Assembly: GCF_030814655.1 (NCBI RefSeq)
Contig: NZ_JAUSVK010000001.1
Location: forward strand, 4,905,001 to 4,969,000
Reading direction: 5' to 3'
Source: Labrys monachus
Lineage (GTDB): Bacteria; Pseudomonadota; Alphaproteobacteria; Rhizobiales; Labraceae
DNA length: 64,000 bases
Notes under the pieces: generated by a model
What the model saw: only the letters and a program-made list of their open reading frames with translations
What the model was told of the DNA's origin: nothing
Databases searched by the model: none
Shown: one piece after another, positions 1 to 64,000 of the stretch
How the letters are laid out: every line of letters starts with the position of its first letter
Position numbering within the stretch: the stretch's first letter is position 1
Program-made: the position numbers and the translations under genes

Positions 1-558
1 CTTGGTGAAGATCTCGGCGTCGGGGCCGATGCCGACCTCGAGATATTGCGACCAGACACCCTGCCCGATCATGACTTCCTTGAGCCTGGCGGCCTCGGCC
101 GAGCCCGGGCGCAGGCGCGCAAGGTCGTCGCCCACCAGCTTCACGATCTCGGCGCGAATGGCGGCCGCAGCGCTCGGATTGCCGCGCGCCCGCTCCTCGA
201 TCACGCGCTCGATCATCGAGACGACGAACGTCACGCCGGCGGCCTTGATCGACTGCAGATCGATCGGAGCCAGGAGCCAGGGTTTGCGCGGGTCCCGCCT
301 GAGCAGGGGGGTGTTGCCGAGGATCTCGGCGATCGTCCCGATTTCGGTCGACGGCGCCGCCTTGGCGGCCTGCGCGGGATTGCGCGCTTCGCACAGATCG
401 CGAACCGTCGCGAAACTCCCGGTGATGTCGTGCAGCGAATCGCCTTTGGCCACCACCACGGAAGGCCCGTCCTGTTCGGGGACCCAGACCCGACCGATCA
501 ACGTGCCGGCCACGCCGTCAGCAGGCAGAGTCGATTCCGGCGTGAGAGAAATAGGCAT
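1..558 (-). CDS. Fumarylacetoacetate hydrolase family protein, 5' part only
   Basis: The reading frame opens at ATG 558 and runs without a stop for 186 codons to the window edge, so the C-terminus lies outside. The protein begins MPISLTPESTLPADG; later stretches (GTIAEILGNTP near residue 70 and GVWSQYLEVGIGPDAEIFTK at the edge) are typical of FAA-hydrolase proteins that cleave or hydrate 2-keto-3-deoxy acids in the cytoplasm. The metal-binding glutamates and catalytic core are largely beyond the edge. The ketoglutarate-semialdehyde-type dehydrogenase at 2762-4207 would suit a non-phosphorylative sugar-acid route, but that link is inference. Overlapping plus-strand frames are arginine-rich and look like shadows. 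Confidence 0.8.
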   Translation of the reverse strand, partial: MPISLTPESTLPADGVAGTLIGRVWVPEQDGPSVVVAKGDSLHDITGSFATVRDLCEARNPAQAAKAAPSTEIGTIAEILGNTPLLRRDPRKPWLLAPIDLQSIKAAGVTFVVSMIERVIEERARGNPSAAAAIRAEIVKLVGDDLARLRPGSAEAARLKEVMIGQGVWSQYLEVGIGPDAEIFTK

Positions 559-914
559 CGTGATCCTCGTCGTTAATAATCAATGTCATTGAATGATAGC
601 TCTTCAGACTCTCCTGGCCATACCGCCGCAACGGCAGCCAGGCAAGTTCTGCACAGTTCTAATGCGGAAAACGTGAACTCCGCCCCTTTCTGTCACTAGG
701 CAAAATGATAAAAAAATCGACGGCCCGGCTCGGCATTGTTGCGGACGGATATCGAATATCCCGATAAACTCTGCGTATACGAGCCATAGGAAAAATTGAT
801 GAAGGTAATATTGTATCGGAGCTTTCAGCATTGTGCGGCCTTCCAGGGAAATATCTGCCGGCTCCCATTCCCGAGCCCCGGATTCAGTCCCGCGAGACGG
901 CAAAAAAGCAATTC
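559..914. other. Intergenic region, no convincing gene
   Basis: These 356 bases separate the FAA hydrolase start from the 3' end of the nucleotidyltransferase gene. The stretch from about 660 to 820 is clearly more AT-rich than its surroundings and probably holds the promoter of the leftward FAA hydrolase gene. A short perfect dyad, GGATAT-CGA-ATATCC, lies at 747-761 and could bind a regulator. Open frames here are arginine-rich and show no family resemblance. Confidence 0.5.
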
Positions 915-1523
915 CTATATTGCAAAGAAGGCGCGGTAGTCTTCCGCGGTATCCAGGCTCGAATCGTAGACGGGATTGCGGGTGGCGAACACCGCGATCC
1001 GCTCCGGATGGCGCTGGGCGACGTCGGCGGCGGACAGATCGACGGCGGCGACGTCGAAGTCCGGCGGCACGATCACGGGATAGCCGCGCTGTGCGCCGCG
1101 CATCGGCACCAGCGCCCGGCGCCGGTCGCCCGCCCGATAGGCCTGGATCAGGCCGTCGATCTCGCGTTCGGTCAGGCGCGGCTGGTCGCCCACGCAAAGC
1201 AGGACGCCCTCGCAGTCCCTCCAGCCGGGAAGGACCGCCGCGCGGGCGAAGGCGGCCACGATCGCCGCCTGCGGTCCCAGGGCCGGGTCGGTCCTCACCA
1301 GATCGACGGGCAGGCGAGCCAGCGCCTCGGCGATGCGCTCGCTCTGGTAGCCGGTCACGACGATCACTTGCTCCACCACGCCGCGAACGGTCTCGACGAC
1401 GTGGCGGATCATCGGGCGTGCCGAGATCTCCATGAGAAGCTTGTTGCGGCCCATGCGGCGCGCTTCGCCGCCGGCCAGAACCACCGCCACATAGTTTGCC
1501 AAAGGCAATTCATCGTCCGACAT
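915..1523 (-). CDS. MobA/MocA-like nucleotidyltransferase
   Basis: A 202-residue protein of the NTP_transf_3 fold. It carries the nucleotide-binding signature VVLAGGEARRMGRNKLL near residues 14-30 and the metal-binding stretch LLCVGDQP near residue 100. This family transfers CMP or GMP to molybdopterin (MocA/MobA) or serves in related sugar-nucleotide steps. The arrangement is closest to stand-alone MocA-like proteins that ripen the cofactor of xanthine-dehydrogenase-type enzymes, but no molybdoenzyme gene is nearby. The start is placed at MSDDELPLANY (1523); 14 arginine-rich codons upstream look non-coding. It is transcribed away from the lipoprotein gene at 1679. Confidence 0.75.
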   Translation of the reverse strand: MSDDELPLANYVAVVLAGGEARRMGRNKLLMEISARPMIRHVVETVRGVVEQVIVVTGYQSERIAEALARLPVDLVRTDPALGPQAAIVAAFARAAVLPGWRDCEGVLLCVGDQPRLTEREIDGLIQAYRAGDRRRALVPMRGAQRGYPVIVPPDFDVAAVDLSAADVAQRHPERIAVFATRNPVYDSSLDTAEDYRAFFAI

Positions 1524-1678
1524 GGCGCAACGTCCGCTGAATGGGCGACGGGGCTCGGCGCGCATCAGCGCGAATACACGCTTTCTCCTGATTTGGCGAC
1601 TCGGCGCTTGCGTCGGCGATCGAAAGCGGCTCCTGGCGAGTTAACGCTTCGTTCGAAGATCGCGCCTAGACTTGAACC

Positions 1679-2710
1679 ATGTTGCGTCGCGTTGCGTATC
1701 CCCTCGTTCTGGGCATCGGTCTCGGAAGCCTCGCCGGTTGCGGCTCGCTCTTCGATCTGGAGGAGCGCGAGCCCTGGCGCGCCCAGGTCGAGGCGCAGTG
1801 CCTGGCATCGGGCGAGGTCCATGAAAGCGCCGGCATCCGCATCACCCGGTCGATCGAGGGGCCGGGGGTGTGCGGCGTCGACCATCCCTTCCGCGTCTCG
1901 GCCCTCGACACGGGCGGTGCTTCCGGTCCGTCCTACGCGTCGCTGCGACCACAGCAGCCCTCCCGACAGGCGCCCGCACCGGCCTATGCCCCGATGCCCA
2001 CGCCCTATTCGCCGCCTGCGACCGCCCAGCCGGGCCTGCTGCCGCCGGCCGCCGTCCCGACCGATCAGACCGGCGCGCTGGGCGATGCCCCGACCGCCCT
2101 GCCCTATTCGCCGGCCCCGGCACAGCCCCTGCCCGGCGCCGTGCAAGTGGCGGATGGCGGGCCGTTCTCCGTCTCGCTCGACCGCAGCCTCGTCCTGTCC
2201 TGCTCGATGATCCCGGCGCTCACCCAATGGCTGGCGCAGGACGTTCAGCCGGCCGCCCTCGTCAATTTCGGCTCGCCCATCGTCGAGATGACCACTTTTG
2301 GAAGCTATTCGTGCCGCCGCCGCGACAATCGCAGCGTCGGGCGCATGTCGGAGCACGCTTTCGCCAACGCCGTCGACGTCAAGGGCTTCAAGCTGGCCGA
2401 CGGGCGGGAGACCCGGATCGTCAGCGGATGGCGTGGATCGCCGCAGGAGCAGGCCTTCTGGCGCGATATCGCCTATGGCGGCTGCCGTAGATTCACCACC
2501 GTGCTCGGCCCCGGCACCTCGGACGGGATGCACGAGAACCATCTTCATCTCGACCTCGCCCGCCACAGCGCCGCGAGGCTGGTCCATATCTGCCGCCCGC
2601 GCGTGCCCGCCGGCTGGGTCGCCACCGCGCAACGCCGGGGCATGGCCCAGCCCGAGCCGGAGTTCACCGGCTCGATCCAGGAGCCGATGGGCAGCGAGGA
2701 TGACGAATAA
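1679..2710 (+). CDS. Extensin-like C-terminal domain lipoprotein
   Basis: A 343-residue exported protein. The N-terminus is a lipoprotein signal (MLRRVAYPLVLGIG..LAGC, acylated Cys at about 20). A proline/alanine/tyrosine-rich linker follows at residues ~85-160. The C-terminal ~170 residues match the extensin-like family: CSMIPALTQWL, then MSEHAFANAVDVKGF with its HxxxxAxD arrangement, then SDGMHENHLHLDLA. That core resembles zinc peptidases of the VanY/MepA type, suggesting an envelope or peptidoglycan role; activity is inferred. Length and architecture are ordinary for alphaproteobacterial members. It converges on the ALDH gene at 2762, leaving 51 bases between stops. Confidence 0.85.
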   Translation: MLRRVAYPLVLGIGLGSLAGCGSLFDLEEREPWRAQVEAQCLASGEVHESAGIRITRSIEGPGVCGVDHPFRVSALDTGGASGPSYASLRPQQPSRQAPAPAYAPMPTPYSPPATAQPGLLPPAAVPTDQTGALGDAPTALPYSPAPAQPLPGAVQVADGGPFSVSLDRSLVLSCSMIPALTQWLAQDVQPAALVNFGSPIVEMTTFGSYSCRRRDNRSVGRMSEHAFANAVDVKGFKLADGRETRIVSGWRGSPQEQAFWRDIAYGGCRRFTTVLGPGTSDGMHENHLHLDLARHSAARLVHICRPRVPAGWVATAQRRGMAQPEPEFTGSIQEPMGSEDDE

Positions 2711-2761
2711 GGCAGACCGGAGCCGCCGTTGCGGGGCCCGGTCCGCCGTTCTTCCTTAACG

Positions 2762-4207
2762 TCAGGCGAGCGTATAGGCCGTCTTGACGGTGGTGTAGAA
2801 CTCCACCGCATAGCGGCCCTGCTCGCGCGGGCCGTAGCTCGATCCCTTGCGGCCGCCGAACGGCACGTGATAGTCGACGCCCGCGGTCGGCAGGTTCACC
2901 ATCACCATGCCGGCCTGGACGTTGCGCTTGAAATGCGTCGCATGTTTCAGGCTGGTGGTGGCGATGCCGGCCGAGAGGCCGAACTCGGTATCGTTGGCCG
3001 CCGCCAGCGCTTCCTCATAATCCTTGACGCGGACGACCGCGGCCACCGGGCCGAAGATTTCTTCGCGTGAAATCCGCATCTCGTTGGTGGCGCCGGTGAA
3101 GAGAGCCGGCGTCAGGTAGAAGCCCGGCGCGTCGCGGCTGACCAGTTCGCCGCCATAGGCGAGGGTCGCGCCCTCGTCGCGGCCGATCTTGATGTAGGAG
3201 AGGTCCTGGTCGAGCTGGCTCTGGTCGACGACGGGTCCGATATGGGTACCGGCCTTCATGGCATCGTCGACCTTGAGGCCCTTCAGGCGCTCGACGAGGG
3301 CTTCGACGAAGGCATCGTGAATGCCGTCGGTGACGATCAGGCGGGAAGACGCCGTGCAGCGCTGGCCGGTCGAGAAGAAGGCGCCGTTGGCGCAGGCTTC
3401 CACCGCGACCTTGAGATCGGCATCGTCGAGCACGACGAAGGGGTTCTTGCCGCCCATTTCGAGCTGGATCTTCTTCATCGGCGAGGCGGCGATGCAGGTC
3501 GCCGCGATCTTGCGGCCGGTCGACACCGATCCGGTGAAGGAGATCGCATCGACGTCCGGCGAGGTCAGCAGCGTCTCGCCGACAACCGAGCCGCGGCCCA
3601 TGACGAGGTTGAAGACGCCTGCCGGCACGCCGGACCGCGCGATGATCTCGCCGATCGCATGGGCGGTGGCGGGCACGAGGTCAGCCGGCTTGATGATGAC
3701 GGTGTTGCCGTAGCAGAGCGCCGGCGCGATCTTCCAGGACGGAATGGCGGCCGGGAAATTCCACGGCGTGATGAGGCCGACGACGCCCACGGGCTCGCGC
3801 GTGATCTCGACGCCCACGCCCGGGCGCACCGATCCGAGGAGCTCGCCCGACAGGCGCAGGGCCTCGCCGGCGAAGAAGCCGAAGATCTGTCCGGCGCGTA
3901 CCACTTCGCCGATGCCCTCGGGCAGCGTCTTGCCTTCCTCGCGCGAAAGAATGGCGCCGAGTTCGTCCTTGCGGGCGAGGATCTCGTCGCTGATGCGGCG
4001 GAGCACGTCGTGGCGCTCCTGCGGCGTCGAGCGGCCCCAGGCCGGGGCGGCGGCCCGCGCGGCGGCGATCGCCTTTTCGGTATCGGCCTTCGTGGCACGC
4101 GGGAAATGGCCGATGATCTCGGCCGTGTTGGATGGGTTCACGTCGGGAGCGAGATCGGAAGCGGCAACCCACTCGCCGGCAATGAAGTTTCGTGCGTGAA
4201 GTGTCAT
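2762..4207 (-). CDS. NAD(P)-dependent aldehyde dehydrogenase, ketoglutarate-semialdehyde type
   Basis: A 481-residue cytoplasmic ALDH-superfamily enzyme. Visible motifs in order are the cofactor loop GLITPWNFPAAIPSWK (~150), the FTGS turn (~230), the general-base segment LEMGGKNP (Glu ~250) and the nucleophile segment GQRCTASSR (Cys ~285). The overall sequence is closest to 2,5-dioxovalerate (alpha-ketoglutarate semialdehyde) dehydrogenases that end oxidative pentose or hexarate pathways. The start is ATG 4207 (MTLHARNF); seven further codons upstream lack family resemblance. No operon partner is adjacent, and the MFS gene upstream lies about 120 bases away on the same strand. The exact substrate is inferred. 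Confidence 0.8.
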   Translation of the reverse strand: MTLHARNFIAGEWVAASDLAPDVNPSNTAEIIGHFPRATKADTEKAIAAARAAAPAWGRSTPQERHDVLRRISDEILARKDELGAILSREEGKTLPEGIGEVVRAGQIFGFFAGEALRLSGELLGSVRPGVGVEITREPVGVVGLITPWNFPAAIPSWKIAPALCYGNTVIIKPADLVPATAHAIGEIIARSGVPAGVFNLVMGRGSVVGETLLTSPDVDAISFTGSVSTGRKIAATCIAASPMKKIQLEMGGKNPFVVLDDADLKVAVEACANGAFFSTGQRCTASSRLIVTDGIHDAFVEALVERLKGLKVDDAMKAGTHIGPVVDQSQLDQDLSYIKIGRDEGATLAYGGELVSRDAPGFYLTPALFTGATNEMRISREEIFGPVAAVVRVKDYEEALAAANDTEFGLSAGIATTSLKHATHFKRNVQAGMVMVNLPTAGVDYHVPFGGRKGSSYGPREQGRYAVEFYTTVKTAYTLA

Positions 4208-4326
4208 CCTCGATATCCTGATGCTCAAATGAACGGTGAAGGGCGGTATCGCCGGTCGGGCGGGACCTTAGTCGATCACGGCGCCGGCGCAAGCCGAAAT
4301 GGTGGAGCGCCCCCGGCGCCCCGGAT

Positions 4327-5598
4327 TCACGCAAGGGCGGGCTCGCTGCGGCGGCGGGCGATGAGCAGGGCGATGACCGCCGCCACCAGTCCCGTGAGGC
4401 CAGACAGGATGAAGGCCTCGACATAGCTGCCCTGCAGCACCCTCAGATAGCCGGCGAGCGCGGCGGCGCAGGCCGCCCCGATCTGGTGGCCCGCCGCGAT
4501 CCAGCCGAACACGACGGGCGCATCGCGCTCGCCGAACGCCTCGTTGGTCAGGCGCAGGGTCGGCGGCACGGTGGCGATCCAGTCGAGGCCGTAGAAGACG
4601 CCGAAGATCGACAGGCTGTAGATCGAGAAATCGGTGAAAGGCAGGTAGATCAGCGCCAGCCCGCGCAGGCCGTAATAGAAGAACAGCAGCTTGCGGGGAT
4701 CGAAGCGGTCGGTCAGCCAGCCCGAGGCCGTGGTGCCGAACAGGTCGAACACCCCCATCATCGCCATCAGGCCGGCCGCCTGCACCTCGGCGATGCCGCG
4801 GTCGCCGCAGAAGGAGATGAGATGCGTGCCGACGAGGCCGTTGGTGGTGAAGCCGCAGATGAAGAAGGTGGCGAATAGATACCAGAACGCCTTGGTGCGC
4901 GAGGCGCGCAGCAGGGCGCCGATGGAGGCGTCGAACAGGCCGGGGCGGACGGGGACGGGCGCGATCGGCGTCGACGGATCGGCGCCGAAGGGGCGCTGCC
5001 CGATGTCGCTCGGCTGGTTCGGCACCAGCAGGAGGACGAGCGGGACGAGGGCCGCGCAGCCGAGCGCCACCGCCGCCACGATCCACTGCCAGCCGCCGAT
5101 CTCGCCGAGCTTGGCGAGGCCGGGCTGGAAGATCAGCGTGCCGGTCGCCGTGCTGGCCGACAGCAGCCCCATCATCAGGCCGCGATTGGTGACGAACCAC
5201 CGGTTGACGACCGTGGCGCCGAGTACGGTGGCGACGAAGCCCGATCCGACGCCCGAAAGCACGCCCCAGGTGGCGAAAAGCTGCCAGGACTGGGTCATCA
5301 GCAGGCTGAGACCGATCGAGCCGGCCATCAGGAGCAGCGCGGCGACCAGCATCTGGCGCACGCCGAGCCTGTTCATCAGCGCCGCCGCGAACGGGCCCAC
5401 GAGGCCGTAGAGCAGGATGCCGACGGCGGCGGAGGCGGAAATGACGTCGCGGCTCCAGCCGAAGGCGTGTTCCAGCGGCTGGATGAGAAGGCCCGGCGCG
5501 GCCCTGAGGCCCGCCGCCACCAGCAGCGAGAGGAAAATCACGCCGATGACGACGAAGGCATAGTTCTGGCCGAAAGGCCGGCGGCTTGCTATAGGCAT
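4327..5598 (-). CDS. MFS transporter
   Basis: A 423-residue major facilitator with about twelve hydrophobic segments. It has the loop-2 type motif near NRLGVRQM (~residue 75) and a matching loop in the second half (GWLTDRFDPRK). The start is ATG 5598 (MPIASRRPFGQ). Longer in-frame extensions would run through the regulatory DNA and into the divergent TetR gene, so they are rejected. The family is that of monocarboxylate/oxalate-formate-like or general metabolite transporters; the substrate cannot be read from sequence. The gene is head-to-head with a TetR regulator, with two operator-like dyads in the 76-base gap, so repression by that TetR is likely. Confidence 0.85.
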   Translation of the reverse strand: MPIASRRPFGQNYAFVVIGVIFLSLLVAAGLRAAPGLLIQPLEHAFGWSRDVISASAAVGILLYGLVGPFAAALMNRLGVRQMLVAALLLMAGSIGLSLLMTQSWQLFATWGVLSGVGSGFVATVLGATVVNRWFVTNRGLMMGLLSASTATGTLIFQPGLAKLGEIGGWQWIVAAVALGCAALVPLVLLLVPNQPSDIGQRPFGADPSTPIAPVPVRPGLFDASIGALLRASRTKAFWYLFATFFICGFTTNGLVGTHLISFCGDRGIAEVQAAGLMAMMGVFDLFGTTASGWLTDRFDPRKLLFFYYGLRGLALIYLPFTDFSIYSLSIFGVFYGLDWIATVPPTLRLTNEAFGERDAPVVFGWIAAGHQIGAACAAALAGYLRVLQGSYVEAFILSGLTGLVAAVIALLIARRRSEPALA

Positions 5599-5601
5599 GT
5601 A

Positions 5602-5643
5602 ACGGACCTGTCCGTACCTCATTGGCGATACGTACCGGTCTGT
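5602..5643. promoter_or_regulatory. Two copies of a TetR-type operator in the MFS/tetR gap
   Basis: Site 1 (5602-5615) reads ACGGACCTGTCCGT, a dyad with perfect 6-base arms. Site 2 (5630-5643) reads ACGTACCGGTCTGT. On the minus strand they align as ACGGACAGGTCCGT and ACAGACCGGTACGT, identical at 11 of 14 positions. Centres are 28 bases apart. Both lie between the divergent starts at 5598 and 5675, so one repressor could control both genes. Confidence 0.6.
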
Positions 5644-5674
5644 AACATCGAATATCGACAATGGAAAGATCCCC

Positions 5675-6277
5675 ATGGCAGATTCCGACGCCCCTGCCGC
5701 CCGCGATACGCCGCCGCCGCGGGCGGCCGAGCGCATCCGCGCCACCGCCCGCGATCTGTTCTATCGCGAGGGCGTGCGGGCCGTGGGCGTCGACACCATC
5801 GTGGCCCGCGCGGGCGTGACCAAGCCGACGCTCTATCGCTGCTTCTCGTCCAAGGACGAGCTCGCCGCGACCTATCTGCGCGACTACGACGCCGAGTTCT
5901 GGACACGCTTCGAGGCGGCCGGGGTTGATTGCCCCGACGACCCGCGCCGCCACATCCTCACTTATCTGACGGGGCTCGGCGAGCGTGCCGGCCGCAGCGA
6001 CTATCGCGGCTGCGGCATGAGCAATGTCGCGGTCGAATATCCCGAGCCGGACCATCCGGCGCGCCAGGTGGCGGAGGCCAGCAAGGATCTGCTGCGCGAG
6101 CGCCTCACCGACATGGCGGCCCGCATGGGCGCCAGGAACCCGGCATTGCTGGGCGACGGGCTGCTGCTCCTGATCGAGGGAGCCTTCATCAGCGGGCAGA
6201 TCTTCCACGCGCACGGCCCGGCATGTTCCATCGCCGCCATCGCGGAAATGTTGATCGATGCGAGCCTGAAGGCGTAA
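5675..6277 (+). CDS. TetR/AcrR family transcriptional regulator
   Basis: A 200-residue repressor-type protein. The N-terminal helix-turn-helix domain is clear: RIRATARDLFYREGVRAVG, then IVARAGVTKPTLYRCFSSKDEL, roughly residues 17-65. The ligand-binding half contains YRGCGMSNVAVEYP near residue 110, a segment found in the TetR_C subgroup that senses small electrophilic or organic ligands. It is divergent from the MFS transporter, so it most likely represses that gene and itself through the paired dyads between them. The inducer is unknown. Confidence 0.9.
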   Translation: MADSDAPAARDTPPPRAAERIRATARDLFYREGVRAVGVDTIVARAGVTKPTLYRCFSSKDELAATYLRDYDAEFWTRFEAAGVDCPDDPRRHILTYLTGLGERAGRSDYRGCGMSNVAVEYPEPDHPARQVAEASKDLLRERLTDMAARMGARNPALLGDGLLLLIEGAFISGQIFHAHGPACSIAAIAEMLIDASLKA

Positions 6278-6346
6278 TTCCCGGGGCACGGGGCAGGATC
6301 TACGACAACCCGCCCCGCTTCGACCGGGAACGCCGTGGTTCAAGAG

Positions 6347-6379
6347 GCGGACAGGATGTCCGCGCTCCCCGGGGGGAGC
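6347..6379. terminator. Tandem hairpins between convergent tetR and dhaK
   Basis: Two perfect hairpins lie back to back: GCGGACA-GGA-TGTCCGC (6347-6363) and GCTCCCC-GG-GGGGAGC (6364-6379). They sit in the 111-base space between two converging genes, ten bases beyond the dhaK stop. There is no long T run on either side, so bidirectional termination is plausible but not certain. Confidence 0.45.
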
Positions 6380-6388
6380 AAACCCTCT

Positions 6389-7378
6389 CTACGCGCCCCA
6401 GCGCAGAGCCGGCGTGTGCACGGGGGCGTCCCACAGGCGCCGGGCATGGTCGTCGAGCACCGAGACGGTGATCGAGCAGCCGGCCATGTCGAGCGAGGTG
6501 ACGTAGGAGCCGGTGAGGAAGCGCACCGCCTTGATGCCCTTGGCGTCGAGCCACCGCCGGGCCCTGTCGGCCATGAGGTAGAGCTCCATCAGCGGCGTGG
6601 CTCCGAAGCCGTTGACGAAGAGCAGCACTTCGCTCGCCGCCTTGAGGGAGAGGTCGGCGACGATGGCGGTGAGCATCTCGTCGGCGATGGCATCGGCCGA
6701 TGCGAGCTTGACGCGCCGCCGGCCCGGCTCGCCATGGATGCCGACGCCCATCTCCATCTCGTCCTCGGCGAGCGAAAAGGTCGGCTTGCCGGCGGCCGGC
6801 ACCGTGCAGGGCGCCAGCGCCACCCCCATGGAGCGCGTATGGGCGTTCACACGCTCGCCGAGTTTCCTGAGTTCGCTCAGGCTCTGGCCGTGCTCGGCGG
6901 CGGCGCCGACGACCTTCTCGACCACCAGCGTGCCGGCGACGCCTCTGCGTCCGGCCGTCCAGGTGGAGTTCTCGACCGCCACGTCGTCGTTGAGGATCAG
7001 GCTCTCCACCGGCCCCGGCGCCATCTCCGCCGCCATGGCGAAATTCATCACGTCGCCTTCGTAATTCTTGACGATGAGAAGCGTGCCGGCTCCGCCGTCG
7101 ACCGCCTCCATCGCCGCCAGCATCTGGTCCGGCGTGGGCGAGGTGAAGACCTGCCCCGGACAGGCGGCGTCGAGCATGCCCAGCCCGACGAAGCCGGCAT
7201 GGAGCGGCTCGTGCCCGGAGCCGCCGCCCGATACCAGGCTGACCTTGCCCGGCCGGCCGTGGCGCCGGCGCACGAATTTGCGTTCCTCGCCGAGCACGAC
7301 GATGTCGGCATGGGCGGCGGCGAAGCCGTCCAGGCTCTGGGCGAGGACGTCGTCGACCGCATTGATCAGTTTCTTCAT
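6389..7378 (-). CDS. dhaK: Dihydroxyacetone kinase subunit DhaK
   Basis: A 329-residue DAK1-domain protein, normal length for the PTS-dependent subunit. DhaK binds dihydroxyacetone covalently through a hemiaminal to a histidine. The expected residue is seen at about His215 in the motif GIHGEPG, and the glycine-rich SGGGSGHEPLHAGFVG (residues ~50-66) lines the substrate pocket. It acts in the cytoplasm with DhaL, which carries ADP, and with the DhaM relay encoded upstream. It is the last gene of a leftward operon that starts with dhaL, separated from the small HTH protein gene by 78 bases. The separation of DhaK and DhaL, and the phosphorelay genes between them, show the PEP-dependent rather than the ATP-dependent form. 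Confidence 0.95.
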   Translation of the reverse strand: MKKLINAVDDVLAQSLDGFAAAHADIVVLGEERKFVRRRHGRPGKVSLVSGGGSGHEPLHAGFVGLGMLDAACPGQVFTSPTPDQMLAAMEAVDGGAGTLLIVKNYEGDVMNFAMAAEMAPGPVESLILNDDVAVENSTWTAGRRGVAGTLVVEKVVGAAAEHGQSLSELRKLGERVNAHTRSMGVALAPCTVPAAGKPTFSLAEDEMEMGVGIHGEPGRRRVKLASADAIADEMLTAIVADLSLKAASEVLLFVNGFGATPLMELYLMADRARRWLDAKGIKAVRFLTGSYVTSLDMAGCSITVSVLDDHARRLWDAPVHTPALRWGA

Positions 7379-7456
7379 GGCTTGCGCTCGTCTTCCGATG
7401 GCCGCCCGCCGGCCGATTCCGCCTCGCCCGCCAGGCCGTCGGAGGAACGGATGGCG

Positions 7457-7903
7457 CTACGAAGCGGCGTCTTCGCTCTTCGGGCTCTGGTCGAGTTCCC
7501 TCGTATAGTGGACCAGCCTCGCGACGAAATCGAGCACCGCCTTCTCCATCGCCTGGTTGCGCCGCTCGTCGCCGAGATCCGGGAGGGTGACGGCCAGGCT
7601 GCGGGTGCGAGGCTGGCGCTCCCGGCCGGCGACCCGTCCGGGATGGGCGGCATGATAGGCTTCGAGGAATTCGGCCCGCTCGGCGGGCGCCAGCCGGCAG
7701 ACGTCGAAGATGACCTCGAGGTGCTGCACCGGGATCGGGATGGGATAGCCGGGATTGGTGATCTGCGAAACGAAGGACCTGTTGGTGCCGAGCGCGGCGG
7801 CGAGCTTGAGCCGGGTTCCCGACGGGCGGTTGTCGAGCGCCCGGCGCAGCAGGCCCTTATAGGTGGCAATGGCGCGGGCGGTGATCTCCTTGGAGTCAAA
7901 CAT
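7457..7903 (-). CDS. Small HTH-like protein of the dha operon, function unknown
   Basis: A 148-residue protein that I do not recognise as a named family. Residues ~30-55 (LKLAAALGTNRSFVSQITNP) read like a Cro/XRE helix-turn-helix, with the family's usual SFVSQ-type recognition helix. The C-terminal half is acidic and rich in helix formers. Its start overlaps the 3' end of the EI gene by eight bases (7896-7903), so it is translationally coupled to the phosphorelay enzyme and lies between EI and dhaK. Inference: a DNA-binding regulator of the dha operon, or an adaptor that senses its phosphorylation state. Confidence 0.7.
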   Translation of the reverse strand: MFDSKEITARAIATYKGLLRRALDNRPSGTRLKLAAALGTNRSFVSQITNPGYPIPIPVQHLEVIFDVCRLAPAERAEFLEAYHAAHPGRVAGRERQPRTRSLAVTLPDLGDERRNQAMEKAVLDFVARLVHYTRELDQSPKSEDAAS

Positions 7904-9518
7904 GGGCCAATCCCGCGATTGCCGCCTTGACCCGCCCGACCGCCATCGGCGCCACGGAAAGGCATCTCAGCCCGATGCCGAGAAGCTGCGGCAGCAGGCC
8001 GGTATCGGCCGCGGCGTCGCCGCATATAGAGACGGGAACGTGGCGCGTCCGGCCGGCGGCGACGGTCCGGGCCATCAGTTCGAGCACCGCCGGATCGCCC
8101 GTGTCGTTGAGGCCGGCGACGGCGGCGCTGTCCCGGGCGGCGGCCATCGTATATTGCGTCAGGTCGTTGGAGCCGATCGAATAGAAATCCGCCCCGAACC
8201 GGGCCGCGCCCAGGGCGGCGGCGGGTACCTCCACCATGATGCCGAGAGGCGGCCGGCGGCGGGGCAGGCCGAGGCGGGCCAGCGCCGCGACCTCTTCGTC
8301 GAGGAGGGCGGCGGCCTGGTCGAACTCGGCGGGAACGGTCACCATCGGCAGCATCACCCGGATATCGTGCTCCGCGCCGGCCCGGGCCAGCGCCCGCAGC
8401 TGCACCCGGAACGCCTCCGGCCGCGACAGCGACAGCCGCAGGCCGCGAAGGCCGAGAAAGGGATTGGTCTCTCCCTCCGCCGTCAGGCCTTCGACCGGCT
8501 TGTCGCCGCCGACATCCACGGTGCGGATGGTGACCGGCCTTCCTTCCGCCCAGGCCGCGATGCGGGAATAGGCGGCGAGCTGCTCGTCCTCGCCCGGCAG
8601 GGGATGGCCGGGCCGGAAGAGAAACTCGGTGCGGACCAGGCCGATGCCATCGCATACGCCCGGATCGAGGCCTTCGAGGTCCTCCGGACGGCCGACATTG
8701 AGCAGCACCTCGATCCGGGTGCCGTCCTGCAGCAGGGCCGGGCGGCGGATCAGCGCGTCCTCCCCGGCCTTGGCCCGCCGGGAGGCCGCCAGGCCCTCCG
8801 CCAGGGCGGCGAGGCTGCCGGCGCCCGGATCCAGCGTGACCTCGCCGGCGGCGCCGTCGACGATGGCCGCCGCGGCCGCATCGATCCTGCCGAGCCCTGT
8901 CACCATGGGAACGCCGCGGCTGCGCGCCAGCATCGCGACATGGGAGAAGGGCGAACCGGCGGCCAGGGCGATGCCGCCGCCGCTCCAGTCGACCGACAGG
9001 AACAGCGAAGGTGCGATGTCCTCGGCGACGTAGATCGAGCCGGCGGGAACGTTCCGCCGGCCGGCGGTCCCGGCCAGATGCGCCAGCACCCGATCCCGCA
9101 TGTCGGCGAAGTCGGCGCCGCGGGCGCGGAACGTCGGATCCTCGCTCGCCTCGTAATCGAGGATTTCCGCATCGAGCGCCGAACGCCAGGCGTGATCGGC
9201 GGGCATGCCGGCGGAAATCGCATCGAAGGCGCCTTCGGAGAGGGCGCCGTCCTCGAGCATGGCGATCTGGAAGCCGAGAATGTCGGCCTCTTCGCCGCCG
9301 AGCCCCGCAGCGAGGGCGGCGAGCTCGGCAGCCGCCGCGCCGATCGCCCGCCGCAGCGCTTCGGCGTCCCCGCCGATCGGCGCCGCAGCGGCCGGTATCT
9401 CCGGCCCGTCGACGAAAACGGGACCGGCGGCGAGCCCGGGCGAGGCCGGACGGCCGGTCAGCCGCCGCTCGACCGGCAGGCTGCTGCCGTTTCCGCCATG
9501 TCCCGGAGCCAAGTCCAT
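7896..9518 (-). CDS. PEP-protein phosphotransferase (Enzyme I) of the Dha system
   Basis: A ~540-residue Enzyme I, essentially full length. The PEP-utilising N-domain starts at RLTGRPASPGLAAGPVFV; the phosphorylated histidine is in GSPFSHVAMLARSRGVP (about His193). The C-domain has the PEP-binding stretches ICDGIGLVRTEFLF-like (DGIGLVRTEFLF), GGDKPV, and DFYSIGSNDLTQYTMA with the catalytic ICGDAA cysteine segment. It passes phosphate from PEP to HPr (9558-9848). Best start is ATG 9518 (MDLAPGHG); in-frame TTG 9527 and GTG 9521 are alternatives. The start lies inside a 20-base tandem repeat. It overlaps the next gene by eight bases. Confidence 0.9.
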   Translation of the reverse strand: MDLAPGHGGNGSSLPVERRLTGRPASPGLAAGPVFVDGPEIPAAAAPIGGDAEALRRAIGAAAAELAALAAGLGGEEADILGFQIAMLEDGALSEGAFDAISAGMPADHAWRSALDAEILDYEASEDPTFRARGADFADMRDRVLAHLAGTAGRRNVPAGSIYVAEDIAPSLFLSVDWSGGGIALAAGSPFSHVAMLARSRGVPMVTGLGRIDAAAAAIVDGAAGEVTLDPGAGSLAALAEGLAASRRAKAGEDALIRRPALLQDGTRIEVLLNVGRPEDLEGLDPGVCDGIGLVRTEFLFRPGHPLPGEDEQLAAYSRIAAWAEGRPVTIRTVDVGGDKPVEGLTAEGETNPFLGLRGLRLSLSRPEAFRVQLRALARAGAEHDIRVMLPMVTVPAEFDQAAALLDEEVAALARLGLPRRRPPLGIMVEVPAAALGAARFGADFYSIGSNDLTQYTMAAARDSAAVAGLNDTGDPAVLELMARTVAAGRTRHVPVSICGDAAADTGLLPQLLGIGLRCLSVAPMAVGRVKAAIAGLAHV

Positions 9519-9560
9519 CACTTCCAAGCCAAGTCCATCATGCCCAAGCCAAGCCTGTCA
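9507..9560. repeat. 20-base tandem repeat at the HPr-EI junction
   Basis: The plus strand shows AGCCAAGTCCATCA at 9507-9520, again at 9527-9540, and a diverged copy AGCCAAGCCTGTCA at 9547-9560, with a period of 20 bases. On the coding strand this repeats the segment containing the ATG of Enzyme I. An upstream ATG-ATG at 9541/9538 opens a mini-frame of only 7-8 codons that closes at TGA 9518-9520, touching the EI ATG. Confidence 0.75.
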
Positions 9561-9848
9561 CTCCTCGCCGAACCGGGCGGCGATCAGCGCCTGCATCGCG
9601 GCGAGCGCCTCTTCGGCATCGGGGCCCCTGGCGGCGAGATGGAGGACGGCGCCCTTGGGCACCCTCGCCCGCATCACTTTGGCGGGACTCTTGGCGTCGA
9701 TCCACGGGCCGTCCGCCTGGAGGGAGAATTCGATCGTCGACAGGAAGCTTTTGGCGAGCTGGGTGAACTTCACGCTCGGACGCGCATGCAACCCGACCGC
9801 ATTGATCAATTCGGCCGTTCCCTTCAAAGCATCATCCGTGTCCGCCAT
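9558..9848 (-). CDS. HPr family phosphocarrier protein
   Basis: A 96-residue HPr. The active-site motif GLHARPSVKFTQLA places the phosphorylated histidine at about residue 21, and DAKSPAKVMR (~residue 52-60) corresponds to the regulatory-serine region of HPr. It relays phosphate from Enzyme I to the EIIA domain of DhaM. In Escherichia coli these modules are fused into one DhaM protein; here they are three genes. The start is ATG 9848 (MADTDDALKG), eleven bases after the DhaM stop. The 75 codons further upstream in this frame are arginine-rich and overlap dhaM. Confidence 0.92.
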   Translation of the reverse strand: MADTDDALKGTAELINAVGLHARPSVKFTQLAKSFLSTIEFSLQADGPWIDAKSPAKVMRARVPKGAVLHLAARGPDAEEALAAMQALIAARFGEE

Positions 9849-9859
9849 GCGACGCAGCC

Positions 9860-10243
9860 CTATCCGTAGAAATCCTCCGCGGCATCGCGCACCGCGGCGA
9901 GTGAAGAACCGCCCGAAGCCTCGGTCGCCGCGATCACCGCGCCTTCGACGATCGGCGCGTTGCAGATGACGACAAGGTCGCGCTTGTGCTCGTCGATCTG
10001 CTCGATCGCCATCTCCGCATTGGTCTCCGCCCCGCCGAGATCGACCAGCACCGCGACGCCGTCCGGCGACCACACGCTCTCGATCGCCGCGACGATGGCG
10101 GCGACGTCCGTGCCGAGGCCGCCATCCGGATCGCCGCCCGTCCAGGCCAGCTTCACGCCCTCGCCGACCATCTGGCGCGCCATGTCGGCGGCGCCTTCGG
10201 CGACCTTGGGCGAATGGGAAACCACGACGACGCTGACGCTCAT
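9860..10243 (-). CDS. dhaM: Dihydroxyacetone kinase phosphotransferase subunit DhaM (EIIA-Man type)
   Basis: A 127-residue single-domain EIIA of the mannose fold. The acceptor histidine is in VVVSHSPKVAEGAADMA (about His10), and later segments VLVDLGGAETN and ICNAPIVEGA are typical of DhaM. It rephosphorylates the ADP bound to DhaL. It lacks the HPr and EI domains of the longer DhaM form; those are supplied by the next two genes. The start ATG 10243 overlaps the stop of a 38-residue ORF by ATGA, suggesting translational coupling. Confidence 0.92.
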   Translation of the reverse strand: MSVSVVVVSHSPKVAEGAADMARQMVGEGVKLAWTGGDPDGGLGTDVAAIVAAIESVWSPDGVAVLVDLGGAETNAEMAIEQIDEHKRDLVVICNAPIVEGAVIAATEASGGSSLAAVRDAAEDFYG

Positions 10244-10356
10244 GCGTTTAGGACCCGTCCCTGGATGAACGTGGCGCCATTGCCGGCGAACGGCGAGGCG
10301 GTGAAAGCCGAGACGCGGGCCGCAGCGCCGGACAGGGCCGCCCGGCTCGGTCGCAT
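10240..10356 (-). CDS. Putative 38-residue protein coupled to dhaM
   Basis: A short frame, ATG 10356 to TGA 10240, reads MRPSRAALSGAAARVSAF and ends QGRVLNA. Support comes from position: a purine-rich Shine-Dalgarno stretch (GAGGGGGAG) stands about four bases before the ATG, it begins 11 bases after the dhaL stop, and its stop overlaps the dhaM start as ATGA. It fills the otherwise unexplained 124-base gap of the operon. No family is recognised. It may be a small protein or only a coupling leader for dhaM. Its codon use is GC-rich like the neighbours. Confidence 0.4.
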   Translation of the reverse strand: MRPSRAALSGAAARVSAFTASPFAGNGATFIQGRVLNA

Positions 10357-10367
10357 TGCACTCCCCC

Positions 10368-10979
10368 TCATCGGCGTGTTTCCTGCGCCGCCAAGGCATC
10401 GACGACGGCGGCGATGATCAGCGAGGAAGAGCGGGCGCCCGGATCCATATGGCCGACGGAACGCTCGCCGAGGAAGGAGGCGCGCCCGCGGGTCGCCAGC
10501 AGCGGCACCGTCCGTTCCGCGGCGGCGGCGGCCTCGGCCTTGACCGCATCGCCCGAGCCGCCGGCCTCCAGCACCGCCTGGACGGGAAAGAGCACGTCGA
10601 GCAGGGTCTTCTGGCCGGGCTCGGAACGGCCGCGCGCCTTGACGGCGGCGGCGGCCTTCGCCGTCGCCTGCACGAGGGCGGCGCGGTCGGGCTCCGGCGG
10701 CAGGTTCTTGGCCAGTTCCAGGAAGAACGTGCCGAAGAGCGGGCCGGAAGCGCCGCCCACCTTCATCACCAGCGTGGTGCCGATGGTCTTGAGCATCTCC
10801 GGCAGCGGCTTGGCGGCCAAAGCGGGAAGCTCCGCCGCGACCGCATCGAAGCCGCGCTTGAGATTGATGCCGTGGTCGCCGTCGCCGATGGCGCGGTCGA
10901 GCGCCGTCAGTTCCTCGGCGTGATCGGACACGACGGCCGACACACCACGAACGAGATGCTCCCTGGTCTGCTGATCCAT
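10368..10979 (-). CDS. dhaL: Dihydroxyacetone kinase subunit DhaL
   Basis: A 203-residue DAK2-domain protein. The metal/ADP-binding motif IGDGDHGINL (residues ~31-40) and the TLVMKVGGASGPLFGTFF segment (~88-105) are diagnostic, as is GARSSSLIIAA near the C-terminus. DhaL holds ADP/ATP with two magnesium ions and transfers phosphate to dihydroxyacetone bound on DhaK, giving dihydroxyacetone phosphate for glycolysis. It is the promoter-proximal gene of the leftward dha operon; an 8-base inverted repeat about 50 bases upstream is a candidate operator. Confidence 0.95.
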   Translation of the reverse strand: MDQQTREHLVRGVSAVVSDHAEELTALDRAIGDGDHGINLKRGFDAVAAELPALAAKPLPEMLKTIGTTLVMKVGGASGPLFGTFFLELAKNLPPEPDRAALVQATAKAAAAVKARGRSEPGQKTLLDVLFPVQAVLEAGGSGDAVKAEAAAAAERTVPLLATRGRASFLGERSVGHMDPGARSSSLIIAAVVDALAAQETRR

Positions 10980-11030
10980 CGGCCCGACTGATCCCGAAAT
11001 CCTGAAGCGCGGGTCAGTGCCGGCCCTTCA

Positions 11031-11058
11031 TGTTTAGCTGACCATTGTTTGCTAAACA
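11031..11058. promoter_or_regulatory. Inverted repeat, candidate operator of dha operon
   Basis: TGTTTAGC (11031-11038) and GCTAAACA (11051-11058) are perfect 8-base arms around a 12-base AT-rich spacer that itself contains TGTTT. It lies 52-79 bases upstream of the dhaL start at 10979, where a repressor or activator would act. The binding protein is unknown; the small HTH protein at 7457-7903 is one candidate. Confidence 0.4.
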
Positions 11059-11183
11059 TTGCAAGAGCCCGCTGGGCCGGATCGGACATCGAATCCGGAT
11101 CGATGGTTTCGGGGGATCGCAGCTGCCCATGAGCGGTGAGTTGCAGGGAGTAGCGCGTGATGCGTCCAGATCGAGTCGTGATC

Positions 11184-11289
11184 GTCATTCCGGGGTGCAC
11201 GCAGAGCGAGCCCGGAACCCATAAACACCATCCTGGCAATATTGCGGTCAGGGGGGTCCGGCCTTTCGCTTCGCTTCAGCCGGAATGAC
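11184..11289. repeat. Palindromic intergenic repeat element (about 106 bases)
   Basis: The element is bounded by GTCATTCCGG (11184-11193) and its exact complement CCGGAATGAC (11280-11289). The interior is itself partly self-complementary (CGAGCCCGGAACC against GGTCCGGCC). This GTCATTCCGG..CCGGAATGAC form is a common non-coding repeat type of alphaproteobacteria. Related short hairpins flanked by GGGATGAC occur at 54440-54465 and 59858-59890. Confidence 0.55.
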
Positions 11290-11364
11290 GGGCTCCGCGG
11301 TTCGACCTGAAACCGTAGCGCCGAGGCGTGCGGTCCCGTGGTCGGCAGCCGTGCATACCGCGGC

Positions 11365-12537
11365 CTACAGTCCGACCCATGCGCCGCCCTTCTTCGACGA
11401 TTTCACCGCGGCCTCGATGAAGGCCATGCCGGCGATGCCGTCGTCGATGTCGGGGAAGGTGACCGCACCGTCCGGCTTCTCTCCGCTGCGGGCCGCACGG
11501 ATGGCGCGGGCGATCTCGGTGTAGAGGGTGGCGAAGCCTTCGAGATAGCCTTCCGGGTGCCCTGCCGGAACCCGCGTCACCCGCGCCCCGGCGGGGCCGA
11601 CGGCCGGCGATCCGCGCGTGACGATGCGGGTGGCCTCGCCGAGCGGGGTGAAATACAGCAGGTTCGGATTGTCCTGGCGCCAATGGATACCCGCCTTGGT
11701 CCCGTAGACGCGCAGCATCAGGCCGTTTTCGTTGCCGGGCGCCACCTGGCTCGCCCACAGGGCGCCGCGCGCGCCATTGGCGTAGCGCAGCAGGATCTGA
11801 ACATTGTCGTCGAGCCGGCGGCCCGGCACGAAGGTCGTGAGCTCGGCGAGGATCTGCGAAACCTCGAGCCCGGCCACGAATTGCGACAGGTTGAAGGCGT
11901 GGGTGCCGATGTCGCCGATCGAGCCGCCGGCTCCCGACTGGCTCGGATCGGTCCGCCAGCCCGCCTGCTTCTGCCCGGACTGCTCGATGTCCGTGCTGAG
12001 CCAGTCCTGCGGATATTCGACCTGGACCAGGCGGATCTCCCCGAGATCGCCGGCCCTGACCATCTCGCGCGCGTGCCGCACCAGTGGATAGCCGGTGTAA
12101 TTGTGGGTCACGGCGAAGATGACGCCCCTGGCCTCCGCGAGCTTCTTCAGGCGCAGCGCATCCTTCAGGGTCGTGGTCACAGGCTTGTCGCAGATGACGT
12201 GGATGCCGGCCCTGATGAAGGCTTCGGCCGCCGGCGCATGCATGTGATTGGGCGTGACGATGGAGACGGCCTCGATACCGTCCTTGCGGCGCCTTTCCTT
12301 CTGGGCCATCGTCTCGAAATCCGGGTAGATGCGGGCCGGATCGAGGCCGAGGGCCTGGCCCGAGCGGATTGCCTTTTCGGGGGTCGAGGAAAGCGCGCCG
12401 GCGACGAACTCGTATTCGTCGTCCATGCGCGCGGCGAGGCGATGCACGGCGCCGATGAACGCGCCCTCCCCGCCGCCGACCATGCCGTAGCGCACCCGCC
12501 CGCCGCTCCTGCCGCCCGAGCGTGCTTCGATGGCCAT
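11365..12537 (-). CDS. Gfo/Idh/MocA family oxidoreductase
   Basis: A 390-residue NAD(P)-dependent dehydrogenase. The Rossmann start is VRYGMVGGGEGAFIG (~residues 15-29). The signature Lys-Pro is in HVICDKPVTTTL (~118), and the C-domain substrate residues include GGSIGDIGTHAFNL (~203-216, DxxxH). Members oxidise ring hydroxyls of sugars, inositols and glycosides. Its downstream position next to a TIM-barrel epimerase (12616-13674, 78 bases upstream) is a recurring pairing in which oxidation is followed by isomerisation or beta-elimination. Substrate is not determined. Start ATG 12537. Confidence 0.87.
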   Translation of the reverse strand: MAIEARSGGRSGGRVRYGMVGGGEGAFIGAVHRLAARMDDEYEFVAGALSSTPEKAIRSGQALGLDPARIYPDFETMAQKERRRKDGIEAVSIVTPNHMHAPAAEAFIRAGIHVICDKPVTTTLKDALRLKKLAEARGVIFAVTHNYTGYPLVRHAREMVRAGDLGEIRLVQVEYPQDWLSTDIEQSGQKQAGWRTDPSQSGAGGSIGDIGTHAFNLSQFVAGLEVSQILAELTTFVPGRRLDDNVQILLRYANGARGALWASQVAPGNENGLMLRVYGTKAGIHWRQDNPNLLYFTPLGEATRIVTRGSPAVGPAGARVTRVPAGHPEGYLEGFATLYTEIARAIRAARSGEKPDGAVTFPDIDDGIAGMAFIEAAVKSSKKGGAWVGL

Positions 12538-12615
12538 GTTCTCTCCCCTTGTCCTTGCGAAACATCATGCGGGATGGTGCCGGCGGGAAATCTTCCTCGG
12601 GAAGGTCTTCGCCTG

Positions 12616-13674
12616 CTATTGGATCCCGAGCATGCGGCGCACCGCGGCGCGGTCTGTGCCACCGCCGGCGAAGTCGTCGAAGGCCTTCTCCGTCACGCGG
12701 ATGATGTGGCTCTCGATGAAGGGCGCACCCTCACGCGCCCCGTCCTCGGGGTGCTTGAGGCAGCATTCCCATTCCAGCACCGCCCAGGAACCGTAATCAT
12801 ATTGCGCGAGCTTGGAAAAGATGCCGGAGAAGTCGACCTGCCCGTCGCCGAGGGAGCGGAAGCGCCCGGCGCGGTCGATCCACGGCGCATAGCCCGAATA
12901 GACGCCCTGCCGGCCGGTGGGATTGAACTCGGCATCCTTGACGTGAAAGGCCTTGATGCGCTCGTGGTAGATGTCGATGAAGGCGAGATAATCGAGCTGC
13001 TGCAGCAGGAAATGCGAGGGATCGTAATTGATGTTGGCGCGCCGGTGGCCGCCGAGCCGGTCAAGGAAACGCTCGAAGCTGGCGCCGTCGAAGAGGTCCT
13101 CGCCGGGATGGATCTCGTAGCAGACATCGACGCCGACCTCGTCATAGGCGTCCAGGATCGGCTTCCAGCGCGCGGCGAGCTCGGTGAAGGCTTCCTCGAC
13201 CAGGCCTGCCGGGCGCTGCGGCCAGGGATAGGCGAAGGGCCAGGCGAGCGCGCCCGAGAAGGTCACATGCGCATCGAGCCCGAGATGGCGCGAGGCGGCG
13301 GCGGCATGCTTGAGCTGCTGAACGGCCCAGGCCTGCCTTTCGGCGGGCTTGCCATGCAGCTCGGCCGGCGCGAAGGCGTCGAACGCCTCGTCATAGGCGG
13401 GATGGACGGCGACGAGCTGTCCCTGGAGATGGGTCGACAATTCCGTGATGGCGAGCCCGTGCCGCCGAGCGATGCCGGCGATCTCGTCGCAATAGGTCTT
13501 CGAATCCGCCGCCTTGCGCAGGTCGAACAGCCGGCCGTCCCAGGTCGGGATCTGCACCCCCTTGTAGCCCAGCGAGCCGGCCCATGCGCAGATCGAATCC
13601 CATGAATCGAACGGCGCGGCATCGCCCGCGAACTGGGCGAGGAAAATCGCCGGTCCCTTGATGTTGGCCGCCAT
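12616..13674 (-). CDS. Sugar phosphate isomerase/epimerase (xylose-isomerase-like TIM barrel)
   Basis: A 352-residue AP_endonuc_2-fold protein. Metal-ligand segments are visible: DVCYEIHPGEDLFDG (Glu/His, ~190-205), NINYDPSHFLLQ (Asp/His, ~225), IKAFHVKDAEF (His, ~255) and the C-terminal Glu in WAVLEWECCLK (~310). Such enzymes isomerise or epimerise keto-sugars or catalyse beta-elimination of 3-keto-glycosides. It is the first gene of a two-gene leftward unit with the Gfo/Idh/MocA dehydrogenase. The start is ATG 13674 (MAANIKGPA); the 33 upstream codons are arginine-rich. Confidence 0.85.
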   Translation of the reverse strand: MAANIKGPAIFLAQFAGDAAPFDSWDSICAWAGSLGYKGVQIPTWDGRLFDLRKAADSKTYCDEIAGIARRHGLAITELSTHLQGQLVAVHPAYDEAFDAFAPAELHGKPAERQAWAVQQLKHAAAASRHLGLDAHVTFSGALAWPFAYPWPQRPAGLVEEAFTELAARWKPILDAYDEVGVDVCYEIHPGEDLFDGASFERFLDRLGGHRRANINYDPSHFLLQQLDYLAFIDIYHERIKAFHVKDAEFNPTGRQGVYSGYAPWIDRAGRFRSLGDGQVDFSGIFSKLAQYDYGSWAVLEWECCLKHPEDGAREGAPFIESHIIRVTEKAFDDFAGGGTDRAAVRRMLGIQ

Positions 13675-13806
13675 CGACGCATCTCCCACAGATCTGATCC
13701 GGGCCGTGCTCCGACCCGTTCTTGCGCCGCTCCGGCGTTTGCGCACCATGGCAAAAGCCGATCGGCGACGCAACGGACCAAGCCCGCACGATCGGCGTCC
13801 CTCCCG

Positions 13807-13836
13807 AAAAAGCGAAGGCCGGGCATGCCCGGCCTT
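13807..13836 (-). terminator. Intrinsic terminator of the L,D-transpeptidase gene
   Basis: A perfect 22-base palindrome at 13815-13836 (AAGGCCGGG arm, CATG loop, CCCGGCCTT arm) is followed on the minus strand, after three bases, by TTTTT at 13807-13811. It lies 28 bases past the stop of the leftward L,D-transpeptidase gene. It is the clearest rho-independent terminator in the window. Confidence 0.85.
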
Positions 13837-13863
13837 GCGTCTGGATCCGTCTGCGGGTCCGGC

Positions 13864-14619
13864 TCAGCCCTCGGCGTCCTCGAGCGACATGCCAGGACCC
13901 TGCACGATGACCTTGGAGCCCACCGCGACGCGCTGGTAGAGGTCCATCACATCCTGGTTGATCATGCGGATGCAGCCGGACGAAACGCTGTGCCCGACGC
14001 TCCAGGGCTCGATCGTGCCGTGGATGCGGAACAGCGTATCCTTGTTGTTCTGCCACAGATACATGGCGCGGGCGCCGAGCGGGTTGCGCGGGCCGCCATG
14101 CATGCCGATGCCGCTCTGCAGCTTCGACATCACGGCCTTGAGTTCGGGCTGGCGCTGGATCATCTCCGACGGCGGATACCAATCGGGCCATTCCTGCTTG
14201 GAATGAACCTGCGCCGTGCCCGCCCAGACGAAGCCCTCGCGCCCGACGCCGACCCCATAGCGCATGGCGCGGCCGTTTTCCCCGACGTGATAGAGATAAT
14301 GGGCCTTGGTATCGATGATGATGGTGCCGGGCGCCTCGCTGGTGTCGTAGTCGATTTCCGCGCGCAGGAAGGCCGGGTTGATGCGCTTGAGGTCGACCGC
14401 CGGAATCGGAAACTTGTCGTCTTTGGCGGCAGCGTAAAGCTGCTTGTAGTCGAAGGTGCCGTCCGCCTGGACCGGCTCGGGCGGCGGCGGGGCCGGCTCG
14501 GCCGATGCAACGACGAGCGGCGCCATCGAGCTGGAATTGGTGACGCAGCCGGCGAGCCCGAAAGCCACGCCGGTCGCGGAAGCACCCATCAGAAAGGCGC
14601 GACGGGAAAGAGACGACAT
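13864..14619 (-). CDS. L,D-transpeptidase (YkuD domain), Tat/lipoprotein signal
   Basis: A 251-residue envelope protein. The N-terminus has twin arginines (SRRAFLMG, residues 5-12) and ends in a lipobox-like LAGC (Cys ~25). The YkuD catalytic motif is complete: His ~200 in RIHGTIEP and the nucleophile in VSSGCIRM (Cys ~216). These enzymes make 3-3 cross-links in peptidoglycan or attach lipoproteins to it. The start at ATG 14619 fits the signal; a longer frame upstream (to 14805) has no signal-like character and overlaps the divergent uup gene. A strong terminator follows. Confidence 0.9.
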   Translation of the reverse strand: MSSLSRRAFLMGASATGVAFGLAGCVTNSSSMAPLVVASAEPAPPPPEPVQADGTFDYKQLYAAAKDDKFPIPAVDLKRINPAFLRAEIDYDTSEAPGTIIIDTKAHYLYHVGENGRAMRYGVGVGREGFVWAGTAQVHSKQEWPDWYPPSEMIQRQPELKAVMSKLQSGIGMHGGPRNPLGARAMYLWQNNKDTLFRIHGTIEPWSVGHSVSSGCIRMINQDVMDLYQRVAVGSKVIVQGPGMSLEDAEG

Positions 14620-14803
14620 TAATATCCTGCCAGGATCGGGGAAACCACGTTCACAATACGCATGAGTCGCCTGTTTCGCTGTTGTTTTACGGCAACGTTT
14701 CACATTTCTTTGGCTCGCGGTTTTGTGAGAGCGGGATGTTCTTATGGTTACCGCAGAAGGAGCGAGGCTTGACCCGGCGCCCTTGCGGCGCCACAAGGCG
14801 GCC

Positions 14804-16615
14804 ATGGCTCCTCCCCTTCTCTACCTGCGCGACATCCATCTCACCTTCGGCGGCACGCCGACGCTGGAGGGTGCCGATCTGTCGATCGCCCCCGGCGAGA
14901 GGCTGTGCCTGGTCGGGCGCAACGGCTCCGGCAAATCGACGCTCCTGAAGATCGCGGCCGGCCTGATCGATTTCGACCGGGGCGAGCGTTTCGTGCATCC
15001 CGGCGCCACGGTGCGCTATTTGCCGCAGGAGCCGGACCTCTCCGGCTTCGCCACCACGCTCGCTTATGTCGAGGCGGGTCTCGGGCCGGGGGACGAACCC
15101 TATCGCGCCGCCTATCTGCTCAACGAACTGGGGCTCACCGGCGAGGAGGATCCCGCGACGCTGTCGGGAGGCGAAGCCCGCCGCGCGGCGCTGGCGCGGG
15201 TGCTCGCGCCCGAGCCGGACATTCTCCTTCTCGACGAGCCGACCAACCATCTCGACCTGCCGGCGATCGAATGGCTCGAAAAGGAGATCGGTTCGCTGCG
15301 GTCGGCCCTCGTGCTGATCAGCCATGACCGCCGCTTCCTGGAGAACCTGTCCCGCGCGACGGTGTGGCTCGATCGCGGGCGGACGCGGCGCATGGAGCGC
15401 AGCTTCGCCTCTTTCGAGGAGTGGCGCGACCAGATCCTCGAGGAGGAGGAACGCGACCGCCAGAAGCTCGACCGCAAGATCGTCGCCGAGGAGCATTGGG
15501 TCCGCTACGGCGTCACGGCACGCCGCAAGCGCAATGTCCGCCGCATGGCGAACCTGGCGACCCTGCGCGAGGACCGCCGCAGCGCGCGGCGGGTCACCGG
15601 GGCCGTGAAGATGACGGTGACCGAGGGCGACGAGAGCGGCAAGCTGGTCATCGAGGCGATCGACATCGCCAAGTCCTGGGGCGGGCCGCCGATCATCCGC
15701 GACTTCTCCATCCGCGTCGCCAAGGGCGACCGTATCGGCATCGTCGGCCCCAACGGCGCGGGCAAGACGACGCTGCTCAATCTGCTCACCGGCGTCATCC
15801 CGCCCGACAGCGGCGTGGTCAAGCTCGGCGCCAGCCTGCAGATGGTGACGCTCGACCAGCGCCGCGAGAGCCTCGATCCGGCGGCGACCCTGGCCGACAC
15901 CATGACCGGCGGCGGCTCGGACTATGTCGACGTCGGCGGCGAGCGCAAGCATGTCATCGGCTATATGCGCGACTTCCTGTTCTCGCCCGAACAGGCCCGC
16001 ACGCCGGTTTCCGCGCTTTCCGGCGGAGAGCGCGGACGGCTGATGCTGGCGCGCGCGCTGGCCAAGCCCTCCAACCTCCTGGTGCTCGACGAGCCCACCA
16101 ACGACCTCGACCTCGAGACACTCGACCTCCTGCAGGAGATGATAGGCGAGTATCAGGGCACGGCGATCGTCATCAGCCATGACCGCGACTTTCTCGACCG
16201 CGTCGCCACCTCCATCCTGATGAGCGAAGGCGACGGGCGCTGGACCGAATATGCCGGCGGCTATTCGGACATGGTGTCCCAGCGCGGCGCCGGCGTGGCC
16301 CGGCGGATCGCCGAGCGGCCGGCGAATGCGAAGGAAGGATCCGGGGGCCCGCAGGACGCGTCGGATCGCGCGCAGAAGCGCAAGCTCTCCTTCAAGGAGA
16401 AGCACGCCCTGGAAACCCTGCCGAAGAAGATCGACGATCTCGCCAGGAAGGCCTCGATCCTGCAGACGCGCCTTGCCGACCCGGGGCTGTTCGCCAAGGA
16501 TTCGAAGGCCTTCGCGCAGCTCAGCGGCGATCTCGTCCGCATCGAGGGCGAGAAGGCCGCCGCGGAGGAGCAATGGCTGGAACTGGAGATGCTGCGCGAG
16601 GAAATCGAGGGATGA
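14804..16615 (+). CDS. uup: ABC-F family ATPase, Uup type
   Basis: A 603-residue soluble protein with two ABC domains and no membrane segments. The first Walker A is GRNGSGKSTLL (~38-48) with signature LSGGEARRAALAR and Walker B ILLLDEPTNHLDL. The second has GPNGAGKTTLL, LSGGERGRLMLAR and LVLDEPTNDLDL. The C-terminal ~90 residues (KLSFKEKHALETLPKKIDDL onward) form the coiled-coil Uup domain, which binds DNA or ribosomes. ABC-F proteins act on the ribosome E site; Uup loss affects precise transposon excision in E. coli. Start ATG 14804 (MAPPLLYLRD) is preferred over 14744, which adds 20 poorly conserved residues. Confidence 0.9.
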   Translation: MAPPLLYLRDIHLTFGGTPTLEGADLSIAPGERLCLVGRNGSGKSTLLKIAAGLIDFDRGERFVHPGATVRYLPQEPDLSGFATTLAYVEAGLGPGDEPYRAAYLLNELGLTGEEDPATLSGGEARRAALARVLAPEPDILLLDEPTNHLDLPAIEWLEKEIGSLRSALVLISHDRRFLENLSRATVWLDRGRTRRMERSFASFEEWRDQILEEEERDRQKLDRKIVAEEHWVRYGVTARRKRNVRRMANLATLREDRRSARRVTGAVKMTVTEGDESGKLVIEAIDIAKSWGGPPIIRDFSIRVAKGDRIGIVGPNGAGKTTLLNLLTGVIPPDSGVVKLGASLQMVTLDQRRESLDPAATLADTMTGGGSDYVDVGGERKHVIGYMRDFLFSPEQARTPVSALSGGERGRLMLARALAKPSNLLVLDEPTNDLDLETLDLLQEMIGEYQGTAIVISHDRDFLDRVATSILMSEGDGRWTEYAGGYSDMVSQRGAGVARRIAERPANAKEGSGGPQDASDRAQKRKLSFKEKHALETLPKKIDDLARKASILQTRLADPGLFAKDSKAFAQLSGDLVRIEGEKAAAEEQWLELEMLREEIEG

Positions 16616-17367
16616 GGATCGCGGTGATCGCCGATATCCACGGCAATGTCGTCGCGCTCGACGCCGTGCTGGCCGATATCGCCAGGCGCGGCGCCGACAT
16701 GACCGTGAACCTGGGCGACATCGTTTCCGGCCCGCTTTATCCGACCGAGACGGCCGACAGGCTGATGCCTCTCGGCTTTCCGACGATCCGCGGCAATCAC
16801 GACCGCCAGGTCCTGGCAGGCGGGCTGGCGGAGATGGGCGCATCCGACCTGTTCGCCGCCAGCCGGCTGAGGGCCGACCAGACGGCCTGGCTTGCCGGAT
16901 TGCCGGCAACGTTGCGGCTTTCGGACGCCGTCCTCCTGGTGCACGGCACGCCGTCGAGCGATCTTGCCTATTTCCTGGAGACGATCGACGCGGACGGCTT
17001 CCGGCCGGCCGCGCCGGAGGACATCGAAGAGCGCGCCGGGGCCGACCCCGCCCGACTGATCCTGTGCGGTCACAGCCATCTGCAACGCATGGCCCGGACC
17101 CGTGACGGGCGGCTGGTCGTCAATCCCGGAAGCGTCGGCCTGCCGGCCTATGCCGACGACCTTCCCTACCCCCACAAGGTCGAAGCCGGATCACCCCACG
17201 CCCGCTATGCGCTGATCGACATGCAGGCCCGGGACATCGCCGTCGAATTCGTCTCGGTGGCCTATGCTTGGGACAAGGCGGCAGCGGCAGCCGAGGCCCA
17301 TGGCCGCCCGGACTGGGCGAAGGCCCTGCGGACGGGAACGATGCCGGTTCTGCCGACGGGGACCTGA
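16612..17367 (+). CDS. Calcineurin-like metallophosphoesterase
   Basis: A 251-residue phosphoesterase with all family motifs: IADIHGN (Asp8, His10), LGDIVSG (~40), GNHDR (~62), CGHSH (~150) and VNPGSVG (~168). It resembles YfcE/DUF2437-type phosphodiesterases, so a cytoplasmic, metal-dependent hydrolysis of a phosphodiester is expected; the substrate is unknown. The ATG at 16612 overlaps the uup stop as ATGA, so it is translationally coupled to uup. A small hairpin (GATCCCG-CCTG-CGGGATC, 17366-17383) begins at its stop codon. Confidence 0.87.
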   Translation: MRIAVIADIHGNVVALDAVLADIARRGADMTVNLGDIVSGPLYPTETADRLMPLGFPTIRGNHDRQVLAGGLAEMGASDLFAASRLRADQTAWLAGLPATLRLSDAVLLVHGTPSSDLAYFLETIDADGFRPAAPEDIEERAGADPARLILCGHSHLQRMARTRDGRLVVNPGSVGLPAYADDLPYPHKVEAGSPHARYALIDMQARDIAVEFVSVAYAWDKAAAAAEAHGRPDWAKALRTGTMPVLPTGT

Positions 17368-17383
17368 TCCCGCCTGCGGGATC
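17366..17383. terminator. Hairpin after the metallophosphoesterase gene
   Basis: Perfect 7-base stem GATCCCG/CGGGATC with a CCTG loop, overlapping the stop codon of the rightward gene and facing the converging small gene at 17431-17715. There is no T run, so it may only protect the 3' end. Confidence 0.35.
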
Positions 17384-17430
17384 GCTGCGCTTCAAGACAA
17401 GCGCTTTGAATGCCGGAAGACGACCTACGC

Positions 17431-17715
17431 CTACCCCCGCGCCAGGGCGGCCCTTCCGCGTGCGGTGAGGCTGTAGCCGATGGCGCGATAGCCGGCCTTG
17501 ACCACGGCGATCGAGTCCATCTGGGCCGGCAGGGCGGATCTCGGCATCTGCGCGCCGTCGGGCAGGCGGTAGACGATTTCGCACCAGCCGAACTTGCGGC
17601 ACATATGCCCCGCCTGCCCGCTGATCGGCGGACGCAGATCGCCGGCGGCGAGGGCGGCGAGATAGGCTTTTTCGCGCGGTGTCGGGGCTCGATCGGGGAT
17701 GGGCATGAAATTCAT
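17431..17715 (-). CDS. Conserved-looking hypothetical protein downstream of RND pump
   Basis: A 94-residue protein not recognised. It contains a pair of cysteines (HMCRKFGWCEIV, ~residues 37-48) and ends in SLTARGRAALARG, the type of tail seen in small winged-helix or DNA-binding-like proteins. Its start lies eight bases after the stop of the RND pump gene on the same strand, so it is probably the last gene of that operon. It appears genuine because of the tight spacing and unbiased composition compared with the arginine-rich shadow frames around it. Confidence 0.55.
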   Translation of the reverse strand: MNFMPIPDRAPTPREKAYLAALAAGDLRPPISGQAGHMCRKFGWCEIVYRLPDGAQMPRSALPAQMDSIAVVKAGYRAIGYSLTARGRAALARG

Positions 17716-17723
17716 GTCGCTCC

Positions 17724-20700
17724 TTACTCCGCCGCGGCGGCCGGCGGCAGGGCCGCCACCCTGCCGCTCGCCGGCCTATATCGAGGCGAGGCCTCCTCTG
17801 CGCCCTCTTCCTCCCTGGGACCGACGAGCCCGCCGAACAGGCGAACGCACAGCCGGGTGACGTCGTCCATCACCGAATAGAAGGAGGGCACGAACACCAG
17901 CGACAGCAGAGTGGAGACGATGAGGCCGCCGATCACCGCGATCGCCATCGGCGCGCGGAACTCGCCGCCGTCGCCATGGCCCAGCGCCGTCGGCAGCATG
18001 CCGGCCACCATCGCGATCGTCGTCATCAGGATCGGCCTGGCGCGCTTGCGGCCGGCGTCGATGATCGCCTCGTGGCGATGCATGCCGTGCCTGACCCGCT
18101 CGACCGCGAAGTCGACCAGCATGATCGCGTTCTTGGTGACGATCCCCATCAGCATGAGGATGCCGATGACGACCGGCATCGACACCGAATTGTGGGTGGC
18201 GAGCAAAGCGAGGACGACGCCGAGCAGGGAGAGCGGCAGCGACATCAGGATGGTGATCGGATGGAAGACGCTGCCGAGCAGCAGCACCAGCACGCCGGCG
18301 ACCATCAGAAGGCCGGCCCCCATCGCCATGGCGAAGCCGGCGAACACCTCGTCCATGATCTCGGCATCGCCCGTGGAGGCGATATGGATGGAAGGCGGCA
18401 GGTTGTTCGCCTCCGGCAGGGCCTTGGCCGTCGCCAGCGCCTCGCCCATCTCCAGCCCCTGGCGCAGATCGGCGCCGATGGTGATGCGCCGCACGCGGTC
18501 ATAGCGCGCGATCGAGGACGGCCCCTGTCCGAATTCGACGTCGGCCACCGCCGCAAGCGGCACGGTGCCGCCCGTCGACGTCGTCAGGTTCAGGGCCTCG
18601 ATGAGGTGGAGATTGGCGCGGGAGGCTTCCGTCAGCTGCACGCGGATCGGGATCAGGCGGTCGCCGGCATTGAACTTGGCGAGATTGGCGTCGATGTCGC
18701 CGATCGTCGCCACGCGGACCGCCTCCGAAATCTGCTCGGTGGTGATGCCGTAGCGCGCCGCATCGTCCGTGCGGGGAATGATGCGGACCTCCGGGCGGTC
18801 GAGCCCGGTGCTGGCGGCGACGTTGGAAAAGCCCGGCACATGGCGCATGGCGCCTTCCAGCCGCGCGGTCGCCTCGTCGAGCGCGCGGGGATCGGTGCCC
18901 ATCAGCGCGAGGTTGACGCCGCGATCGCCGCGATCGTTGACGCGCCAGGCCCGGATGTCGGCGATGCCGGCGACGATGCGGGTGATGTCGTCCTCGATAT
19001 TCCATTGGCGGCGCACGCGGTCCGCCTTGTTGGACAGCGCCACATAGACGGCGGCGCGCCGCAATTCCATCTGCCCGGTGGGCGAGGAACCGCCGATGAC
19101 GAAGACGCGCTGCACCTCGGGTATCCGGCGGATGGCGGCGGCGAGCTCGTCCGTCTTGCGCATGGTGTCGTCGAGCCGGCCGCCCGGCGGGATCTCGGCG
19201 GACAGGACGATGCGGCCGGTATCGTCGGGCGGGATGAAGCCCTGCGGCAGGAAGGCCATCAGCTTGAGGGCGACGACGAACAGGGCGAAGCCGGCGGCGA
19301 TGGTGAGGTAGGGCGAGAACCACCGCGCGAGGGTGAATTCGAGGAAGCGCGTATAGACCCGCATGACGATGCCGTCGCGCGGCTCGTGATATTCGTGCGG
19401 ACGCAGGAAATAGGCGGTCATCATCGGGGTGATCAGCCGCGCCACCAGCAGCGAGAAGAACACCGCGGCCGCGACGACCAGGCCGAACTGCTTGAAATAC
19501 TGGCCGGCGATGCCGCCCATGAAGCTCACCGGCATGAAGATCGCGATGATCGTCAGGGTGATCGCCATCACCGCGAGGCCGATCTCGTCCGCCGCCTCGA
19601 TCGAGGCGCGATAGGGCGACTTGCCCATCTTCATGTGGCGCACGATGTTCTCGATCTCGACGATGGCGTCGTCGACGAGGATGCCCGTCACCAGCGTGAT
19701 CGCCAGGAGGCTGACGAGGTTGAGCGAGAAACCCATGGCGCTCATCGCCCAGAAGGTCGGGATGGCCGACAGCGGCAGCGCCACGGCGGCGATGAGGGTG
19801 GCGCGCCAGTCGCGCAGGAAGATCAGCACGACCACGACCGCGAGGAGCGCCCCCTCGATCAGGGTCTGCATCGCCGAGCGGAAATTGCCGTAGGTGTTCT
19901 TCACGCCGTCGTCGACGAGCGTGTAGGAGACGTCGGGATAAGCCTTGTGCAGGTCCCTGATCTTCTGCGCCACCCGGTCGGCCACCTCGGTGTCGCTGGC
20001 ACCCTTGGCGCGGAAGATCGAGAAGGCGACGATCGGCGTCCGGCCGTCGAGCCGGGCGAAGGATAGGGGATCGGCATAGGCGTCGGAGACGAAGGCGACG
20101 TCCTTGAGCCGCGCCTGCCGCCCGCCCGGCAGCATGATCCGCGTCTCCTTGAGATCGTCGATGGTGTGGGCGCCGGCGAGCGTGCGGATCGACTGCTCCT
20201 GGTTGCCGACATCGCCCTTGCCGCCGGAAAGGTCGACCGTGGTCGCCTTGAGCTGGCGGTTGACGTCGGCGGCGGTGACGCCGAGCGAGAGCAGGCGGTC
20301 GGGATCGAGCGCCACGCGGACCTCGCGGGTGACGCCGCCGAGGCGGTCGATGCGGCCGACGCCGCGAAGCCCCTGCAGGTCGCGCTTGACGACGTCGTCG
20401 ACGTGCCAGGACAATTGCTCCAGCGTCATGCCGGGCGCGGACGCCGAATAGGTCAGGATCGACTGGCCTTCGACGTCGACGCGGCTGACGATCGGCTCGT
20501 CGATGTCGCGCGGCAGATCCGAGCGTATCTTGGTGATGGCGTCCTTGACGTCGTTGAGGGCGCGGTCGGTATCGGTGCCCAGCCAGAACTCGATCAGGGC
20601 GGTCGACGCGGAATCGGAGACGTTGGACTGGATGTGCTTGATGCCGGCGACGCCGGATACCGCATCCTCGACCTTGCGCGTCACCTGTGTCTCGAGCTCG

Positions 20701-20876
20701 GACGGCGCGGCGCCGGACTGGGTGACCGTGACCGAGATCACGGGCACGTCGATATTGGGGAATTTGGTGATCGGCAGGCTCTGGAACGACACCCAGCCGA
20801 GCGCCATCAGCACCACGAACAGGACGATCGAGGGCACCGGATGGCGGATGGAGAGGGCGGAGATGTTGAAGGACAT
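17724..20876 (-). CDS. RND family efflux transporter permease subunit
   Basis: A 1050-residue inner-membrane pump of the HAE1/AcrB type. The sequence starts MSFNISALSIRHPVPSIVLF with the first transmembrane helix. The proton-relay aspartate pair is in TGILVDDAIVEIENIVRH (~residue 400), followed by the second half with its own helix set (GILMLMGIVTKNAIMLVDFA, ~950). Periplasmic porter domains occupy the two long loops. It works with the membrane fusion protein encoded just upstream (11-base gap) and presumably an outer-membrane channel encoded elsewhere, since none is in this operon. Start ATG 20876, five codons inside the longest frame, fits family N-termini. Confidence 0.93.
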   Translation of the reverse strand: MSFNISALSIRHPVPSIVLFVVLMALGWVSFQSLPITKFPNIDVPVISVTVTQSGAAPSELETQVTRKVEDAVSGVAGIKHIQSNVSDSASTALIEFWLGTDTDRALNDVKDAITKIRSDLPRDIDEPIVSRVDVEGQSILTYSASAPGMTLEQLSWHVDDVVKRDLQGLRGVGRIDRLGGVTREVRVALDPDRLLSLGVTAADVNRQLKATTVDLSGGKGDVGNQEQSIRTLAGAHTIDDLKETRIMLPGGRQARLKDVAFVSDAYADPLSFARLDGRTPIVAFSIFRAKGASDTEVADRVAQKIRDLHKAYPDVSYTLVDDGVKNTYGNFRSAMQTLIEGALLAVVVVLIFLRDWRATLIAAVALPLSAIPTFWAMSAMGFSLNLVSLLAITLVTGILVDDAIVEIENIVRHMKMGKSPYRASIEAADEIGLAVMAITLTIIAIFMPVSFMGGIAGQYFKQFGLVVAAAVFFSLLVARLITPMMTAYFLRPHEYHEPRDGIVMRVYTRFLEFTLARWFSPYLTIAAGFALFVVALKLMAFLPQGFIPPDDTGRIVLSAEIPPGGRLDDTMRKTDELAAAIRRIPEVQRVFVIGGSSPTGQMELRRAAVYVALSNKADRVRRQWNIEDDITRIVAGIADIRAWRVNDRGDRGVNLALMGTDPRALDEATARLEGAMRHVPGFSNVAASTGLDRPEVRIIPRTDDAARYGITTEQISEAVRVATIGDIDANLAKFNAGDRLIPIRVQLTEASRANLHLIEALNLTTSTGGTVPLAAVADVEFGQGPSSIARYDRVRRITIGADLRQGLEMGEALATAKALPEANNLPPSIHIASTGDAEIMDEVFAGFAMAMGAGLLMVAGVLVLLLGSVFHPITILMSLPLSLLGVVLALLATHNSVSMPVVIGILMLMGIVTKNAIMLVDFAVERVRHGMHRHEAIIDAGRKRARPILMTTIAMVAGMLPTALGHGDGGEFRAPMAIAVIGGLIVSTLLSLVFVPSFYSVMDDVTRLCVRLFGGLVGPREEEGAEEASPRYRPASGRVAALPPAAAAE

Positions 20877-20887
20877 CGGCGTTCCCC

Positions 20888-22222
20888 TCACTCGGCGCCG
20901 GGAGGCGATGTCGCTTCCATCGGCGTGATGCGGTCGCCGTCGCGCACGAAGGTGCCCGCGGTGGCGACGACGGCGTCGCCGGAGGCCACCCCCCGCGCGA
21001 TCTCGGCCTGCCTCTCCGTCCGCAGGCCGAGCGTCACCGCCCGGGTGGAGACGACGCTGTCGCGGACGACCTGCACCGTCGGCCCGTCCTCCGAATAGAG
21101 GATGGCCGATTGCGGCACGAGAACGCCGGTGCGGCTGGCGATCTCGACCTTGGCGCGGCCGAACGCACCCACCGTCAGGCCGGGCGCGGCATCGATGGCG
21201 AGCCGGACGCGGCCGAGCCGCGTGACGGTGCTGACCTCCGGCGCGACCAGCCGGACATGGGCGGCATAGGGCTGCTCGCGCGCGGCGGTGATCACCTCGG
21301 CCTTCATGCCGACGCGCAGGCGGGCCAGGGTCGTTTCCGGGACATCCGCTTCGAGCTCGATGTCGCCGTCGCGGATGATGCGGAACAGCGCCTCGCCGGC
21401 GGCGGAGACGACCGCGCCGATCCGCGCGGTCCGGCGGCTGACGATGCCGGCGGCGGGGGCCTGGATCTGGGTGTGGGCCAGCCTGACCATCATCTCGTCG
21501 CGCTGGGCGACGGCGAGATTGCGGTCCGCCTCGGCGACGGCAAGGGAGTGCCGGGCCGCATCGAGGCGGGCATCGGCCATCTTGGCAGCGGCTTCACGCT
21601 GCTCCAGCGTGTCCTCGGTCGCGTTGCCGCTCTTCTGCAGGGCGCGGGAGCGCGCAAAGGCGCTTTCCGCCTGATCCTTGTTCGCCTGCGCCTCGGCGAT
21701 CGAGCTCTTGGCCTGCGCGATGGAGGCCTCCGCCCGGGCGAGCTGCGCCGTGTTCTGCGCGAGAGAGGTGTCGATGGACGTCCGCGACAGCCGGGCGAGG
21801 ACCTGGCCCTCGGTGACGCGATCGCCCTCCTCGACCATGATCTGGTCGATCGCATAGCCGTCGACCTGCGGCGAGACCATGATCTCCTCGCGCGGCACCA
21901 GATTGCCGGTGACGACGGTGTTTTCGGTGATCGGACCGGTGACGGCATGCACGATGGTGATCGAGGGCGGCGGCGCGACGACGGCGACGGCGGCGCCCGC
22001 GGGCGCCTCCAGCATCGGGCGCAGCCACATGAAGGCTGCCGCCGCCGCGGCGGCGGCCAGCACGAGCACCAGCAGGGTCACCGTGACGGTGCGGACCTTC
22101 GACCGCCGCGGCGCCGGCGCATGGAGCGTCGATCCGGCCGGCGGCGTTCCGCCGGCATCGCCGAAGATGTCGTTCGGCTCGAGCCCGTGCTCGGGGCGGC
22201 GCTGCTTTTCAACCGCGGACAT
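20888..22222 (-). CDS. RND efflux periplasmic adaptor (HlyD/AcrA family)
   Basis: A 444-residue adaptor. It has a cytoplasmic N-tail, one membrane anchor at about residues 47-67 (VTLLVLVLAAAAAAAAFMW), a lipoyl half-motif (VSPQVDGYAIDQIMVEEGDRV), an alanine-rich coiled-coil hairpin at ~150-240, the second lipoyl half (TQIQAPAAGIVSRR) and beta-barrel and membrane-proximal domains. It bridges the pump at 17724-20876 to an outer-membrane channel. The start ATG 22222 overlaps the end of the tetR gene by 14 bases, so regulator, adaptor and pump form one operon. Confidence 0.92.
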   Translation of the reverse strand: MSAVEKQRRPEHGLEPNDIFGDAGGTPPAGSTLHAPAPRRSKVRTVTVTLLVLVLAAAAAAAAFMWLRPMLEAPAGAAVAVVAPPPSITIVHAVTGPITENTVVTGNLVPREEIMVSPQVDGYAIDQIMVEEGDRVTEGQVLARLSRTSIDTSLAQNTAQLARAEASIAQAKSSIAEAQANKDQAESAFARSRALQKSGNATEDTLEQREAAAKMADARLDAARHSLAVAEADRNLAVAQRDEMMVRLAHTQIQAPAAGIVSRRTARIGAVVSAAGEALFRIIRDGDIELEADVPETTLARLRVGMKAEVITAAREQPYAAHVRLVAPEVSTVTRLGRVRLAIDAAPGLTVGAFGRAKVEIASRTGVLVPQSAILYSEDGPTVQVVRDSVVSTRAVTLGLRTERQAEIARGVASGDAVVATAGTFVRDGDRITPMEATSPPGAE

Positions 22223-22895
22223 TGTGGGCTTCCTCCGGAGAAGCAACGGAAGCCGTCGCATTGACGGCGTCGGAAAGGGAACGGCCGAGATCGACCCTGC
22301 CGGACAGCAGGGCGGCCATGACGTTGACGAGGAGACGGAATCCCTCCCCGGTATCGAAGTCGGGCTCGAGGGCGCGCCGGGTGAACAGGCCGTCGCCCAT
22401 GGCGGAGAGGACGGTGATGGTCGCGCTGCTGTCGATGGCCTGCGGAATCTGGCCGGAATCCTTGGCCGCCTCCAGCACGGAGATCATGAGATCGTTCACC
22501 TCGCGGTCGACGGCTGCGCAGATCGCCGCCACGTCGGGATTGCGCGTCGCCTCGGCCCAGATCTCCATGAACAGCACGCAGCGCTCGCGCGGCGTCTCGA
22601 CGAAATGCTTGCGGCCCATGGCGATGAACGAGCCCATGATGTCGCTGGATTCGGCGACATCCCGGAAATCGGCACCGAAGCGCTCGCGGTCGCGCCCGAT
22701 CATGCCGGAGACCAGCGCCTCCTTCGAGGGGAAGTAGCGATAGAGGTTGCCGGCGCTCATGCCCGCTTCCCTCGCCACATCCTGCATGGTGGTGCGATGG
22801 AAGCCGGCGCGCTGGATGCATAATTCGAAAGCGTCGAGGATGTGCTCCTGCCGCTTGCCCATCCCCTTGGTCTCCGCGGCCGCATGCGGATCCAT
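22209..22895 (-). CDS. TetR/AcrR family repressor of the RND operon
   Basis: A 228-residue regulator with a clear HTH domain: RQEHILDAFELCIQRAGFHRT, then DVAREAGMSAGNLYRYFPSK (residues ~13-58), and a ligand domain ending in a second helical bundle. It is the first gene of the operon that encodes the efflux adaptor and pump. A perfect 20-base palindrome lies 36 bases upstream of ATG 22895, so autorepression that also silences the pump is expected. Longer in-frame starts at 22952 and 22982 would place the palindrome inside the coding region and are rejected. Confidence 0.9.
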   Translation of the reverse strand: MDPHAAAETKGMGKRQEHILDAFELCIQRAGFHRTTMQDVAREAGMSAGNLYRYFPSKEALVSGMIGRDRERFGADFRDVAESSDIMGSFIAMGRKHFVETPRERCVLFMEIWAEATRNPDVAAICAAVDREVNDLMISVLEAAKDSGQIPQAIDSSATITVLSAMGDGLFTRRALEPDFDTGEGFRLLVNVMAALLSGRVDLGRSLSDAVNATASVASPEEAHNVRG

Positions 22896-22930
22896 CACGG
22901 CGTCGACCACAACCACGCAAAACCTCGTCT

Positions 22931-22950
22931 GAGAATGAACGTTCATTCTC
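22931..22950. promoter_or_regulatory. Perfect 20-base palindromic TetR operator
   Basis: GAGAATGAACGTTCATTCTC is fully self-complementary over 20 bases. The TGAACGTTCA core matches operators of several TetR-family efflux repressors. It stands just upstream of the tetR-adaptor-pump operon start at 22895. Confidence 0.8.
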
Positions 22951-23102
22951 ATTACCAGAGGTTGCGGCCAAAGCAAAGCCACGCGAGGGAAGAAAGCGCG
23001 ATGCGGCCTTCCGATGGACGCCGGCCATGGTGACGGACGGGAACACAGCCCGCGCGCGGTCCGGATCGGCGCCGGACGCTCAGGAAGGCGGCATGATCTT
23101 CC

Positions 23103-23120
23103 TTCTTCCGGCCGGAAGAA
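23103..23120. terminator. 18-base palindrome downstream of the Dabb gene
   Basis: A perfect self-complementary stretch (TTCTTCCGG/CCGGAAGAA) lies 52 bases past the stop of the leftward gene at 23172-23480. No T run follows, so its role as terminator, as opposed to a protein-binding site, is uncertain. Confidence 0.3.
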
Positions 23121-23171
23121 AGCACAGATCTATGTTCGGCAGGCCGGCGGCGTCTCGTTCGCCGCCCCGCC

Positions 23172-23480
23172 TCACACCTCGAAGTCGAACACCAGGATGC
23201 CGTCGGCGCCACCCTGCGTCGCGGCGACGAGGGCTCCGGCGACCTTCACATGGTCGGGATGGGGCAGATAGGCGTCGCGGGCGGCCCTATCGGCGAAGTC
23301 CACGGTGAAGCCGTGGGTGTAGCCGCGCGCCAGCCCCTCGGGGCTCTCGTCCGGCCCGATGGCAACGGCGAGGATGCCGGGGATCTCCGCCTTCATGCCG
23401 CGGATGGCGGTGAGGAGCGCCTGCGTTTCAGCCGGTGTCAGGTCTGCCCGCAGGCAGCAAAGGACGATGTGGCGGATCAT
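23172..23480 (-). CDS. Dabb (stress-responsive A/B barrel) domain protein
   Basis: A 102-residue protein beginning MIRHIVLCCLRADLT, with the family hallmarks YTHGFTVDFADRAARDAYLPHPDHV in the second half. Dabb proteins form ferredoxin-like dimeric barrels; some are enzymes on polyketide-like substrates and others have unknown roles in catabolic operons. It sits 22 bases after the stop of the GMC oxidoreductase gene and closes the long leftward catabolic block. A substrate-binding or tautomerising role next to the oxidoreductase is inference. Confidence 0.85.
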   Translation of the reverse strand: MIRHIVLCCLRADLTPAETQALLTAIRGMKAEIPGILAVAIGPDESPEGLARGYTHGFTVDFADRAARDAYLPHPDHVKVAGALVAATQGGADGILVFDFEV

Positions 23481-23502
23481 GGTTTCCTCCTCGTGGTTCG
23501 CA

Positions 23503-25113
23503 TCAGGGCGCGAGATTGACGGCGGCGAGCGGTGGCTTGCCGGCGATCAGGTCGGCCCCCTTTTCGCCGATCATGATGGTCGGCGCATTGGTATTCGATG
23601 AATTGACGACCGGCATGATCGAGGAATCGCAGACCCTGAGGCCTTCGAGGCCCCTGACCTTGAGGTCGGGCGTCACCACGGCCCTGTCGTCGACGCCCAT
23701 CCGGCAGGTGCCGGCCGGATGGTGATCCGTCTTGCAGGTGCGGAAGATGTAGGCCTCGAGCTCGGCGTCGCTCATCTTGTCCGGCCCCGGCATGCGCTCG
23801 GCCATGATGAAGGGCTGGAGCGCCTTCTGGCGGAAGATCTCGCGGGCCATGCGCAGGCCCTGCAGGGACATGGCGCGGTCGTAGGGATCGGCCCAGTAAT
23901 TGGGGTCGATCAGCGGATGGTCGGCGGGATCGGCCGATTTCAGCCTGACCGTTCCGCGCGAGCGCGGCTGGAGAAAGGCCGAATTCAGCGTCACGCCGGG
24001 ATTCCTCAGCTTGTCGACGCCGGCCTCGATCCCCGAGCCCAGGCCGAGATGGAACTGGATGTCGGGCGAGCGGGCCGCCTTGTCGGCATAGGCGAAGCCG
24101 CCGGTCTCGAACAGGGTCGAGGCCACCGGTCCCTTGCGGAACAGCAGATATTGCAGCCCGGCCCAGACGGTGCGGTGCGGCTTGGCATAATTGTCATAGG
24201 TGTGGTCGCCGGTGCATTCGGCGATGACATAGGCGTCGAGATGGTCCTGCAGGTTCTCGCCGACGCCCGGCAGGTCGTGCACAACGCCGACGCCGACCTC
24301 GCGCAGATGCGCGGCCGGGCCGATGCCGGAGAGCATGAGCAGCCGCGGCGAGCCGATGGCGCCGGAGGAGACGATGACCTCCCGTTCGCAGCGGATCGTC
24401 TCCGCCCGGCCGTCCTGCGCCAGTTCGACGCCCACGGCCCTGCCCTGCTCGACGACGATGCGCGTGACCATCGCGCCCGTGCGGACGGTGAGGTTCGGGC
24501 GGCCGAGGACCGGCTTCAGATAGGCCGTCGCCGCCGAGCAGCGGCGGGCGTCGCGGACGGTGACCTGGTAATGCCCGACGCCCTCCTGTCGGGCGCCGTT
24601 GAAGTCGGGATTGTAGGGCAGGCCATATTCCTGGCCGGCGCGGATGAAGGCCTCGTTGATCGGCAGCGGGTTGATCGGGATCGACACGCCGAGCGGCCCG
24701 CCGGCCGCATGATAGCTGTCGATGAAGCGCTGATTGTCCTCCGCCCGCTTGAAATAGGGCAGCACCTGCGCGTAGCTCCAGCCCGCGCAGCGATGCTCAT
24801 AGGCCCACAGGTCGTAATCCGACGCATTGCCGCGCGTGTAGATCTGCGCGTTGATGGAGGAGCCGCCGCCGAGGACCTTGGCCTGGGTGTACCAGAGCAC
24901 GCGGCCGCCGAGATGCTTCTGGGGCACGGTGGACCAGCCCCAGCTGGCAATGCCCTTGGTCATCTTGGCGAAGCCCGCCGGCATATGGAAGAAGGGATGC
25001 CGGTCGCGGCCGCCGGCCTCAAGCAGCAGGACCTTGACGGCCGGATCCTCGCTGAGGCGGGCCGCCAGGGCACAGCCGGCGGGGCCGGCGCCCGTGATGA
25101 TGTAGTCGGTCAT
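23503..25113 (-). CDS. GMC family FAD-dependent oxidoreductase (choline-dehydrogenase-like)
   Basis: A 536-residue flavoprotein. FAD-binding GAGPAGCALAARLSED (~7-22), GMC signature 1 (VLGGGSSINAQIYTRGN, ~80-96), signature 2 (SSGAIGSPRLLMLSGIGP, ~255-272) and the active-site region CKTDHHPAGTCRMG (~468, His) with the final Asn in NSSNTNAPTIMIGEKGA are present. Members oxidise primary or secondary alcohols and sugars. The start ATG 25113 (MTDYIITG) follows a repeat-filled gap; the upstream part of the longer frame is repeat sequence. It lies between an SDR gene and the Dabb gene on the same strand. Substrate unknown. Confidence 0.88.
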   Translation of the reverse strand: MTDYIITGAGPAGCALAARLSEDPAVKVLLLEAGGRDRHPFFHMPAGFAKMTKGIASWGWSTVPQKHLGGRVLWYTQAKVLGGGSSINAQIYTRGNASDYDLWAYEHRCAGWSYAQVLPYFKRAEDNQRFIDSYHAAGGPLGVSIPINPLPINEAFIRAGQEYGLPYNPDFNGARQEGVGHYQVTVRDARRCSAATAYLKPVLGRPNLTVRTGAMVTRIVVEQGRAVGVELAQDGRAETIRCEREVIVSSGAIGSPRLLMLSGIGPAAHLREVGVGVVHDLPGVGENLQDHLDAYVIAECTGDHTYDNYAKPHRTVWAGLQYLLFRKGPVASTLFETGGFAYADKAARSPDIQFHLGLGSGIEAGVDKLRNPGVTLNSAFLQPRSRGTVRLKSADPADHPLIDPNYWADPYDRAMSLQGLRMAREIFRQKALQPFIMAERMPGPDKMSDAELEAYIFRTCKTDHHPAGTCRMGVDDRAVVTPDLKVRGLEGLRVCDSSIMPVVNSSNTNAPTIMIGEKGADLIAGKPPLAAVNLAP

Positions 25114-25140
25114 GGTCTCATCCTGAAGGATGGAGAAATT

Positions 25141-25365
25141 CCGGGTGCGCGGACGTCCCGTCCGCCCTTGCAACGGAAGCGACGGCGGAAAGGAAGGGCG
25201 GACGGGACGTCCGCGGTCCCGGGAGGAAGATGCGTCCTGGGACCGCAGGCTTCCAGCCTGCATCTTGAAACACGACCTCGGCAGAGAGCAGCGCCCCTCT
25301 CGACGTTTTCGGGGCAGCCGGGCACAAGAGCGGACGGGACGTCCACGCACCCGGGAGGATTACCC
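25141..25365. repeat. Intergenic repeat cluster, GCGGACGGGACGTCCGC family
   Basis: Copies of a GC-rich inverted motif fill the gap between GMC and SDR genes: GCGGACGTCCCGTCCGCCC near 25148 is mirrored by GGGCGGACGGGACGTCCGC at 25196-25214. A further copy, GCGGACGGGACGTCCACGC, starts near 25330. The same motif, with GGTCCCAGG next to it, recurs at 34751-34890 and 35107-35213. No coding potential was seen. Confidence 0.7.
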
Positions 25366-25372
25366 CAACTCA

Positions 25373-26134
25373 TCACAGCCTCGGGATCGAAAGCGCGCCG
25401 TCGCAGGCGATGGCGCTGCCGGTGGCGAAATCGAAGGCGCCGCCGGCGAGCGCCAGCGCCATGCGAGCGACATCGGCGCCCTCGCCCCAGCGGCCGGCGG
25501 GGACCAGCCCGCCTTCGATGCGCGCCTGGTATTTTTCGGCCACCGCAGCGGTCATGTCGGTGCGGATCACCCCCGGCCGCAGCTCGAACACCGGGATCTT
25601 CTCCGGCGCGAGGCGAAGGGCGAGGTTCTTCACCCACATCGACAGGGCGGCCTTGGAGACGCAGTAATCGGCCCGCTCGGGCGAGGCCATCTCGGCGCTC
25701 ACCGAGGTCACGAACAGGATCGAGCGGCGCGATGCCGGCCGCTTCAGCATCAGGCGGGCGACGGCCTGGCTGAGGAACATCGCGCCGCGCAGGTTGATCG
25801 CCATCACCCGGTCGAAATGGGCGGGATCGAGATCGAGGAGGTCGCCCCGGGCGGGCGAAGCGATGCCGGCGTTGGAGACGAAGCAATCGATCTTGCCGTA
25901 GCTCTCCAGCACGCTCCCGATCAAGCCTTCATGGCTGGCGAGATCGGCCACGTCGTGCTGGACGAAGAAGGCCGCGCCGCCGGCCTCGCCGATGGCGAGT
26001 TCGGCGTCCTCGACCGCCTCGTCGTCGACGATGTCGGTGAAGGCGATGTCATAGCCGCCTTCGGCGAAGGCGACGGCGATCGCAAGGCCGATGCCACGCC
26101 TGGCACCGGTGACGAGGGCGACGGGACGGCTCAT
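25373..26134 (-). CDS. SDR family oxidoreductase (3-ketoacyl-ACP-reductase-like)
   Basis: A 253-residue short-chain dehydrogenase with TGARRGIG (residues 9-16), NAG (88-90), catalytic serines in FVTSVS (~143-146) and the catalytic pair Tyr157/Lys161 in YCVSK. It ends with the usual ..IACDGALSIPRL. It would use NAD(P)H to interconvert a ketone and an alcohol. It overlaps the end of the upstream GMC gene by ATGA (26131-26134), so both are co-translated, suggesting successive oxidations of one substrate. Substrate not known. Confidence 0.88.
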   Translation of the reverse strand: MSRPVALVTGARRGIGLAIAVAFAEGGYDIAFTDIVDDEAVEDAELAIGEAGGAAFFVQHDVADLASHEGLIGSVLESYGKIDCFVSNAGIASPARGDLLDLDPAHFDRVMAINLRGAMFLSQAVARLMLKRPASRRSILFVTSVSAEMASPERADYCVSKAALSMWVKNLALRLAPEKIPVFELRPGVIRTDMTAAVAEKYQARIEGGLVPAGRWGEGADVARMALALAGGAFDFATGSAIACDGALSIPRL

Positions 26135-27618
26135 GCGCGCAGCTCCGTTTCACGGATGTGGCCGGCGGCCCGCAGCGCGAGCGCGGCGACGGTCAGCGAA
26201 GGATTGACGGCGGCGGAGGTCACCAGCGTCGAGGCGTCCGCCACGAACAGATTGGGATGATCGAAGGCCCGGCCGAACGGATCGAGCGGCGCCGCAGCCG
26301 GATCGCTGCCGATGCGGATGGTGCCGCATTGATGGGAGGGCGTGCGCCGGTCGAACAGATGGGTCAGCACCAGGGGAAAGCCCGCCTGCCTCAGGGCGGC
26401 GCGCATCACCCGCTTCAGGCCCTCATGCGCCGTCATGTTCGAGCGCCGCCATTCGAGCACGATGCGCTCGCCGTCGAGGCGGACCCGGCTGGCGGGATCG
26501 GGCAGGTCCTCGCTCATGATCAGGAAATCGATTGCCTTGCGGCTCATCGCCTCGAGCAGGAATTCCGGCACCCGCCTGAGATCCGATTTCAGGATCGCCC
26601 CGGAGACGCGGCCGAGCAGCTGCACATTGCCGAGCGGCGGGCCGCCCTTGCCGTCGCCGAGATAGAAATCGTTGAGCCCGAAGGTCTTCTGGTAGATCGA
26701 ATCATTGTGGAAGCGCGGATCGATGCCGATCATCGCCGACAGGTTGTGGTTCATGAAATGGCGGCCGACCATGTCCGAGCGGTTGGCGACGCCGCCGGAG
26801 GCGAGCAGGATCGCGGCCGAGCGCACGGCGCCGGCCGCGAGCACCACGAGCTTCGGCGCGACGCGCCTGGTTTCGCCGCCTTCGACATATTCCACCGCCT
26901 CGATCCGGCCGCCGCCCGGCTCGGCGATCAGCCGCCGGACCTCGACGCCGTTCCTCAGATGCACATTGGCATGCGTGAGCGCCGGCAGCAGCGCGCAGGT
27001 CTCGGCATCCATCTTGCCGGTGCGGGCATCGGGAAAGGCATCCCACGGCGTCCTGCCATGGGAGAGCCAGCGCTCGATATCGACGCCGAGCGGCAGCGGG
27101 AACGGCTTGAGGCCGATCCGGCGCAGGCGTTCGCGCACCTCCGCGATCGGCCGTTCGTCGGGGACGGGCGCGAAGGGGTAGTCGCCGCCATGGGCCGGCT
27201 CTGTCGGATCGGTGCCCGTCTCGCCCCGCACCTGGTAGAGCGCCTCGGCGCGATCGTACCACGGCGCCAGCTCGCCATAGCGGAAGGGCCAGCGCGGCGT
27301 ATCGCCGTCGGCATGGGCGAGGCCGTCGAAGTCCTCGGCCCGATAGCGCATCAGGACGGCGCCGTAGAACTTCGAATTGCCGCCATTATAATAGTAATTG
27401 CCCGGATTGAACGGCTTGCCGGCGGAATCGTACCAGGATTCCTGCGGCCGGAAGAAGCCGCGCTGGAAGATGGCGCGCGCGTCGCGGTTTTCCGGCCGGT
27501 CCGGAAGCTGGTGGCCCTTGTCGAGGATGAGGATCTCCGCCCCCGATGGCGCCAGCGCATGGGCGATCGTCGCGCCGCCCATGCCGGCGCCGATGACGAC
27601 GATGTCGGGAGAGGACAT
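26131..27618 (-). CDS. GMC family oxidoreductase, sugar-oxidase-like branch
   Basis: A 495-residue FAD protein distinct from the one at 23503. It begins MSSPDIVVIGAGMGGATIAH (FAD site) and has a NSKFYGAVLMRYRAEDF segment (~85) in the place of GMC signature 1. The VVLAAGAVRSAAILLASG segment (~225-242), the SHQCGTIRIGSDP histidine region (~435) and a C-terminal ADASTLVTSAAVNPSLTVAALALRA complete the fold. It resembles gluconate-dehydrogenase/pyranose-oxidase-like GMC proteins. ATG 27618 has a good ribosome-binding site (CAGGAG about six bases upstream). The overlap with the SDR gene indicates one operon. Confidence 0.85.
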   Translation of the reverse strand: MSSPDIVVIGAGMGGATIAHALAPSGAEILILDKGHQLPDRPENRDARAIFQRGFFRPQESWYDSAGKPFNPGNYYYNGGNSKFYGAVLMRYRAEDFDGLAHADGDTPRWPFRYGELAPWYDRAEALYQVRGETGTDPTEPAHGGDYPFAPVPDERPIAEVRERLRRIGLKPFPLPLGVDIERWLSHGRTPWDAFPDARTGKMDAETCALLPALTHANVHLRNGVEVRRLIAEPGGGRIEAVEYVEGGETRRVAPKLVVLAAGAVRSAAILLASGGVANRSDMVGRHFMNHNLSAMIGIDPRFHNDSIYQKTFGLNDFYLGDGKGGPPLGNVQLLGRVSGAILKSDLRRVPEFLLEAMSRKAIDFLIMSEDLPDPASRVRLDGERIVLEWRRSNMTAHEGLKRVMRAALRQAGFPLVLTHLFDRRTPSHQCGTIRIGSDPAAAPLDPFGRAFDHPNLFVADASTLVTSAAVNPSLTVAALALRAAGHIRETELRA

Positions 27619-27706
27619 GGAGGCTCCTGGGAGGAAAAAACAACAAACGATCGGGAGGGGCGGAACCGCGGCTCGAACCCTACGCAGCAGTCCGCGGGCA
27701 TGGCAC

Positions 27707-27870
27707 GGCCCCTCACCTCTGTCCTCTCCCCGCAAGGCGGGGCGAGGGGACTTCGGCGTCGAGACGGGCCTTTTGCGCCGCCGTCTCGCCCGACCCGGTT
27801 GCAACGCGGTGCCGCTTCCCCTTCTCCCCGCCTGCGGGGAGAAGGCCGGGATGAGGGGCAGAGCCACGCT
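27707..27870. repeat. Intergenic repeat region (CTCCCCGC..GCGGGGAG type)
   Basis: Between the GMC gene and the ABC ATPase gene lie hairpin-rich segments: CTCTCCCCGC with GGCGGGGCGAGGGG near 27722-27750, and TTCTCCCCGC-CTG-GCGGGGAGAA near 27821-27845, bracketed by CCCCTCA and ATGAGGGGC. This is the widespread alphaproteobacterial genome-repeat style. No gene was seen in the 273-base gap. Confidence 0.6.
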
Positions 27871-27891
27871 TCGAAGGGAGGGCCCCTTCCC

Positions 27892-29004
<1,113 letters not shown>

Positions 29005-29010
29005 GGAGCA

Positions 29011-29949
29011 TCATCCCTTGACTGCGCCCGCCATCAGGCCACGCACGAAGTAGCGGCCGGCGACGATGTAAACGAACAGGGTCGGCAGCGCCGCGATGAT
29101 CGCCGCCGCCATGTTGACATTGTACTCGACCACGCCGGTCGAGGTGTTGACGGTGTTGTTGAGGGCCACGGTGATCGGGCTCTCGTCCCCTGCAGCATAG
29201 GAGGAGGCGAACAGGAAGTCGTTCCAGATGTTGGTGAACTGGAAGATCACCGTCACCACGAAGATCGGCAGCGAGCTCGGCAGGAGGATGCGCCGGAAGA
29301 TCTGGAAGAAGCCGGCCCCGTCCACCATCGCCGCCCGCACGAGTTCGTCGGGGAACGCCTCGTAATAGTTGCGGAAGAACAGCGTGGTGAAGCCGAGGCC
29401 GTAGACGACGTGCACGAAGACGAGGTTGGCCGTCGACGAGCCGAAGCCGAGCGAGGTGCCGATCAGGCTCTGCAGATAATGGCCGAACATGCCGAACTTG
29501 CCGAGGAGCGTCGCCATCGGCAGCAGCACGGACTGGAACGGGATGAAGCAGGCGAACAGCATCATGCCGAAGACCAGCTTGTGGCCGGGAAAGCGCCATT
29601 TGGTCAGCACATAGCCGTTGAGCGCACCGAGCAGCGTCGAGATCGCCACCGCCGGGATGACCATCTTGATCGAGGCCCAGAAATGGCCGGCGATGCCGGC
29701 GATGCAATTGCCGTTGGCATCGCACCCCCCGCCCCAGGCCCGCATCCAGGGCGCGAAGGTGGGCGACTGCGGCAGCGCCAGCATATTGCCGTCCTGGATC
29801 TCGCTCATGGTCTTGAACGAGGTCACCAGCATGACGAAGAGCGGCACGAGATAGACGACGGCGAAGATCAGCAGCAGGGCGTAGATGATGATGCGGTTGA
29901 CGAGATTGTAGCCGACCGGCCCTGAGGCGTCCCTGGTGGCGGCGCTCAT
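29011..29949 (-). CDS. Carbohydrate ABC transporter permease (MalG type)
   Basis: A 312-residue inner-membrane permease with about six helices. The first is LVNRIIIYALLLIFAVVYLV (~15-35). The EAA loop that docks the ATPase reads RAAMVDGAGFFQIFRRILLP (~205-225). A periplasmic insertion containing CDANGNC (~75) distinguishes this glucose-type MalG branch. The start overlaps the preceding permease stop by four bases (29946-29949), indicating coupled synthesis of the two membrane subunits. Confidence 0.92.
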   Translation of the reverse strand: MSAATRDASGPVGYNLVNRIIIYALLLIFAVVYLVPLFVMLVTSFKTMSEIQDGNMLALPQSPTFAPWMRAWGGGCDANGNCIAGIAGHFWASIKMVIPAVAISTLLGALNGYVLTKWRFPGHKLVFGMMLFACFIPFQSVLLPMATLLGKFGMFGHYLQSLIGTSLGFGSSTANLVFVHVVYGLGFTTLFFRNYYEAFPDELVRAAMVDGAGFFQIFRRILLPSSLPIFVVTVIFQFTNIWNDFLFASSYAAGDESPITVALNNTVNTSTGVVEYNVNMAAAIIAALPTLFVYIVAGRYFVRGLMAGAVKG

Positions 29950-30899
29950 TGGGGCTTCTCCCGCAGCTCGGAATAGAGGTAGGGCACGATGATGGCGGTG
30001 ATGGCCATCAGCATGATCACCGCGCTGGCCGAACCGATGGCCATCTGGCTTCGCTTGAAGGTGTATTCATACATGAAGTTCGAGGGCAGCCAGGCCGAGC
30101 CGCCCGGGCCGCCGGACGTCAGGGCGACGACGAGATCATAGGACTTGATCGCCATATGGGCGAGCACGATGAAGGCCGACAGGAAGACCGGGCGCAGGAT
30201 GGGAATGACGATGCGCCAATAGACCTGGAAGGTCGAGGCGCCGTCGATCTGTGCCGCCTTCAGCATCTCGCCGTCGACGCCGCGCAGCCCCGCGAGGAAC
30301 ATCGCCATGACGAAGCCCGAGGCCTGCCAGACCCCGGCGATCACCACGGTGTAGATCACCCGGTTGGCATTCTTGATCCAGTCGAAATGAAAGCTGGTCC
30401 AGCCGAGGTGATGCAGCGTCTGCTCGAGGCCGAGGCCGGGATCGAGGAACCATTTCCAGGCGACGCCGGTGACGATGAAGGACAGCGCCATCGGATAGAG
30501 GTAGATCGTGCGCAGGAAGCCCTCGGCGCGGATCTTCTGGTCGAGCAGGATGGCGAGGAACAGCCCGAGCAGGATGCAGAAGCCGATATAGAGCACGCCG
30601 AAGATCGCCATGTTGGTGATCGAGGTATACCAGCTCGACGGCGGATCGCTCTCGAAGGTCCAGTTCCACAGCCGCTGATAGGCGAGCGGCCCGGTCAGTT
30701 CGTTGCTGGGGAAGGCCTTCGAATTGGTGAACGACAGGTAGATCGTCCACAGGATGAAACCATAGACGAAGACCAGGATGATCGAGAAGCTGGGCGCCAG
30801 CACGATCTTGGGCAGGGCATCCTGGAGCCGTGCGCGCAAGGTCGGCGTCGATGAAGCCCTCCTCGCCGGCAGGTCCGCATTGGTCGTCGCAAAAGCCAT
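29946..30899 (-). CDS. Carbohydrate ABC transporter permease (MalF type)
   Basis: A 317-residue permease with about six membrane helices and the EAA motif LKAAQIDGASTFQVYWRIVI (~215-234). ATG 30899 (MAFATTNADL) has GGGGAAGG just upstream; the longer frame (to 30977) adds 26 charged residues without resemblance. It pairs with the MalG-type protein and the binding protein at 31104-32384 in a CUT1 importer. The 204-base space from the binding-protein gene holds a stable hairpin that probably sets unequal expression. Confidence 0.92.
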   Translation of the reverse strand: MAFATTNADLPARRASSTPTLRARLQDALPKIVLAPSFSIILVFVYGFILWTIYLSFTNSKAFPSNELTGPLAYQRLWNWTFESDPPSSWYTSITNMAIFGVLYIGFCILLGLFLAILLDQKIRAEGFLRTIYLYPMALSFIVTGVAWKWFLDPGLGLEQTLHHLGWTSFHFDWIKNANRVIYTVVIAGVWQASGFVMAMFLAGLRGVDGEMLKAAQIDGASTFQVYWRIVIPILRPVFLSAFIVLAHMAIKSYDLVVALTSGGPGGSAWLPSNFMYEYTFKRSQMAIGSASAVIMLMAITAIIVPYLYSELREKPQ

Positions 30900-31055
30900 G
30901 GCCTTCCCCGTCCTTCTGCTGTTCCGAATGCGCCTGAGGCGATCGGGCACCGGTCCGCCTGAAGAATATTCTATCACGATGGATGAAGCATCCGCGGCGG
31001 CGCCCCGCCGAAGACCCTTCCGTCACCCGCGCCGGGCCGTCCGGCATGGGATGGA

Positions 31056-31079
31056 CCGGGCGCGGCTGGCCGCGCCCGG
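31056..31079 (-). promoter_or_regulatory. Intercistronic hairpin after the ABC binding-protein gene
   Basis: CCGGGCGCGG (31056-31065), loop CTGG, CCGCGCCCGG (31070-31079) forms a perfect 10-base stem 24 bases past the binding-protein stop and well before the permease start. Such hairpins commonly protect the abundant binding-protein mRNA from 3' decay. No T run follows. Confidence 0.55.
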
Positions 31080-31103
31080 CGGTTGTCGTATCCGTCTTGC
31101 TTC

Positions 31104-32384
31104 TTACTTCGCGTCGTCGATGGCCCGGGCGAGCTGGGTCACGGCTTCGTCGGAGGTCTTGATCTGGCCGTTGAAGAACTTGTCGACGACGTCGAGATAG
31201 GCGTTGGTCACGGCCGGCGGCGCACCGTAGCCCTGCGCCAGCGAACCGAAGAAGTTGCCGTCGGCGCTCGCCTTCTTCAGGTCGGCGATGCCCTTCTTGC
31301 CGCAGGCGTCGAAGCCCTCATCGGAGACGTCGGTGCGCGCCGGCACCGAGCCCTTGATGATGTTGAAGCCGGCCTGGACGTCCTTGGATTCGGTGGTCTT
31401 GGCGAGGGCGGTCTGGGCGTCCTTGCGGTCCGCCCCGACGTCGAACATGGCGAACATGTCCGAATTATAGGCCACGCTGCCGTCGGTGCCCGGGAAGCGG
31501 TAGCAGAGGAAGTCGGTGCCCGGCGCCTTGTTGGCGTTGTGGAACTCGCCCTTCGCCCAGTCGCCCATCACCTGCACGAGCGCATCGCCCTTGATCACCA
31601 TGGCGGTGGCGAGGTTCCAGTCGCGGCCGGAGAAGTTCGGATCGACATAGGCCTTGAGCTTGGCCAGGTTGTCGAAGGACTTCTTCATGGTGTCGGACTT
31701 CAGCGACGCCTCGTCGAGGTCGTTGAAGGCCTTCTTGTAGAACTCGGGTCCGCCGGTCGACAGCACGACGTCGTCGAACAGGATGGCTTCCTGCCAGTCC
31801 TGGCCGCCGAGGGCGAGCGGGGTGACGCCGGCCTTCTTGGCCTTGTCGAGCAAAGCAAGGAAGTCGTCGAAGGTCTTCGGCTCGGTGCCGCCGATCTTGT
31901 CCATCACCGCCTTGTTGAGCCAGACCCAGTTGACGGAATGCACGTTGACGGGAACGGCGACCCACTTGCCGTCATAGACCGAGAACTTCTGCAGCGGGGC
32001 GGGAATGGCCTTGTCCCAGCCTTCCGACTTGGCGAGCTCGGTGAGATCGGCGAGCTTGCCGGCCTGGGCATAGTCCAGCACGTTGTAGCCGAGCATCTGC
32101 GACGCCGTCGGGTAGTTGCCGGCGGCAACCATGGCCTTCAGCGCGGTCATGGCGGCATTGCCGCCGCCGCCGGCGACCGGGACGTCCTTCCAGCCATAGC
32201 CCTGCTTGGCGAGGGCGTCCTTGATGACCTTGAGGGCCGCCGCCTCGCCGCCCGACGTCCACCAATGCAGCATCTGCACTTCCTTGGTCTGCGCCTGGGC
32301 GGCGCCGACCGTGCCGAAACCTGCCAGGCCGACGCTGGCGGCGGCGAGCGCAACGCCCGCGATCAGTTTCATATGAAGGGTCAT
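31104..32384 (-). CDS. ABC transporter substrate-binding protein, glucose/mannose type
   Basis: A 426-residue exported solute-binding protein. The signal peptide is MTLHMKLIAGVALAAASVG..AAQA with cleavage near residue 31. The mature start (EVQMLHWWTSGGEAAALKVI) and VAGGGGNAAMTALKAMVAAGN are characteristic of the glucose-binding branch (GtsA-like) of family 1 binding proteins. A disulphide-like cysteine pair (FLCYRF and FDACGKK) is present. Together with the two permeases and the ATPase it forms a CUT1 importer, probably for glucose or a related monosaccharide or anhydro-sugar. Its gene follows the ALDH gene by 52 bases on the same strand. Confidence 0.9.
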   Translation of the reverse strand: MTLHMKLIAGVALAAASVGLAGFGTVGAAQAQTKEVQMLHWWTSGGEAAALKVIKDALAKQGYGWKDVPVAGGGGNAAMTALKAMVAAGNYPTASQMLGYNVLDYAQAGKLADLTELAKSEGWDKAIPAPLQKFSVYDGKWVAVPVNVHSVNWVWLNKAVMDKIGGTEPKTFDDFLALLDKAKKAGVTPLALGGQDWQEAILFDDVVLSTGGPEFYKKAFNDLDEASLKSDTMKKSFDNLAKLKAYVDPNFSGRDWNLATAMVIKGDALVQVMGDWAKGEFHNANKAPGTDFLCYRFPGTDGSVAYNSDMFAMFDVGADRKDAQTALAKTTESKDVQAGFNIIKGSVPARTDVSDEGFDACGKKGIADLKKASADGNFFGSLAQGYGAPPAVTNAYLDVVDKFFNGQIKTSDEAVTQLARAIDDAK

Positions 32385-32436
32385 CGTTTACTTCCTCCCG
32401 TGACCAGCCGGATACGTTCCGGCGACGTTTCAATGC

Positions 32437-33960
32437 CTAGCGCGGCAGCCACCAGGCCGTCCGCGGTCCGCAATGAAGGTGCAAAGTCTTTTCCTCGGTG
32501 TAGTCGGCAGCGGCGTGGCGCCCCAGTTCCCGCCCGACGCCCGATTGCCGGAACCCGCCGAACGGCAGTTCGGCGGCACCGTCCATGAAGGTGTTGGTCC
32601 ACACCGTGCCGGCGCGGATACGCTTCGCGGTGCCGACGGCGGTGTCGAAATCGCGGCTCCAGACGCTGGCGGAAAGACCGTAATCGACGCCGTTGGCGAT
32701 CGCCACCGCCTCGTCCGCCGACGAAAAGCGCATGATGGTGGCGACCGGGCCGAAGACCTCGTCGCGCGCGATCGCCATCGAGGGCAAGGCCCCGGCGACC
32801 ACCGTGGCCGCCATGAACTGGCCGGCTTCGCTGTCCAGACGGCTGCCGCCCAGCGCAATGTCGGCTCCGTCCGTCCTCGCATGGGCGACATGACCTTCGA
32901 CGAGGGCGAGATGCTGGGGCGAAATCAGCGCGCCGACAAGGGTCTGCGGATCGAGCGGATCGCCGATCACGACCTTTTTAGACCGTTCGACGAAGGCGGC
33001 CTCGAATTGCCCGGCGATATCGCGGTGCACCAGCAGCCGGCTGCCGGCGTTGCAGCACTCGCCCGCGTTGAAATAGGCGCCGAACACCGCCGCATCGAGC
33101 GCGGCGTCGAGATCGGCATCCGGGAACACGATCTGGGGATTCTTGCCGCCGAGCTCCATCGACATCTTCTTGAGGGTCGCTGCGGCGGCGGCCATCGCCG
33201 CCTTGCCGACGCGGGTCGAGCCGGTGAACGACACCATGTCGACACGGGGATCGGTGGTCATCGGCGCGCCCACCTCGGCCCCGTAGCCCGAGAGGATGTT
33301 GACGACGCCCTCGGGAAGCCCCGCTTCGGCGAGAACGGAGCCGAGCAGCAGCGTCGAGCCGGATGTCATCTCGCTCGGCTTCACCACCGCCGTGCAGCCG
33401 GCGGCGAGCGCGAAGGGCAGTTTCTGGCTGACGATCAGGAAGGGGAAGTTCCAGGGCGTGATGATCGAGACGACGCCGATCGGCTCGCGCACGACCAGGC
33501 CGAGCTTGCTGGCGCCGAGCGTCGAATAGCTCTCGCCATGGAGATCGCGGGCGAGCCCGGCGGCGTAGCGCCAGATGTCGACGGCGCCGGCCATCTCGCC
33601 GCGCGCCTGGCTGATCGGCTTGCCCGATTCCAGCGTGTCGAGTGTGGCGAAGACCTCGAGGCGCGCCTCGACGAGATCGGCGACCTTGTGCAGCAGGCGC
33701 GAGCGTTCGGCGCCGGTCATCGACGGCCACGGGCCGCGGTCGAAGGCGGCGCGGGCCGCCTCCAGCGCGGCATCGAGATCGGCGGCCCCGGCCTCGGCAT
33801 AGGTCGAGACCGTCACGCCATGGGCGGGGCTGGTCCGTTCGATGGTCCGGCCGCTCCCGGCGGGCACGAACCGGCCGCCGATGAAGAGTTCGTGGGCCTT
33901 CGGCACGCCGGCGAGCGTTTCGGCGAGGCGGGTCCTGTTCAGGCGAATGGCGATGGTCAC
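32437..33960 (-). CDS. Aldehyde dehydrogenase family protein
   Basis: A 507-residue ALDH. Motifs: SIITPWNFPFLIVSQKLPF (~160-178), FTGSTRVGKA (~240), LELGGKNP-type MELGGKNPQIVF (Glu ~265) and the nucleophile segment FNAGECCNAGSRL (Cys ~298). The sequence resembles the betaine/gamma-guanidinobutyraldehyde branch. The start appears to be GTG 33960 (VTIAIRLNRTRL), two bases after the stop of the enoyl-CoA hydratase gene, since no suitable ATG exists nearby and homology begins here. It would oxidise an aldehyde produced in this pathway; its substrate is unknown. Confidence 0.85.
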   Translation of the reverse strand: MTIAIRLNRTRLAETLAGVPKAHELFIGGRFVPAGSGRTIERTSPAHGVTVSTYAEAGAADLDAALEAARAAFDRGPWPSMTGAERSRLLHKVADLVEARLEVFATLDTLESGKPISQARGEMAGAVDIWRYAAGLARDLHGESYSTLGASKLGLVVREPIGVVSIITPWNFPFLIVSQKLPFALAAGCTAVVKPSEMTSGSTLLLGSVLAEAGLPEGVVNILSGYGAEVGAPMTTDPRVDMVSFTGSTRVGKAAMAAAAATLKKMSMELGGKNPQIVFPDADLDAALDAAVFGAYFNAGECCNAGSRLLVHRDIAGQFEAAFVERSKKVVIGDPLDPQTLVGALISPQHLALVEGHVAHARTDGADIALGGSRLDSEAGQFMAATVVAGALPSMAIARDEVFGPVATIMRFSSADEAVAIANGVDYGLSASVWSRDFDTAVGTAKRIRAGTVWTNTFMDGAAELPFGGFRQSGVGRELGRHAAADYTEEKTLHLHCGPRTAWWLPR

Positions 33961-33962
33961 GC

Positions 33963-34736
33963 TCAGAAACCCTTGAATTGGGGCGTGCGCTTCTCGGCGA
34001 AGCTGGCGACGCCTTCCTTGAGATCGGCGGTGTAGGAGACCAGCGATCCGGCCAGAATCTCCATGGCGGCGGCGGCGTCCTCGCCTTCCGCCGCATTGAT
34101 CATCTGCTTGGCGAGGATGGTGGCGACCGGCCCCCGCGCGGCGATCTTCGCGCACAGCGCGCGTGCCAGCTCAAGCGCCCCGCCCGTCTCGGCAAGCTCG
34201 TCGATCAGGCCGAGCTGCAGCGCGCGCTCGGCGGTGACGATCTCGCCGACGAGCGCGAGGCGCCGCACCACGCCGGCGCCGAAGCGGGCGACGAGCCGCT
34301 GCGTGCCCGACCAGCCCGGCACCATGCCGATGCCGGTCTCGGGCAGGCCGAACTTGGCCTGGACCTCGCCGATCCTGAAATCGGCGGTCGCCGCGAGTTC
34401 GAGCCCGCCTCCCAGCGTATGCCCGTTGAGCGCCGCGACCAGCGGCACCCGCAGGCGGGTCAGCCGGTCGAAGACCAAATGCCCGTTGCGCACCCAGCCC
34501 TGCCCCATTTCGAGCGGCGAAAGCCTGCCCCAGGCCGCGATGTCGCCGCCGGCGCAGAAGCCCTTGCCCTCGCCGGTGAGGATCGCGGCGCGGATGCCGC
34601 CATGGCCCTCGATGGCCTCGACCGCCGCGGCGAGCCCGGCGATCATCGCCTCGTCGAGCGCGTTGAGCTTTTCGGGACGGGCGAGCGTGACGATGGCGAC
34701 CGCGCCGTCGATCTCCAGGCGGATGGGGTCAGACAT
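33963..34736 (-). CDS. Enoyl-CoA hydratase/isomerase family protein
   Basis: A 257-residue crotonase-fold protein. The oxyanion-hole segments are GKGFCAGGDIAAW (~58-70) and ALNGHTLGGGLELAATADFRI (~103-123). The catalytic position after LPETGIGMVPGWSGTQRL (~135) keeps the usual Glu of hydratases (PETGIG), but the second Glu typical of hydratases (..GGGLELA) is also visible, so hydratase activity is plausible. It follows a repeat-filled 483-base gap from the CoA-transferase gene and is nearly contiguous with the ALDH gene. Confidence 0.85.
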   Translation of the reverse strand: MSDPIRLEIDGAVAIVTLARPEKLNALDEAMIAGLAAAVEAIEGHGGIRAAILTGEGKGFCAGGDIAAWGRLSPLEMGQGWVRNGHLVFDRLTRLRVPLVAALNGHTLGGGLELAATADFRIGEVQAKFGLPETGIGMVPGWSGTQRLVARFGAGVVRRLALVGEIVTAERALQLGLIDELAETGGALELARALCAKIAARGPVATILAKQMINAAEGEDAAAAMEILAGSLVSYTADLKEGVASFAEKRTPQFKGF

Positions 34737-34750
34737 GCACGTACTCCCTT

Positions 34751-34890
34751 CCCGGGTGCGCGGACGTCCCGCCCGCCTCTTGAAACACGGGGATTGCTGG
34801 AAAGGCCGCAGCGACGGGATGGAAGAGCGGACGGGACGTCCGCGGTCCCAGGACGGGCGCGCTTCCCGGGACCGCGGGCGTCCCGCCCAT
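34751..34890. repeat. GCGGACG-family intergenic repeat, copy A
   Basis: Contains GCGGACGTCCCGCCCGCC, then TCTTGAAACACGGGGATTGC, then GGAAAGGCCGCAGCGACGGG and ends with GCGGACGGGACGTCCGCGG and GTCCCAGGAC. The middle 80 or so bases are almost identical to 35125-35208 and the ends match the cluster at 25141-25365. Confidence 0.75.
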
Positions 34891-35121
34891 ATGCGCTAAC
34901 ATAACAGAAATACCCGCCTTCTCCCGGTTCGGGAGAAGGTCCCGGCAGGGGGATGAGGGTCTAAACGTCAACGCAGATAGCTCGATAGTCGCGCTGGAAT
35001 TGCACAAGTCCAGACCCTCATCCGGCGCTTCGCGCCACCCCCAGCATTTCCGCAGGAAATGCGAAGTCCCGCATGGGAGAAGGAAAATCGCGCTATTGTC
35101 GGCAAAGTTAGCGCATATGGG
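34886..35121. repeat. 15-base inverted repeat flanking a composite element
   Basis: CCCATATGCGCTAAC (34886-34900) and GTTAGCGCATATGGG (35107-35121) are exact complements and bracket the composite hairpin repeat at 34917-35093. The neighbouring GCGTCCCGCC sequence on both outer sides belongs to the GCGGACG family. Confidence 0.7.
34917..35093. repeat. Composite hairpin repeat, copy 1
   Basis: Begins with the hairpin CCTTCTCCC-GGTTC-GGGAGAAGG, continues with CCCGGCAGGGGGATGAGGGT, a variable middle, then ACCCTCATCCGGCGCTTCGC and ends GGGAGAAGGAAAATCGCGC. A copy in the opposite orientation occurs at 57982-58131 with the same ends and a different middle. Confidence 0.7.
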
Positions 35122-35213
35122 CGTCCCGCCCGCCTCTTGAAACACGAGGATTGCTGGAAAGGCCGCAGCGGTGGGATGGAAGGGCGGACGAGACGTCCGC
35201 GGTCCCAGGACAT
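35107..35213. repeat. GCGGACG-family intergenic repeat, copy B
   Basis: Nearly identical to 34771-34856: GCCCGCCTCTTGAAACACG, GGATTGCTGGAAAGGCCGCA, then GCGGACGAGACGTCCGCGGT and CCCAGGACATG. Only a handful of substitutions separate the two copies, implying recent duplication or gene conversion. Confidence 0.75.
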
Positions 35214-35219
35214 GCATCA

Positions 35220-36809
35220 TCATGCGGGCCCCCCGATATCGAGGCCGATCGGCGCCTCCTGGAACAGGGCGCCGTCCATCAACCTGAGGTCCGGCGCGAC
35301 GAGAAGCGCGAACTCGGCCTGGTCGAGCACGTGGCGCTGCAGGTCGACGCCCGGCGCGATCTCGGTGACGAGCAGGCCCTTGTCGGTCAGCTTCATCACG
35401 CAGCGCTCGGTGACATAGGTGATGTCCTGGCCCTGGGCGACCGCGCGCCGGCCGGAGAAGGAGACGTGCTCGGCGGTCTCCACCAGCTTGCGCACCTTGC
35501 CTTCCCGGGTGATCGACAGCGCGCCATTGTCGATGGCGAGCCCGGCGCCGGCGGTGAAGAAGCCGGAGAAGATGATCCGCCTCGCGCGTGCCGTGATGTC
35601 GACGAAGCCGCCGGCGCCCGCCGTCACATGCGGCCGGGCGCCGAGCCGGGAGACGTTGACGCTGCCGTCGCGGTCGATCTGCAGGAAGGACAGCAGCGAG
35701 GCGTCGAAGCCGCCACCCTGGAAATAGGTGAACTGATAGGGCGAGGACACGATCGCCTCGGCATTGGTGGCACAGCCGAACTGGAAGTCCAGCAGCGGCA
35801 CGCCGCCGACGGCCCCCTGCTCGATCATCCAGGTGACGTCGCCGTGCCGGCCCTCCTCGATGAGGATGCGCGGCACGTTCGCCGAGATGCCGAAGCCGAT
35901 ATTGACGGCGTCGCCATAGCGCAATTCCTGCGCGACCCGGCGCGCCATCACCTTGGAGACGCCGAATTCGGGGACCTCGAAGCTCGACAGCGGGCGGAAG
36001 ACCTCGCCGGAGATCGCCGGGTCATAGGGGGTCTGCGTCGTCTGCATCTGATCGGGCGCGACGACGATTGCGTCGACGAGAATGCCGGGAACCAGCACGT
36101 GCTGCGGCTTGAGGGTGCCGCTCTGCGCGAGGCGCTTGACCTGCGCGATGACGATGCCGCCATTGTTGCGCACCGCGAGGGCCTGGTCGAGCGGGCCGAG
36201 ATAGCCGCCTTCATGCTCGTAGGAGAGGTTGCCGCGCTCGTCCGCCGTGGTGGCGCGGATGATGGCGACCTCGGGGATGATCGCCTTGAAATAGAGCCAG
36301 TCCTCGCCGTCGAACTCGACCCGGCGCACGATCGGCAGGGCAGCGGCGGCGGCGTTCATGGCGCAGCCCTGCCGCGCGGGGTCGGCGAACGTGTCCATGC
36401 CGATCTTGGTCAGCACGCCGGGCCGCTTGGCGGCGGCCTCGCGGTGCATGTCGAACAGGATGCCGGAGGGAATGTTGTAGGCCGGGATCTCGTTGCCGGT
36501 GATCATCTTCCAGATCGCCGGCGGCTCGGCGGAGGACGGGCCGGAGGGATAGGATCCGGCCAGCACCTTCGCCAGCAGGCCCGGCCGGGCGATATGGTCG
36601 ATCCCCTTGACGCCCCACATGTCGCCGGCGGCGATCGGGTGCAGCGTGGTGATCGCCCGCGGATGGCCGGAGGCCTCGAAGCGCCGGCCGAGGGCGGCCA
36701 GCACCGAATCGGGACAGCCGAGGCCGGACGAGGACGATACCGTCACCACCGCGCCATCGGGGATGAGCGCGGCGGCTTCGTCGGCGGTGAGGACTTTCGG
36801 AAACGCCAT
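35220..36809 (-). CDS. Acyl CoA:acetate/3-ketoacid CoA-transferase (YdiF-like)
   Basis: A 529-residue family I CoA-transferase in which alpha and beta halves are fused. The alpha half begins MAFPKVLTADEAAALIPDGAVV with the glycine-rich VSSSSGLGCPDSV loop. The beta half contains the presumed glutamyl-thioester residue in WMIEQGAVGGVPLLDFQFGC (~residue 325). Such enzymes exchange CoA between acyl-CoA donors and short acids without ATP. The gene starts one base after the stop of the Gfo/Idh/MocA gene and shares its operon. The start ATG 36809 is chosen because upstream residues are arginine-rich and overlap that gene. Confidence 0.87.
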   Translation of the reverse strand: MAFPKVLTADEAAALIPDGAVVTVSSSSGLGCPDSVLAALGRRFEASGHPRAITTLHPIAAGDMWGVKGIDHIARPGLLAKVLAGSYPSGPSSAEPPAIWKMITGNEIPAYNIPSGILFDMHREAAAKRPGVLTKIGMDTFADPARQGCAMNAAAAALPIVRRVEFDGEDWLYFKAIIPEVAIIRATTADERGNLSYEHEGGYLGPLDQALAVRNNGGIVIAQVKRLAQSGTLKPQHVLVPGILVDAIVVAPDQMQTTQTPYDPAISGEVFRPLSSFEVPEFGVSKVMARRVAQELRYGDAVNIGFGISANVPRILIEEGRHGDVTWMIEQGAVGGVPLLDFQFGCATNAEAIVSSPYQFTYFQGGGFDASLLSFLQIDRDGSVNVSRLGARPHVTAGAGGFVDITARARRIIFSGFFTAGAGLAIDNGALSITREGKVRKLVETAEHVSFSGRRAVAQGQDITYVTERCVMKLTDKGLLVTEIAPGVDLQRHVLDQAEFALLVAPDLRLMDGALFQEAPIGLDIGGPA

Positions 36810-36810
36810 T

Positions 36811-38876
<2,066 letters not shown>

Positions 38877-38922
38877 CGGCATTTCCTCTGCCGGCCTCTT
38901 GCCGGGCCGGCTCACGACACTA

Positions 38923-38938
38923 ATTGGAACGTTCCCAT
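38923..38938. promoter_or_regulatory. LacI-type operator 1 (lacI side)
   Basis: ATTGGAACGTTCCCAT contains the palindromic core TGGAACGTTCC and lies 47 bases upstream of the LacI gene start. It is nearly identical to operator 2 at 39023-39038; the two centres are exactly 100 bases apart. Confidence 0.75.
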
Positions 38939-39017
38939 ATTTTTATTTACCGCCAAGCCGCGACTCCCGCAACCTATTGATAACACTATGCAAAACTTAC
39001 GCCTGCACCAAAGTTCC

Positions 39018-39046
39018 TTGACATTGGAACGTTCCAGTTGTTTTGT
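39018..39046 (+). promoter_or_regulatory. DUF993 gene promoter with operator 2 in the -35/-10 spacer
   Basis: A consensus TTGACA -35 box (39018-39023) is followed after 17 bases by a TTTTGT -10-like box (39041-39046). The perfect palindrome TGGAACGTTCCA (39025-39036) fills the spacer, so a bound LacI-family protein would exclude RNA polymerase. The start codon at 39107 lies downstream with a strong GGAGGAG site. Confidence 0.7.
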
Positions 39047-39106
39047 GGCGCAACCCCGCGCCGCTGTCAAGCGCCGCAATGCGGGGAGAAGAAGGAGGAG
39101 ACGGCG

Positions 39107-40270
39107 ATGAGCGCGCTTTTGCTGCCAACCCCCGAGGGCGGGCTGGAATCCTATGTGCCGGGTCCGGCTTCGCCCTATGCCATGACACATTCGGGGTCCT
39201 TTCCGCGCACCGTCTACGCCGCCGCCCATGTCGTGGCCGATCCCCTCCGCCTCGACGATCCCTGGCGCAAGCCTGCCGTCGACTGGGACGCCACCCTGCG
39301 CTTCCGCCATCATCTGTGGCGCCTCGGCTTCAAGATCGCCGAGGCGATGGATACCTCCCAGCGCGGCCTCGGGCTGGACTGGCCGGCCGCCGCCGAGCTG
39401 ATCGAACGCGCGCTCGCCGAGGCCCGCACCGTTCCCGGCGCCGACCTCGCCTGCGGCGCCGGCACCGACCAGCTCGACCCGACCCGGCCGGCCTCGCTCG
39501 ACGACGTCGCCGCCGCCTATGAGGAGCAGATCGCCCATGTCGAAAAGCATGGCGGACGCGTCATCCTGATGGCGAGCCGGGCGCTCTGCCGCGCCGCGCG
39601 AGGCAGCGAGGACTATCTCTCGGTCTATGGCCGCCTGATCGGCCAGACCCGCGACAAGGTCATCCTGCACTGGCTCGGCGAGGCCTTCGACCCGGCGCTG
39701 GAGGGCTATTGGGGCTCGTCCGCCTTCGAGCCGGCGATGGACACGGTGCTGCAGCTCATCCGCAGCCACGCGGACAAGGTCGACGGCATCAAGATCTCCC
39801 TGCTCGACGCCCGGAAGGAGATCGCCATGCGGCGCCTGCTGCCGGCGGGCGTGGCGATGTATACCGGCGACGACTTCAACTACGCCGAGCTGATGCAGGG
39901 CGACGAGCAGGGCTTCTCGCATGGCCTGCTCGGCATCTTCGACCCGATCGCCCCGGCGGCCGCGGCGGCGCTGGACCTCCTCGGTGCCGGCGACACCGGC
40001 GGCTTCCGCGCCATCCTCGACCCCACCGTCGCCCTCTCGCGACGCCTCTTCGAGGCGCCCACCCAGTTCTACAAGAGCGGCGTGGTGTTCCTGGCCTGGC
40101 TCAACGGCTTCCAGGACCATTTCCGCATGGTGGGCGGCGCGGAATCGGCGCGCGGCATCGTCCATTATGCCGATCTCTTCCGCCTCGCCGACCAGGCGGG
40201 ACTGCTGGCCGACCCCGACCAGGCGGCCCATCGCATGCAGCTCCTCTGCCGGATCAACGGCGTCGGATAG
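39107..40270 (+). CDS. DUF993 / dihydrodipicolinate-synthase-like protein
   Basis: A 387-residue predicted TIM-barrel protein annotated in relatives as DUF993 or DHDPS-family. Features: AMTHSGSFPRTVYAAAHVVADP (~25-46), FKIAEAMDTSQRGLGLDW (~75-92), and DKVDGIKISLLDARKE with a lysine at ~229 in the position a Schiff-base aldolase would use. The biochemical function is not established; aldol cleavage of a keto-sugar acid is a reasonable guess. It starts at ATG 39107 after GGAGGAG and is divergent from the LacI gene, with a LacI operator inside its promoter, so it belongs to the same regulon as the leftward block. Confidence 0.8.
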   Translation: MSALLLPTPEGGLESYVPGPASPYAMTHSGSFPRTVYAAAHVVADPLRLDDPWRKPAVDWDATLRFRHHLWRLGFKIAEAMDTSQRGLGLDWPAAAELIERALAEARTVPGADLACGAGTDQLDPTRPASLDDVAAAYEEQIAHVEKHGGRVILMASRALCRAARGSEDYLSVYGRLIGQTRDKVILHWLGEAFDPALEGYWGSSAFEPAMDTVLQLIRSHADKVDGIKISLLDARKEIAMRRLLPAGVAMYTGDDFNYAELMQGDEQGFSHGLLGIFDPIAPAAAAALDLLGAGDTGGFRAILDPTVALSRRLFEAPTQFYKSGVVFLAWLNGFQDHFRMVGGAESARGIVHYADLFRLADQAGLLADPDQAAHRMQLLCRINGVG

Positions 40271-40364
40271 GCGGGGGCGGTCGGCGGCCGCCCCGTCGGA
40301 CCGCAATCCTCCTTGCGCTGACGGCGGCTTGCGCTAGCCTGTCGGCAACCGGAGCGCATGGGGC

Positions 40365-40919
40365 ATGGATGTGGACATCGTCGAGCGAGCCAGGAACATC
40401 CTTCTGAGGCCGGCAGCCGAATGGCCCGTGATCGCGTCGGAAGCGACGAGCGTCGAGACCATCTATCGCGACTATGTCGTCTATCTCGCCGCCGTGCCGC
40501 CGGTCGCCGGCTTCGTCGGCCTGTCGCTGCTGGGCCCGTTCGGGGTGTTCGGCACGCTGTTCTGGGCCGTCGCCAGCTATGTCCTCTCGCTGTTCGTCGT
40601 CTATGTCATGGCGCTGGTGGTCAATGCGCTGGCGCCGAGCTTCGAAGGCAGGCCCGGCTTCCTCGACGCCTTCAAGCTGACGGCCTACAGCATGACGGCC
40701 GCCTGGGTGGCGGGCATCTTCGCCCTCGTGCCCATCCTCGGCATTTTCGGCCTGCTGCTCAGCCTCTATTCGATCTACCTGTTCTATATCGGCGCGCCCG
40801 TGCTGATGCGCTCGCCGGCAAGCCGGTCGCTGATCTACACCGTCGCCGTCGTGGTGGCGGGCGTCGTCGTCCAGGCCATCGCCGGGGCGATCCTCCGCCA
40901 TCTCTTCCTTCGCATGTGA
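40365..40919 (+). CDS. Yip1 family integral membrane protein
   Basis: A 184-residue protein with five predicted membrane helices. The N-terminal VDIVERARNILLRPAAEWPVI segment is the hallmark cytoplasmic start of bacterial Yip1/DUF1282 proteins, and PILGIFGLLLSLYSIYLFYIG (~125-145) is the best-conserved helix region. Function is unknown in bacteria. It stands alone, 94 bases after the DUF993 gene and 85 bases before an MFS gene, all rightward. Confidence 0.82.
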   Translation: MDVDIVERARNILLRPAAEWPVIASEATSVETIYRDYVVYLAAVPPVAGFVGLSLLGPFGVFGTLFWAVASYVLSLFVVYVMALVVNALAPSFEGRPGFLDAFKLTAYSMTAAWVAGIFALVPILGIFGLLLSLYSIYLFYIGAPVLMRSPASRSLIYTVAVVVAGVVVQAIAGAILRHLFLRM

Positions 40920-41004
40920 AGGAGGCCGCCTCTCGGAGACGAAACGGCTCCGGCTCCGCCGCCGGGGAACCGATCTCGCACGGCGCGAAAGTGGCCAGAA
41001 CCCG

Positions 41005-42483
41005 ATGTCCCCAGCATCCGCCTCCCCTGCCGCCCCGCGCGCCGTCCTTGCGGCGGCGATCCTGGCTTCATCGCTCGGCTTCATCGACGGCTCGGTGTTG
41101 CCGGTCGCCATTCCCGCGATCCGCGTCGATCTCGGTGCGGATTTCACGCAGGTCCAGTGGCTGTCCAACGGCTATATGCTGCTGCTCTCGGCGCTCATCC
41201 TCGTCGGCGGAGCGGCGGGCGACCTCTTCGGCCAGCGCGAAACCTATGCCGGCGGCATCCTGGTGTTCTGCCTCGCCTCCGTCGGCTGCGCGCTGGCGGG
41301 TTCGGCCGGCGACCTTCTGGCCTGGCGTGCCGCGCAGGGCGCCGGCGCCGCCTTCATGGTACCGGGAAGCCTGGCGCTGATCGCGCGGACCTTTCCGTCC
41401 GCCACGCGGGGACGCGCCATCGGCCTGTGGTCGATGGCGTCGGGCGTCGCGGCGGCGCTCGGTCCGATCCTCGGCGGCTATCTCATCGACGCCGGCGGTC
41501 CGCCGGCATGGCGCTGGATCTTCTGGATCAATCTGCCGGTCGGGCTGGCCACCCTCGCCCTCCTCTACGGATGGACGCCGCGCCTGCCGGCCAGGGCCGG
41601 CGGCAGGCTCGACCTCGTCGGCGCCGCCCTGGTGACGGTCGGGCTGGGCGGCCTCGCCCTCGGGCTGACCTATGCGAGCGAGCCCGCTCCGCCAATCGCC
41701 CGCATCGCCGCATGCTTCGCCCTCGGCGTCCTCGCGCTCGCCGTCTTCTGGGTCTGGGAGGGCCAGGTCCCCTCGCCGATGCTGCCGCGCCAGCTCTTCC
41801 GGCTGCGCGTCTTCAACGGTGCCAACCTGCTGACATTCTTCCTCTATTTCGCGCTTGCCGGCACGCTGTTCTTCCTGCCGATCACGCTGATCGAAGCGCT
41901 CGGCCTGCCGGAGGCGCAGGCCGGCTCGGTCTTCCTGCCCTTCACCGTCGCCATGGCGCTGATGAGCCGCTATGCCGGCGGCCTGAGCGACAGGATCGGC
42001 CCGCGCCTGCCCCTGACGCTCGGCTCGGCCGTCACCGGCCTTTCCTTCCTGGCGCTCGCCGCCGCAATCGGCGCCAGGGCTTTCCTGCCGGGTGTGGTTC
42101 CGGCGATGGTGCTGATGGGAATCGGCATGGGCCTGGTGGTGACGCCGCTCTCCACGACGGTGATGACGGCGGCGGACGACGCTCTCGCCGGCACGGCTTC
42201 CGGGGTCAACAACGGCGTGGCGCGAATCGCCGGCCTCTTCGCGGTGGCGGGGCTCGGCGTCGTCGCCTCGCTCGCCTACCGGCTCGATATCGACCCCGCC
42301 CTGGTTTCCGGCGGCTATGGCGAACCTCTCGCCCTGCAGAGCGAGGCCGCGCGGCTGATGCGCGCGGACGCGCTCATCGCCGCTTTTATCGCGGTTTCCG
42401 GCGTGACGGCCGTGCTTTCCTTCGTCAGCGCCGCGATTTCATGGGCCCTGCTGCCGGGCAAGCAAGGACAGCCGCAAAAATAA
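41005..42483 (+). CDS. MFS transporter, DHA2 (EmrB/QacA) 14-helix type
   Basis: A 492-residue drug:proton antiporter-like protein. Motifs of the family: FIDGSVLPVAIPAIRVDLG (motif D1, ~27-45), QWLSNGYMLLLSALIL (~52-67), GDLFGQRETYAGG (motif A, ~73), RAAQGAGAAFMVPGSLALI (~107) and GLWSMASGVAAALGPILGGYLID (motif C, ~140-162). About fourteen hydrophobic segments are present. Probably exports toxic compounds or metabolites. Its 3' end overlaps the terminator of the oppositely oriented DUF1127 gene. Confidence 0.9.
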   Translation: MSPASASPAAPRAVLAAAILASSLGFIDGSVLPVAIPAIRVDLGADFTQVQWLSNGYMLLLSALILVGGAAGDLFGQRETYAGGILVFCLASVGCALAGSAGDLLAWRAAQGAGAAFMVPGSLALIARTFPSATRGRAIGLWSMASGVAAALGPILGGYLIDAGGPPAWRWIFWINLPVGLATLALLYGWTPRLPARAGGRLDLVGAALVTVGLGGLALGLTYASEPAPPIARIAACFALGVLALAVFWVWEGQVPSPMLPRQLFRLRVFNGANLLTFFLYFALAGTLFFLPITLIEALGLPEAQAGSVFLPFTVAMALMSRYAGGLSDRIGPRLPLTLGSAVTGLSFLALAAAIGARAFLPGVVPAMVLMGIGMGLVVTPLSTTVMTAADDALAGTASGVNNGVARIAGLFAVAGLGVVASLAYRLDIDPALVSGGYGEPLALQSEAARLMRADALIAAFIAVSGVTAVLSFVSAAISWALLPGKQGQPQK

Positions 42484-42509
42484 AAGACCGCCGAGGCGAA
42501 CCCCGGCGG
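42472..42509 (-). terminator. Intrinsic terminator of the DUF1127 gene
   Basis: On the minus strand the hairpin CCGCCG..CGGCGG (42488-42509, 10-base loop) is followed by TCTTTTATTTTTG (42474-42487). It lies about 35 bases past the DUF1127 stop and its T tract reaches into the end of the MFS gene. Confidence 0.75.
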
Positions 42510-42543
42510 CCATACTATTCGAAGCCCGTTGGGGCAAACTTAC

Positions 42544-42708
42544 TTAGCGTGCGGCGCCGCGAGCGATCTCGTCGATACGACCACGGTAAATACCGAGATC
42601 CGACAACTCACGATCGTCCAGGGCCGAAAGGGCCTGGAGGGTACGGCGATAGTTGCGATAAGCCGTAAGGCGGGCGGTGATGCTTGAGATGAAACTGGAG
42701 AGAACCAT
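42544..42708 (-). CDS. DUF1127 (YjiS-like) small protein
   Basis: A 54-residue protein: MVLSSFISSITARLTAYRNY, then RRTLQALSALDDRELSDLGI and ending YRGRIDEIARGAAR. The arginine-rich DUF1127 domain (LxxLDDRxLxDIGL) is unmistakable. In alphaproteobacteria such proteins bind RNA and modulate small-RNA-related stress and phosphate/carbon responses. The start ATG 42708 is preceded by GGAAG; a strong terminator follows. It stands alone between convergent MFS and divergent glucokinase genes. Confidence 0.9.
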   Translation of the reverse strand: MVLSSFISSITARLTAYRNYRRTLQALSALDDRELSDLGIYRGRIDEIARGAAR

Positions 42709-43046
42709 GACACAACTTCCTGCGGGGGTGATTTGTTGGTCTGGTTTATACGCCCAAGTTGCACCGAACGGTAAAAAATCGCTCGCATGCCAGCGTATGC
42801 CCGCCATGCAAGCCCTGCATAGATTTAATGCGCCTCGCTTAATAAATATGCAAAAGAGCGCTGCGATTCTGGGCGGCGCTGCGTGGAAAGTGGCCTCGCG
42901 GGCGCCGGTCCGCCCTCGCGGCCCCGCCTTTTTGCTGGGCCAACAAATCCGCGCCACAATCGGGCGGTCCGATCGCGGCTTGCGGGGTGCCGCAATGGAA
43001 CAGGCCGCAAGACCGCGGCTCGCCCCCTACAGGTAAGGAGCCGGCT
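42709..43046. other. Divergent intergenic region, DUF1127 / polyphosphate glucokinase
   Basis: A 338-base gap with the leftward DUF1127 promoter in its AT-rich left part (TATAAA on the minus strand at 42745-42750; TTTACC at 42770-42775, spacing 19, non-optimal). The right part leads to the glucokinase gene and contains only shadow frames. No other gene or clear repeat seen. Confidence 0.45.
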
Positions 43047-43808
43047 TTGGCGCGCGACGCATCGGATATTCTGGCGATCGACATCGGCGGCACGGGCCTG
43101 AAGGCCGCCATTATCGACATCGAGGGCAAGATGAAGGGCGAGCGCGTCCGCGTGCCGACCCCGCATCCCTGCCCGCCCCAGCTCCTCGTCGATACGCTGG
43201 CCGATCTCGTCGCTCCGCTTCCGGCCTATGGACGCATATCGGTGGGCTTTCCCGGCGTGATCCGGCACGGCCTGATCCTGACCGCGCCGCATATCGGCCC
43301 CGACGGCTGGGAGGACTTTCCGCTCGGGCAGGCCCTGTCTGCCCGGCTCGGCGGCAAGCCGGTGCGCCTGATCAACGATGCCGAGGTCCAGGGCCTCGGC
43401 CTCATCTCGGGGAAGGGCATCGAGATCACGCTGACGCTGGGCACCGGAGCGGGCACGGGCGTGTTCCGCGACGGCGAGCTGATGCCCCATATGGAACTGG
43501 CGCATCATCCCGTCTCCAAGTCGAAGACCTATGACGACTATATCGGCGACGCGGCGCGGGAGAAGATCGGCAACAAGCGCTGGAACAAGCGGGTGAAGCA
43601 CGTCGCCGAGCTGCTGTTCGTGCTGTTCCACTACGATCGCCTCTATCTCGGCGGCGGCAACACCAAGCATGTCAAGGCGGATCTGCCCGACAATGTCGTC
43701 GTCGGCTCCAACGATGCGGGGCTGGACGGCGGCGCCGCCCTGTGGCGGCTCAAATCCTTCCATACCAGCGAGGAGGCGCCGGCCGGCGTCGCCGGGGCGA
43801 AGCCGTGA
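43047..43808 (+). CDS. ROK family polyphosphate/ATP glucokinase
   Basis: A 253-residue sugar kinase. The phosphate-1 motif ILAIDIGGTGLKAAIIDI (~9-26), the catalytic Asp in RLINDAEVQGLGL (~112) and LTLGTGAGTGVFRDGEL (~132-148) identify a ROK-type inorganic polyphosphate glucokinase (PPGK) rather than a repressor. It makes glucose 6-phosphate from glucose using polyphosphate or ATP in the cytoplasm. The start is TTG 43047: TAAGGAG lies six bases upstream, while the in-frame ATG at 42987 has no good site. Its stop overlaps the GTG start of the glucoamylase gene, so glucose release and phosphorylation are co-produced. Confidence 0.88.
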   Translation: MARDASDILAIDIGGTGLKAAIIDIEGKMKGERVRVPTPHPCPPQLLVDTLADLVAPLPAYGRISVGFPGVIRHGLILTAPHIGPDGWEDFPLGQALSARLGGKPVRLINDAEVQGLGLISGKGIEITLTLGTGAGTGVFRDGELMPHMELAHHPVSKSKTYDDYIGDAAREKIGNKRWNKRVKHVAELLFVLFHYDRLYLGGGNTKHVKADLPDNVVVGSNDAGLDGGAALWRLKSFHTSEEAPAGVAGAKP

Positions 43809-46195
43809 GCGGCGCGGTGCCGCCGGGCGCGCCGGGCCTCGACCCGCGCTGGACCTCGAGCGCGAAGAGCGGCGTCGGCACGTCGGGCTCGCCCTCCAGC
43901 CGGCTGTGGTTCGCCGTCAGCCATGGCATCCTCAACGAGGTCTATTATCCGCGCATCGACCTTGCCTGCCTGCGCGACCTCGGCCTTCTCGTCACGGCCA
44001 CGGATTATTTCTCCGAGGAAAAGCGCGACGCCGACCCCGCCCTCGCCATGACGGAGGACGGCGTTCCGATCTTCCGCCTCGTCAACACCGCCCGCGACGG
44101 CCGTTACCGCATCTCCAAGACGATCCTCGCCGATCCCTTCCGCGAGAGCGTGCTGCAGGACATCCGCTTCGAGGCGCTGCACGGGGAGTGGAGCGACTAT
44201 GCCGTGCATGTCCTGCTCGCGCCGCATCTCGTCAATCGCGGCAGCGGCAACACGGCATGGATCGACGACTACAAGGGCTACGGCCTTCTGCATGCGAGCG
44301 GGACCAACGGCGTTTCCCTCGCCCTTGCCGCCTCCGTGCCCTGGCTGGCGCGGTCGGCCGGCTTCGTCGGCACGTCGGACGGCTGGCAGACGCTGCGGCG
44401 CGGCGAAGGCGTGAACACCGATTATGACCGGGCGGAGAACGGCAATGTCGCGCTCACCGGCACGCTGGACCTCAGCGCGGCGGGCCATGTCCTGCTCTCG
44501 CTCGGCCTCGGCCTGAAGCCGGAGGAGGCCGCCTTCAACGCCATCGCCAGCCTGCAGCAGGGCACGGCCTCCGCGATCGGGGAGGTCGGGCGGATCTGGC
44601 GCGGCTGGCATGCCGGGCTCGAGCGTCTCGACGACCTCGGCGAGACCGAGCGGACGAGCTACCGCACCAGCGCCGCGGTGCTGGCCGTGCATCGCACCGG
44701 CGCCTTCACCGGCGGGGCGATCGCCAGCCTGTCGACGCCCTGGGGCTTCAACAAGGGCGACGACGACCTCGGCGGCTATCATCTCGTCTGGCCGCGCGAT
44801 CTCGTCGAGACGGCGGGCGGCTTCCTGGCTGCGGGAAGCACGGCCGACGCCCTCGGCATCCTCGACTATCTCGCCGCCATCCAGGAAGGCGACGGCCATT
44901 GGGCCCAGAACAACTGGATCGACGGCCACGCCTATTGGGACGGCATCCAGATGGATGAGACGGCCTTCCCGATCCTGCTCTACGACATGCTTCGCCGCGC
45001 CGGCGCCTTCGCGGACGGCAATGACGAACGCTATTTCCCCATGCTGCAGAAGGCCGCCAGCTTCGTGGTGCGGCAGGGCCCGGTGACGGACGAGGACCGC
45101 TGGGAGGAGGATGCCGGCTATTCGCCGTTCACGCTCGCCGTCGAGATCGCCGCCCTTCTCGCCGCGGCCGACGCGATGGACGCTTCCGGCCGGCCCGAGA
45201 CCGCGACCTATCTGCGCGAGACCGCCGATGGCTGGCATGCCGAGCTCGACGACTGGACTTTCGCGTCCGGCACCGACCTGGCGGCCAAGCTCGGCATCGC
45301 GGGCTATTACGTCCGCATCGGCCCGGGCGACAACCCGGACGGGGCGGCATTGGGAAGCGTGGTGCCGATCAAGAATCGCTCGCCGCAGCAGGCCGCCCTC
45401 AGCGCGCAGATGCTGCTCAGCCCCGACGCGCTCGCTCTGGTCCGCTTCGGCCTGCGAAGCGCCGATGATCCGCGCATGGTCGGGACGGTGAAGGCCATCG
45501 ACGACCTGCTCAGGCGCGACCTGCCCGACGGCCCCTACTGGTACCGCTACAACAATGACGGCTATGGCGAGCACGAGGACGGCTCGGCCTTCGACGGCAC
45601 CGGCGTCGGACGGCTCTGGCCGCTGCTGACCGGCGAGCGCGCGCATTTCGAGCTGGCCGCGGGCCGGCCCGACGAGGCGCGGCGCCTGCTGAAGGCGCTG
45701 GAGGCCTCGGCCGGCCCCGGCGGGCTCCTGCCCGAACAGATCTGGGACGGCGAGGACCTGCCGGACCGGGAATTGTTCTTCGGCGGGCCCACCGGCAGCG
45801 CCATGCCCCTGGTCTGGGCCCATGGCGAGCACATCAAGCTGCTGCGCTCCCTGCGCGACGGCAAGGTGTTCGACACGCCGCCGCAGACCGTCGAGCGCTA
45901 TCTCGAACAGGGCGTCGTCAGCAACCGGCGGTTCTGGCGCATCAACCACCAACGCCGGACGATCCGGGCGGGCCAGGTGCTCCGCATCGAGCTGCTGGAG
46001 CCCTCGGCGGTGCGCTGGAGCTTCGACGGATGGGCCGGCACCAGCGAGACCGCGACCGCCGATACGGGCCTCGCCCTTTATTATGTCGACATTCCCGCCG
46101 AGACGCTCCCGGCCGGCACGGAGATCCGCTTCCGCATCGCGCAGATCGGCGGTCCCTGGCAGGATCCGGATTTCGGCGTGACCGTGATGGGGTAG
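43805..46195 (+). CDS. Glucan 1,4-alpha-glucosidase (GH15 glucoamylase), cytoplasmic
   Basis: A 796-residue bacterial glucoamylase: an N-terminal beta-sandwich domain (to ~270) and a GH15 (alpha/alpha)6 barrel. Catalytic regions are GYHLVWPRDLVETAGG (~340), RWEEDAGYSPFT (general-acid Glu, ~440) and LLPEQIWDGED (second Glu, ~645). It hydrolyses glucose from non-reducing ends of alpha-glucans. No signal peptide is present (SGAVPPGAPGLDPRW), so it acts inside the cell. Start GTG 43805 overlaps the glucokinase stop as GTGA, so the two are coupled. Pairing with polyphosphate glucokinase suggests use of glycogen or maltodextrins. Confidence 0.9.
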   Translation: MSGAVPPGAPGLDPRWTSSAKSGVGTSGSPSSRLWFAVSHGILNEVYYPRIDLACLRDLGLLVTATDYFSEEKRDADPALAMTEDGVPIFRLVNTARDGRYRISKTILADPFRESVLQDIRFEALHGEWSDYAVHVLLAPHLVNRGSGNTAWIDDYKGYGLLHASGTNGVSLALAASVPWLARSAGFVGTSDGWQTLRRGEGVNTDYDRAENGNVALTGTLDLSAAGHVLLSLGLGLKPEEAAFNAIASLQQGTASAIGEVGRIWRGWHAGLERLDDLGETERTSYRTSAAVLAVHRTGAFTGGAIASLSTPWGFNKGDDDLGGYHLVWPRDLVETAGGFLAAGSTADALGILDYLAAIQEGDGHWAQNNWIDGHAYWDGIQMDETAFPILLYDMLRRAGAFADGNDERYFPMLQKAASFVVRQGPVTDEDRWEEDAGYSPFTLAVEIAALLAAADAMDASGRPETATYLRETADGWHAELDDWTFASGTDLAAKLGIAGYYVRIGPGDNPDGAALGSVVPIKNRSPQQAALSAQMLLSPDALALVRFGLRSADDPRMVGTVKAIDDLLRRDLPDGPYWYRYNNDGYGEHEDGSAFDGTGVGRLWPLLTGERAHFELAAGRPDEARRLLKALEASAGPGGLLPEQIWDGEDLPDRELFFGGPTGSAMPLVWAHGEHIKLLRSLRDGKVFDTPPQTVERYLEQGVVSNRRFWRINHQRRTIRAGQVLRIELLEPSAVRWSFDGWAGTSETATADTGLALYYVDIPAETLPAGTEIRFRIAQIGGPWQDPDFGVTVMG

Positions 46196-46389
46196 GAGGC
46201 GCCACGGAGGCTTTCGCCGTTGCGGGCGAACGGCCTGTTCCTTTTCGCACGCAACGCTTCGAGATTTGTCATCGCCCGACCTGTCTCCGCAAGCCGGCCG
46301 AGCCGCTTTCTTCCGAGGAAGGCCAATGCGATGAGCGTGACCGCCCCGGACAGAACGAGCCGCATCCTCCGCCGCTTATCCCGGCCCAT
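46081..46389 (-). CDS. Possible small single-pass membrane protein
   Basis: A 102-residue frame from ATG 46389 has a strong purine-rich stretch (GGGAGGGGGCGG) just upstream and one hydrophobic segment (LVLSGAVTLIALAFLG, ~10-26) flanked by arginines and lysines. Against it, the last ~38 codons overlap the 3' end of the glucoamylase gene on the other strand and no family is recognised. Listed as a low-confidence candidate that converges on the glucoamylase gene. Confidence 0.25.
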   Translation of the reverse strand: MGRDKRRRMRLVLSGAVTLIALAFLGRKRLGRLAETGRAMTNLEALRAKRNRPFARNGESLRGASYPITVTPKSGSCQGPPICAMRKRISVPAGSVSAGMST

Positions 46390-46445
46390 GGTTCCGCCCC
46401 CTCCCATTCGGGGCGGATTCCATCTCGACAATTGCTGCCGCTGAT

Positions 46446-46463
46446 TTATTGTAGTAACAATAA
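46446..46463. promoter_or_regulatory. brnTA operator-like inverted repeat
   Basis: TTATTGT (46446-46452) and ACAATAA (46457-46463) are exact complements around AGTA and end three bases before the brnT ATG. A -10-like TATTGT (46447-46452) lies inside, with TCGACA (46425-46430) as a possible -35. This is where BrnA, which represses its own operon, would bind. Confidence 0.55.
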
Positions 46464-46466
46464 TCT

Positions 46467-46743
46467 ATGCCGATCGAATTCGACCCTGCGAAACGCTAGG
46501 CCACTCTCGAAAATCGCGGGCTCGACATGGCCCACGCTGTCGAGGTGTTCGGCGGCCATCCGCTATCGGTCGAAGACACTCGGCGGGCTTATGGTGAAAC
46601 CCGCTGGATCACGTTGGTTTTCTCCGTGGACGCATGGTCGTTTTGGTCTGGACTCTGCGCGGCGCGGCGCGGCACGCCGCATCATCAGCTTGAGGAAGGC
46701 AAATGAGCGAGAACAAGCCATTTACGGCCCCCGACTGGTTTGA
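46467..46743 (+). pseudogene. brnT: brnT toxin pseudogene (nonsense codon plus two frameshifts)
   Basis: The conceptual protein starts MPIEFDPAKR, meets TAG at codon 11 (46497-46499), then continues ATLENRGLDMAHAVEVFGGH and RAYGETRWITL. One base is then missing, and the next frame reads FLRGRMVVLVWTLRGAAR. A second one-base loss in the GCGGC-rich run near 46660-46675 shifts to RRIISLRKANEREQ, the conserved BrnT ending, closing at TGA 46741. BrnT is a RelE-fold ribonuclease toxin of type II systems. With three lesions it should be non-functional. Its tail overlaps brnA by 41 bases. Confidence 0.85.
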
Positions 46744-46960
46744 CCCCGACGATGCGCCGGACCTTTCCTCCCCCGAGTGGCAGAAGAAATTCGCCGCTGC
46801 CGCAGTCCGCCGCGGACGCCCCAGGTCGGAGACGACGAAGATCTCGACGACGATCCGGCTCGACCCGGACGTCATAGAGCGCTTCAAGGCCCAAGGTCCC
46901 GGCTGGCAATCCCGCATCAACGATGCGCTGAGGGACTGGCTATCGAAAAACGCAGCATGA
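46703..46960 (+). CDS. brnA: BrnA-type antitoxin, intact
   Basis: An 85-residue antitoxin. The N-terminal half is acidic (PDWFDPDDAPDLSSPEWQKK), followed by RRGRPRSETTKISTTIRLD and the ribbon-helix-helix end PDVIERFKAQ..WQSRINDALRDWL. BrnA binds BrnT through its N-terminal part and DNA through the C-terminal RHH dimer. The frame is intact although the adjacent toxin gene is decayed, so it may persist as an orphan regulator or as protection against related toxins. Start ATG 46703 overlaps the brnT remnant. Confidence 0.87.
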   Translation: MSENKPFTAPDWFDPDDAPDLSSPEWQKKFAAAAVRRGRPRSETTKISTTIRLDPDVIERFKAQGPGWQSRINDALRDWLSKNAA

Positions 46961-47050
46961 ACGCTGGATCTCCGCCGGCCAAATCTCCGAATGATCCAGG
47001 TCTCTCCATGATCCGGGTCACCGGATGATGGCAGCGCCGACGCCGGCCTC

Positions 47051-47860
47051 TCACGCGTCGCCGTCGATCTGCCGGCGGACCTGGTCGGCCAGGGGATGCA
47101 GGGCGCTCGCCGGCGCGGAGCCGACCAGGCTGTAGCCGATGCCTTTCTCGGCCCAGGCGACGCCGCCGGTCGTGCCCATGGCATGCTCCGACATCGGCAT
47201 GTCCTTGTCGATCGCCATCGGCCGCACCAGCATGGCGAGGCGGGTGCCGCGATCGTCGTCGTAGAGGAACAGGGCCGCCGGCCCATGCGCCGTCGCCACC
47301 AGGCGCCCGCCCATGAAGCGGTAGCCGGCCTGCGACAGGTCGGGCACCGAGACGGGATGCCGGAGCCGGCCGGACACCCAATTCACGAGCTCCGCGCTCG
47401 CCTCGGCCTTGAGCTCGACCGGCCGGACATGATCCGGCGCATAGACCGCATAGCTGTCGGCCGCCTCCTGCGCCAGGACGGCCGCACCGCCCGTCGGTGC
47501 CGCTTCGACGCCGTGGAGGGCCCACCCTGCCCCGCCGCCGGCGAAAAGCAGCGCCAGACCCGCCGCCGCCTGCCGCCAATCGCTGCGCCGGACGGCACCG
47601 GCCTTGCGCGCCTCGCGCTCCCGCAATTGATGCGCCTCGATGAGCCCCGCAAGGCTCAATTCGGGCGGTACCGGTTCCGCCGCGATGCCGCCCAGCACCT
47701 GCCGCAGGGCATCGCGCTGGCCGGCATAGTCGCCGATGCGCTGCGCCACATCGGGATGCTGATCGAGATAGGCCTCGATCCGCCGGCGCTCGGCGGGCGC
47801 CAGCACGTCGTCGACATAGGCCTGCAGATCGTCTTCCGTGACCGGACGCTGGGTGCTCAT
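47051..47860 (-). CDS. Anti-sigma factor (membrane anchored)
   Basis: A 269-residue protein. The N-terminal sigma-binding domain (TEDDLQAYVDDVLAPAERRRI..YLDQHPDVAQRI, residues ~8-45) is typical of alphaproteobacterial anti-sigma factors for ECF sigmas; no zinc HxxxCxxC motif is present. One membrane helix lies at ~95-113 (WRQAAAGLALLFAGGGAGWAL) and the rest is a periplasmic domain. The start overlaps the sigma gene stop by four bases (ATGA, 47857-47860). It should hold the sigma factor at the membrane until an envelope signal releases it. Confidence 0.87.
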   Translation of the reverse strand: MSTQRPVTEDDLQAYVDDVLAPAERRRIEAYLDQHPDVAQRIGDYAGQRDALRQVLGGIAAEPVPPELSLAGLIEAHQLREREARKAGAVRRSDWRQAAAGLALLFAGGGAGWALHGVEAAPTGGAAVLAQEAADSYAVYAPDHVRPVELKAEASAELVNWVSGRLRHPVSVPDLSQAGYRFMGGRLVATAHGPAALFLYDDDRGTRLAMLVRPMAIDKDMPMSEHAMGTTGGVAWAEKGIGYSLVGSAPASALHPLADQVRRQIDGDA

Positions 47861-48384
47861 TTCTGCCTCCGGAACAGGGATCGGTCGAGGGCGACGACAT
47901 TGTCGCCCGACATCATCTCGCGCAGCTTTTCGCGGGCGCGCGCCAAGCGCGACATCACGGTGCCGAGGGGTATGGAAAGGACACGCGCCGTCTCGGCATA
48001 GCTGAGTTCCTCGACCGAGACGAGCAGCAGCACGCTTCTCTGCTCCTCGGGGAGTTTCTCCAGCGCCTTGAGGATATCGTGCTGCAGCAGCCGTCCATCC
48101 TGCGAGGGCGGCTGTGCGAGCACGCGCTCGTCCACCTCGTCGAGCGACGCGTGCTCACCGCGCCGCGTCCTGCGGCGCATGCCGCTGACGGCGAGATTGT
48201 GCAGGATGGCGAACAGCCAGGTCCTGGCGTCGCCGTCCGGCCGGCGCTGGTGCCAATGGCCGATCGCCCGTTCCAGGCAGTCCTGCACGAGATCGTCCGC
48301 CGCGCTGCGGTCCCGGAGCAGCGCCCGCGCATAGCGGCGCAGCGCCGGTATCTGCGGCTCGACGAGGCGCATCATGTCTTTCAT
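47857..48384 (-). CDS. ECF-family RNA polymerase sigma factor
   Basis: A 175-residue sigma-70-type factor with region 2 (LRRYARALLRDRSAADDLVQDCL, ~12-36, and ARTWLFAILHNLAV, ~53-66) and region 4 (ALEKLPEEQRSVLLLVSVEELSYAETARVLSIPLGTVMSRL in shorter segments ~112-155). The start is ATG 48384 (MKDMMRLVEP), which gives the normal length; upstream codons lack resemblance. It forms a sigma/anti-sigma operon with the downstream gene. A possible target promoter is its own. The signal is unknown. Confidence 0.9.
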   Translation of the reverse strand: MKDMMRLVEPQIPALRRYARALLRDRSAADDLVQDCLERAIGHWHQRRPDGDARTWLFAILHNLAVSGMRRRTRRGEHASLDEVDERVLAQPPSQDGRLLQHDILKALEKLPEEQRSVLLLVSVEELSYAETARVLSIPLGTVMSRLARAREKLREMMSGDNVVALDRSLFRRQK

Positions 48385-48708
48385 GGATACCGTCCCGTTT
48401 CCCACTGCCCCGTCGCAGCTAAGGACGCTGCGGCCCAAGGTTTATTCCGCCGACCGACGAAAATCGCGAAAGGGCGAGCACCGGTGGCCCCTTCAACGCC
48501 GCGATCGAGGCGTGGAGTGTCGATCCCCGATCGACATGGAAACGCCGCGCCTGCGGGAAAGGAAGAGGTCGATCGGTGATCGACCCCTCCGCTCGCGCCG
48601 CGATCGAGACGTGGAGTGTCGATCCCCGATCGACACGGAAACGCCGCGCCTGCGGGAAAGGAAGAGGTCGATCGGGGATCGACCCGAGCGCACGGGCCGG
48701 CCGGCGCC
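48385..48708. other. Intergenic region with tandem repeat
   Basis: A 324-base gap between the sigma-factor start and the stop of the aldo/keto reductase gene. It contains the 99-base-period tandem repeat at 48498-48690. The sigma-factor promoter should lie between about 48390 and 48490. No gene is supported; open frames through the repeat are artefacts of its composition. Confidence 0.55.
48498..48690. repeat. Tandem repeat, 99-base period, GTCGATC-rich
   Basis: GCCGCGATCGAG begins at 48498 and again at 48597. Each unit contains GTGTCGATCCCCGATCGAC, GGAAACGCCGCGCCTGCGGG, AAAGGAAGAGGTCGATCGG and a GATCGACC end that folds back on GGTCGATC. A related 48-base segment (45 of 48 identical to 48538-48585) occurs at 60847-60894, and a GGGGATCGACACCCC fragment at ~49702. 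Confidence 0.75.
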
Positions 48709-49587
48709 TCACGCAGCGCCGAAGGCCTTTTTGCCCTCGCGGTCGAGCGCCGCGAAATCCTCGTCCGAAAGATCGATGTCGACGGCCGCGACGTTCTCCT
48801 CCAGATGCGCCACCTTCGACGTGCCGGGGATCGGCAGCATCACCGGACTGCGCTTCAGCACCCAGGCGAGCGCGATCTGGCTCGGCGAGGCGCCATGGGC
48901 CTTGGCGATCCGGTCGAGGATCGAACCGGGCCTGGCGAGGTCGCCGGCCGCAAGCGGGAACCAGGGGATGAAGCCGATGCCGTGCTGCCCGCAATAGTCG
49001 AGCACGTCCTCGCTGGTGCGGTCGATGAGATTGTAGCGGTTCTGGACCGTCGCCACCTTGAAGACTTTCGAGGCCGCCTCGATCTCCTCGATCGAGACCT
49101 CGCTCAGCCCGGCATGCCGGACGGTGCCGTCGTCGAGCAGCGACTTCACCGCGGCGAACTGCTCGTCGCGCGGCACCTTGGGATCGATGCGGTGCAGCTG
49201 CCAGAGGTCGATCTGCTCGACGCCGAGCTTCTCCAGGCTCTTCTTGGCCTGGCCGCGCAGATAATCCGGCCGCCCGTTCGGGGCCCAGATATCGGGGCCG
49301 GACCGCGTCAGCCCCGCCTTGGTCGCCACGACCACGTCGTCATAGGGATGCAGCGCCTCGCGGATGAGGCGCTCGGAGACGTCGGGCCCGTAGGAATCGG
49401 CGGTGTCGATGAAGTCGACGCCGATCTCCGGCAGGCGCTTCAGGGTGCGGATGGCCTCGTCATGGTCGGCCGGAGGCCCCCAGATGCCCCGCCCGGTGAT
49501 GCGCATCGCGCCGAAGCCGAGCCGATTGATTTCGATGTCCCCACCGATCTTGAAGGTTCCGGACTTGCCGGCATCGAGATTTGCCAT
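48709..49587 (-). CDS. Aldo/keto reductase
   Basis: A 292-residue NADPH-dependent oxidoreductase with the AKR tetrad: Asp in [11 protein letters not shown] (Tyr ~64), Lys in VVVATKAGL (~90) and His in [11 protein letters not shown] (~131). The start region [17 protein letters not shown] is that of the AKR family often found with oxidative stress or sugar pathways. It is transcribed leftward from ATG 49587 and stands alone. Substrate is not predictable beyond aldehydes and ketones. Confidence 0.88.
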
Positions 49588-49776
49588 GGAATTCTCCTTG
49601 CGGCGCCGCGTCGAAACGGGCGCCGGCTCGAAATGAAGCGATGAACGCGCGAAACAATATTCGCCGCAGCGTACCCGTCGGCGCCGCGGCGTACCGGTAA
49701 ATTGGGGATCGACACCCCGCAGGATAAGGGGTGATAGGGCGAAGGGCTTTCCGAGCCTGCCGCGGCGCAGAGCGCC

Positions 49777-50247
49777 TCAGCACAGCGCCAGGAGCGGCCC
49801 CCACGGAAAGGCCTCGCTCGCTTCCAGGCCGAAGGTGCCCAGGGGGCTCGACACGTTGACGACGCGTCCGACGGGGCTGCGGCGCAGCAGCGGCAGCATG
49901 GCCCGGGTGACCGCGGCGGCGCCGAAGCCGTCGACGACCGCCGCCTGGCGCAAGCCGCCCGCCGTCCCCGCATGGAACGAATGGTCCCCGGCATTGTTGA
50001 CGAGGATATCGAGGCAGGGCGAGGAGGCGGCGATCGTCTCGGCGGCCGCCAGGATGGTGTCCCCGTCGGCGAGGTCGAGCGGCAGGTATTCCGCCTCGTA
50101 GCCTTCCCAGACCAGTTCGGCCTTTGCGGCGAGGCCCCGCTCCTGCGAACGCTCGCCGATCCAGATCTTGTAACCCAATTGTCCCAAGGCCTTGGCGGTT
50201 GCCAGGCCGGCCCCTTTGTCAACGTCGATGATGAGTGCTGATTTCAT
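49777..50247 (-). pseudogene. Truncated SDR family protein lacking the catalytic Tyr-Lys
   Basis: The 156 residues start MKSALIIDVDKGAGLATAKA (degenerate nucleotide motif DVDKGAG instead of TGxxxGIG), contain NNAG (~88) and VVNVSSPLGTFGLEASEAFP (~133), then stop at LLALC. A functional SDR would continue with YxxxK and some 90 more residues; no continuation was found in any minus frame below 49777, where a GTCGATC-repeat fragment begins. Likely a gene remnant cut at its 3' end; the divergent TetR may once have controlled it. Confidence 0.65.
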
Positions 50248-50310
50248 TGCTATGCTCCCCATCCGAGCAGGACGGAACCGCCAGGACCATCAACTGCGCA
50301 GGCTTTACAA

Positions 50311-50324
50311 ACTGTATTTACAGT
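50311..50324. promoter_or_regulatory. TetR-type operator candidate
   Basis: ACTGTATTTACAGT is a 14-base dyad (6-base arms around TT) placed 15 bases before the TetR start and about 64 bases from the divergent SDR remnant start. The composition is AT-rich relative to the region. Confidence 0.5.
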
Positions 50325-50338
50325 GTCTAGTATGAGCA

Positions 50339-50917
50339 ATGGATATGGATTCGTCAATAGCCGAACCGGAACGCCGCCGCCGCGTGCTCGACGCCGCGCA
50401 GGAGACGTTCTGGCGCTTCGGATTCCGGAAGACCTCGATGGACGAGGTCGCCCGCGCCGCCGACATCTCGCGGCAGGGCCTCTATTTCTATTTCGGCAGC
50501 AAGGACGACCTCTTCCGCGAGGCCATGCGCAAATGGCTGGAGGACAAGCTGAGCGCCGCCACGGCGCGGCTCGCCGCGCCGGACCTGCCGATCGAGACCC
50601 GGCTGGCCGGGGCGATGGACGAATGGGTCGGCCGCAATATCGGCGCCTTCAGCGGCGACGCATCGGACATCTTCGAGAAGAAGAACGGCGCGCTGCTCGG
50701 CACGATGTTCACCGACTACGGCGCGGCCTTCCAGGGCCGGCTGGCCGAGGCCATCGCCGCCTCGCCCCTCGCCGAGACGCTGGGCAAGCTCGGCTTCACG
50801 CCGTTGGACCTGGCGCAGACGCTCTCCAGCTGCGGCGGCGGACTGAAATATATGGCGCAGTCCAGGGAGGACTTCGCCCGGAGAATTGCGATCGCCGTCC
50901 GGCTGCTCTGCCGCTGA
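50339..50917 (+). CDS. TetR/AcrR family regulator
   Basis: A 192-residue protein with HTH domain RRRVLDAAQETFWRFGFRKTS and VARAADISRQGLYFYFGSKDDL (~12-55). The ligand domain is not classifiable. It starts at ATG 50339 (MDMDSSIAEPE) and is divergent from the truncated SDR gene, with a 14-base dyad between. Regulators in this layout usually repress the divergent gene; since that gene is broken, this one may control only itself or distant targets. Confidence 0.87.
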   Translation: MDMDSSIAEPERRRRVLDAAQETFWRFGFRKTSMDEVARAADISRQGLYFYFGSKDDLFREAMRKWLEDKLSAATARLAAPDLPIETRLAGAMDEWVGRNIGAFSGDASDIFEKKNGALLGTMFTDYGAAFQGRLAEAIAASPLAETLGKLGFTPLDLAQTLSSCGGGLKYMAQSREDFARRIAIAVRLLCR

Positions 50918-50959
50918 CCATCGCGCGGGGCCGGGGCCGGCCCCCAGCCGCGGCGGGAC

Positions 50960-51754
50960 CTATGGCTGCTGCCCCCCGCCGATCGCCTGCGAAATGCCGC
51001 GCGCGGCCTCCCGCACCAGGGCGACGATCTCGTCGAGGGGCCGGTCGTCCTGCTTGACGATCACCGGTATGGTGACGGTGGCGATCGCCTGCCCGAAATG
51101 ATCGATGATCGGCACGCTGATATCGGTGACGCCCTGCGCCAGCCGGCTCGGCGCCATCTCGAAGCCGCGCGCGGCGATGCCGTCCAGCCGGGCGGCGATC
51201 TCCTCCTCCGAAGCGCCGTCCGAGTCGTTGGCGTGCAGCCTGGCCACCAGCTCCGCGCGCCTGTCGGAACGCTGGAAGGCGCAGACCACGCGCGCCGATG
51301 CATAGGCGGGCGACAGCGGGAAGCTCGCGCCGACCCGCACCGACCAGCCGGCGAGCTGATGTTCCGGCTGGCTCTGCGCCATGACGATGAAGCGATCCCC
51401 GTGTAGGGTGGCGAGATGGCAGGGATGTTCGATCGCATTGGCGAGGCGGTCCATCTCGCCCTGCGCCGCCTGCAGCAGGAGACGTGACGGCGGATGCCGG
51501 TGGGCGAGCTCGAACAGCCTCAGCGTCAGCCGGTACTGCCCGCTCGGCGCATCGCGGGTGACGTAGCCGCGCTGCTCCAGCACGCCGAGCATGCGGAAGA
51601 TCTCGCCGACCGAGCGGCCGATGCGGTCGGCGATGGCCTTCTGCGTCAGGCCGGCCGGCTCCTCCGCCAGCGCTTCGATCAGATCCAACCCCTTTTCGAG
51701 GGCTGGCGCACTGGGCCCCGGCGTTCCGCTCGATCGTTCATTGACAGCCATCAT
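50960..51754 (-). CDS. IclR family transcriptional regulator
   Basis: A 264-residue regulator with an N-terminal winged HTH (ALEKGLDLIEALAEEPAGLTQ, then AIADRIGRSVGEIFRMLGVLEQRGYV, ~20-70) and the IclR effector domain (HPCHLATLHGDRFIVMAQ, SPAYASARVVCAF, RGFEMAPSRLAQGVTDISVPI). It is divergent from the CaiB gene at 51847 across 92 AT-rich bases, so it is the probable regulator of the CoA-transferase/ABC locus. The start is taken at 51754 (MMAVNERSSG), with the adjacent ATG 51751 as alternative. Effector unknown. Confidence 0.9.
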   Translation of the reverse strand: MMAVNERSSGTPGPSAPALEKGLDLIEALAEEPAGLTQKAIADRIGRSVGEIFRMLGVLEQRGYVTRDAPSGQYRLTLRLFELAHRHPPSRLLLQAAQGEMDRLANAIEHPCHLATLHGDRFIVMAQSQPEHQLAGWSVRVGASFPLSPAYASARVVCAFQRSDRRAELVARLHANDSDGASEEEIAARLDGIAARGFEMAPSRLAQGVTDISVPIIDHFGQAIATVTIPVIVKQDDRPLDEIVALVREAARGISQAIGGGQQP

Positions 51755-51846
51755 GATTTCACCCATAAAATTAAAACAACAAATATGCAATCCAAGTCGA
51801 CGACGCCTCCGGGCATGCGGCCGATGGCAAGGGTGGAAGGCTCAGA

Positions 51847-53052
51847 GTGGAAGACCAGGTCATCGCAAACAAGGACGGGCTTCTCGCAGGTCTCGTCGTC
51901 GTCGACATGAGCCAGTTCCTGTCGGGGCCCTATGCGTCGCTGCGGCTGAACGATCTCGGCGCCCGCGTCATCAAGATCGAGCGTCCCGACGGCGGCGACC
52001 TGTGCCGGCGGCTCTATCTGTCGGACACCGACATCGACGGCGATTCGACGCTCTTCCACGCCATCAACCGCAACAAGGAAAGCCTGGCGCTCGACCTCAA
52101 GAACCCCGGGGACATCGAGGCGCTCAAGACATTGATCGCCCGAGCCGACGTCCTCATCCAGAATTTCCGTCCGGGCGTGATCGAACGCCTCGGCCTCTCC
52201 TACGAGGAGGCCTCGAAGATCAACCCCCGCCTCGTCTATGCGAGCATCACCGGCTACGGCAATGACGGCCCCTGGGTGAAACGTCCCGGCCAGGACCTGC
52301 TGGCCCAGGCGCGGTCCGGCCTGATGTGGCTCAACGGCGACGAAGGCCAGGGGCCGGTGCCCTTCGGCCTGGCCGTCGGCGACATGCTGGCGGGCGCCGC
52401 CGTCGCGCAGGGCATCCTCGCCGCGCTCGTCAGGCGCAGCATCAGCGGCCGGGGCAGCCATGTCGAGACAAGCCTCCTCGAAGCGCTCGTCGACGTGCAG
52501 TTCGAGGTGCTCACCACCTATCTCAACGACGGCAACCGGCTGCCGAAACGCTCCGCCGTCAACAGCGCCCATGCCTATCTGGCGGCGCCCTACGGCGTCT
52601 ACCGCACGCAGAGCGGCTATCTGGCCGTGGCGATGACGCCGATCGGCAAGCTCGCCGACGTGCTGGGCCTGCGCGCCCTCGACGCCTATCGCGACCACCC
52701 CAAGAGCTGGTTCACCCATCGCGACGAGATCAAGAGCGTCCTGGCCGACTTCCTCGCCGGCGCCACGACCGAGCACTGGCTGTCGCTGCTCGATCCCGCC
52801 GACATCTGGTGCGCCTCGGTGCTGCAATGGCCGGAGCTGCTCGCCAATGACGGCTTCCGGACGCTCGACATGCTGCAGACGGTGAAGCGCGGCGACGGCG
52901 TCGCGGTCGCGACGACCCGCTCGCCCATCCGCGTCGACGGCCATCGGCCCCCCGTTTCACGGGCGGCTCCCCGCCTCGGCGAGCATTCGGCGGCGATCCG
53001 CCGCGAATTCGCGCTGTCCGAACCGGCGGGAGAGGACGCGATCGCCCCCTGA
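51847..53052 (+). CDS. CaiB/BaiF family CoA-transferase
   Basis: A 401-residue class III CoA-transferase. The N-terminus LLAGLVVVDMSQFLSGPYAS, LNDLGARVIKIERPDGGDL, FHAINRNKESLALDLKNPGD and the catalytic-aspartate region PFGLAVGDMLAGAAVAQGI (~175-193) follow the family. These enzymes move CoA from an acyl-CoA to a carboxylic acid through an aspartyl mixed anhydride. The apparent start is GTG 51847, preceded by GGAAGG. As the first gene of the rightward locus it would activate the imported compound or an intermediate, in line with the MaoC hydratase downstream. Confidence 0.88.
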   Translation: MEDQVIANKDGLLAGLVVVDMSQFLSGPYASLRLNDLGARVIKIERPDGGDLCRRLYLSDTDIDGDSTLFHAINRNKESLALDLKNPGDIEALKTLIARADVLIQNFRPGVIERLGLSYEEASKINPRLVYASITGYGNDGPWVKRPGQDLLAQARSGLMWLNGDEGQGPVPFGLAVGDMLAGAAVAQGILAALVRRSISGRGSHVETSLLEALVDVQFEVLTTYLNDGNRLPKRSAVNSAHAYLAAPYGVYRTQSGYLAVAMTPIGKLADVLGLRALDAYRDHPKSWFTHRDEIKSVLADFLAGATTEHWLSLLDPADIWCASVLQWPELLANDGFRTLDMLQTVKRGDGVAVATTRSPIRVDGHRPPVSRAAPRLGEHSAAIRREFALSEPAGEDAIAP

Positions 53053-53145
53053 AGCCGGCCCGGCGGCGCAGCCGCCGGCATGACGAAAACCACCCGCCCG
53101 ACAAGCATTCGAACAGCGGCGGCAATCTGAAAGGGAGGAAACCAT

Positions 53146-54348
53146 ATGAACAAGCCTGCACATCATCGACCCGCACCCGGCCTTCTCGCCGCCGGCTGCC
53201 TCATCGGCCTGTCGCTCGCCATGCCCGCCCGGGCGGCGAACGAGGACCTGCTCAAGCCGCTGCCGCCCGCCCTCCAGGAACTCTATACGGGTTCGACCGA
53301 CAATCTGAAGCCGTCCGCCTATGACGACTTCAAGCTGCCTCCCAAGCCCTGGAAGTGGTGCCACTCCGAATCCTACCAGGGCAATCCCTGGCGCGTGGCG
53401 GTGACCAAGGAACTGCAGCGGCTCGTCGACGGCTACAAGGCCAAGGGCCTCATCTCCAGCTTCGAAGTCTCCAATTCGAACAACGACGCCAGCCAGCAGA
53501 TCGCCCAGATCCGCGCCTTCATCGACAAGAAATGCACGATCATCACCTCGATCGCCGGCTCCTCGACGGGCCTGAACGACGCGATCGAGGCCGCCTACAA
53601 GGCGGGCATCCCCTTCGTGACGCAGACGGGATCGGTGACGAGCCCCTACGCCATCAATGTCGACCAGAACTATGTGCGCTGGGGCGCCGACATGGCGCAG
53701 GCCATCGTCGACGAGCTCGGCAACAAGGGCAACGTCCTCATGGTCGCCGGCATTCCCGGACAGCCGATCGACGCGCTGGAGCGCCAGGGCGCCAACAGCG
53801 TCTTCTCCAAGTCGGGCGTCAAGATCGTCCGCACCGTCAACGGCAACTGGACGGCCAACGTCACCAAATCCGTGGTCCTGCAGGCGCTCGCCACCTCGCC
53901 GCAGAAGATCGACGCCGTCTGGACCTCGGGCAGCGAGGTGCGCGTGATCGCCGAGGACTTCGCCCAGGCCCATCGGCCGCAGCCTCTGATCACCGGCTCG
54001 CTCACCGGCGACATGCTCGGCTACTGGAAGGAGCATCCCGACCTGCGCTTCTCCGGCACGGCGCTCGGGCCGTCCTGGATGGCCCAGACGCTGTTCCGCG
54101 TCGGCGTGCGCATCCTCGAGGGCCAGCAGCCGCGCGTCGGCACCATGATGACGCCCCTGCCCGTGGTCAAGCAGGCCGACCTCGGCAAATGGTACCGCTC
54201 CTGCATGACGCCGGCCTCGACGTCGATCTTCCCGATCGCGCCGAGCGACCCGATGCCCGATAGCCTGATGGACGCCTATTTCAGGAAGCCGGCGCCGGTC
54301 GAAGGCTACAGCTACGCCGACACGCCGGATCCCTGCGCGGCGCAATAG
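53146..54348 (+). CDS. ABC transporter substrate-binding protein (CUT2/RbsB-like fold)
   Basis: A 400-residue exported protein. Signal peptide: MNKPAHHRPAPGLLAAGCLIG then ..AMPARA, cleavage near residue 30. The mature part starts with a ~40-residue extension (NEDLLKPLPPALQELYTGST) before the periplasmic-binding fold (WCHSESYQGNPWRVAVTKEL, SNNDASQQIAQIRAFIDKKC, GSSTGLNDAIEAAYKAGIPFV). Such longer RbsB relatives bind unusual, non-ribose ligands. A strong site (GGGAGGAAACC) precedes ATG 53146. A hairpin follows the stop, then the ATPase genes. Confidence 0.87.
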   Translation: MNKPAHHRPAPGLLAAGCLIGLSLAMPARAANEDLLKPLPPALQELYTGSTDNLKPSAYDDFKLPPKPWKWCHSESYQGNPWRVAVTKELQRLVDGYKAKGLISSFEVSNSNNDASQQIAQIRAFIDKKCTIITSIAGSSTGLNDAIEAAYKAGIPFVTQTGSVTSPYAINVDQNYVRWGADMAQAIVDELGNKGNVLMVAGIPGQPIDALERQGANSVFSKSGVKIVRTVNGNWTANVTKSVVLQALATSPQKIDAVWTSGSEVRVIAEDFAQAHRPQPLITGSLTGDMLGYWKEHPDLRFSGTALGPSWMAQTLFRVGVRILEGQQPRVGTMMTPLPVVKQADLGKWYRSCMTPASTSIFPIAPSDPMPDSLMDAYFRKPAPVEGYSYADTPDPCAAQ

Positions 54349-54371
54349 GCCTGCAGCCGGCCTGGAAACCG

Positions 54372-54396
54372 CCCTCGCCGTCGCTCTCGGCGAGGG
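54372..54396 (+). promoter_or_regulatory. Hairpin after the binding-protein gene
   Basis: CCCTCGCCG (54372-54380) pairs perfectly with CGGCGAGGG (54388-54396) across a 7-base loop, 24 bases past the binding-protein stop. As in the importer at 31 kb it may stabilise the upstream transcript. Flanking GGGATGAC text resembles short dispersed repeats. Confidence 0.45.
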
Positions 54397-54503
54397 TGGA
54401 GGCAGAGGGAGGAGAACCCACGGATCCCCTTCCTTCGCTACGCTCGCCAGGGATGACAGCGGTTTCCCGCCGGTCCCCTCCATCCCTCCCCCGGAACGGA
54501 TCG

Positions 54504-55244
54504 ATGCTCGACGTCCAGGACCTGTCCAAGAACTATGGCGAGACCCGCGCGCTCGAAGGCGTGTCGATCGGTTTCGAGAAGGGCACCATCCACGCGGTCC
54601 TCGGCGAGAACGGCTCGGGAAAGAGCACGCTCGTCAAGCTTCTGTCCGGCATCGTGATGCCGAGCCGGGGCCGCATCCTCGTCGAGGGGCGGCCGCTCAC
54701 CGCCTTCACGCCCGCCGCCATGCAGGCGGCGGGCCTTGCGACCGTGTTCCAGGAAGTGCTGCTGGCGCCCGACCGGACGGTGACGGACAACATCCTCCTC
54801 GGCTGCGACGGCCTGCTCAAGCGCAACATTCCCCGCGGCCGGCGGCGCGACGTGGCAGCGGAGGCGCTGTCCCGCATCACCGCGACGCCGATCGACCTCG
54901 ATGCCGCCGCCGGCGACCTGCCGCTGGCGATCCGCCAGCTCATCGTCCTCGCCCGCGCGCTCGCCCGCAGGCCGCGCCTGCTCATCCTCGACGAGATCAC
55001 CGCCGCGCTCGATTTCGGCGACCGGGAGGCCGTGTTCCGCACCATGGAAAAATTCGCCGCCGACGGCGGCCTGATCCTGTTCATTTCCCATCGCATGGAC
55101 GAAGTCATGCGCCTGGCGGCCCGCATCAGCGTCCTCAGGAACGGCAGGCTGGTCGAAACGCTGGCGCGCCGGGACACGTCGCCAGACGCCCTGCTGCGCC
55201 TGATGGCGCCCGCCGCCGCAAAGGAGCTCGCCCATGCCGGCTGA
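54504..55244 (+). CDS. Sugar-type ABC ATPase, N-terminal half protein
   Basis: A 246-residue ATPase corresponding to the first nucleotide-binding domain of RbsA-like proteins, which are usually single ~500-residue chains. Walker A is intact (LGENGSGKSTLVKLL, ~35-49) and Walker B reads LLILDEITAALDF (~160). The signature region, where LSGGQ is expected, reads LPLAIRQLIVLARAL and is degenerate. It is paired with the C-terminal-half protein encoded next (11-base overlap). Start ATG 54504 (MLDVQDLSKNYG) is chosen because the 36 codons upstream match the repeat-like leader. Confidence 0.88.
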   Translation: MLDVQDLSKNYGETRALEGVSIGFEKGTIHAVLGENGSGKSTLVKLLSGIVMPSRGRILVEGRPLTAFTPAAMQAAGLATVFQEVLLAPDRTVTDNILLGCDGLLKRNIPRGRRRDVAAEALSRITATPIDLDAAAGDLPLAIRQLIVLARALARRPRLLILDEITAALDFGDREAVFRTMEKFAADGGLILFISHRMDEVMRLAARISVLRNGRLVETLARRDTSPDALLRLMAPAAAKELAHAG

Positions 55245-55995
55245 CGCATCGGCCGCGGCTGGCGGCCTCCTCCTCGAAGGCGTGGCGGTGCGCCCGGGCG
55301 CGGCGCGGCTCGACGACGGGCTCGTGCCGGGCGAGATCGTCGGCGTCGCCGGCCTCGACGGCCACGGCCAGGAAGAGTTCCTGGAAATCCTGGCCGGGCT
55401 CCGCCGTCCGGCCGCCGGGCGGGTGTTCGCCCTCCACGGCGACAGGCGGGAGGCCGTCGGCAGCTTCAAGCAGGCCGTCCGCCACGGCATCGCCTATCTC
55501 GCCCGCGACCGGCGCCTGCACGGCATCTTCCCGGCCCTCTCGATCCTCGACAATTTCTCGATGGTGTCGTGGCGCCGCGACACGCGGTTCGGCCTGATCG
55601 GGCGGGATATCCAGCGGGCACGCTACGAGACCTGGCGCGAGCGGCTGGAAATCGTCGCCCCCGATCCGCGCGCGCCGATCACCGCGCTTTCGGGCGGCAA
55701 CCAGCAGAAGGTGCTGCTGGCGCGCTGGCTGGCGCTGGGGCCGAGCATCCTCCTGCTCAACGATCCGACGCGCGGCGTCGACCAGCGCACGCGCGAGATC
55801 CTCTATGCGGTGTTCCGCGACCTCGCGCGCAGGCAGGGCCTGTCGCTCGTCATCCTCTCCACCGAGATCGAGGAGGTGCTGCGCCTGTGCGACCGCGTGC
55901 TCGTCTTCCGCGACGGCGAAGTCTCGGCCCGTCTTTCCGGCGTCCGGATGTCGAACGACAGCGTCATCGCCGCCATGTTCGGACAGGCCGCATGA
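55234..55995 (+). CDS. Sugar-type ABC ATPase, C-terminal half protein
   Basis: A 253-residue ATPase matching the second domain of RbsA. The Walker A position is degenerate (VAGLDGHGQEEFLEIL, no GKS/T), as is normal for this domain. The signature ITALSGGNQQKVLLARWL (~148-165) is intact and Walker B is SILLLNDPTRGVDQ (~172), with Asn-Asp in place of Asp-Glu. Heterodimerised with the 54504 product it would build one competent ATP site from the intact Walker A of one chain and the intact signature of the other. It overlaps the permease start by four bases. Confidence 0.88.
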   Translation: MPADASAAAGGLLLEGVAVRPGAARLDDGLVPGEIVGVAGLDGHGQEEFLEILAGLRRPAAGRVFALHGDRREAVGSFKQAVRHGIAYLARDRRLHGIFPALSILDNFSMVSWRRDTRFGLIGRDIQRARYETWRERLEIVAPDPRAPITALSGGNQQKVLLARWLALGPSILLLNDPTRGVDQRTREILYAVFRDLARRQGLSLVILSTEIEEVLRLCDRVLVFRDGEVSARLSGVRMSNDSVIAAMFGQAA

Positions 55996-56975
55996 GCATG
56001 CCATCCGCCCCCCTTTCGCGCCGGCTGTCGCATTTCGCCCGGGAGCGGCGCGAGACCGGCCTCGCCGTGCTACTGCTCGTCGTCCTGCTGGTGCTGAACT
56101 TCCTGCTCAATCCGGCCCGCTTCCTGCCGGCGAACTGGGGCAGCACCATCGGCCTCGCCGCGCCGCTCGTCGTCGGCGCCGTCGCGGCGATGCCGGCCAT
56201 CCTCGGCGGGCGCGGCGGCATCGACGTCTCGGTCGGCCCGGCCATGGGCTTCGTCAACGCCGTGATCGTGCAGGTGCTCATCCTCGATCTCGGCCTCGAA
56301 ACGCCGTGGCTCATCGTGCCCGCCGCGCTGCTGACCGGCATCGGCATCGGCATCTTCAACGGCCTGGTCGCCACCATGCTGCGCATCCAGCCGATCGTCG
56401 CCACGCTCGGCACCTATCTGCTGCTGTCCGGCCTGACGCTGACCCTGGTGCCCTCCCCCATCGGCAGCGTCCCCCCCTGGATCAAGGATCTCGCCGGCAC
56501 CTGGTCGATCCTGCCGATTCTCCTGGTCGCCGCGGCGTGGGTCGCCCTCAAGCGCCTGCCCTTCCACGATGCGCTGATGGCGGTCGGCAGCGACGACCGG
56601 GCGGCCTACACCGCCGGCGTGCCGGTGCTGCGCGTGCGGTTCCTGTCCTATGTGACCGGCGGCCTGTTCGCCGGCGTGGCGGGCCTCTCCCTCACCGCGC
56701 TGATCGGCTCGGCCGACCCCAATGTCGGCCCCAATTATACGCTGGTGACGATTTCCGCCGTCGCGCTCGGCGGCGTCAGCCTCGCCGGCGGGCGGGGCGG
56801 CTTCCTCGCGGCGGCGCTGGGTGCCGTCGACATCTTCCTGCTGCAGAACGCGCTGACCTTCTTCAACCTGTCGCCCTTCGTGCTTCAGGTCGCCTATGGG
56901 GTGATCCTCGTGCTCTCCGTCTCGCTGAACGCGCTGCCCGCCCTCCTCGCACGCGGCCGGGAGGCGCGGTCATGA
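55992..56975 (+). CDS. ABC transporter permease (CUT2 type) 1
   Basis: A 327-residue permease with about nine hydrophobic segments. Family features include GAVAAMPAILGGRGGIDVSVGP (~55-76), GLVATMLRIQPIVATLGTYL (~115-134) and ISAVALGGVSLAGGRGGFLAA (~255-275). CUT2 importers for pentoses and autoinducers normally use a permease homodimer; here two different permease genes imply a heterodimer. ATG 55992 overlaps the ATPase stop (ATGA) and its own end overlaps the next gene, so all four ABC membrane/ATPase genes are coupled. Confidence 0.9.
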   Translation: MSMPSAPLSRRLSHFARERRETGLAVLLLVVLLVLNFLLNPARFLPANWGSTIGLAAPLVVGAVAAMPAILGGRGGIDVSVGPAMGFVNAVIVQVLILDLGLETPWLIVPAALLTGIGIGIFNGLVATMLRIQPIVATLGTYLLLSGLTLTLVPSPIGSVPPWIKDLAGTWSILPILLVAAAWVALKRLPFHDALMAVGSDDRAAYTAGVPVLRVRFLSYVTGGLFAGVAGLSLTALIGSADPNVGPNYTLVTISAVALGGVSLAGGRGGFLAAALGAVDIFLLQNALTFFNLSPFVLQVAYGVILVLSVSLNALPALLARGREARS

Positions 56976-57931
56976 GCCGGACCCTCAAGGGCATGAGCCG
57001 GGCCCTCTCGGCCTTCGCCATCGCCATCGTGCTGCATCTCATCGGCACGGCGCTGATCGAGGGCTACGGCGCCGAATTCTCGGTGCGCTCGATGCTGGTG
57101 CTGGCGACGCTGCTCGGCGTCGCCTCGATCGGCCAGACGCTCGTCGTCCTGCTCGGCGGCATCGACCTCTCGATCCCCTTCGTCATCGGCTTCGCCAATG
57201 TCGTGGCGGCGCAACTCTATGGCGAGGGCATGCCGTTCCTCTTTGTCTCGCTCATCGTCGCCGTGCTGGCCCTGGCGATCGGCGCCCTCAACGGCACCTT
57301 GTCCTCCCGCCTCCAGGTCCACCCGCTCATCATCACCCTCGGCGTGGGCACGGCGGTGCAGGGCGCCGTGCTGCTGTGGACCGCCGGCTTCCCCACCGGC
57401 TCGGCGCCGGATGCCATCAATGAGTTCGTCTCGATCGGCGGCACGGCCGGCCCCCTGCCGGTACCCTGGGTGGTGCCGTCCTTCGTGATGCTCGCCGTCG
57501 TCATCGGCCTCGTCCTGCACCGCACGGCCTTCGGCCGGCGCCTCTACGCCGTCGGCAGCAATCCGGCCGCAGCCCCCTTCGCGCTGATCGACCCGCATTG
57601 GATCCGCACCGCCGCCTATGCGCTGAGCGCCCTGTTCGCAGCCCTCGCCGGCGTGCTCCTCCTCGGCTTCACCGGCTCGGCCTATGGCGATGTCGGCCAG
57701 CCCTATCTGTTCCAGACGATCGCGGCGGTGGTGATCGGCGGCACGACGCTGGTGGGCGGGCGCGGCGGCATCCTCGGTTCGCTCGCCGGCGCCCTCGTCC
57801 TCACCGAGATCAACACGCTGCTCATCGGGCTCGGTCTGACGCCGGCCCTGGTGCAGGCGGCGCTCGGCCTCGTCATCATCGCGCTGGTCTCGCTCTACGG
57901 ACGCGAGCCGCATGTCAGGACGACGATTTAG
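56972..57931 (+). CDS. ABC transporter permease (CUT2 type) 2
   Basis: A 319-residue permease related to but distinct from the preceding one: GQTLVVLLGGIDLSIPFVIGF (~54-74), GTLSSRLQVHPLIITLGVGT (~107-126), AVVIGGTTLVGGRGGILGSL (~262-281). It should form the transmembrane pair with the 55992 product. It is coupled by ATGA overlap. The gene ends before a 297-base gap containing a composite intergenic repeat, which separates the importer from the MaoC gene. Confidence 0.9.
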   Translation: MSRTLKGMSRALSAFAIAIVLHLIGTALIEGYGAEFSVRSMLVLATLLGVASIGQTLVVLLGGIDLSIPFVIGFANVVAAQLYGEGMPFLFVSLIVAVLALAIGALNGTLSSRLQVHPLIITLGVGTAVQGAVLLWTAGFPTGSAPDAINEFVSIGGTAGPLPVPWVVPSFVMLAVVIGLVLHRTAFGRRLYAVGSNPAAAPFALIDPHWIRTAAYALSALFAALAGVLLLGFTGSAYGDVGQPYLFQTIAAVVIGGTTLVGGRGGILGSLAGALVLTEINTLLIGLGLTPALVQAALGLVIIALVSLYGREPHVRTTI

Positions 57932-57981
57932 CATGCCACAGGGCGCGAGACCCTTCGGCGGCGCCGAGTTTGAAAGAAACG

Positions 57982-58131
57982 GCGCGATTTTCCTTCTCCC
58001 GAGCGGGAGAAGGTGGCGCGAAGCGCCGGATGAGGGCCTGAACTCCCACAATTCACGCGACTGTCGAGCCATCCGGTCGATGTTCAGTCCCTCTTCCCCC
58101 TGCCGGGACCTTCTCCCGACCCGGGAGAAGG
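57982..58131. repeat. Composite hairpin repeat, copy 2 (opposite orientation to copy 1)
   Basis: Starts GCGCGATTTTCCTTCTCCC, followed by GAGCGGGAGAAGGTGGCGCG and AAGCGCCGGATGAGGG, a middle that differs from copy 1, then CCCTCTTCCCCCTGCCGGGA and CCTTCTCCCGACCCGGGAGAAGG-type end (hairpin arms CCTTCTCCC/GGGAGAAGG). The ends are the reverse complement of those at 34917-35093. It fills most of the 297-base gap between permease and MaoC genes; no gene was seen there. Confidence 0.7.
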
Positions 58132-58228
58132 AAGCCCCTCTCCGTGTGTCGGTGGCCTATGGACGAGAGGTCCGCCCCCCGAGAACGCAAACTCACAACG
58201 ATCTGGAATCAGAGCTTAGGACCCAAGC

Positions 58229-58684
58229 ATGAGCGACGAACGCTATCTGGAAGACTACGAGATCGGCGAGGAACGCGTCAGCATCGGACGCACCATCACC
58301 GAGGCCGACATCGTCCTGCATGCCGGCCAGACCGGCGATTTCTACCCGCACCACATGGATGCCGAATGGTGCGCCACCCAGCCCTTCAAGCAGCGCATCG
58401 CCCATGGCACGCTGATCTTCAGCGTCGGCATCGGCATGGCCGCCAATGTCATCAATCCGCGCAGCATGTCCTACGGCTATGACCGGCTGCGCTTCATCAA
58501 GCCGACCTTCATCGGCGACACCATCCGCGTCACCACCACCATCGTCGACAAGCGCGACTTCAAGCGCCCGAGCCACGGCATCCTGGTCGAGAAGGTCGAC
58601 GTCACCAAGCAGACCGGCGAGCTCGTGCTCACCTGCGAGCATCTCCATCTCGTCGAGCGCCGTCCCGGCGTGGAGGACATCTGA
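58229..58684 (+). CDS. MaoC-like dehydratase (hotdog fold)
   Basis: A 151-residue (R)-specific enoyl-CoA hydratase-like protein: [20 protein letters not shown], the catalytic Asp/His segment [18 protein letters not shown] (~30-47), and [18 protein letters not shown] (~58-75). It would hydrate an unsaturated acyl-CoA or remove water from a hydroxyacyl-CoA, fitting the CaiB CoA-transferase at the start of the locus. Its stop TGA shares one base with the ATG of the next gene (58684). Exact substrate unknown. Confidence 0.88.
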
Positions 58685-59835
58685 TGCCGGGCCTGCGCCT
58701 GATTTCGTGGGGCCACCGCCGCGCCACCGATCCCCTGCTGGCGGCGAAGGAGACGTTCCGCGCCAAGCGCCCCGATATCGACATCGCCGTCGAGGTGCGT
58801 CCCTTGAGCGATTTCGAGCACCAGGGCATGGCGGGCGTCGCCCGCAGCTACGACCTCGTCATCTTCGACCATCCCTTCTGCGGCGACATCGCCGAAGGCG
58901 GCCTGTTCCTGCCGCTCGACGAGCACCTGCCGGCGCTGCTCGGCCCGAATGCCGATCCCCTCTATGTCGGGCCGAGCCTCGACACCTACCGGCTGCACGG
59001 CCATGTCTGGGGCGCGCCGATCGACGCCGCCACGCCCCATGCGCTGGTGCGCCGCGACCTGCTGCAGCCGCTCGGCGAGGAAGTCCCCCGCAGCTGGGAT
59101 GAGGCGCTGGCCCTCGGCGAAAGGCTGGCGCCGCGGGGACTGAAACTCGGCATCGGCATCGAGACCCCGCATGCGCTCGCCGTCATCGCCTCGCTGATGG
59201 CGAATGCCGGCCGCCCCTGGCACACTGACGTCGCGGCGCCCTTCCATATCGACCGCAACGCCTTCCTCACCGCCTATGGCCGGCTGCGGGCGCTGCTCGC
59301 CTTCTGCCCGCCCGAGACGCTCGGCTGGAACTCGATCGACGTGCATGAGGCGATGGTGGCGCGCGACGACGTCGCCTATTGTCCGATCGTCTACGGCTAC
59401 GCCACCTATGGCGAGGCCGACCAGCGCCGCCGGCTCGGCTTCGCCCCCTTCGCGGGGGCGAGCGCGCCCTTCGAGGCCGGCTCGATGATCGGCGGCACAG
59501 CGATGGGAATATCGAGCTTCTCGCGGGAGAAGGAGGCGGGGCTCGCCTTCGTCGCCCATATGCTGGAGGCCGACACGCAGGACCGCCTCATCCCGAATCA
59601 TCACGGCCAGCCCGCCTTCCTCTCCGCCTGGCAGCGCGCCGACAACGACGCGCGCTTCAACGGCTTCTATTCCGCCGCGCTGAGCTCGATGGAGACGGCC
59701 TGGGTGCGGCCGCGCCGGCCCGGCTATCCGGAGTTCCAGCGCGACGCCGGGCGCATCGTCGCCGAAGCGCTGCGGGCCGGCGCGGACGGGACGGCCGCCG
59801 CGGACGCCGTCATCGCCCTGGCGGCGAAGCTCTGA
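58684..59835 (+). CDS. Solute-binding-protein-like protein without signal peptide
   Basis: A 383-residue protein of the family 1 (MalE-like) binding-protein fold: LRLISWGHRRATDPLLAAKETF, SYDLVIFDHPFCGDIAEGGLF, VWGAPIDAATPHALVRRDLL, SMIGGTAMGISSFSREKEAGL. Unlike true binding proteins it starts directly in the fold ([12 protein letters not shown]) with no signal peptide or lipobox, so it should stay in the cytoplasm. It is tightly coupled to the MaoC gene (one-base overlap) and linked to a CaiB gene, a pairing I recall in other genomes. Possible roles are an intracellular ligand sensor or carrier, or an importer component with a mis-placed start; no better upstream start exists. Confidence 0.8.
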   Translation: MPGLRLISWGHRRATDPLLAAKETFRAKRPDIDIAVEVRPLSDFEHQGMAGVARSYDLVIFDHPFCGDIAEGGLFLPLDEHLPALLGPNADPLYVGPSLDTYRLHGHVWGAPIDAATPHALVRRDLLQPLGEEVPRSWDEALALGERLAPRGLKLGIGIETPHALAVIASLMANAGRPWHTDVAAPFHIDRNAFLTAYGRLRALLAFCPPETLGWNSIDVHEAMVARDDVAYCPIVYGYATYGEADQRRRLGFAPFAGASAPFEAGSMIGGTAMGISSFSREKEAGLAFVAHMLEADTQDRLIPNHHGQPAFLSAWQRADNDARFNGFYSAALSSMETAWVRPRRPGYPEFQRDAGRIVAEALRAGADGTAAADAVIALAAKL

Positions 59836-59859
59836 GAGACTGTCGGCAGACCGCCCCAT

Positions 59860-59884
59860 CCCCGGCGAGCGCGGCTCGCCGGGG
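59860..59884 (+). terminator. Strong hairpin between the binding-like gene and the hydrolase gene
   Basis: CCCCGGCGAG (59860-59869) and CTCGCCGGGG (59875-59884) form a perfect 10-base stem with a CGCGG loop, 25 bases past the preceding stop, followed by ATGACGG rather than a T run. It may attenuate transcription into the hydrolase gene or be a short dispersed palindromic repeat. Confidence 0.4.
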
Positions 59885-59935
59885 ATGACGGAGAGACGAC
59901 CATTGTTTGCACGCGTTCCGAGTCTCGGAGGCACC

Positions 59936-60775
59936 ATGCGGATCATCGATACCCATCTGCACCTGATCGACCTCGACCGGCTGCATTATCCCTGGCTCGA
60001 CGGCGAGCCGGCGCTCAAGCACAGCTTCACGCTGGCGCAGTACAAGGCGCAGGCGGAGCCGGCCGGCATCGAGGCGATGCTGCACATGGAAGTCGACGTC
60101 GCGGAGGCCGACCAGCAGAAGGAGACCGACTGGGTCACCTCGCTCGGCGACGGCGTCATCGGCGCCATCGCCTGCTGCCGCCCCGAGCACGAGACCTTCC
60201 CGGCCCAGATCGAAAGGCTGGCCGCCAACCCGAAGGTGCGCGGCCTCCGCCGCACCTTCCATTTCACGCCCGACGCCCTGCCCCAGCAGCCGGATTTCGC
60301 CGCCAACATCCGCCTGCTGGCACGTTACGGCCTCTCCTACGACCTGTGCTGCCTGCCGCGGCAATTGCCGATCATCACCCGCCTCGCCGCGCAGGCGCCC
60401 GACGTGCAGTTCGTGCTCGACCATTGCGGCGTGCCCAATGTGCGGGACCGCGAGCTCGACCCGTGGCGGGCCGACATCGAGGCCCTTTCGGCCCTGCCCA
60501 ACGTCGCCTGCAAGATCTCGGGCGTCATCGCCTATGGTCACAGGACCGAATGGACGGTCGACGACCTCAGGCCCTTCGTCGAGCACGCCATCGACTGCTT
60601 CGGCTGGAACCGCGTCGTCTGGGGCAGCGACTGGCCGGTATGCACGCTGACCGCCGACCTGGCGAAATGGGTGGCGGCGACGCATCAATTGCTCGAAGGC
60701 ACCAGCGAGGACGAGAAGATCGCGCTGCTCAGCCGCAACGCGACGCGGATCTACAGGCTGGCGGCGGAGGGATGA
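59936..60775 (+). CDS. Amidohydrolase-family TIM-barrel hydrolase (lactonase-like)
   Basis: A 279-residue COG3618-type metal-dependent hydrolase. The first metal motif is IIDTHLHLIDLDRLHYPWL (~3-21, HxH); VQFVLDHCGVPNVRD (~160) and VVWGSDWPVCTLT (~230, catalytic Asp) follow. Relatives hydrolyse sugar lactones (fuconolactone, rhamnonolactone) or decarboxylate/hydrolyse 2-pyrone dicarboxylates. The start ATG 59936 has CGGAGG upstream; the frame could extend to 59885 but without homology. It is the last gene of the CaiB-ABC-MaoC locus; in-frame sugar-lactone hydrolysis would suit an imported sugar derivative. Confidence 0.87.
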   Translation: MRIIDTHLHLIDLDRLHYPWLDGEPALKHSFTLAQYKAQAEPAGIEAMLHMEVDVAEADQQKETDWVTSLGDGVIGAIACCRPEHETFPAQIERLAANPKVRGLRRTFHFTPDALPQQPDFAANIRLLARYGLSYDLCCLPRQLPIITRLAAQAPDVQFVLDHCGVPNVRDRELDPWRADIEALSALPNVACKISGVIAYGHRTEWTVDDLRPFVEHAIDCFGWNRVVWGSDWPVCTLTADLAKWVAATHQLLEGTSEDEKIALLSRNATRIYRLAAEG

Positions 60776-60819
60776 GCCTGCCCATCGAAGCCGAATTTGC
60801 CGAGCAGGACGCGACGATG

Positions 60820-60894
60820 GAGGGGCGATCATCGATCGCCCCTCTCGGAAACGCAGAGCCTGCCGGAAAGGAAGAGGTCGATCGGTGATCGACC
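60820..60894. repeat. Hairpin plus GTCGATC-family repeat copy
   Basis: A perfect hairpin GAGGGGCGATC-ATC-GATCGCCCCTC (60820-60844) precedes a 48-base segment (60847-60894) that matches 48538-48585 at 45 of 48 positions and ends with GGTCGATCGG-TGATCGACC. It lies just downstream of the hydrolase gene and just before the UdgX remnant. Confidence 0.7.
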
Positions 60895-60955
60895 CTCCAA
60901 TCGCTCTTATTTCACTGCAGTCAACCAAGATCTCCGTATTCCGGATGCGCCGGCG

Positions 60956-61150
60956 TCACGCCTCGAAGAACGCCCGCGACAACCGCAGATCCCCCACGAA
61001 TTTTTCATATTCGGCCGCCTTCGCCGCCTCGTCGGGCAGCCGCAGCAGATAGGACGGGTGCACGGTGACGAGCGCGGGCGCCTTGCCTTCGCCCCGTTCG
61101 ATCAGCCGGCCGCGATTGCTGCCGACCGGCATGGCCGTATCGAGATCGCG
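60956..61150 (-). pseudogene. 3' remnant of a UdgX-type uracil-DNA glycosylase gene
   Basis: On the minus strand, the frame ending at TGA 60956 reads RGRDLDTAMPVGSNRGRLIE, then GKAPALVTVHPSYLLRLPD and AAEYEKFVGDLRLSRAFFEA. VTVHPSYLLRLP with the AEYEKFVGDLRLARAF-type ending is the C-terminus of UdgX family 4-like uracil-DNA glycosylases. Only about 65 codons survive; the 5' part is missing and joins a different gene near 61140-61155. It cannot encode a working enzyme. Confidence 0.75.
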
Positions 61151-61272
61151 CCCTCGGTCGAGCCGAGTCCCCGGCCGCCGACGGAATCACGCCGCTTCGT
61201 GCCGCTGGAAGCGCAGGAGGCGTCCTATTTCGCGGCATCGGCGAGGATGGCGAGTTTGCGGGCAAGATCCAT
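61140..61272 (-). pseudogene. 5' remnant of a DNA-repair-associated radical SAM gene
   Basis: From ATG 61272 the minus strand reads MDLARKLAILADAAK, then TAG at codon 16 (61225-61227) where relatives have Tyr, then DASCASSGTKRRDSVGGRGLGSTEG. This is the N-terminus of the putative DNA modification/repair radical SAM family that is normally encoded next to a UdgX-type glycosylase. Homology ends near 61150, before the cysteine cluster, and the following in-frame text is unrelated. It continues in another frame as the UdgX 3' remnant. Confidence 0.72.
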
Positions 61273-61324
61273 GGGGCATTATGTTCACTATTTGTTCCAA
61301 ATCAATGCCTTTCTGAAACCGGAA

Positions 61325-61347
61325 GGCCGGACAGTGCTTGTCCGGCC
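61325..61347 (-). terminator. Hairpin at the end of the cdh gene
   Basis: GGCCGGACA and TGTCCGGCC form a perfect 9-base stem with a five-base loop, directly after the cdh stop at 61348 on the minus strand, followed by TTCCGGTTTC. The T content is modest, so termination is likely but not certain. Confidence 0.6.
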
Positions 61348-62166
61348 CTATTTCGCCACCGAGCAGTCATGGTCCAGCAGGTCCTCGCCATGGGCGAGAT
61401 CGCCGGCGAGGAGATCGACATGGCCGTCGAGCAGGACGAAGCCGGCCTTGTCGCCGCCGAACGTCATGCCGGCGACGACGAGGGTCTGGTCCGCCATGTC
61501 GGCGCCGGCTGCCGGCACGCCGGCCGCGAGGAGCCGGAAGGGGCTGTCGGCCGCGAGCGCCGCCTCGTCCAGCCGCCGGGCGAGATAGGCATGGCGGCCG
61601 AGCGGCACCGGCAGGCGCGACCAGTTCTCCCCGATCGCATCGGCATGACGCCGCAGCGTGTCGACGACGTCGGGCCGCAGGCAGTCGATATGGATGTGCA
61701 GCTGGTTCTGGCTGCGGGCGGAGGCCGCGTTGATCGCCAGGCCGATGTCCTCACGCGGCAGGGAACGGTGGAGCGCCGTCTCGACCCAGGACCGCGCGGC
61801 CCAGGCGGCGGCGAAATAATTCGGCGTGGCGGCCTCGAGCACGGCCGGGCTCTCGATGCCGGTGATCCGCGCCGTCGGGATCAGCAGGAACTGGCTGGCC
61901 CCGACGATATCCTTCAGCACGGCGTAGCCACCCTCGAGGCTGACGGCAACGCAGGGCGCGGGCCTGCCGTTCGCCTGCTGGTCCGGCACGCATTGCCCAT
62001 GGACGATCTTCCACAGGGCGTCCGGATCCGCGGCGAACGCCGGCTGGAGGAGAGCCAGCACCGTTGCGGCCTGGACGACGAAGACCCGTCCGGCATTCAT
62101 CAAGCTGCGCAGCATCGCCCGTCCCATCGCCGTGCCGGTCGCTCGCCGGCCGAACGTGCGTATCAC
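61348..62166 (-). CDS. cdh: CDP-diacylglycerol diphosphatase
   Basis: A 272-residue exported or membrane-anchored protein. A hydrophobic N-terminal stretch (GRVFVVQAATVLALLQPAFA) is followed by DALWKIVHGQCVPDQQ, QFLLIPTARITGIESPAVL (~90), SLPREDIGLAINAASARSQNQ and the histidine-triad-like LHIHIDCLRPDV (~155). These are hallmarks of Cdh, which hydrolyses CDP-diacylglycerol to phosphatidate and CMP. The frame opens at GTG 62166 with AGGGAAAG just upstream; ATG 62127, 62115 or 62100 are possible shorter starts that still keep the signal. A hairpin immediately follows the stop. Confidence 0.85.
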   Translation of the reverse strand: MIRTFGRRATGTAMGRAMLRSLMNAGRVFVVQAATVLALLQPAFAADPDALWKIVHGQCVPDQQANGRPAPCVAVSLEGGYAVLKDIVGASQFLLIPTARITGIESPAVLEAATPNYFAAAWAARSWVETALHRSLPREDIGLAINAASARSQNQLHIHIDCLRPDVVDTLRRHADAIGENWSRLPVPLGRHAYLARRLDEAALAADSPFRLLAAGVPAAGADMADQTLVVAGMTFGGDKAGFVLLDGHVDLLAGDLAHGEDLLDHDCSVAK

Positions 62167-62199
62167 CTTTCCCTGGCAGGGATGCGACAGCCGGAGCCG

Positions 62200-62227
62200 G
62201 CCCCCAAAAGGCCCGCCTTTCGGGGGC
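62200..62227 (-). terminator. Hairpin after the DUF1269 gene
   Basis: Twelve-base arms (GCCCCC..AAGG and CCTTT..GGGGGC) around CCCG, with one position that pairs as G-U only in the minus-strand transcript, so the structure fits the leftward DUF1269 mRNA. It begins seven bases past that stop. There is no T run. Confidence 0.45.
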
Positions 62228-62234
62228 GCGCGCT

Positions 62235-62774
62235 TCAGAGTCCGGGGTCGGCCGAGGCGCCGTCCGCGGCCTGCTGCGCCGCCGCGGCGGCATGGCCGGC
62301 CAGGGCATCGCGCAATTTCTGCTCCTGCGCCTGGTCGAACGACGTCCGCATCACCGTGCCGCCGACGCCTTCGAGATCGGCCAGGACCTTGTCGGTCGTC
62401 ATCTTGCGGATGAGCAGGAACAGGCCGGCATTGCCGGGCGACAGCGCCTGCGCCGCCTCCTTCATGAAGGTGTCGTCGATGCCGATATCGGTGAAGCTGC
62501 CGCCGATGGCACCCGACGCGGCGCCGAGCGCGGTGCCGACCAGCGGCGCCAGGAAGATCATGCCGACCAGCGTGCCCCAGATCGCCCCGGACAAGGCGCC
62601 TGCCGCCGTCATGTTGACCATCTGGTTGAGCTTCACCCGCCCCTTGTCGTCCTTGACCGCGATGACCGCATCGGCGAGCTCGATGAGATATTCCTTCTGC
62701 AGCGCGAGAATCCGGTCGCGGACCTCCTCCGCCTTCTGCTCGGTGGGAAAGGCGATAAAGACAAGATCGCTCAT
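62235..62774 (-). CDS. DUF1269 domain membrane-associated protein
   Basis: A 179-residue protein: MSDLVFIAFPTEQKAEEVRD, ADAVIAVKDDKGRVKLNQMV, a glycine/alanine hydrophobic hairpin (AGALSGAIWGTLVGMIFLAP..ALGAASGAIGG, ~57-90), and LSPGNAGLFLLIRKMTTDKV. This matches DUF1269, membrane-inserted proteins of unknown function common in alphaproteobacteria and often stress linked. Start ATG 62774 follows AGGAG at seven bases. It is upstream of cdh on the same strand, with 68 bases between. Confidence 0.87.
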   Translation of the reverse strand: MSDLVFIAFPTEQKAEEVRDRILALQKEYLIELADAVIAVKDDKGRVKLNQMVNMTAAGALSGAIWGTLVGMIFLAPLVGTALGAASGAIGGSFTDIGIDDTFMKEAAQALSPGNAGLFLLIRKMTTDKVLADLEGVGGTVMRTSFDQAQEQKLRDALAGHAAAAAQQAADGASADPGL

Positions 62775-63001
62775 GGGAGTGCTCCTGGGTGGGAAGGCGT
62801 CTGGCGCAACGGACGAGGCCGTGTCATCCATGCCACGCCAAGAATGCTATCATATGTCGGGGGAAGATCGGCCCGTTTCCGGAGGGGCAATAAGCCGCCG
62901 CTGCCGTGCTGAGGAGCGGACCTCGCTCTCCGCCGGGATCTGGCATCAGCGGGTTGCGGCTTCGCAAAAGGCATCACGTCCCCCTCCGGCGGACACCACC
63001 T

Positions 63002-63628
63002 TCACTTCCGCGCCAACGCGATCATGCTCTTGGCCAAAGGCGGCACACGGCCGACGCGCTGGATCTCCACCGATTTGAAGCCGGCTTCGAGAAGCAATGC
63101 CGACAAGGTTCTCGGCGACCAGAACTTGATATGTCCATGATCCCACAGCGCGGTGAAATGACGATCCATCGCCCCCGTCAGCGCCAAGACGAGATTCTTC
63201 AGGTAACCGTGATAGGGCGTGGACACCACAGCCAAACCATTTTCCTGCACCAGATCGAACAGGCTCTTGGCGAACTCCCTGGGAGAATAGACGTGTTCCA
63301 CCACCTCCAGACTGATGACGATGGGAAACGTGCCGAACTTCTCCGCTAGTGGATCGTAAGCCGATCCAACCTCAAGCCGAAGCCCTTCGGACCTCCGACC
63401 GGCAGCCGCAGCAATGCCGGATTCGGAAGGATCGACCCCAACGACCTGGTGCCCCTTTGAGACCAGGACGCCCGCAACGGATCCATTTCCGCAGCCGAGG
63501 TCAAAAATTCGAGTGGGCCGCCCCTGCCCCTCATCCTTTACCGCCCTCAAAAGGGACGGCAGGAGGTAGTCGTGATGATGACCGAGCTCACCCGAGCTGT
63601 TGTAACCATATTCCTTGCGGCTTTGCAT
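63002..63628 (-). CDS. Class I SAM-dependent methyltransferase (UbiG-like)
   Basis: A 208-residue methyltransferase: RIFDLGCGNGSVAGVLVSKG (motif I, ~40-59), VVGVDPSESGIAAA (~62), IVISLEVVEHVYSPREFAKS (~103-122) and ENGLAVVSTPYHGYLKNL (~130). The C-terminal HIKFWSPRTLSALLLEAGF is typical of methyltransferases that act on sugars or polyketide-like substrates in polysaccharide clusters. The start is ATG 63628 (MQSRKEYG). Base composition falls toward AT upstream of this gene, in step with the acyltransferase fragment. Confidence 0.85.
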   Translation of the reverse strand: MQSRKEYGYNSSGELGHHHDYLLPSLLRAVKDEGQGRPTRIFDLGCGNGSVAGVLVSKGHQVVGVDPSESGIAAAAGRRSEGLRLEVGSAYDPLAEKFGTFPIVISLEVVEHVYSPREFAKSLFDLVQENGLAVVSTPYHGYLKNLVLALTGAMDRHFTALWDHGHIKFWSPRTLSALLLEAGFKSVEIQRVGRVPPLAKSMIALARK

Positions 63629-63718
63629 TCTTAAAATCACCCCACGAGACGCTCTTACACGCTCCGAAACTAGAGATACTTACTTAGGTCGCGTCACAAG
63701 ACGTAGAGCATAGTCCGA

Positions 63719-64000
63719 TTACGCCCCCCAACGTGTAGCGGAAGCCGAATGGACCTGGCCTCCCCGGAATAGTCGAGAAAGACCCAAAGCGGGCCGCTCG
63801 AAAACGAGGAAAAATATATACCCAAACAAAACAGCAATCGCCAGGCATAAGAAAAACGGATATATGTCCATTTGACGCTCCGATCTAAATAAAATTGAAC
63901 ACACAAGAACGCTAACGGGCAGATGAGTAATATAGAGGGAGAAACTAAAAGCTCCGATCCATGCCATCGTTCTCTTTAATCGACCAAAATTAATATCTTC
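63719..64000 (-). CDS. Acyltransferase 3 family membrane protein, 3' part only
   Basis: The minus-strand frame runs from the window edge to the stop at 63719 without interruption (94 codons incl. stop). MAWIGAFSFSLYITHLPVSV and PFFLCLAIAVLFGYIFFLVF resemble the last membrane helices of OafA/YrhL-type acyltransferases, which O-acetylate surface polysaccharides; SFSLYITHLP is the typical conserved stretch. The N-terminal part lies outside the window. The stretch is strikingly AT-rich compared with everything to its left, suggesting horizontal acquisition. Confidence 0.7.
   Translation of the reverse strand, partial: EDINFGRLKRTMAWIGAFSFSLYITHLPVSVLVCSILFRSERQMDIYPFFLCLAIAVLFGYIFFLVFERPALGLSRLFRGGQVHSASATRWGA

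Follow-up and report, generated by a model that had tools for sequence, protein, structure and literature searches.

The 64,000-nucleotide stretch of Labrys monachus DNA analyzed here (the window; contig NZ_JAUSVK010000001.1, positions 4,905,001 to 4,969,000) carries an IclR-family regulator gene on the minus strand and, divergent from it, a plus-strand run of genes from position 51847 to 60775, whose order and content, as given by the ORFs and their Pfam matches, agree with the original prediction. The same set of genes is found again in other families, and thus it is not a chance assembly.

Genes of the locus and the split CUT2 ATPase

The regulator (50960–51790; PF01614 and PF09339) is read from a TTG at 51790, with ATG candidates at 51754 and 51751, and lies about 92–95 bp from the gene for a CaiB-type class III CoA-transferase (51847–53052; PF02515 CoA_transf_3, 341 bits). 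After a further 93 bp gap come genes for an RbsB-like CUT2 binding protein (53146–54348; PF13407, 131 bits), the N-terminal and C-terminal halves of a CUT2 ATPase (ABCa, 54396–55244, and ABCb, 55234–55995; ABC_tran in both) and two CUT2 permeases, perm1 (55992–56975, from the ATG at 55992; PF02653, 77 bits) and perm2 (56972–57931, from the ATG at 56972; PF02653, 111 bits). The 297 bp gap that follows holds, at 58005–58036 on the plus strand, a REP-like repeat with 55 copies genome-wide (three or fewer mismatches; the reversed control gave 0). Beyond it lie genes for a MaoC-type hydratase of type 0 (58229–58684; PF01575, 77.6 bits), a leaderless binding-type protein that we call cSBP (58684–59835; PF01547, 41 bits) and an amidohydrolase-2 (COG3618-like) lactonase candidate (59885–60775, starting at ATG 59885 or 59936; PF04909, 181 bits). 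The last of these scores 124.5 bits against the L-fucono-1,5-lactonase model NF052480, below its curated cut-off of 400. Overlaps are 11 bases for ABCa/ABCb, 4 for ABCb/perm1, 4 for perm1/perm2 and 1 for MaoC/cSBP. Promoter and terminator scans and a search for repeats inside genes gave nothing useful.

The RbsB-like protein, which has a leader-like N-terminus (this leader and that of cSBP were assessed by eye rather than with a signal-peptide predictor), and the two PF02653 permeases make this a CUT2 importer, but the single double-length ATPase that is a hallmark of CUT2 is replaced by two half-size ORFs. These match the first and second halves of RbsA-type models and align to residues 6–240 and 281–494, respectively, of the 504 of AraG; the N-terminal half (likely start ATG 54504) has the Walker A sequence GENGSGKS, and the C-terminal half has a degenerate Walker A and an LSGGN signature. 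The split is present in 10 of 78 cSBP loci, the window included, and in three more places, and on this recurrence we reject a frameshift artifact. The extension before the first strand of the RbsB-like protein is kept in 12 further orthologs aligned. Both features had been noticed in the original prediction, and both hold.

The cSBP–CaiB–hydratase unit

We surveyed 78 cSBP loci including the window, counting neighbors within 10 kb of cSBP unless another distance is given; the loci are not independent, two genera supplying six genomes each. Names for the neighbors come from BLAST searches of a library compiled by hand, without esterase or aryl-degrading families, so that genes outside it go unlabeled, and in large genome searches the best five or six candidates were scored per genome. 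MaoC counts pool all kinds of MaoC after re-sorting.

The AlphaFold2 model of cSBP (pLDDT 95.2) has a maltose-binding-type fold, matching sugar-binding proteins with a best Z of about 39 over about 370 residues. Its start codon lies eight residues before the first-strand motif and leaves no room for a leader, as expected of the binding-type protein predicted to lack a signal peptide; among 77 relatives examined, the nearest start is 4–18 residues before that motif in all 71 motif-matching loci. An alignment of 55 sequences has 15 invariant columns. Permeases accompany cSBP as CUT1 in 39, CUT2 in 35, TRAP in 8 and MFS in 2 loci, and, as it has neither a leader nor a constant importer, we reject cSBP as an ABC importer component. 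Long frames (up to 829 aa) that might have been cSBP–CaiB fusions run from stop to stop in GC-rich DNA, and not one was shown to be a fusion. The loci are spread over several families, and one lies on a Streptomyces plasmid, in another phylum; relatives occur on Ensifer and Sinorhizobium megaplasmids, and no close relative was found in the viral contigs searched. The predicted structure and the start position suggest that cSBP has a maltose-binding-protein fold and stays in the cytosol, where it would bind a sugar acid.

Of the 78 loci, 67 have CaiB no more than 10 kb from cSBP and 46 have it within 400 bp; 64 of the 67 CaiB-linked loci, the window among them, have a hydratase as well. Over all 78 loci the hydratase is MaoC only in 38, crotonase only in 27, both in 1 and neither in 12. 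The common element of these loci is cSBP, and the stable unit is cSBP with CaiB and MaoC or crotonase, not an importer with CoA genes. CaiB–cSBP distances are correlated (0.77, 67 pairs), and in 49 loci the correlations with cSBP are 0.854 for IclR (within 10 kb in 53 of 78) and 0.85 for CaiB; since IclR tracks cSBP equally well, we do not take this correlation as evidence.

These counts bear on a reading in the line of the original prediction, in which the locus would be an import-and-CoA system dedicated to one sugar that is acylated, aryl or carboxylated. The association of importer and CoA genes is real and recurrent: the window-type CUT2 set adjoins the CaiB–cSBP unit in 10 of 13 places, and its ATPase and permease genes overlap by 4–11 bases. 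However, the importer is exchanged for CUT1, TRAP or MFS transporters while CaiB, hydratase and cSBP stay, and we consider a single dedicated system very unlikely. No esterase or aryl-degrading gene was recognized among the labeled neighbors, although the library had none of these families. Independent occurrence of the CaiB/MaoC and ABC genes, proposed as a refutation, is found in part: the CaiB set is common without the CUT2 set (10 of 78 for the split-ATPase set), and the CUT2 set stands apart in 3 of 13 places, though the genomes concerned have the CaiB set as well. The neighborhoods of the 53146 and 58684 proteins, suggested as a check, thus uphold the link, but cSBP, there one item in a list, proves to be the common element.

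A CaiB tree, a quick one with long-branch warnings, places all 72 cSBP-linked CaiB proteins in one supported clade of 75 rows and 23 of 26 other CaiB proteins, from the eight of these genomes for which loci were returned, outside it. Not counted among the 67 are four further loci (L029, L090, L115 and L119) whose CaiB is 9.9 to 11.6 kb away from cSBP; the L090 and L115 proteins belong to the clade, and the L119 protein was left untyped. In seven loci cSBP lacks a linked CaiB. Among such exception genomes, every CaiB found in G726, G757 and G202 was typed and none belongs to the clade; the single CaiB frame typed in each of G880 (both typed loci being the same frame) and G110 is outside it; and typing covered 5 of 8 in G036 and 4 of 14 in G270. 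The seven loci would suit co-location without joint function: the CoA genes would travel with cSBP under IclR, and cSBP would be a ligand buffer or a binding-protein gene minus its leader. The single CaiB clade, the invariant cSBP columns and the recurrence across families and in another phylum argue against this, and we regard it as highly improbable.

Both enzymes have the expected motifs in the window. CaiB matches PF02515 over its full length (1–366 of 366), and the Asp150 column, which we take to be the catalytic Asp position of class III CoA-transferases, holds Asp in 72 of 72 cSBP-linked and 24 of 26 other CaiB proteins. The window MaoC matches PDB 4ffu with E 1.5e-53 and has the motif GDFYPHH; GDxxPxH, presumably the catalytic dyad motif of MaoC hydratases, is present in 30 of 30 type-0 members. 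On the CaiB tree (63 labeled rows) there are at least three switches between MaoC and crotonase, which point to one shared CoA-ester hydratase reaction.

Neighboring genes and a possible CoA-dependent route

Sugar dehydrogenase families accompany cSBP in 60 of 78 loci and lactonases (AH2 or SMP-30) in 27. RhaM is found in 27, Gfo/Idh in 30 and AH2 in 23, and deoxyhexose genes dominate among the nearest CaiB relatives, while other branches have KDPG-aldolase-, SMP-30- or alpha-ketoglutarate-semialdehyde-dehydrogenase-like proteins; with this mixture, gene content points to no one sugar that would suit every locus. In four loci of one lineage (L027, L118, L123 and L124), genes for a crotonase and an SDR separate the CUT1 permease genes from that of the ATPase. 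A lactonase is absent from all 8 TRAP loci and accompanies 24 of the 57 that have ABC permeases and lack TRAP. Of 33 cSBP places in 18 genomes, some on contigs that end before the full distance, 1 has IlvD/EDD within 20 kb. Of 13 loci compared, Polaromonas L009 comes closest to the window in its IclR (51% identical), MaoC and cSBP; its order, IclR–TRAP–CaiB–MaoC–cSBP–DHDPS family, with no lactonase or dehydratase matched, likely reads as acid uptake, the CoA unit and then an aldolase-family gene. In locus L125 a KDPG aldolase (192 bits against a cut-off of 156) is accompanied by a protein resembling 2-keto-3-deoxy-sugar kinases (227 bits, below the cut-off of 400), and no dehydratase was matched there within 10 kb. 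The window itself is a mosaic that joins a fucose-type CaiB to a Polaromonas-type cSBP.

We tentatively prefer, at somewhat less than an even chance, the reading that the locus imports a sugar or lactone and dehydrates a sugar acid by way of CoA, with a cytosolic cSBP as binder of that acid or of its CoA ester; what the reactions are, which class the substrate belongs to and what cSBP does are all inferred here. The CUT2 importer would bring in a sugar or sugar lactone, the amidohydrolase would open the lactone to the sugar acid, and CaiB would put CoA on that acid. MaoC would strip the 3-hydroxyl from the CoA ester to give a 2-keto-3-deoxy-acyl-CoA, from which CaiB would transfer CoA to a further sugar-acid molecule, freeing a 2-keto-3-deoxy acid to be cleaved elsewhere in the standard way. 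Such CoA-cycled dehydration, as in carnitine metabolism, would replace metal-dependent sugar-acid dehydratases, and cSBP, outside the importer, would present the sugar acid or CoA ester to the CoA enzymes or set their specificity. The reading draws on the CaiB–cSBP linkage, the swapping of hydratases, the single CaiB clade, the intact motifs, the sugar dehydrogenases and lactonases, L009 and L125, the TRAP/lactonase pattern, the scarcity of IlvD/EDD and a Klebsiella precedent for CoA esters (below). Counting against it are the seven loci in which cSBP has no linked CaiB, two clade CaiB proteins in the window's own genome (L003 and L005) with no cSBP found nearby, the unexplained type-1 MaoC proteins (25 sequences), which have no catalytic His, and the window itself, where no dehydrogenase or 2-keto-3-deoxy-acid enzyme was matched. 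It is doubtful, though conceivable, that the sugar-binding fold has moved to the cytosol to serve as a subunit of a CoA-transferase/dehydratase machine acting on sugar-acid CoA esters, either as an adaptor that presents the substrate or as a catalyst; exchange of cSBP would then change the substrate, as the mosaic in the window would suggest. The earlier idea of a ligand that is sugar-like at uptake and an acyl-CoA later fits, with an ordinary sugar acid, not an acylated or aryl sugar, as the simplest candidate.

In 32 of 78 loci, and in 21 of 38 MaoC loci, a metal-type dehydratase for sugar acids (MR enolase, UxaA or IlvD) is found within 10 kb; a CoA route would be superfluous there if it did not serve a different acid. 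Retention of this second dehydratase would be accounted for if CaiB and the hydratase instead act on the CoA ester of a sugar acid or uronate, adding water (or a sugar substituent) and taking it off again, which would change the stereochemistry of the ester or cut a glycosidic bond and feed the neighboring deoxysugar pathway. In fucose-type loci the genes of such a pathway (mutarotase, Gfo/Idh, lactonase, MR enolase, SDR and FAH) do adjoin the unit, and the L010 FAH scores 427 bits as a 2,4-didehydro-3-deoxy-L-rhamnonate hydrolase, below the cut-off of 500. This epimerization or beta-elimination is nevertheless unlikely, as it leaves unexplained L009 and L125, where the unit occurs with 2-keto-3-deoxy-acid enzymes and no dehydratase was matched. 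The FAH genes, which 10 of the 78 loci have within 10 kb, also raise the case that the CoA unit works at the end of the route, on a small acid left by FAH-type cleavage (lactate, glycolate, glycerate or similar), with cSBP an unrelated cytosolic sensor. Glycerate has a 3-hydroxyl, but lactate and glycolate offer none to MaoC or crotonase, CaiB adjoins cSBP, and FAH is present in only those 10 loci; we find an end-of-route role quite unlikely.

If CoA-dependent dehydration is correct, a metal-free, CoA-based reaction joins the known oxidative sugar pathways, a periplasmic binding-protein fold has been recruited inside the cell, and the roleless annotations of CaiB, MaoC and 'extracellular solute-binding protein' in rhizobia and relatives are explained. 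Ensifer and Sinorhizobium, hosts of the megaplasmid relatives, are organisms with routine genetics.

Comparison with known systems

Among the papers listed in a literature search, judged by titles, abstract starts and some passages, none deals with this gene set or with aldonic acids carried as CoA esters of this kind. The repeated tie of sugar uptake genes to CoA enzymes and an intracellular binding-type protein may mark an undescribed route of sugar-acid breakdown. Carnitine dehydration, by CaiB and CaiD, shares the pairing of a class III CoA-transferase with a hydratase, and in 27 of 78 loci here that hydratase is crotonase only; unlike the carnitine system the window has MaoC, a sugar-acid setting and an extra cSBP, and its CaiB scores 105.3 bits against the L-carnitine CoA-transferase model NF002914 (cut-off 413), so that it is not a carnitine ortholog by that measure. 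The CUT1 sugar-binding proteins SmoF, TMBP, LpqY and MalE3 share their whole fold with cSBP, which differs in having no leader and no fixed importer and is 13–20% identical to them in the compared rows. MqnA and PheC are enzymes with a binding-protein fold, a precedent for this kind of fold at work in catalysis; catalysis by cSBP itself would be hypothetical.

The non-phosphorylative L-fucose pathway (PMC11199699) has, in the parts considered, a mutarotase, dehydrogenase, lactonase, dehydratase, SDR and FAH-type enzyme of the kinds that adjoin fucose-type cSBP loci, whereas 'CoA' and 'MaoC' have no occurrences in its main text. The L-fucose importer with the ATPase HSERO_RS05250 (PMC11378808) is likewise of CUT2 type and beside catabolism genes; in the sections of that paper used here its ATPase is one subunit, 80% identical to A0B297, itself 44–47% identical to RbsA and MglA, whereas here the ATPase is split and CaiB, MaoC and cSBP are present. 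The Klebsiella michiganensis deoxyribonate route, as described in the portions considered of PMC6365646, uses a CoA-synthetase, a beta-hydroxyacyl-CoA dehydrogenase, a thiolase and a CoA-transferase for glyceryl-CoA, with no hydratase or cSBP mentioned in those portions; what it has in common with our preferred reading is that CoA-bound intermediates are proposed for a sugar acid.

Gene organization in the window

The locus was originally predicted to be an import-and-CoA catabolic system. Reading of the ORFs finds every gene of that prediction in place, and Pfam and NCBIfam return the same families. An IclR gene (50960–51790) is divergent to a plus-strand run that opens with a class III CoA-transferase, CaiB (51847–53052), and continues with an RbsB-like binding protein (53146–54348), two ATPase halves (54396–55244 and 55234–55995), two PF02653 permeases (55992–56975 and 56972–57931), the hydratase MaoC (58229–58684), a binding-protein-like protein that has no leader (58684–59835; cSBP below) and, last, an amidohydrolase-2 protein (59885–60775). 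Judged from start codons, neighboring genes overlap at four junctions by 11, 4, 4, and 1 bases. MaoC is separated from the second permease by a 297-bp gap containing a REP-like genomic repeat (58005–58036), which has 55 copies in the genome at ≤3 mismatches (0 for the reversed control pattern).

On the minus strand, an SDR match at 49780–50262 spans only 1–144 of 195 (161 aa), so that by sequence this gene may be truncated; it adjoins an aldo/keto reductase (48712–49587, minus strand). Downstream, also on the minus strand, lie CDP-diacylglycerol pyrophosphatase and DUF1269 proteins (61348–62166 and 62238–62831), by family unrelated to the locus.

The cSBP protein and its CoA partners

The family of cSBP relatives has a sharp boundary: a search with a 17-sequence profile (cut-off 1e-30) gave no match between 1e-50 and 1e-30. 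Matches occur in 6/385 genomes of the class, 13/299 of the phylum, 48/347 of the order and 3/5 of the family (overlapping samples), and a 55-row profile matches 2 of 369 genomes from the class of genome G622. Plasmids carry them in 145 of 72,556 records, 90 of which are Sinorhizobium and three Streptomyces. The AlphaFold2 model of cSBP (mean pLDDT 95.2) matches CUT1 sugar-binding proteins over its full length, with Z 39 to 5iai (19% identity) and SmoF (16%). Fifteen columns are invariant among 55 sequences, including W9, R13, D57, D62, D114, W316, and R342, and look as would be expected of a conserved ligand site. No leader is present in N-termini judged by eye, and from the cytosol a protein with such a fold cannot act in an importer. 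In Polaromonas locus L009, cSBP is spread over two frames (9944–11153), which may be a frameshift or a sequencing error.

Besides the window, the 78 cSBP loci compared here come from a Polaromonas genome, from annotated plasmids of Ensifer, Shinella, Ponticoccus, and Streptomyces (four in all) and from 72 genome stretches, two of which belong to the genome of the window. In 67 loci a CaiB gene is found ≤10 kb from cSBP (on the same strand in 64, and within 400 bp in 46), and in four more at 9.9–11.6 kb; a hydratase lies within 10 kb in 66. The hydratase is MaoC only in 38 loci, crotonase only in 27 (labeled ECH_1, Pfam-checked in six loci), both in one and neither in 12, and at least three switches between MaoC and crotonase occur on the CaiB tree (63 labeled rows). 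One CaiB lineage, with exceptions, is the companion of cSBP as judged from this tree. We infer this tie because all 72 cSBP-linked CaiB proteins (at most two per locus) fall in a single 75-row clade, starred in the tree, whereas 23 of 26 others, which are all those returned as loci from eight of the cSBP genomes, fall outside it. Two of the three others inside the clade are from the window's own genome, and no cSBP was found near either. We consider it very probable that cSBP, CaiB, and the hydratase function as a unit in the breakdown of sugars or sugar acids. A linked CaiB is nevertheless missing in seven loci, and typing of every CaiB found in three cSBP genomes (G726, G757, and G202) gave none of the clade; this CaiB is therefore not needed for cSBP to occur, and cSBP may have a role beyond CoA transfer.

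Two kinds of MaoC occur together in 17 loci, and many fucose-type loci carry both. The first, which includes that of the window, has GDxxPxH in 30/30 sequences. The second lacks the catalytic His (motif in 0/25) and lies within 2 kb of cSBP in 24 of 25 cases (e.g., L010, 10273–10824). The two may form a putative mixed hydratase.

Individual loci vary in their CaiB genes. Loci L138 (10486–12749) and L139 (10481–12675) have a tandem CaiB pair 3′ of cSBP, followed by crotonase. On Sinorhizobium meliloti 1021 pSymB, the CaiB adjoining cSBP matches as two separate ORFs (731300–732456 of the record), and either the gene may be broken or the record in error.

Importers and the mosaic make-up of the window

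The RbsB-like protein, split ATPase, and permeases are kept as one set, whose orthologs (≥54% identity) occur at 13 places in the 347 order genomes, window included. The predicted association of uptake and CoA genes stands, as the set adjoins the CaiB–cSBP unit at 10 of these places (at the other three it lies apart, in genomes that have the unit elsewhere), and crotonase and SDR genes sit among CUT1 genes in four loci (L027, L118, L123, and L124). A fixed importer does not: transporters within 10 kb of cSBP are CUT1 in 39 of the 78 loci, CUT2 in 35, TRAP in eight and MFS in two. Because most loci thus carry a CUT1, other CUT2, TRAP, or MFS transporter unlike that of the window, the importer is an exchangeable part. 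In L122 (7263–18127), the cSBP (54% identity to that of the window) lies between two CaiB–crotonase pairs; a CUT2 set lies ahead of these, its binding protein and permeases 35–48% identical to those of the window.

The window itself is, on sequence identities, a mosaic. Its CaiB (75%) and importer (67–78%) are of the type found in the fucose-type locus L083, and its IclR (51%), MaoC (72%), and cSBP (61% over 209 residues) are of the Polaromonas type, L009 being the closest of 13 compared loci for these three. The window genome has two more cSBP loci, L027 and L029, and the cSBP of its fucose-type locus shares 33% identity with that of the window.

A possible CoA-ester route and known systems

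Around the unit, SDR, Gfo/Idh, or ADH genes occur in 60 of the 78 loci, MR-type dehydratases in 30, and lactonases (AH2 or SMP-30) and L-rhamnose-mutarotase-like genes in 27 each. The neighbors in fucose-type loci look like a non-phosphorylative deoxyhexose route (pathway as in PMC11199699). In Polaromonas the order is IclR–TRAP–CaiB–MaoC–cSBP–DHDPS family, with the CoA unit between the TRAP genes, which probably import an acid, and an aldolase-family gene; BLAST of neighbors within 10 kb matched no lactonase, dehydrogenase, or dehydratase there. Lactonases occur in 0/8 TRAP loci vs. 24/57 loci that have ABC permeases but lack TRAP (small numbers, related loci), in line with a unit that works on the acid.

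Dehydrogenases and lactonases would convert a sugar to its acid, which would then be dehydrated as a CoA ester. This last step is suggested because the CaiB/hydratase pair, matched as in carnitine metabolism (below), would act after sugar-oxidation enzymes and, in some loci, before 2-keto-3-deoxy-acid enzymes. The latter are a DHDPS-family protein in Polaromonas and, in L125, a KDPG aldolase above its cut-off and a 2-keto-3-deoxy-sugar-kinase-like protein below its own; L030 has an α-ketoglutarate-semialdehyde-dehydrogenase-like protein, likewise below its own cut-off. IlvD/EDD lies within 20 kb at one of 33 cSBP places (18 genomes, each with some elsewhere) and, by BLAST, within 10 kb in 3/78 loci. 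Counting against the CoA route, a metal-type dehydratase lies within 10 kb in 32/78 loci, mostly those with MaoC (MaoC, 21/38; ECH-only, 5/27; neither, 6/12). Dehydration of a sugar-derived acid as its CoA ester is a tentative reading, somewhat short of an even chance.

Among the papers listed in searches of open-licence full texts, none deals with this gene set. The component families are known; as far as these searches go, there is no earlier description of their combination or of the cytosolic binding-type protein. In carnitine metabolism, a class III CoA-transferase and a hydratase carry out CoA-cycled dehydration of hydroxy acids, and the same pairing is found at cSBP loci. For deoxyribonate in Klebsiella, handling of a sugar acid by way of CoA esters has been put forward (PMC6365646).
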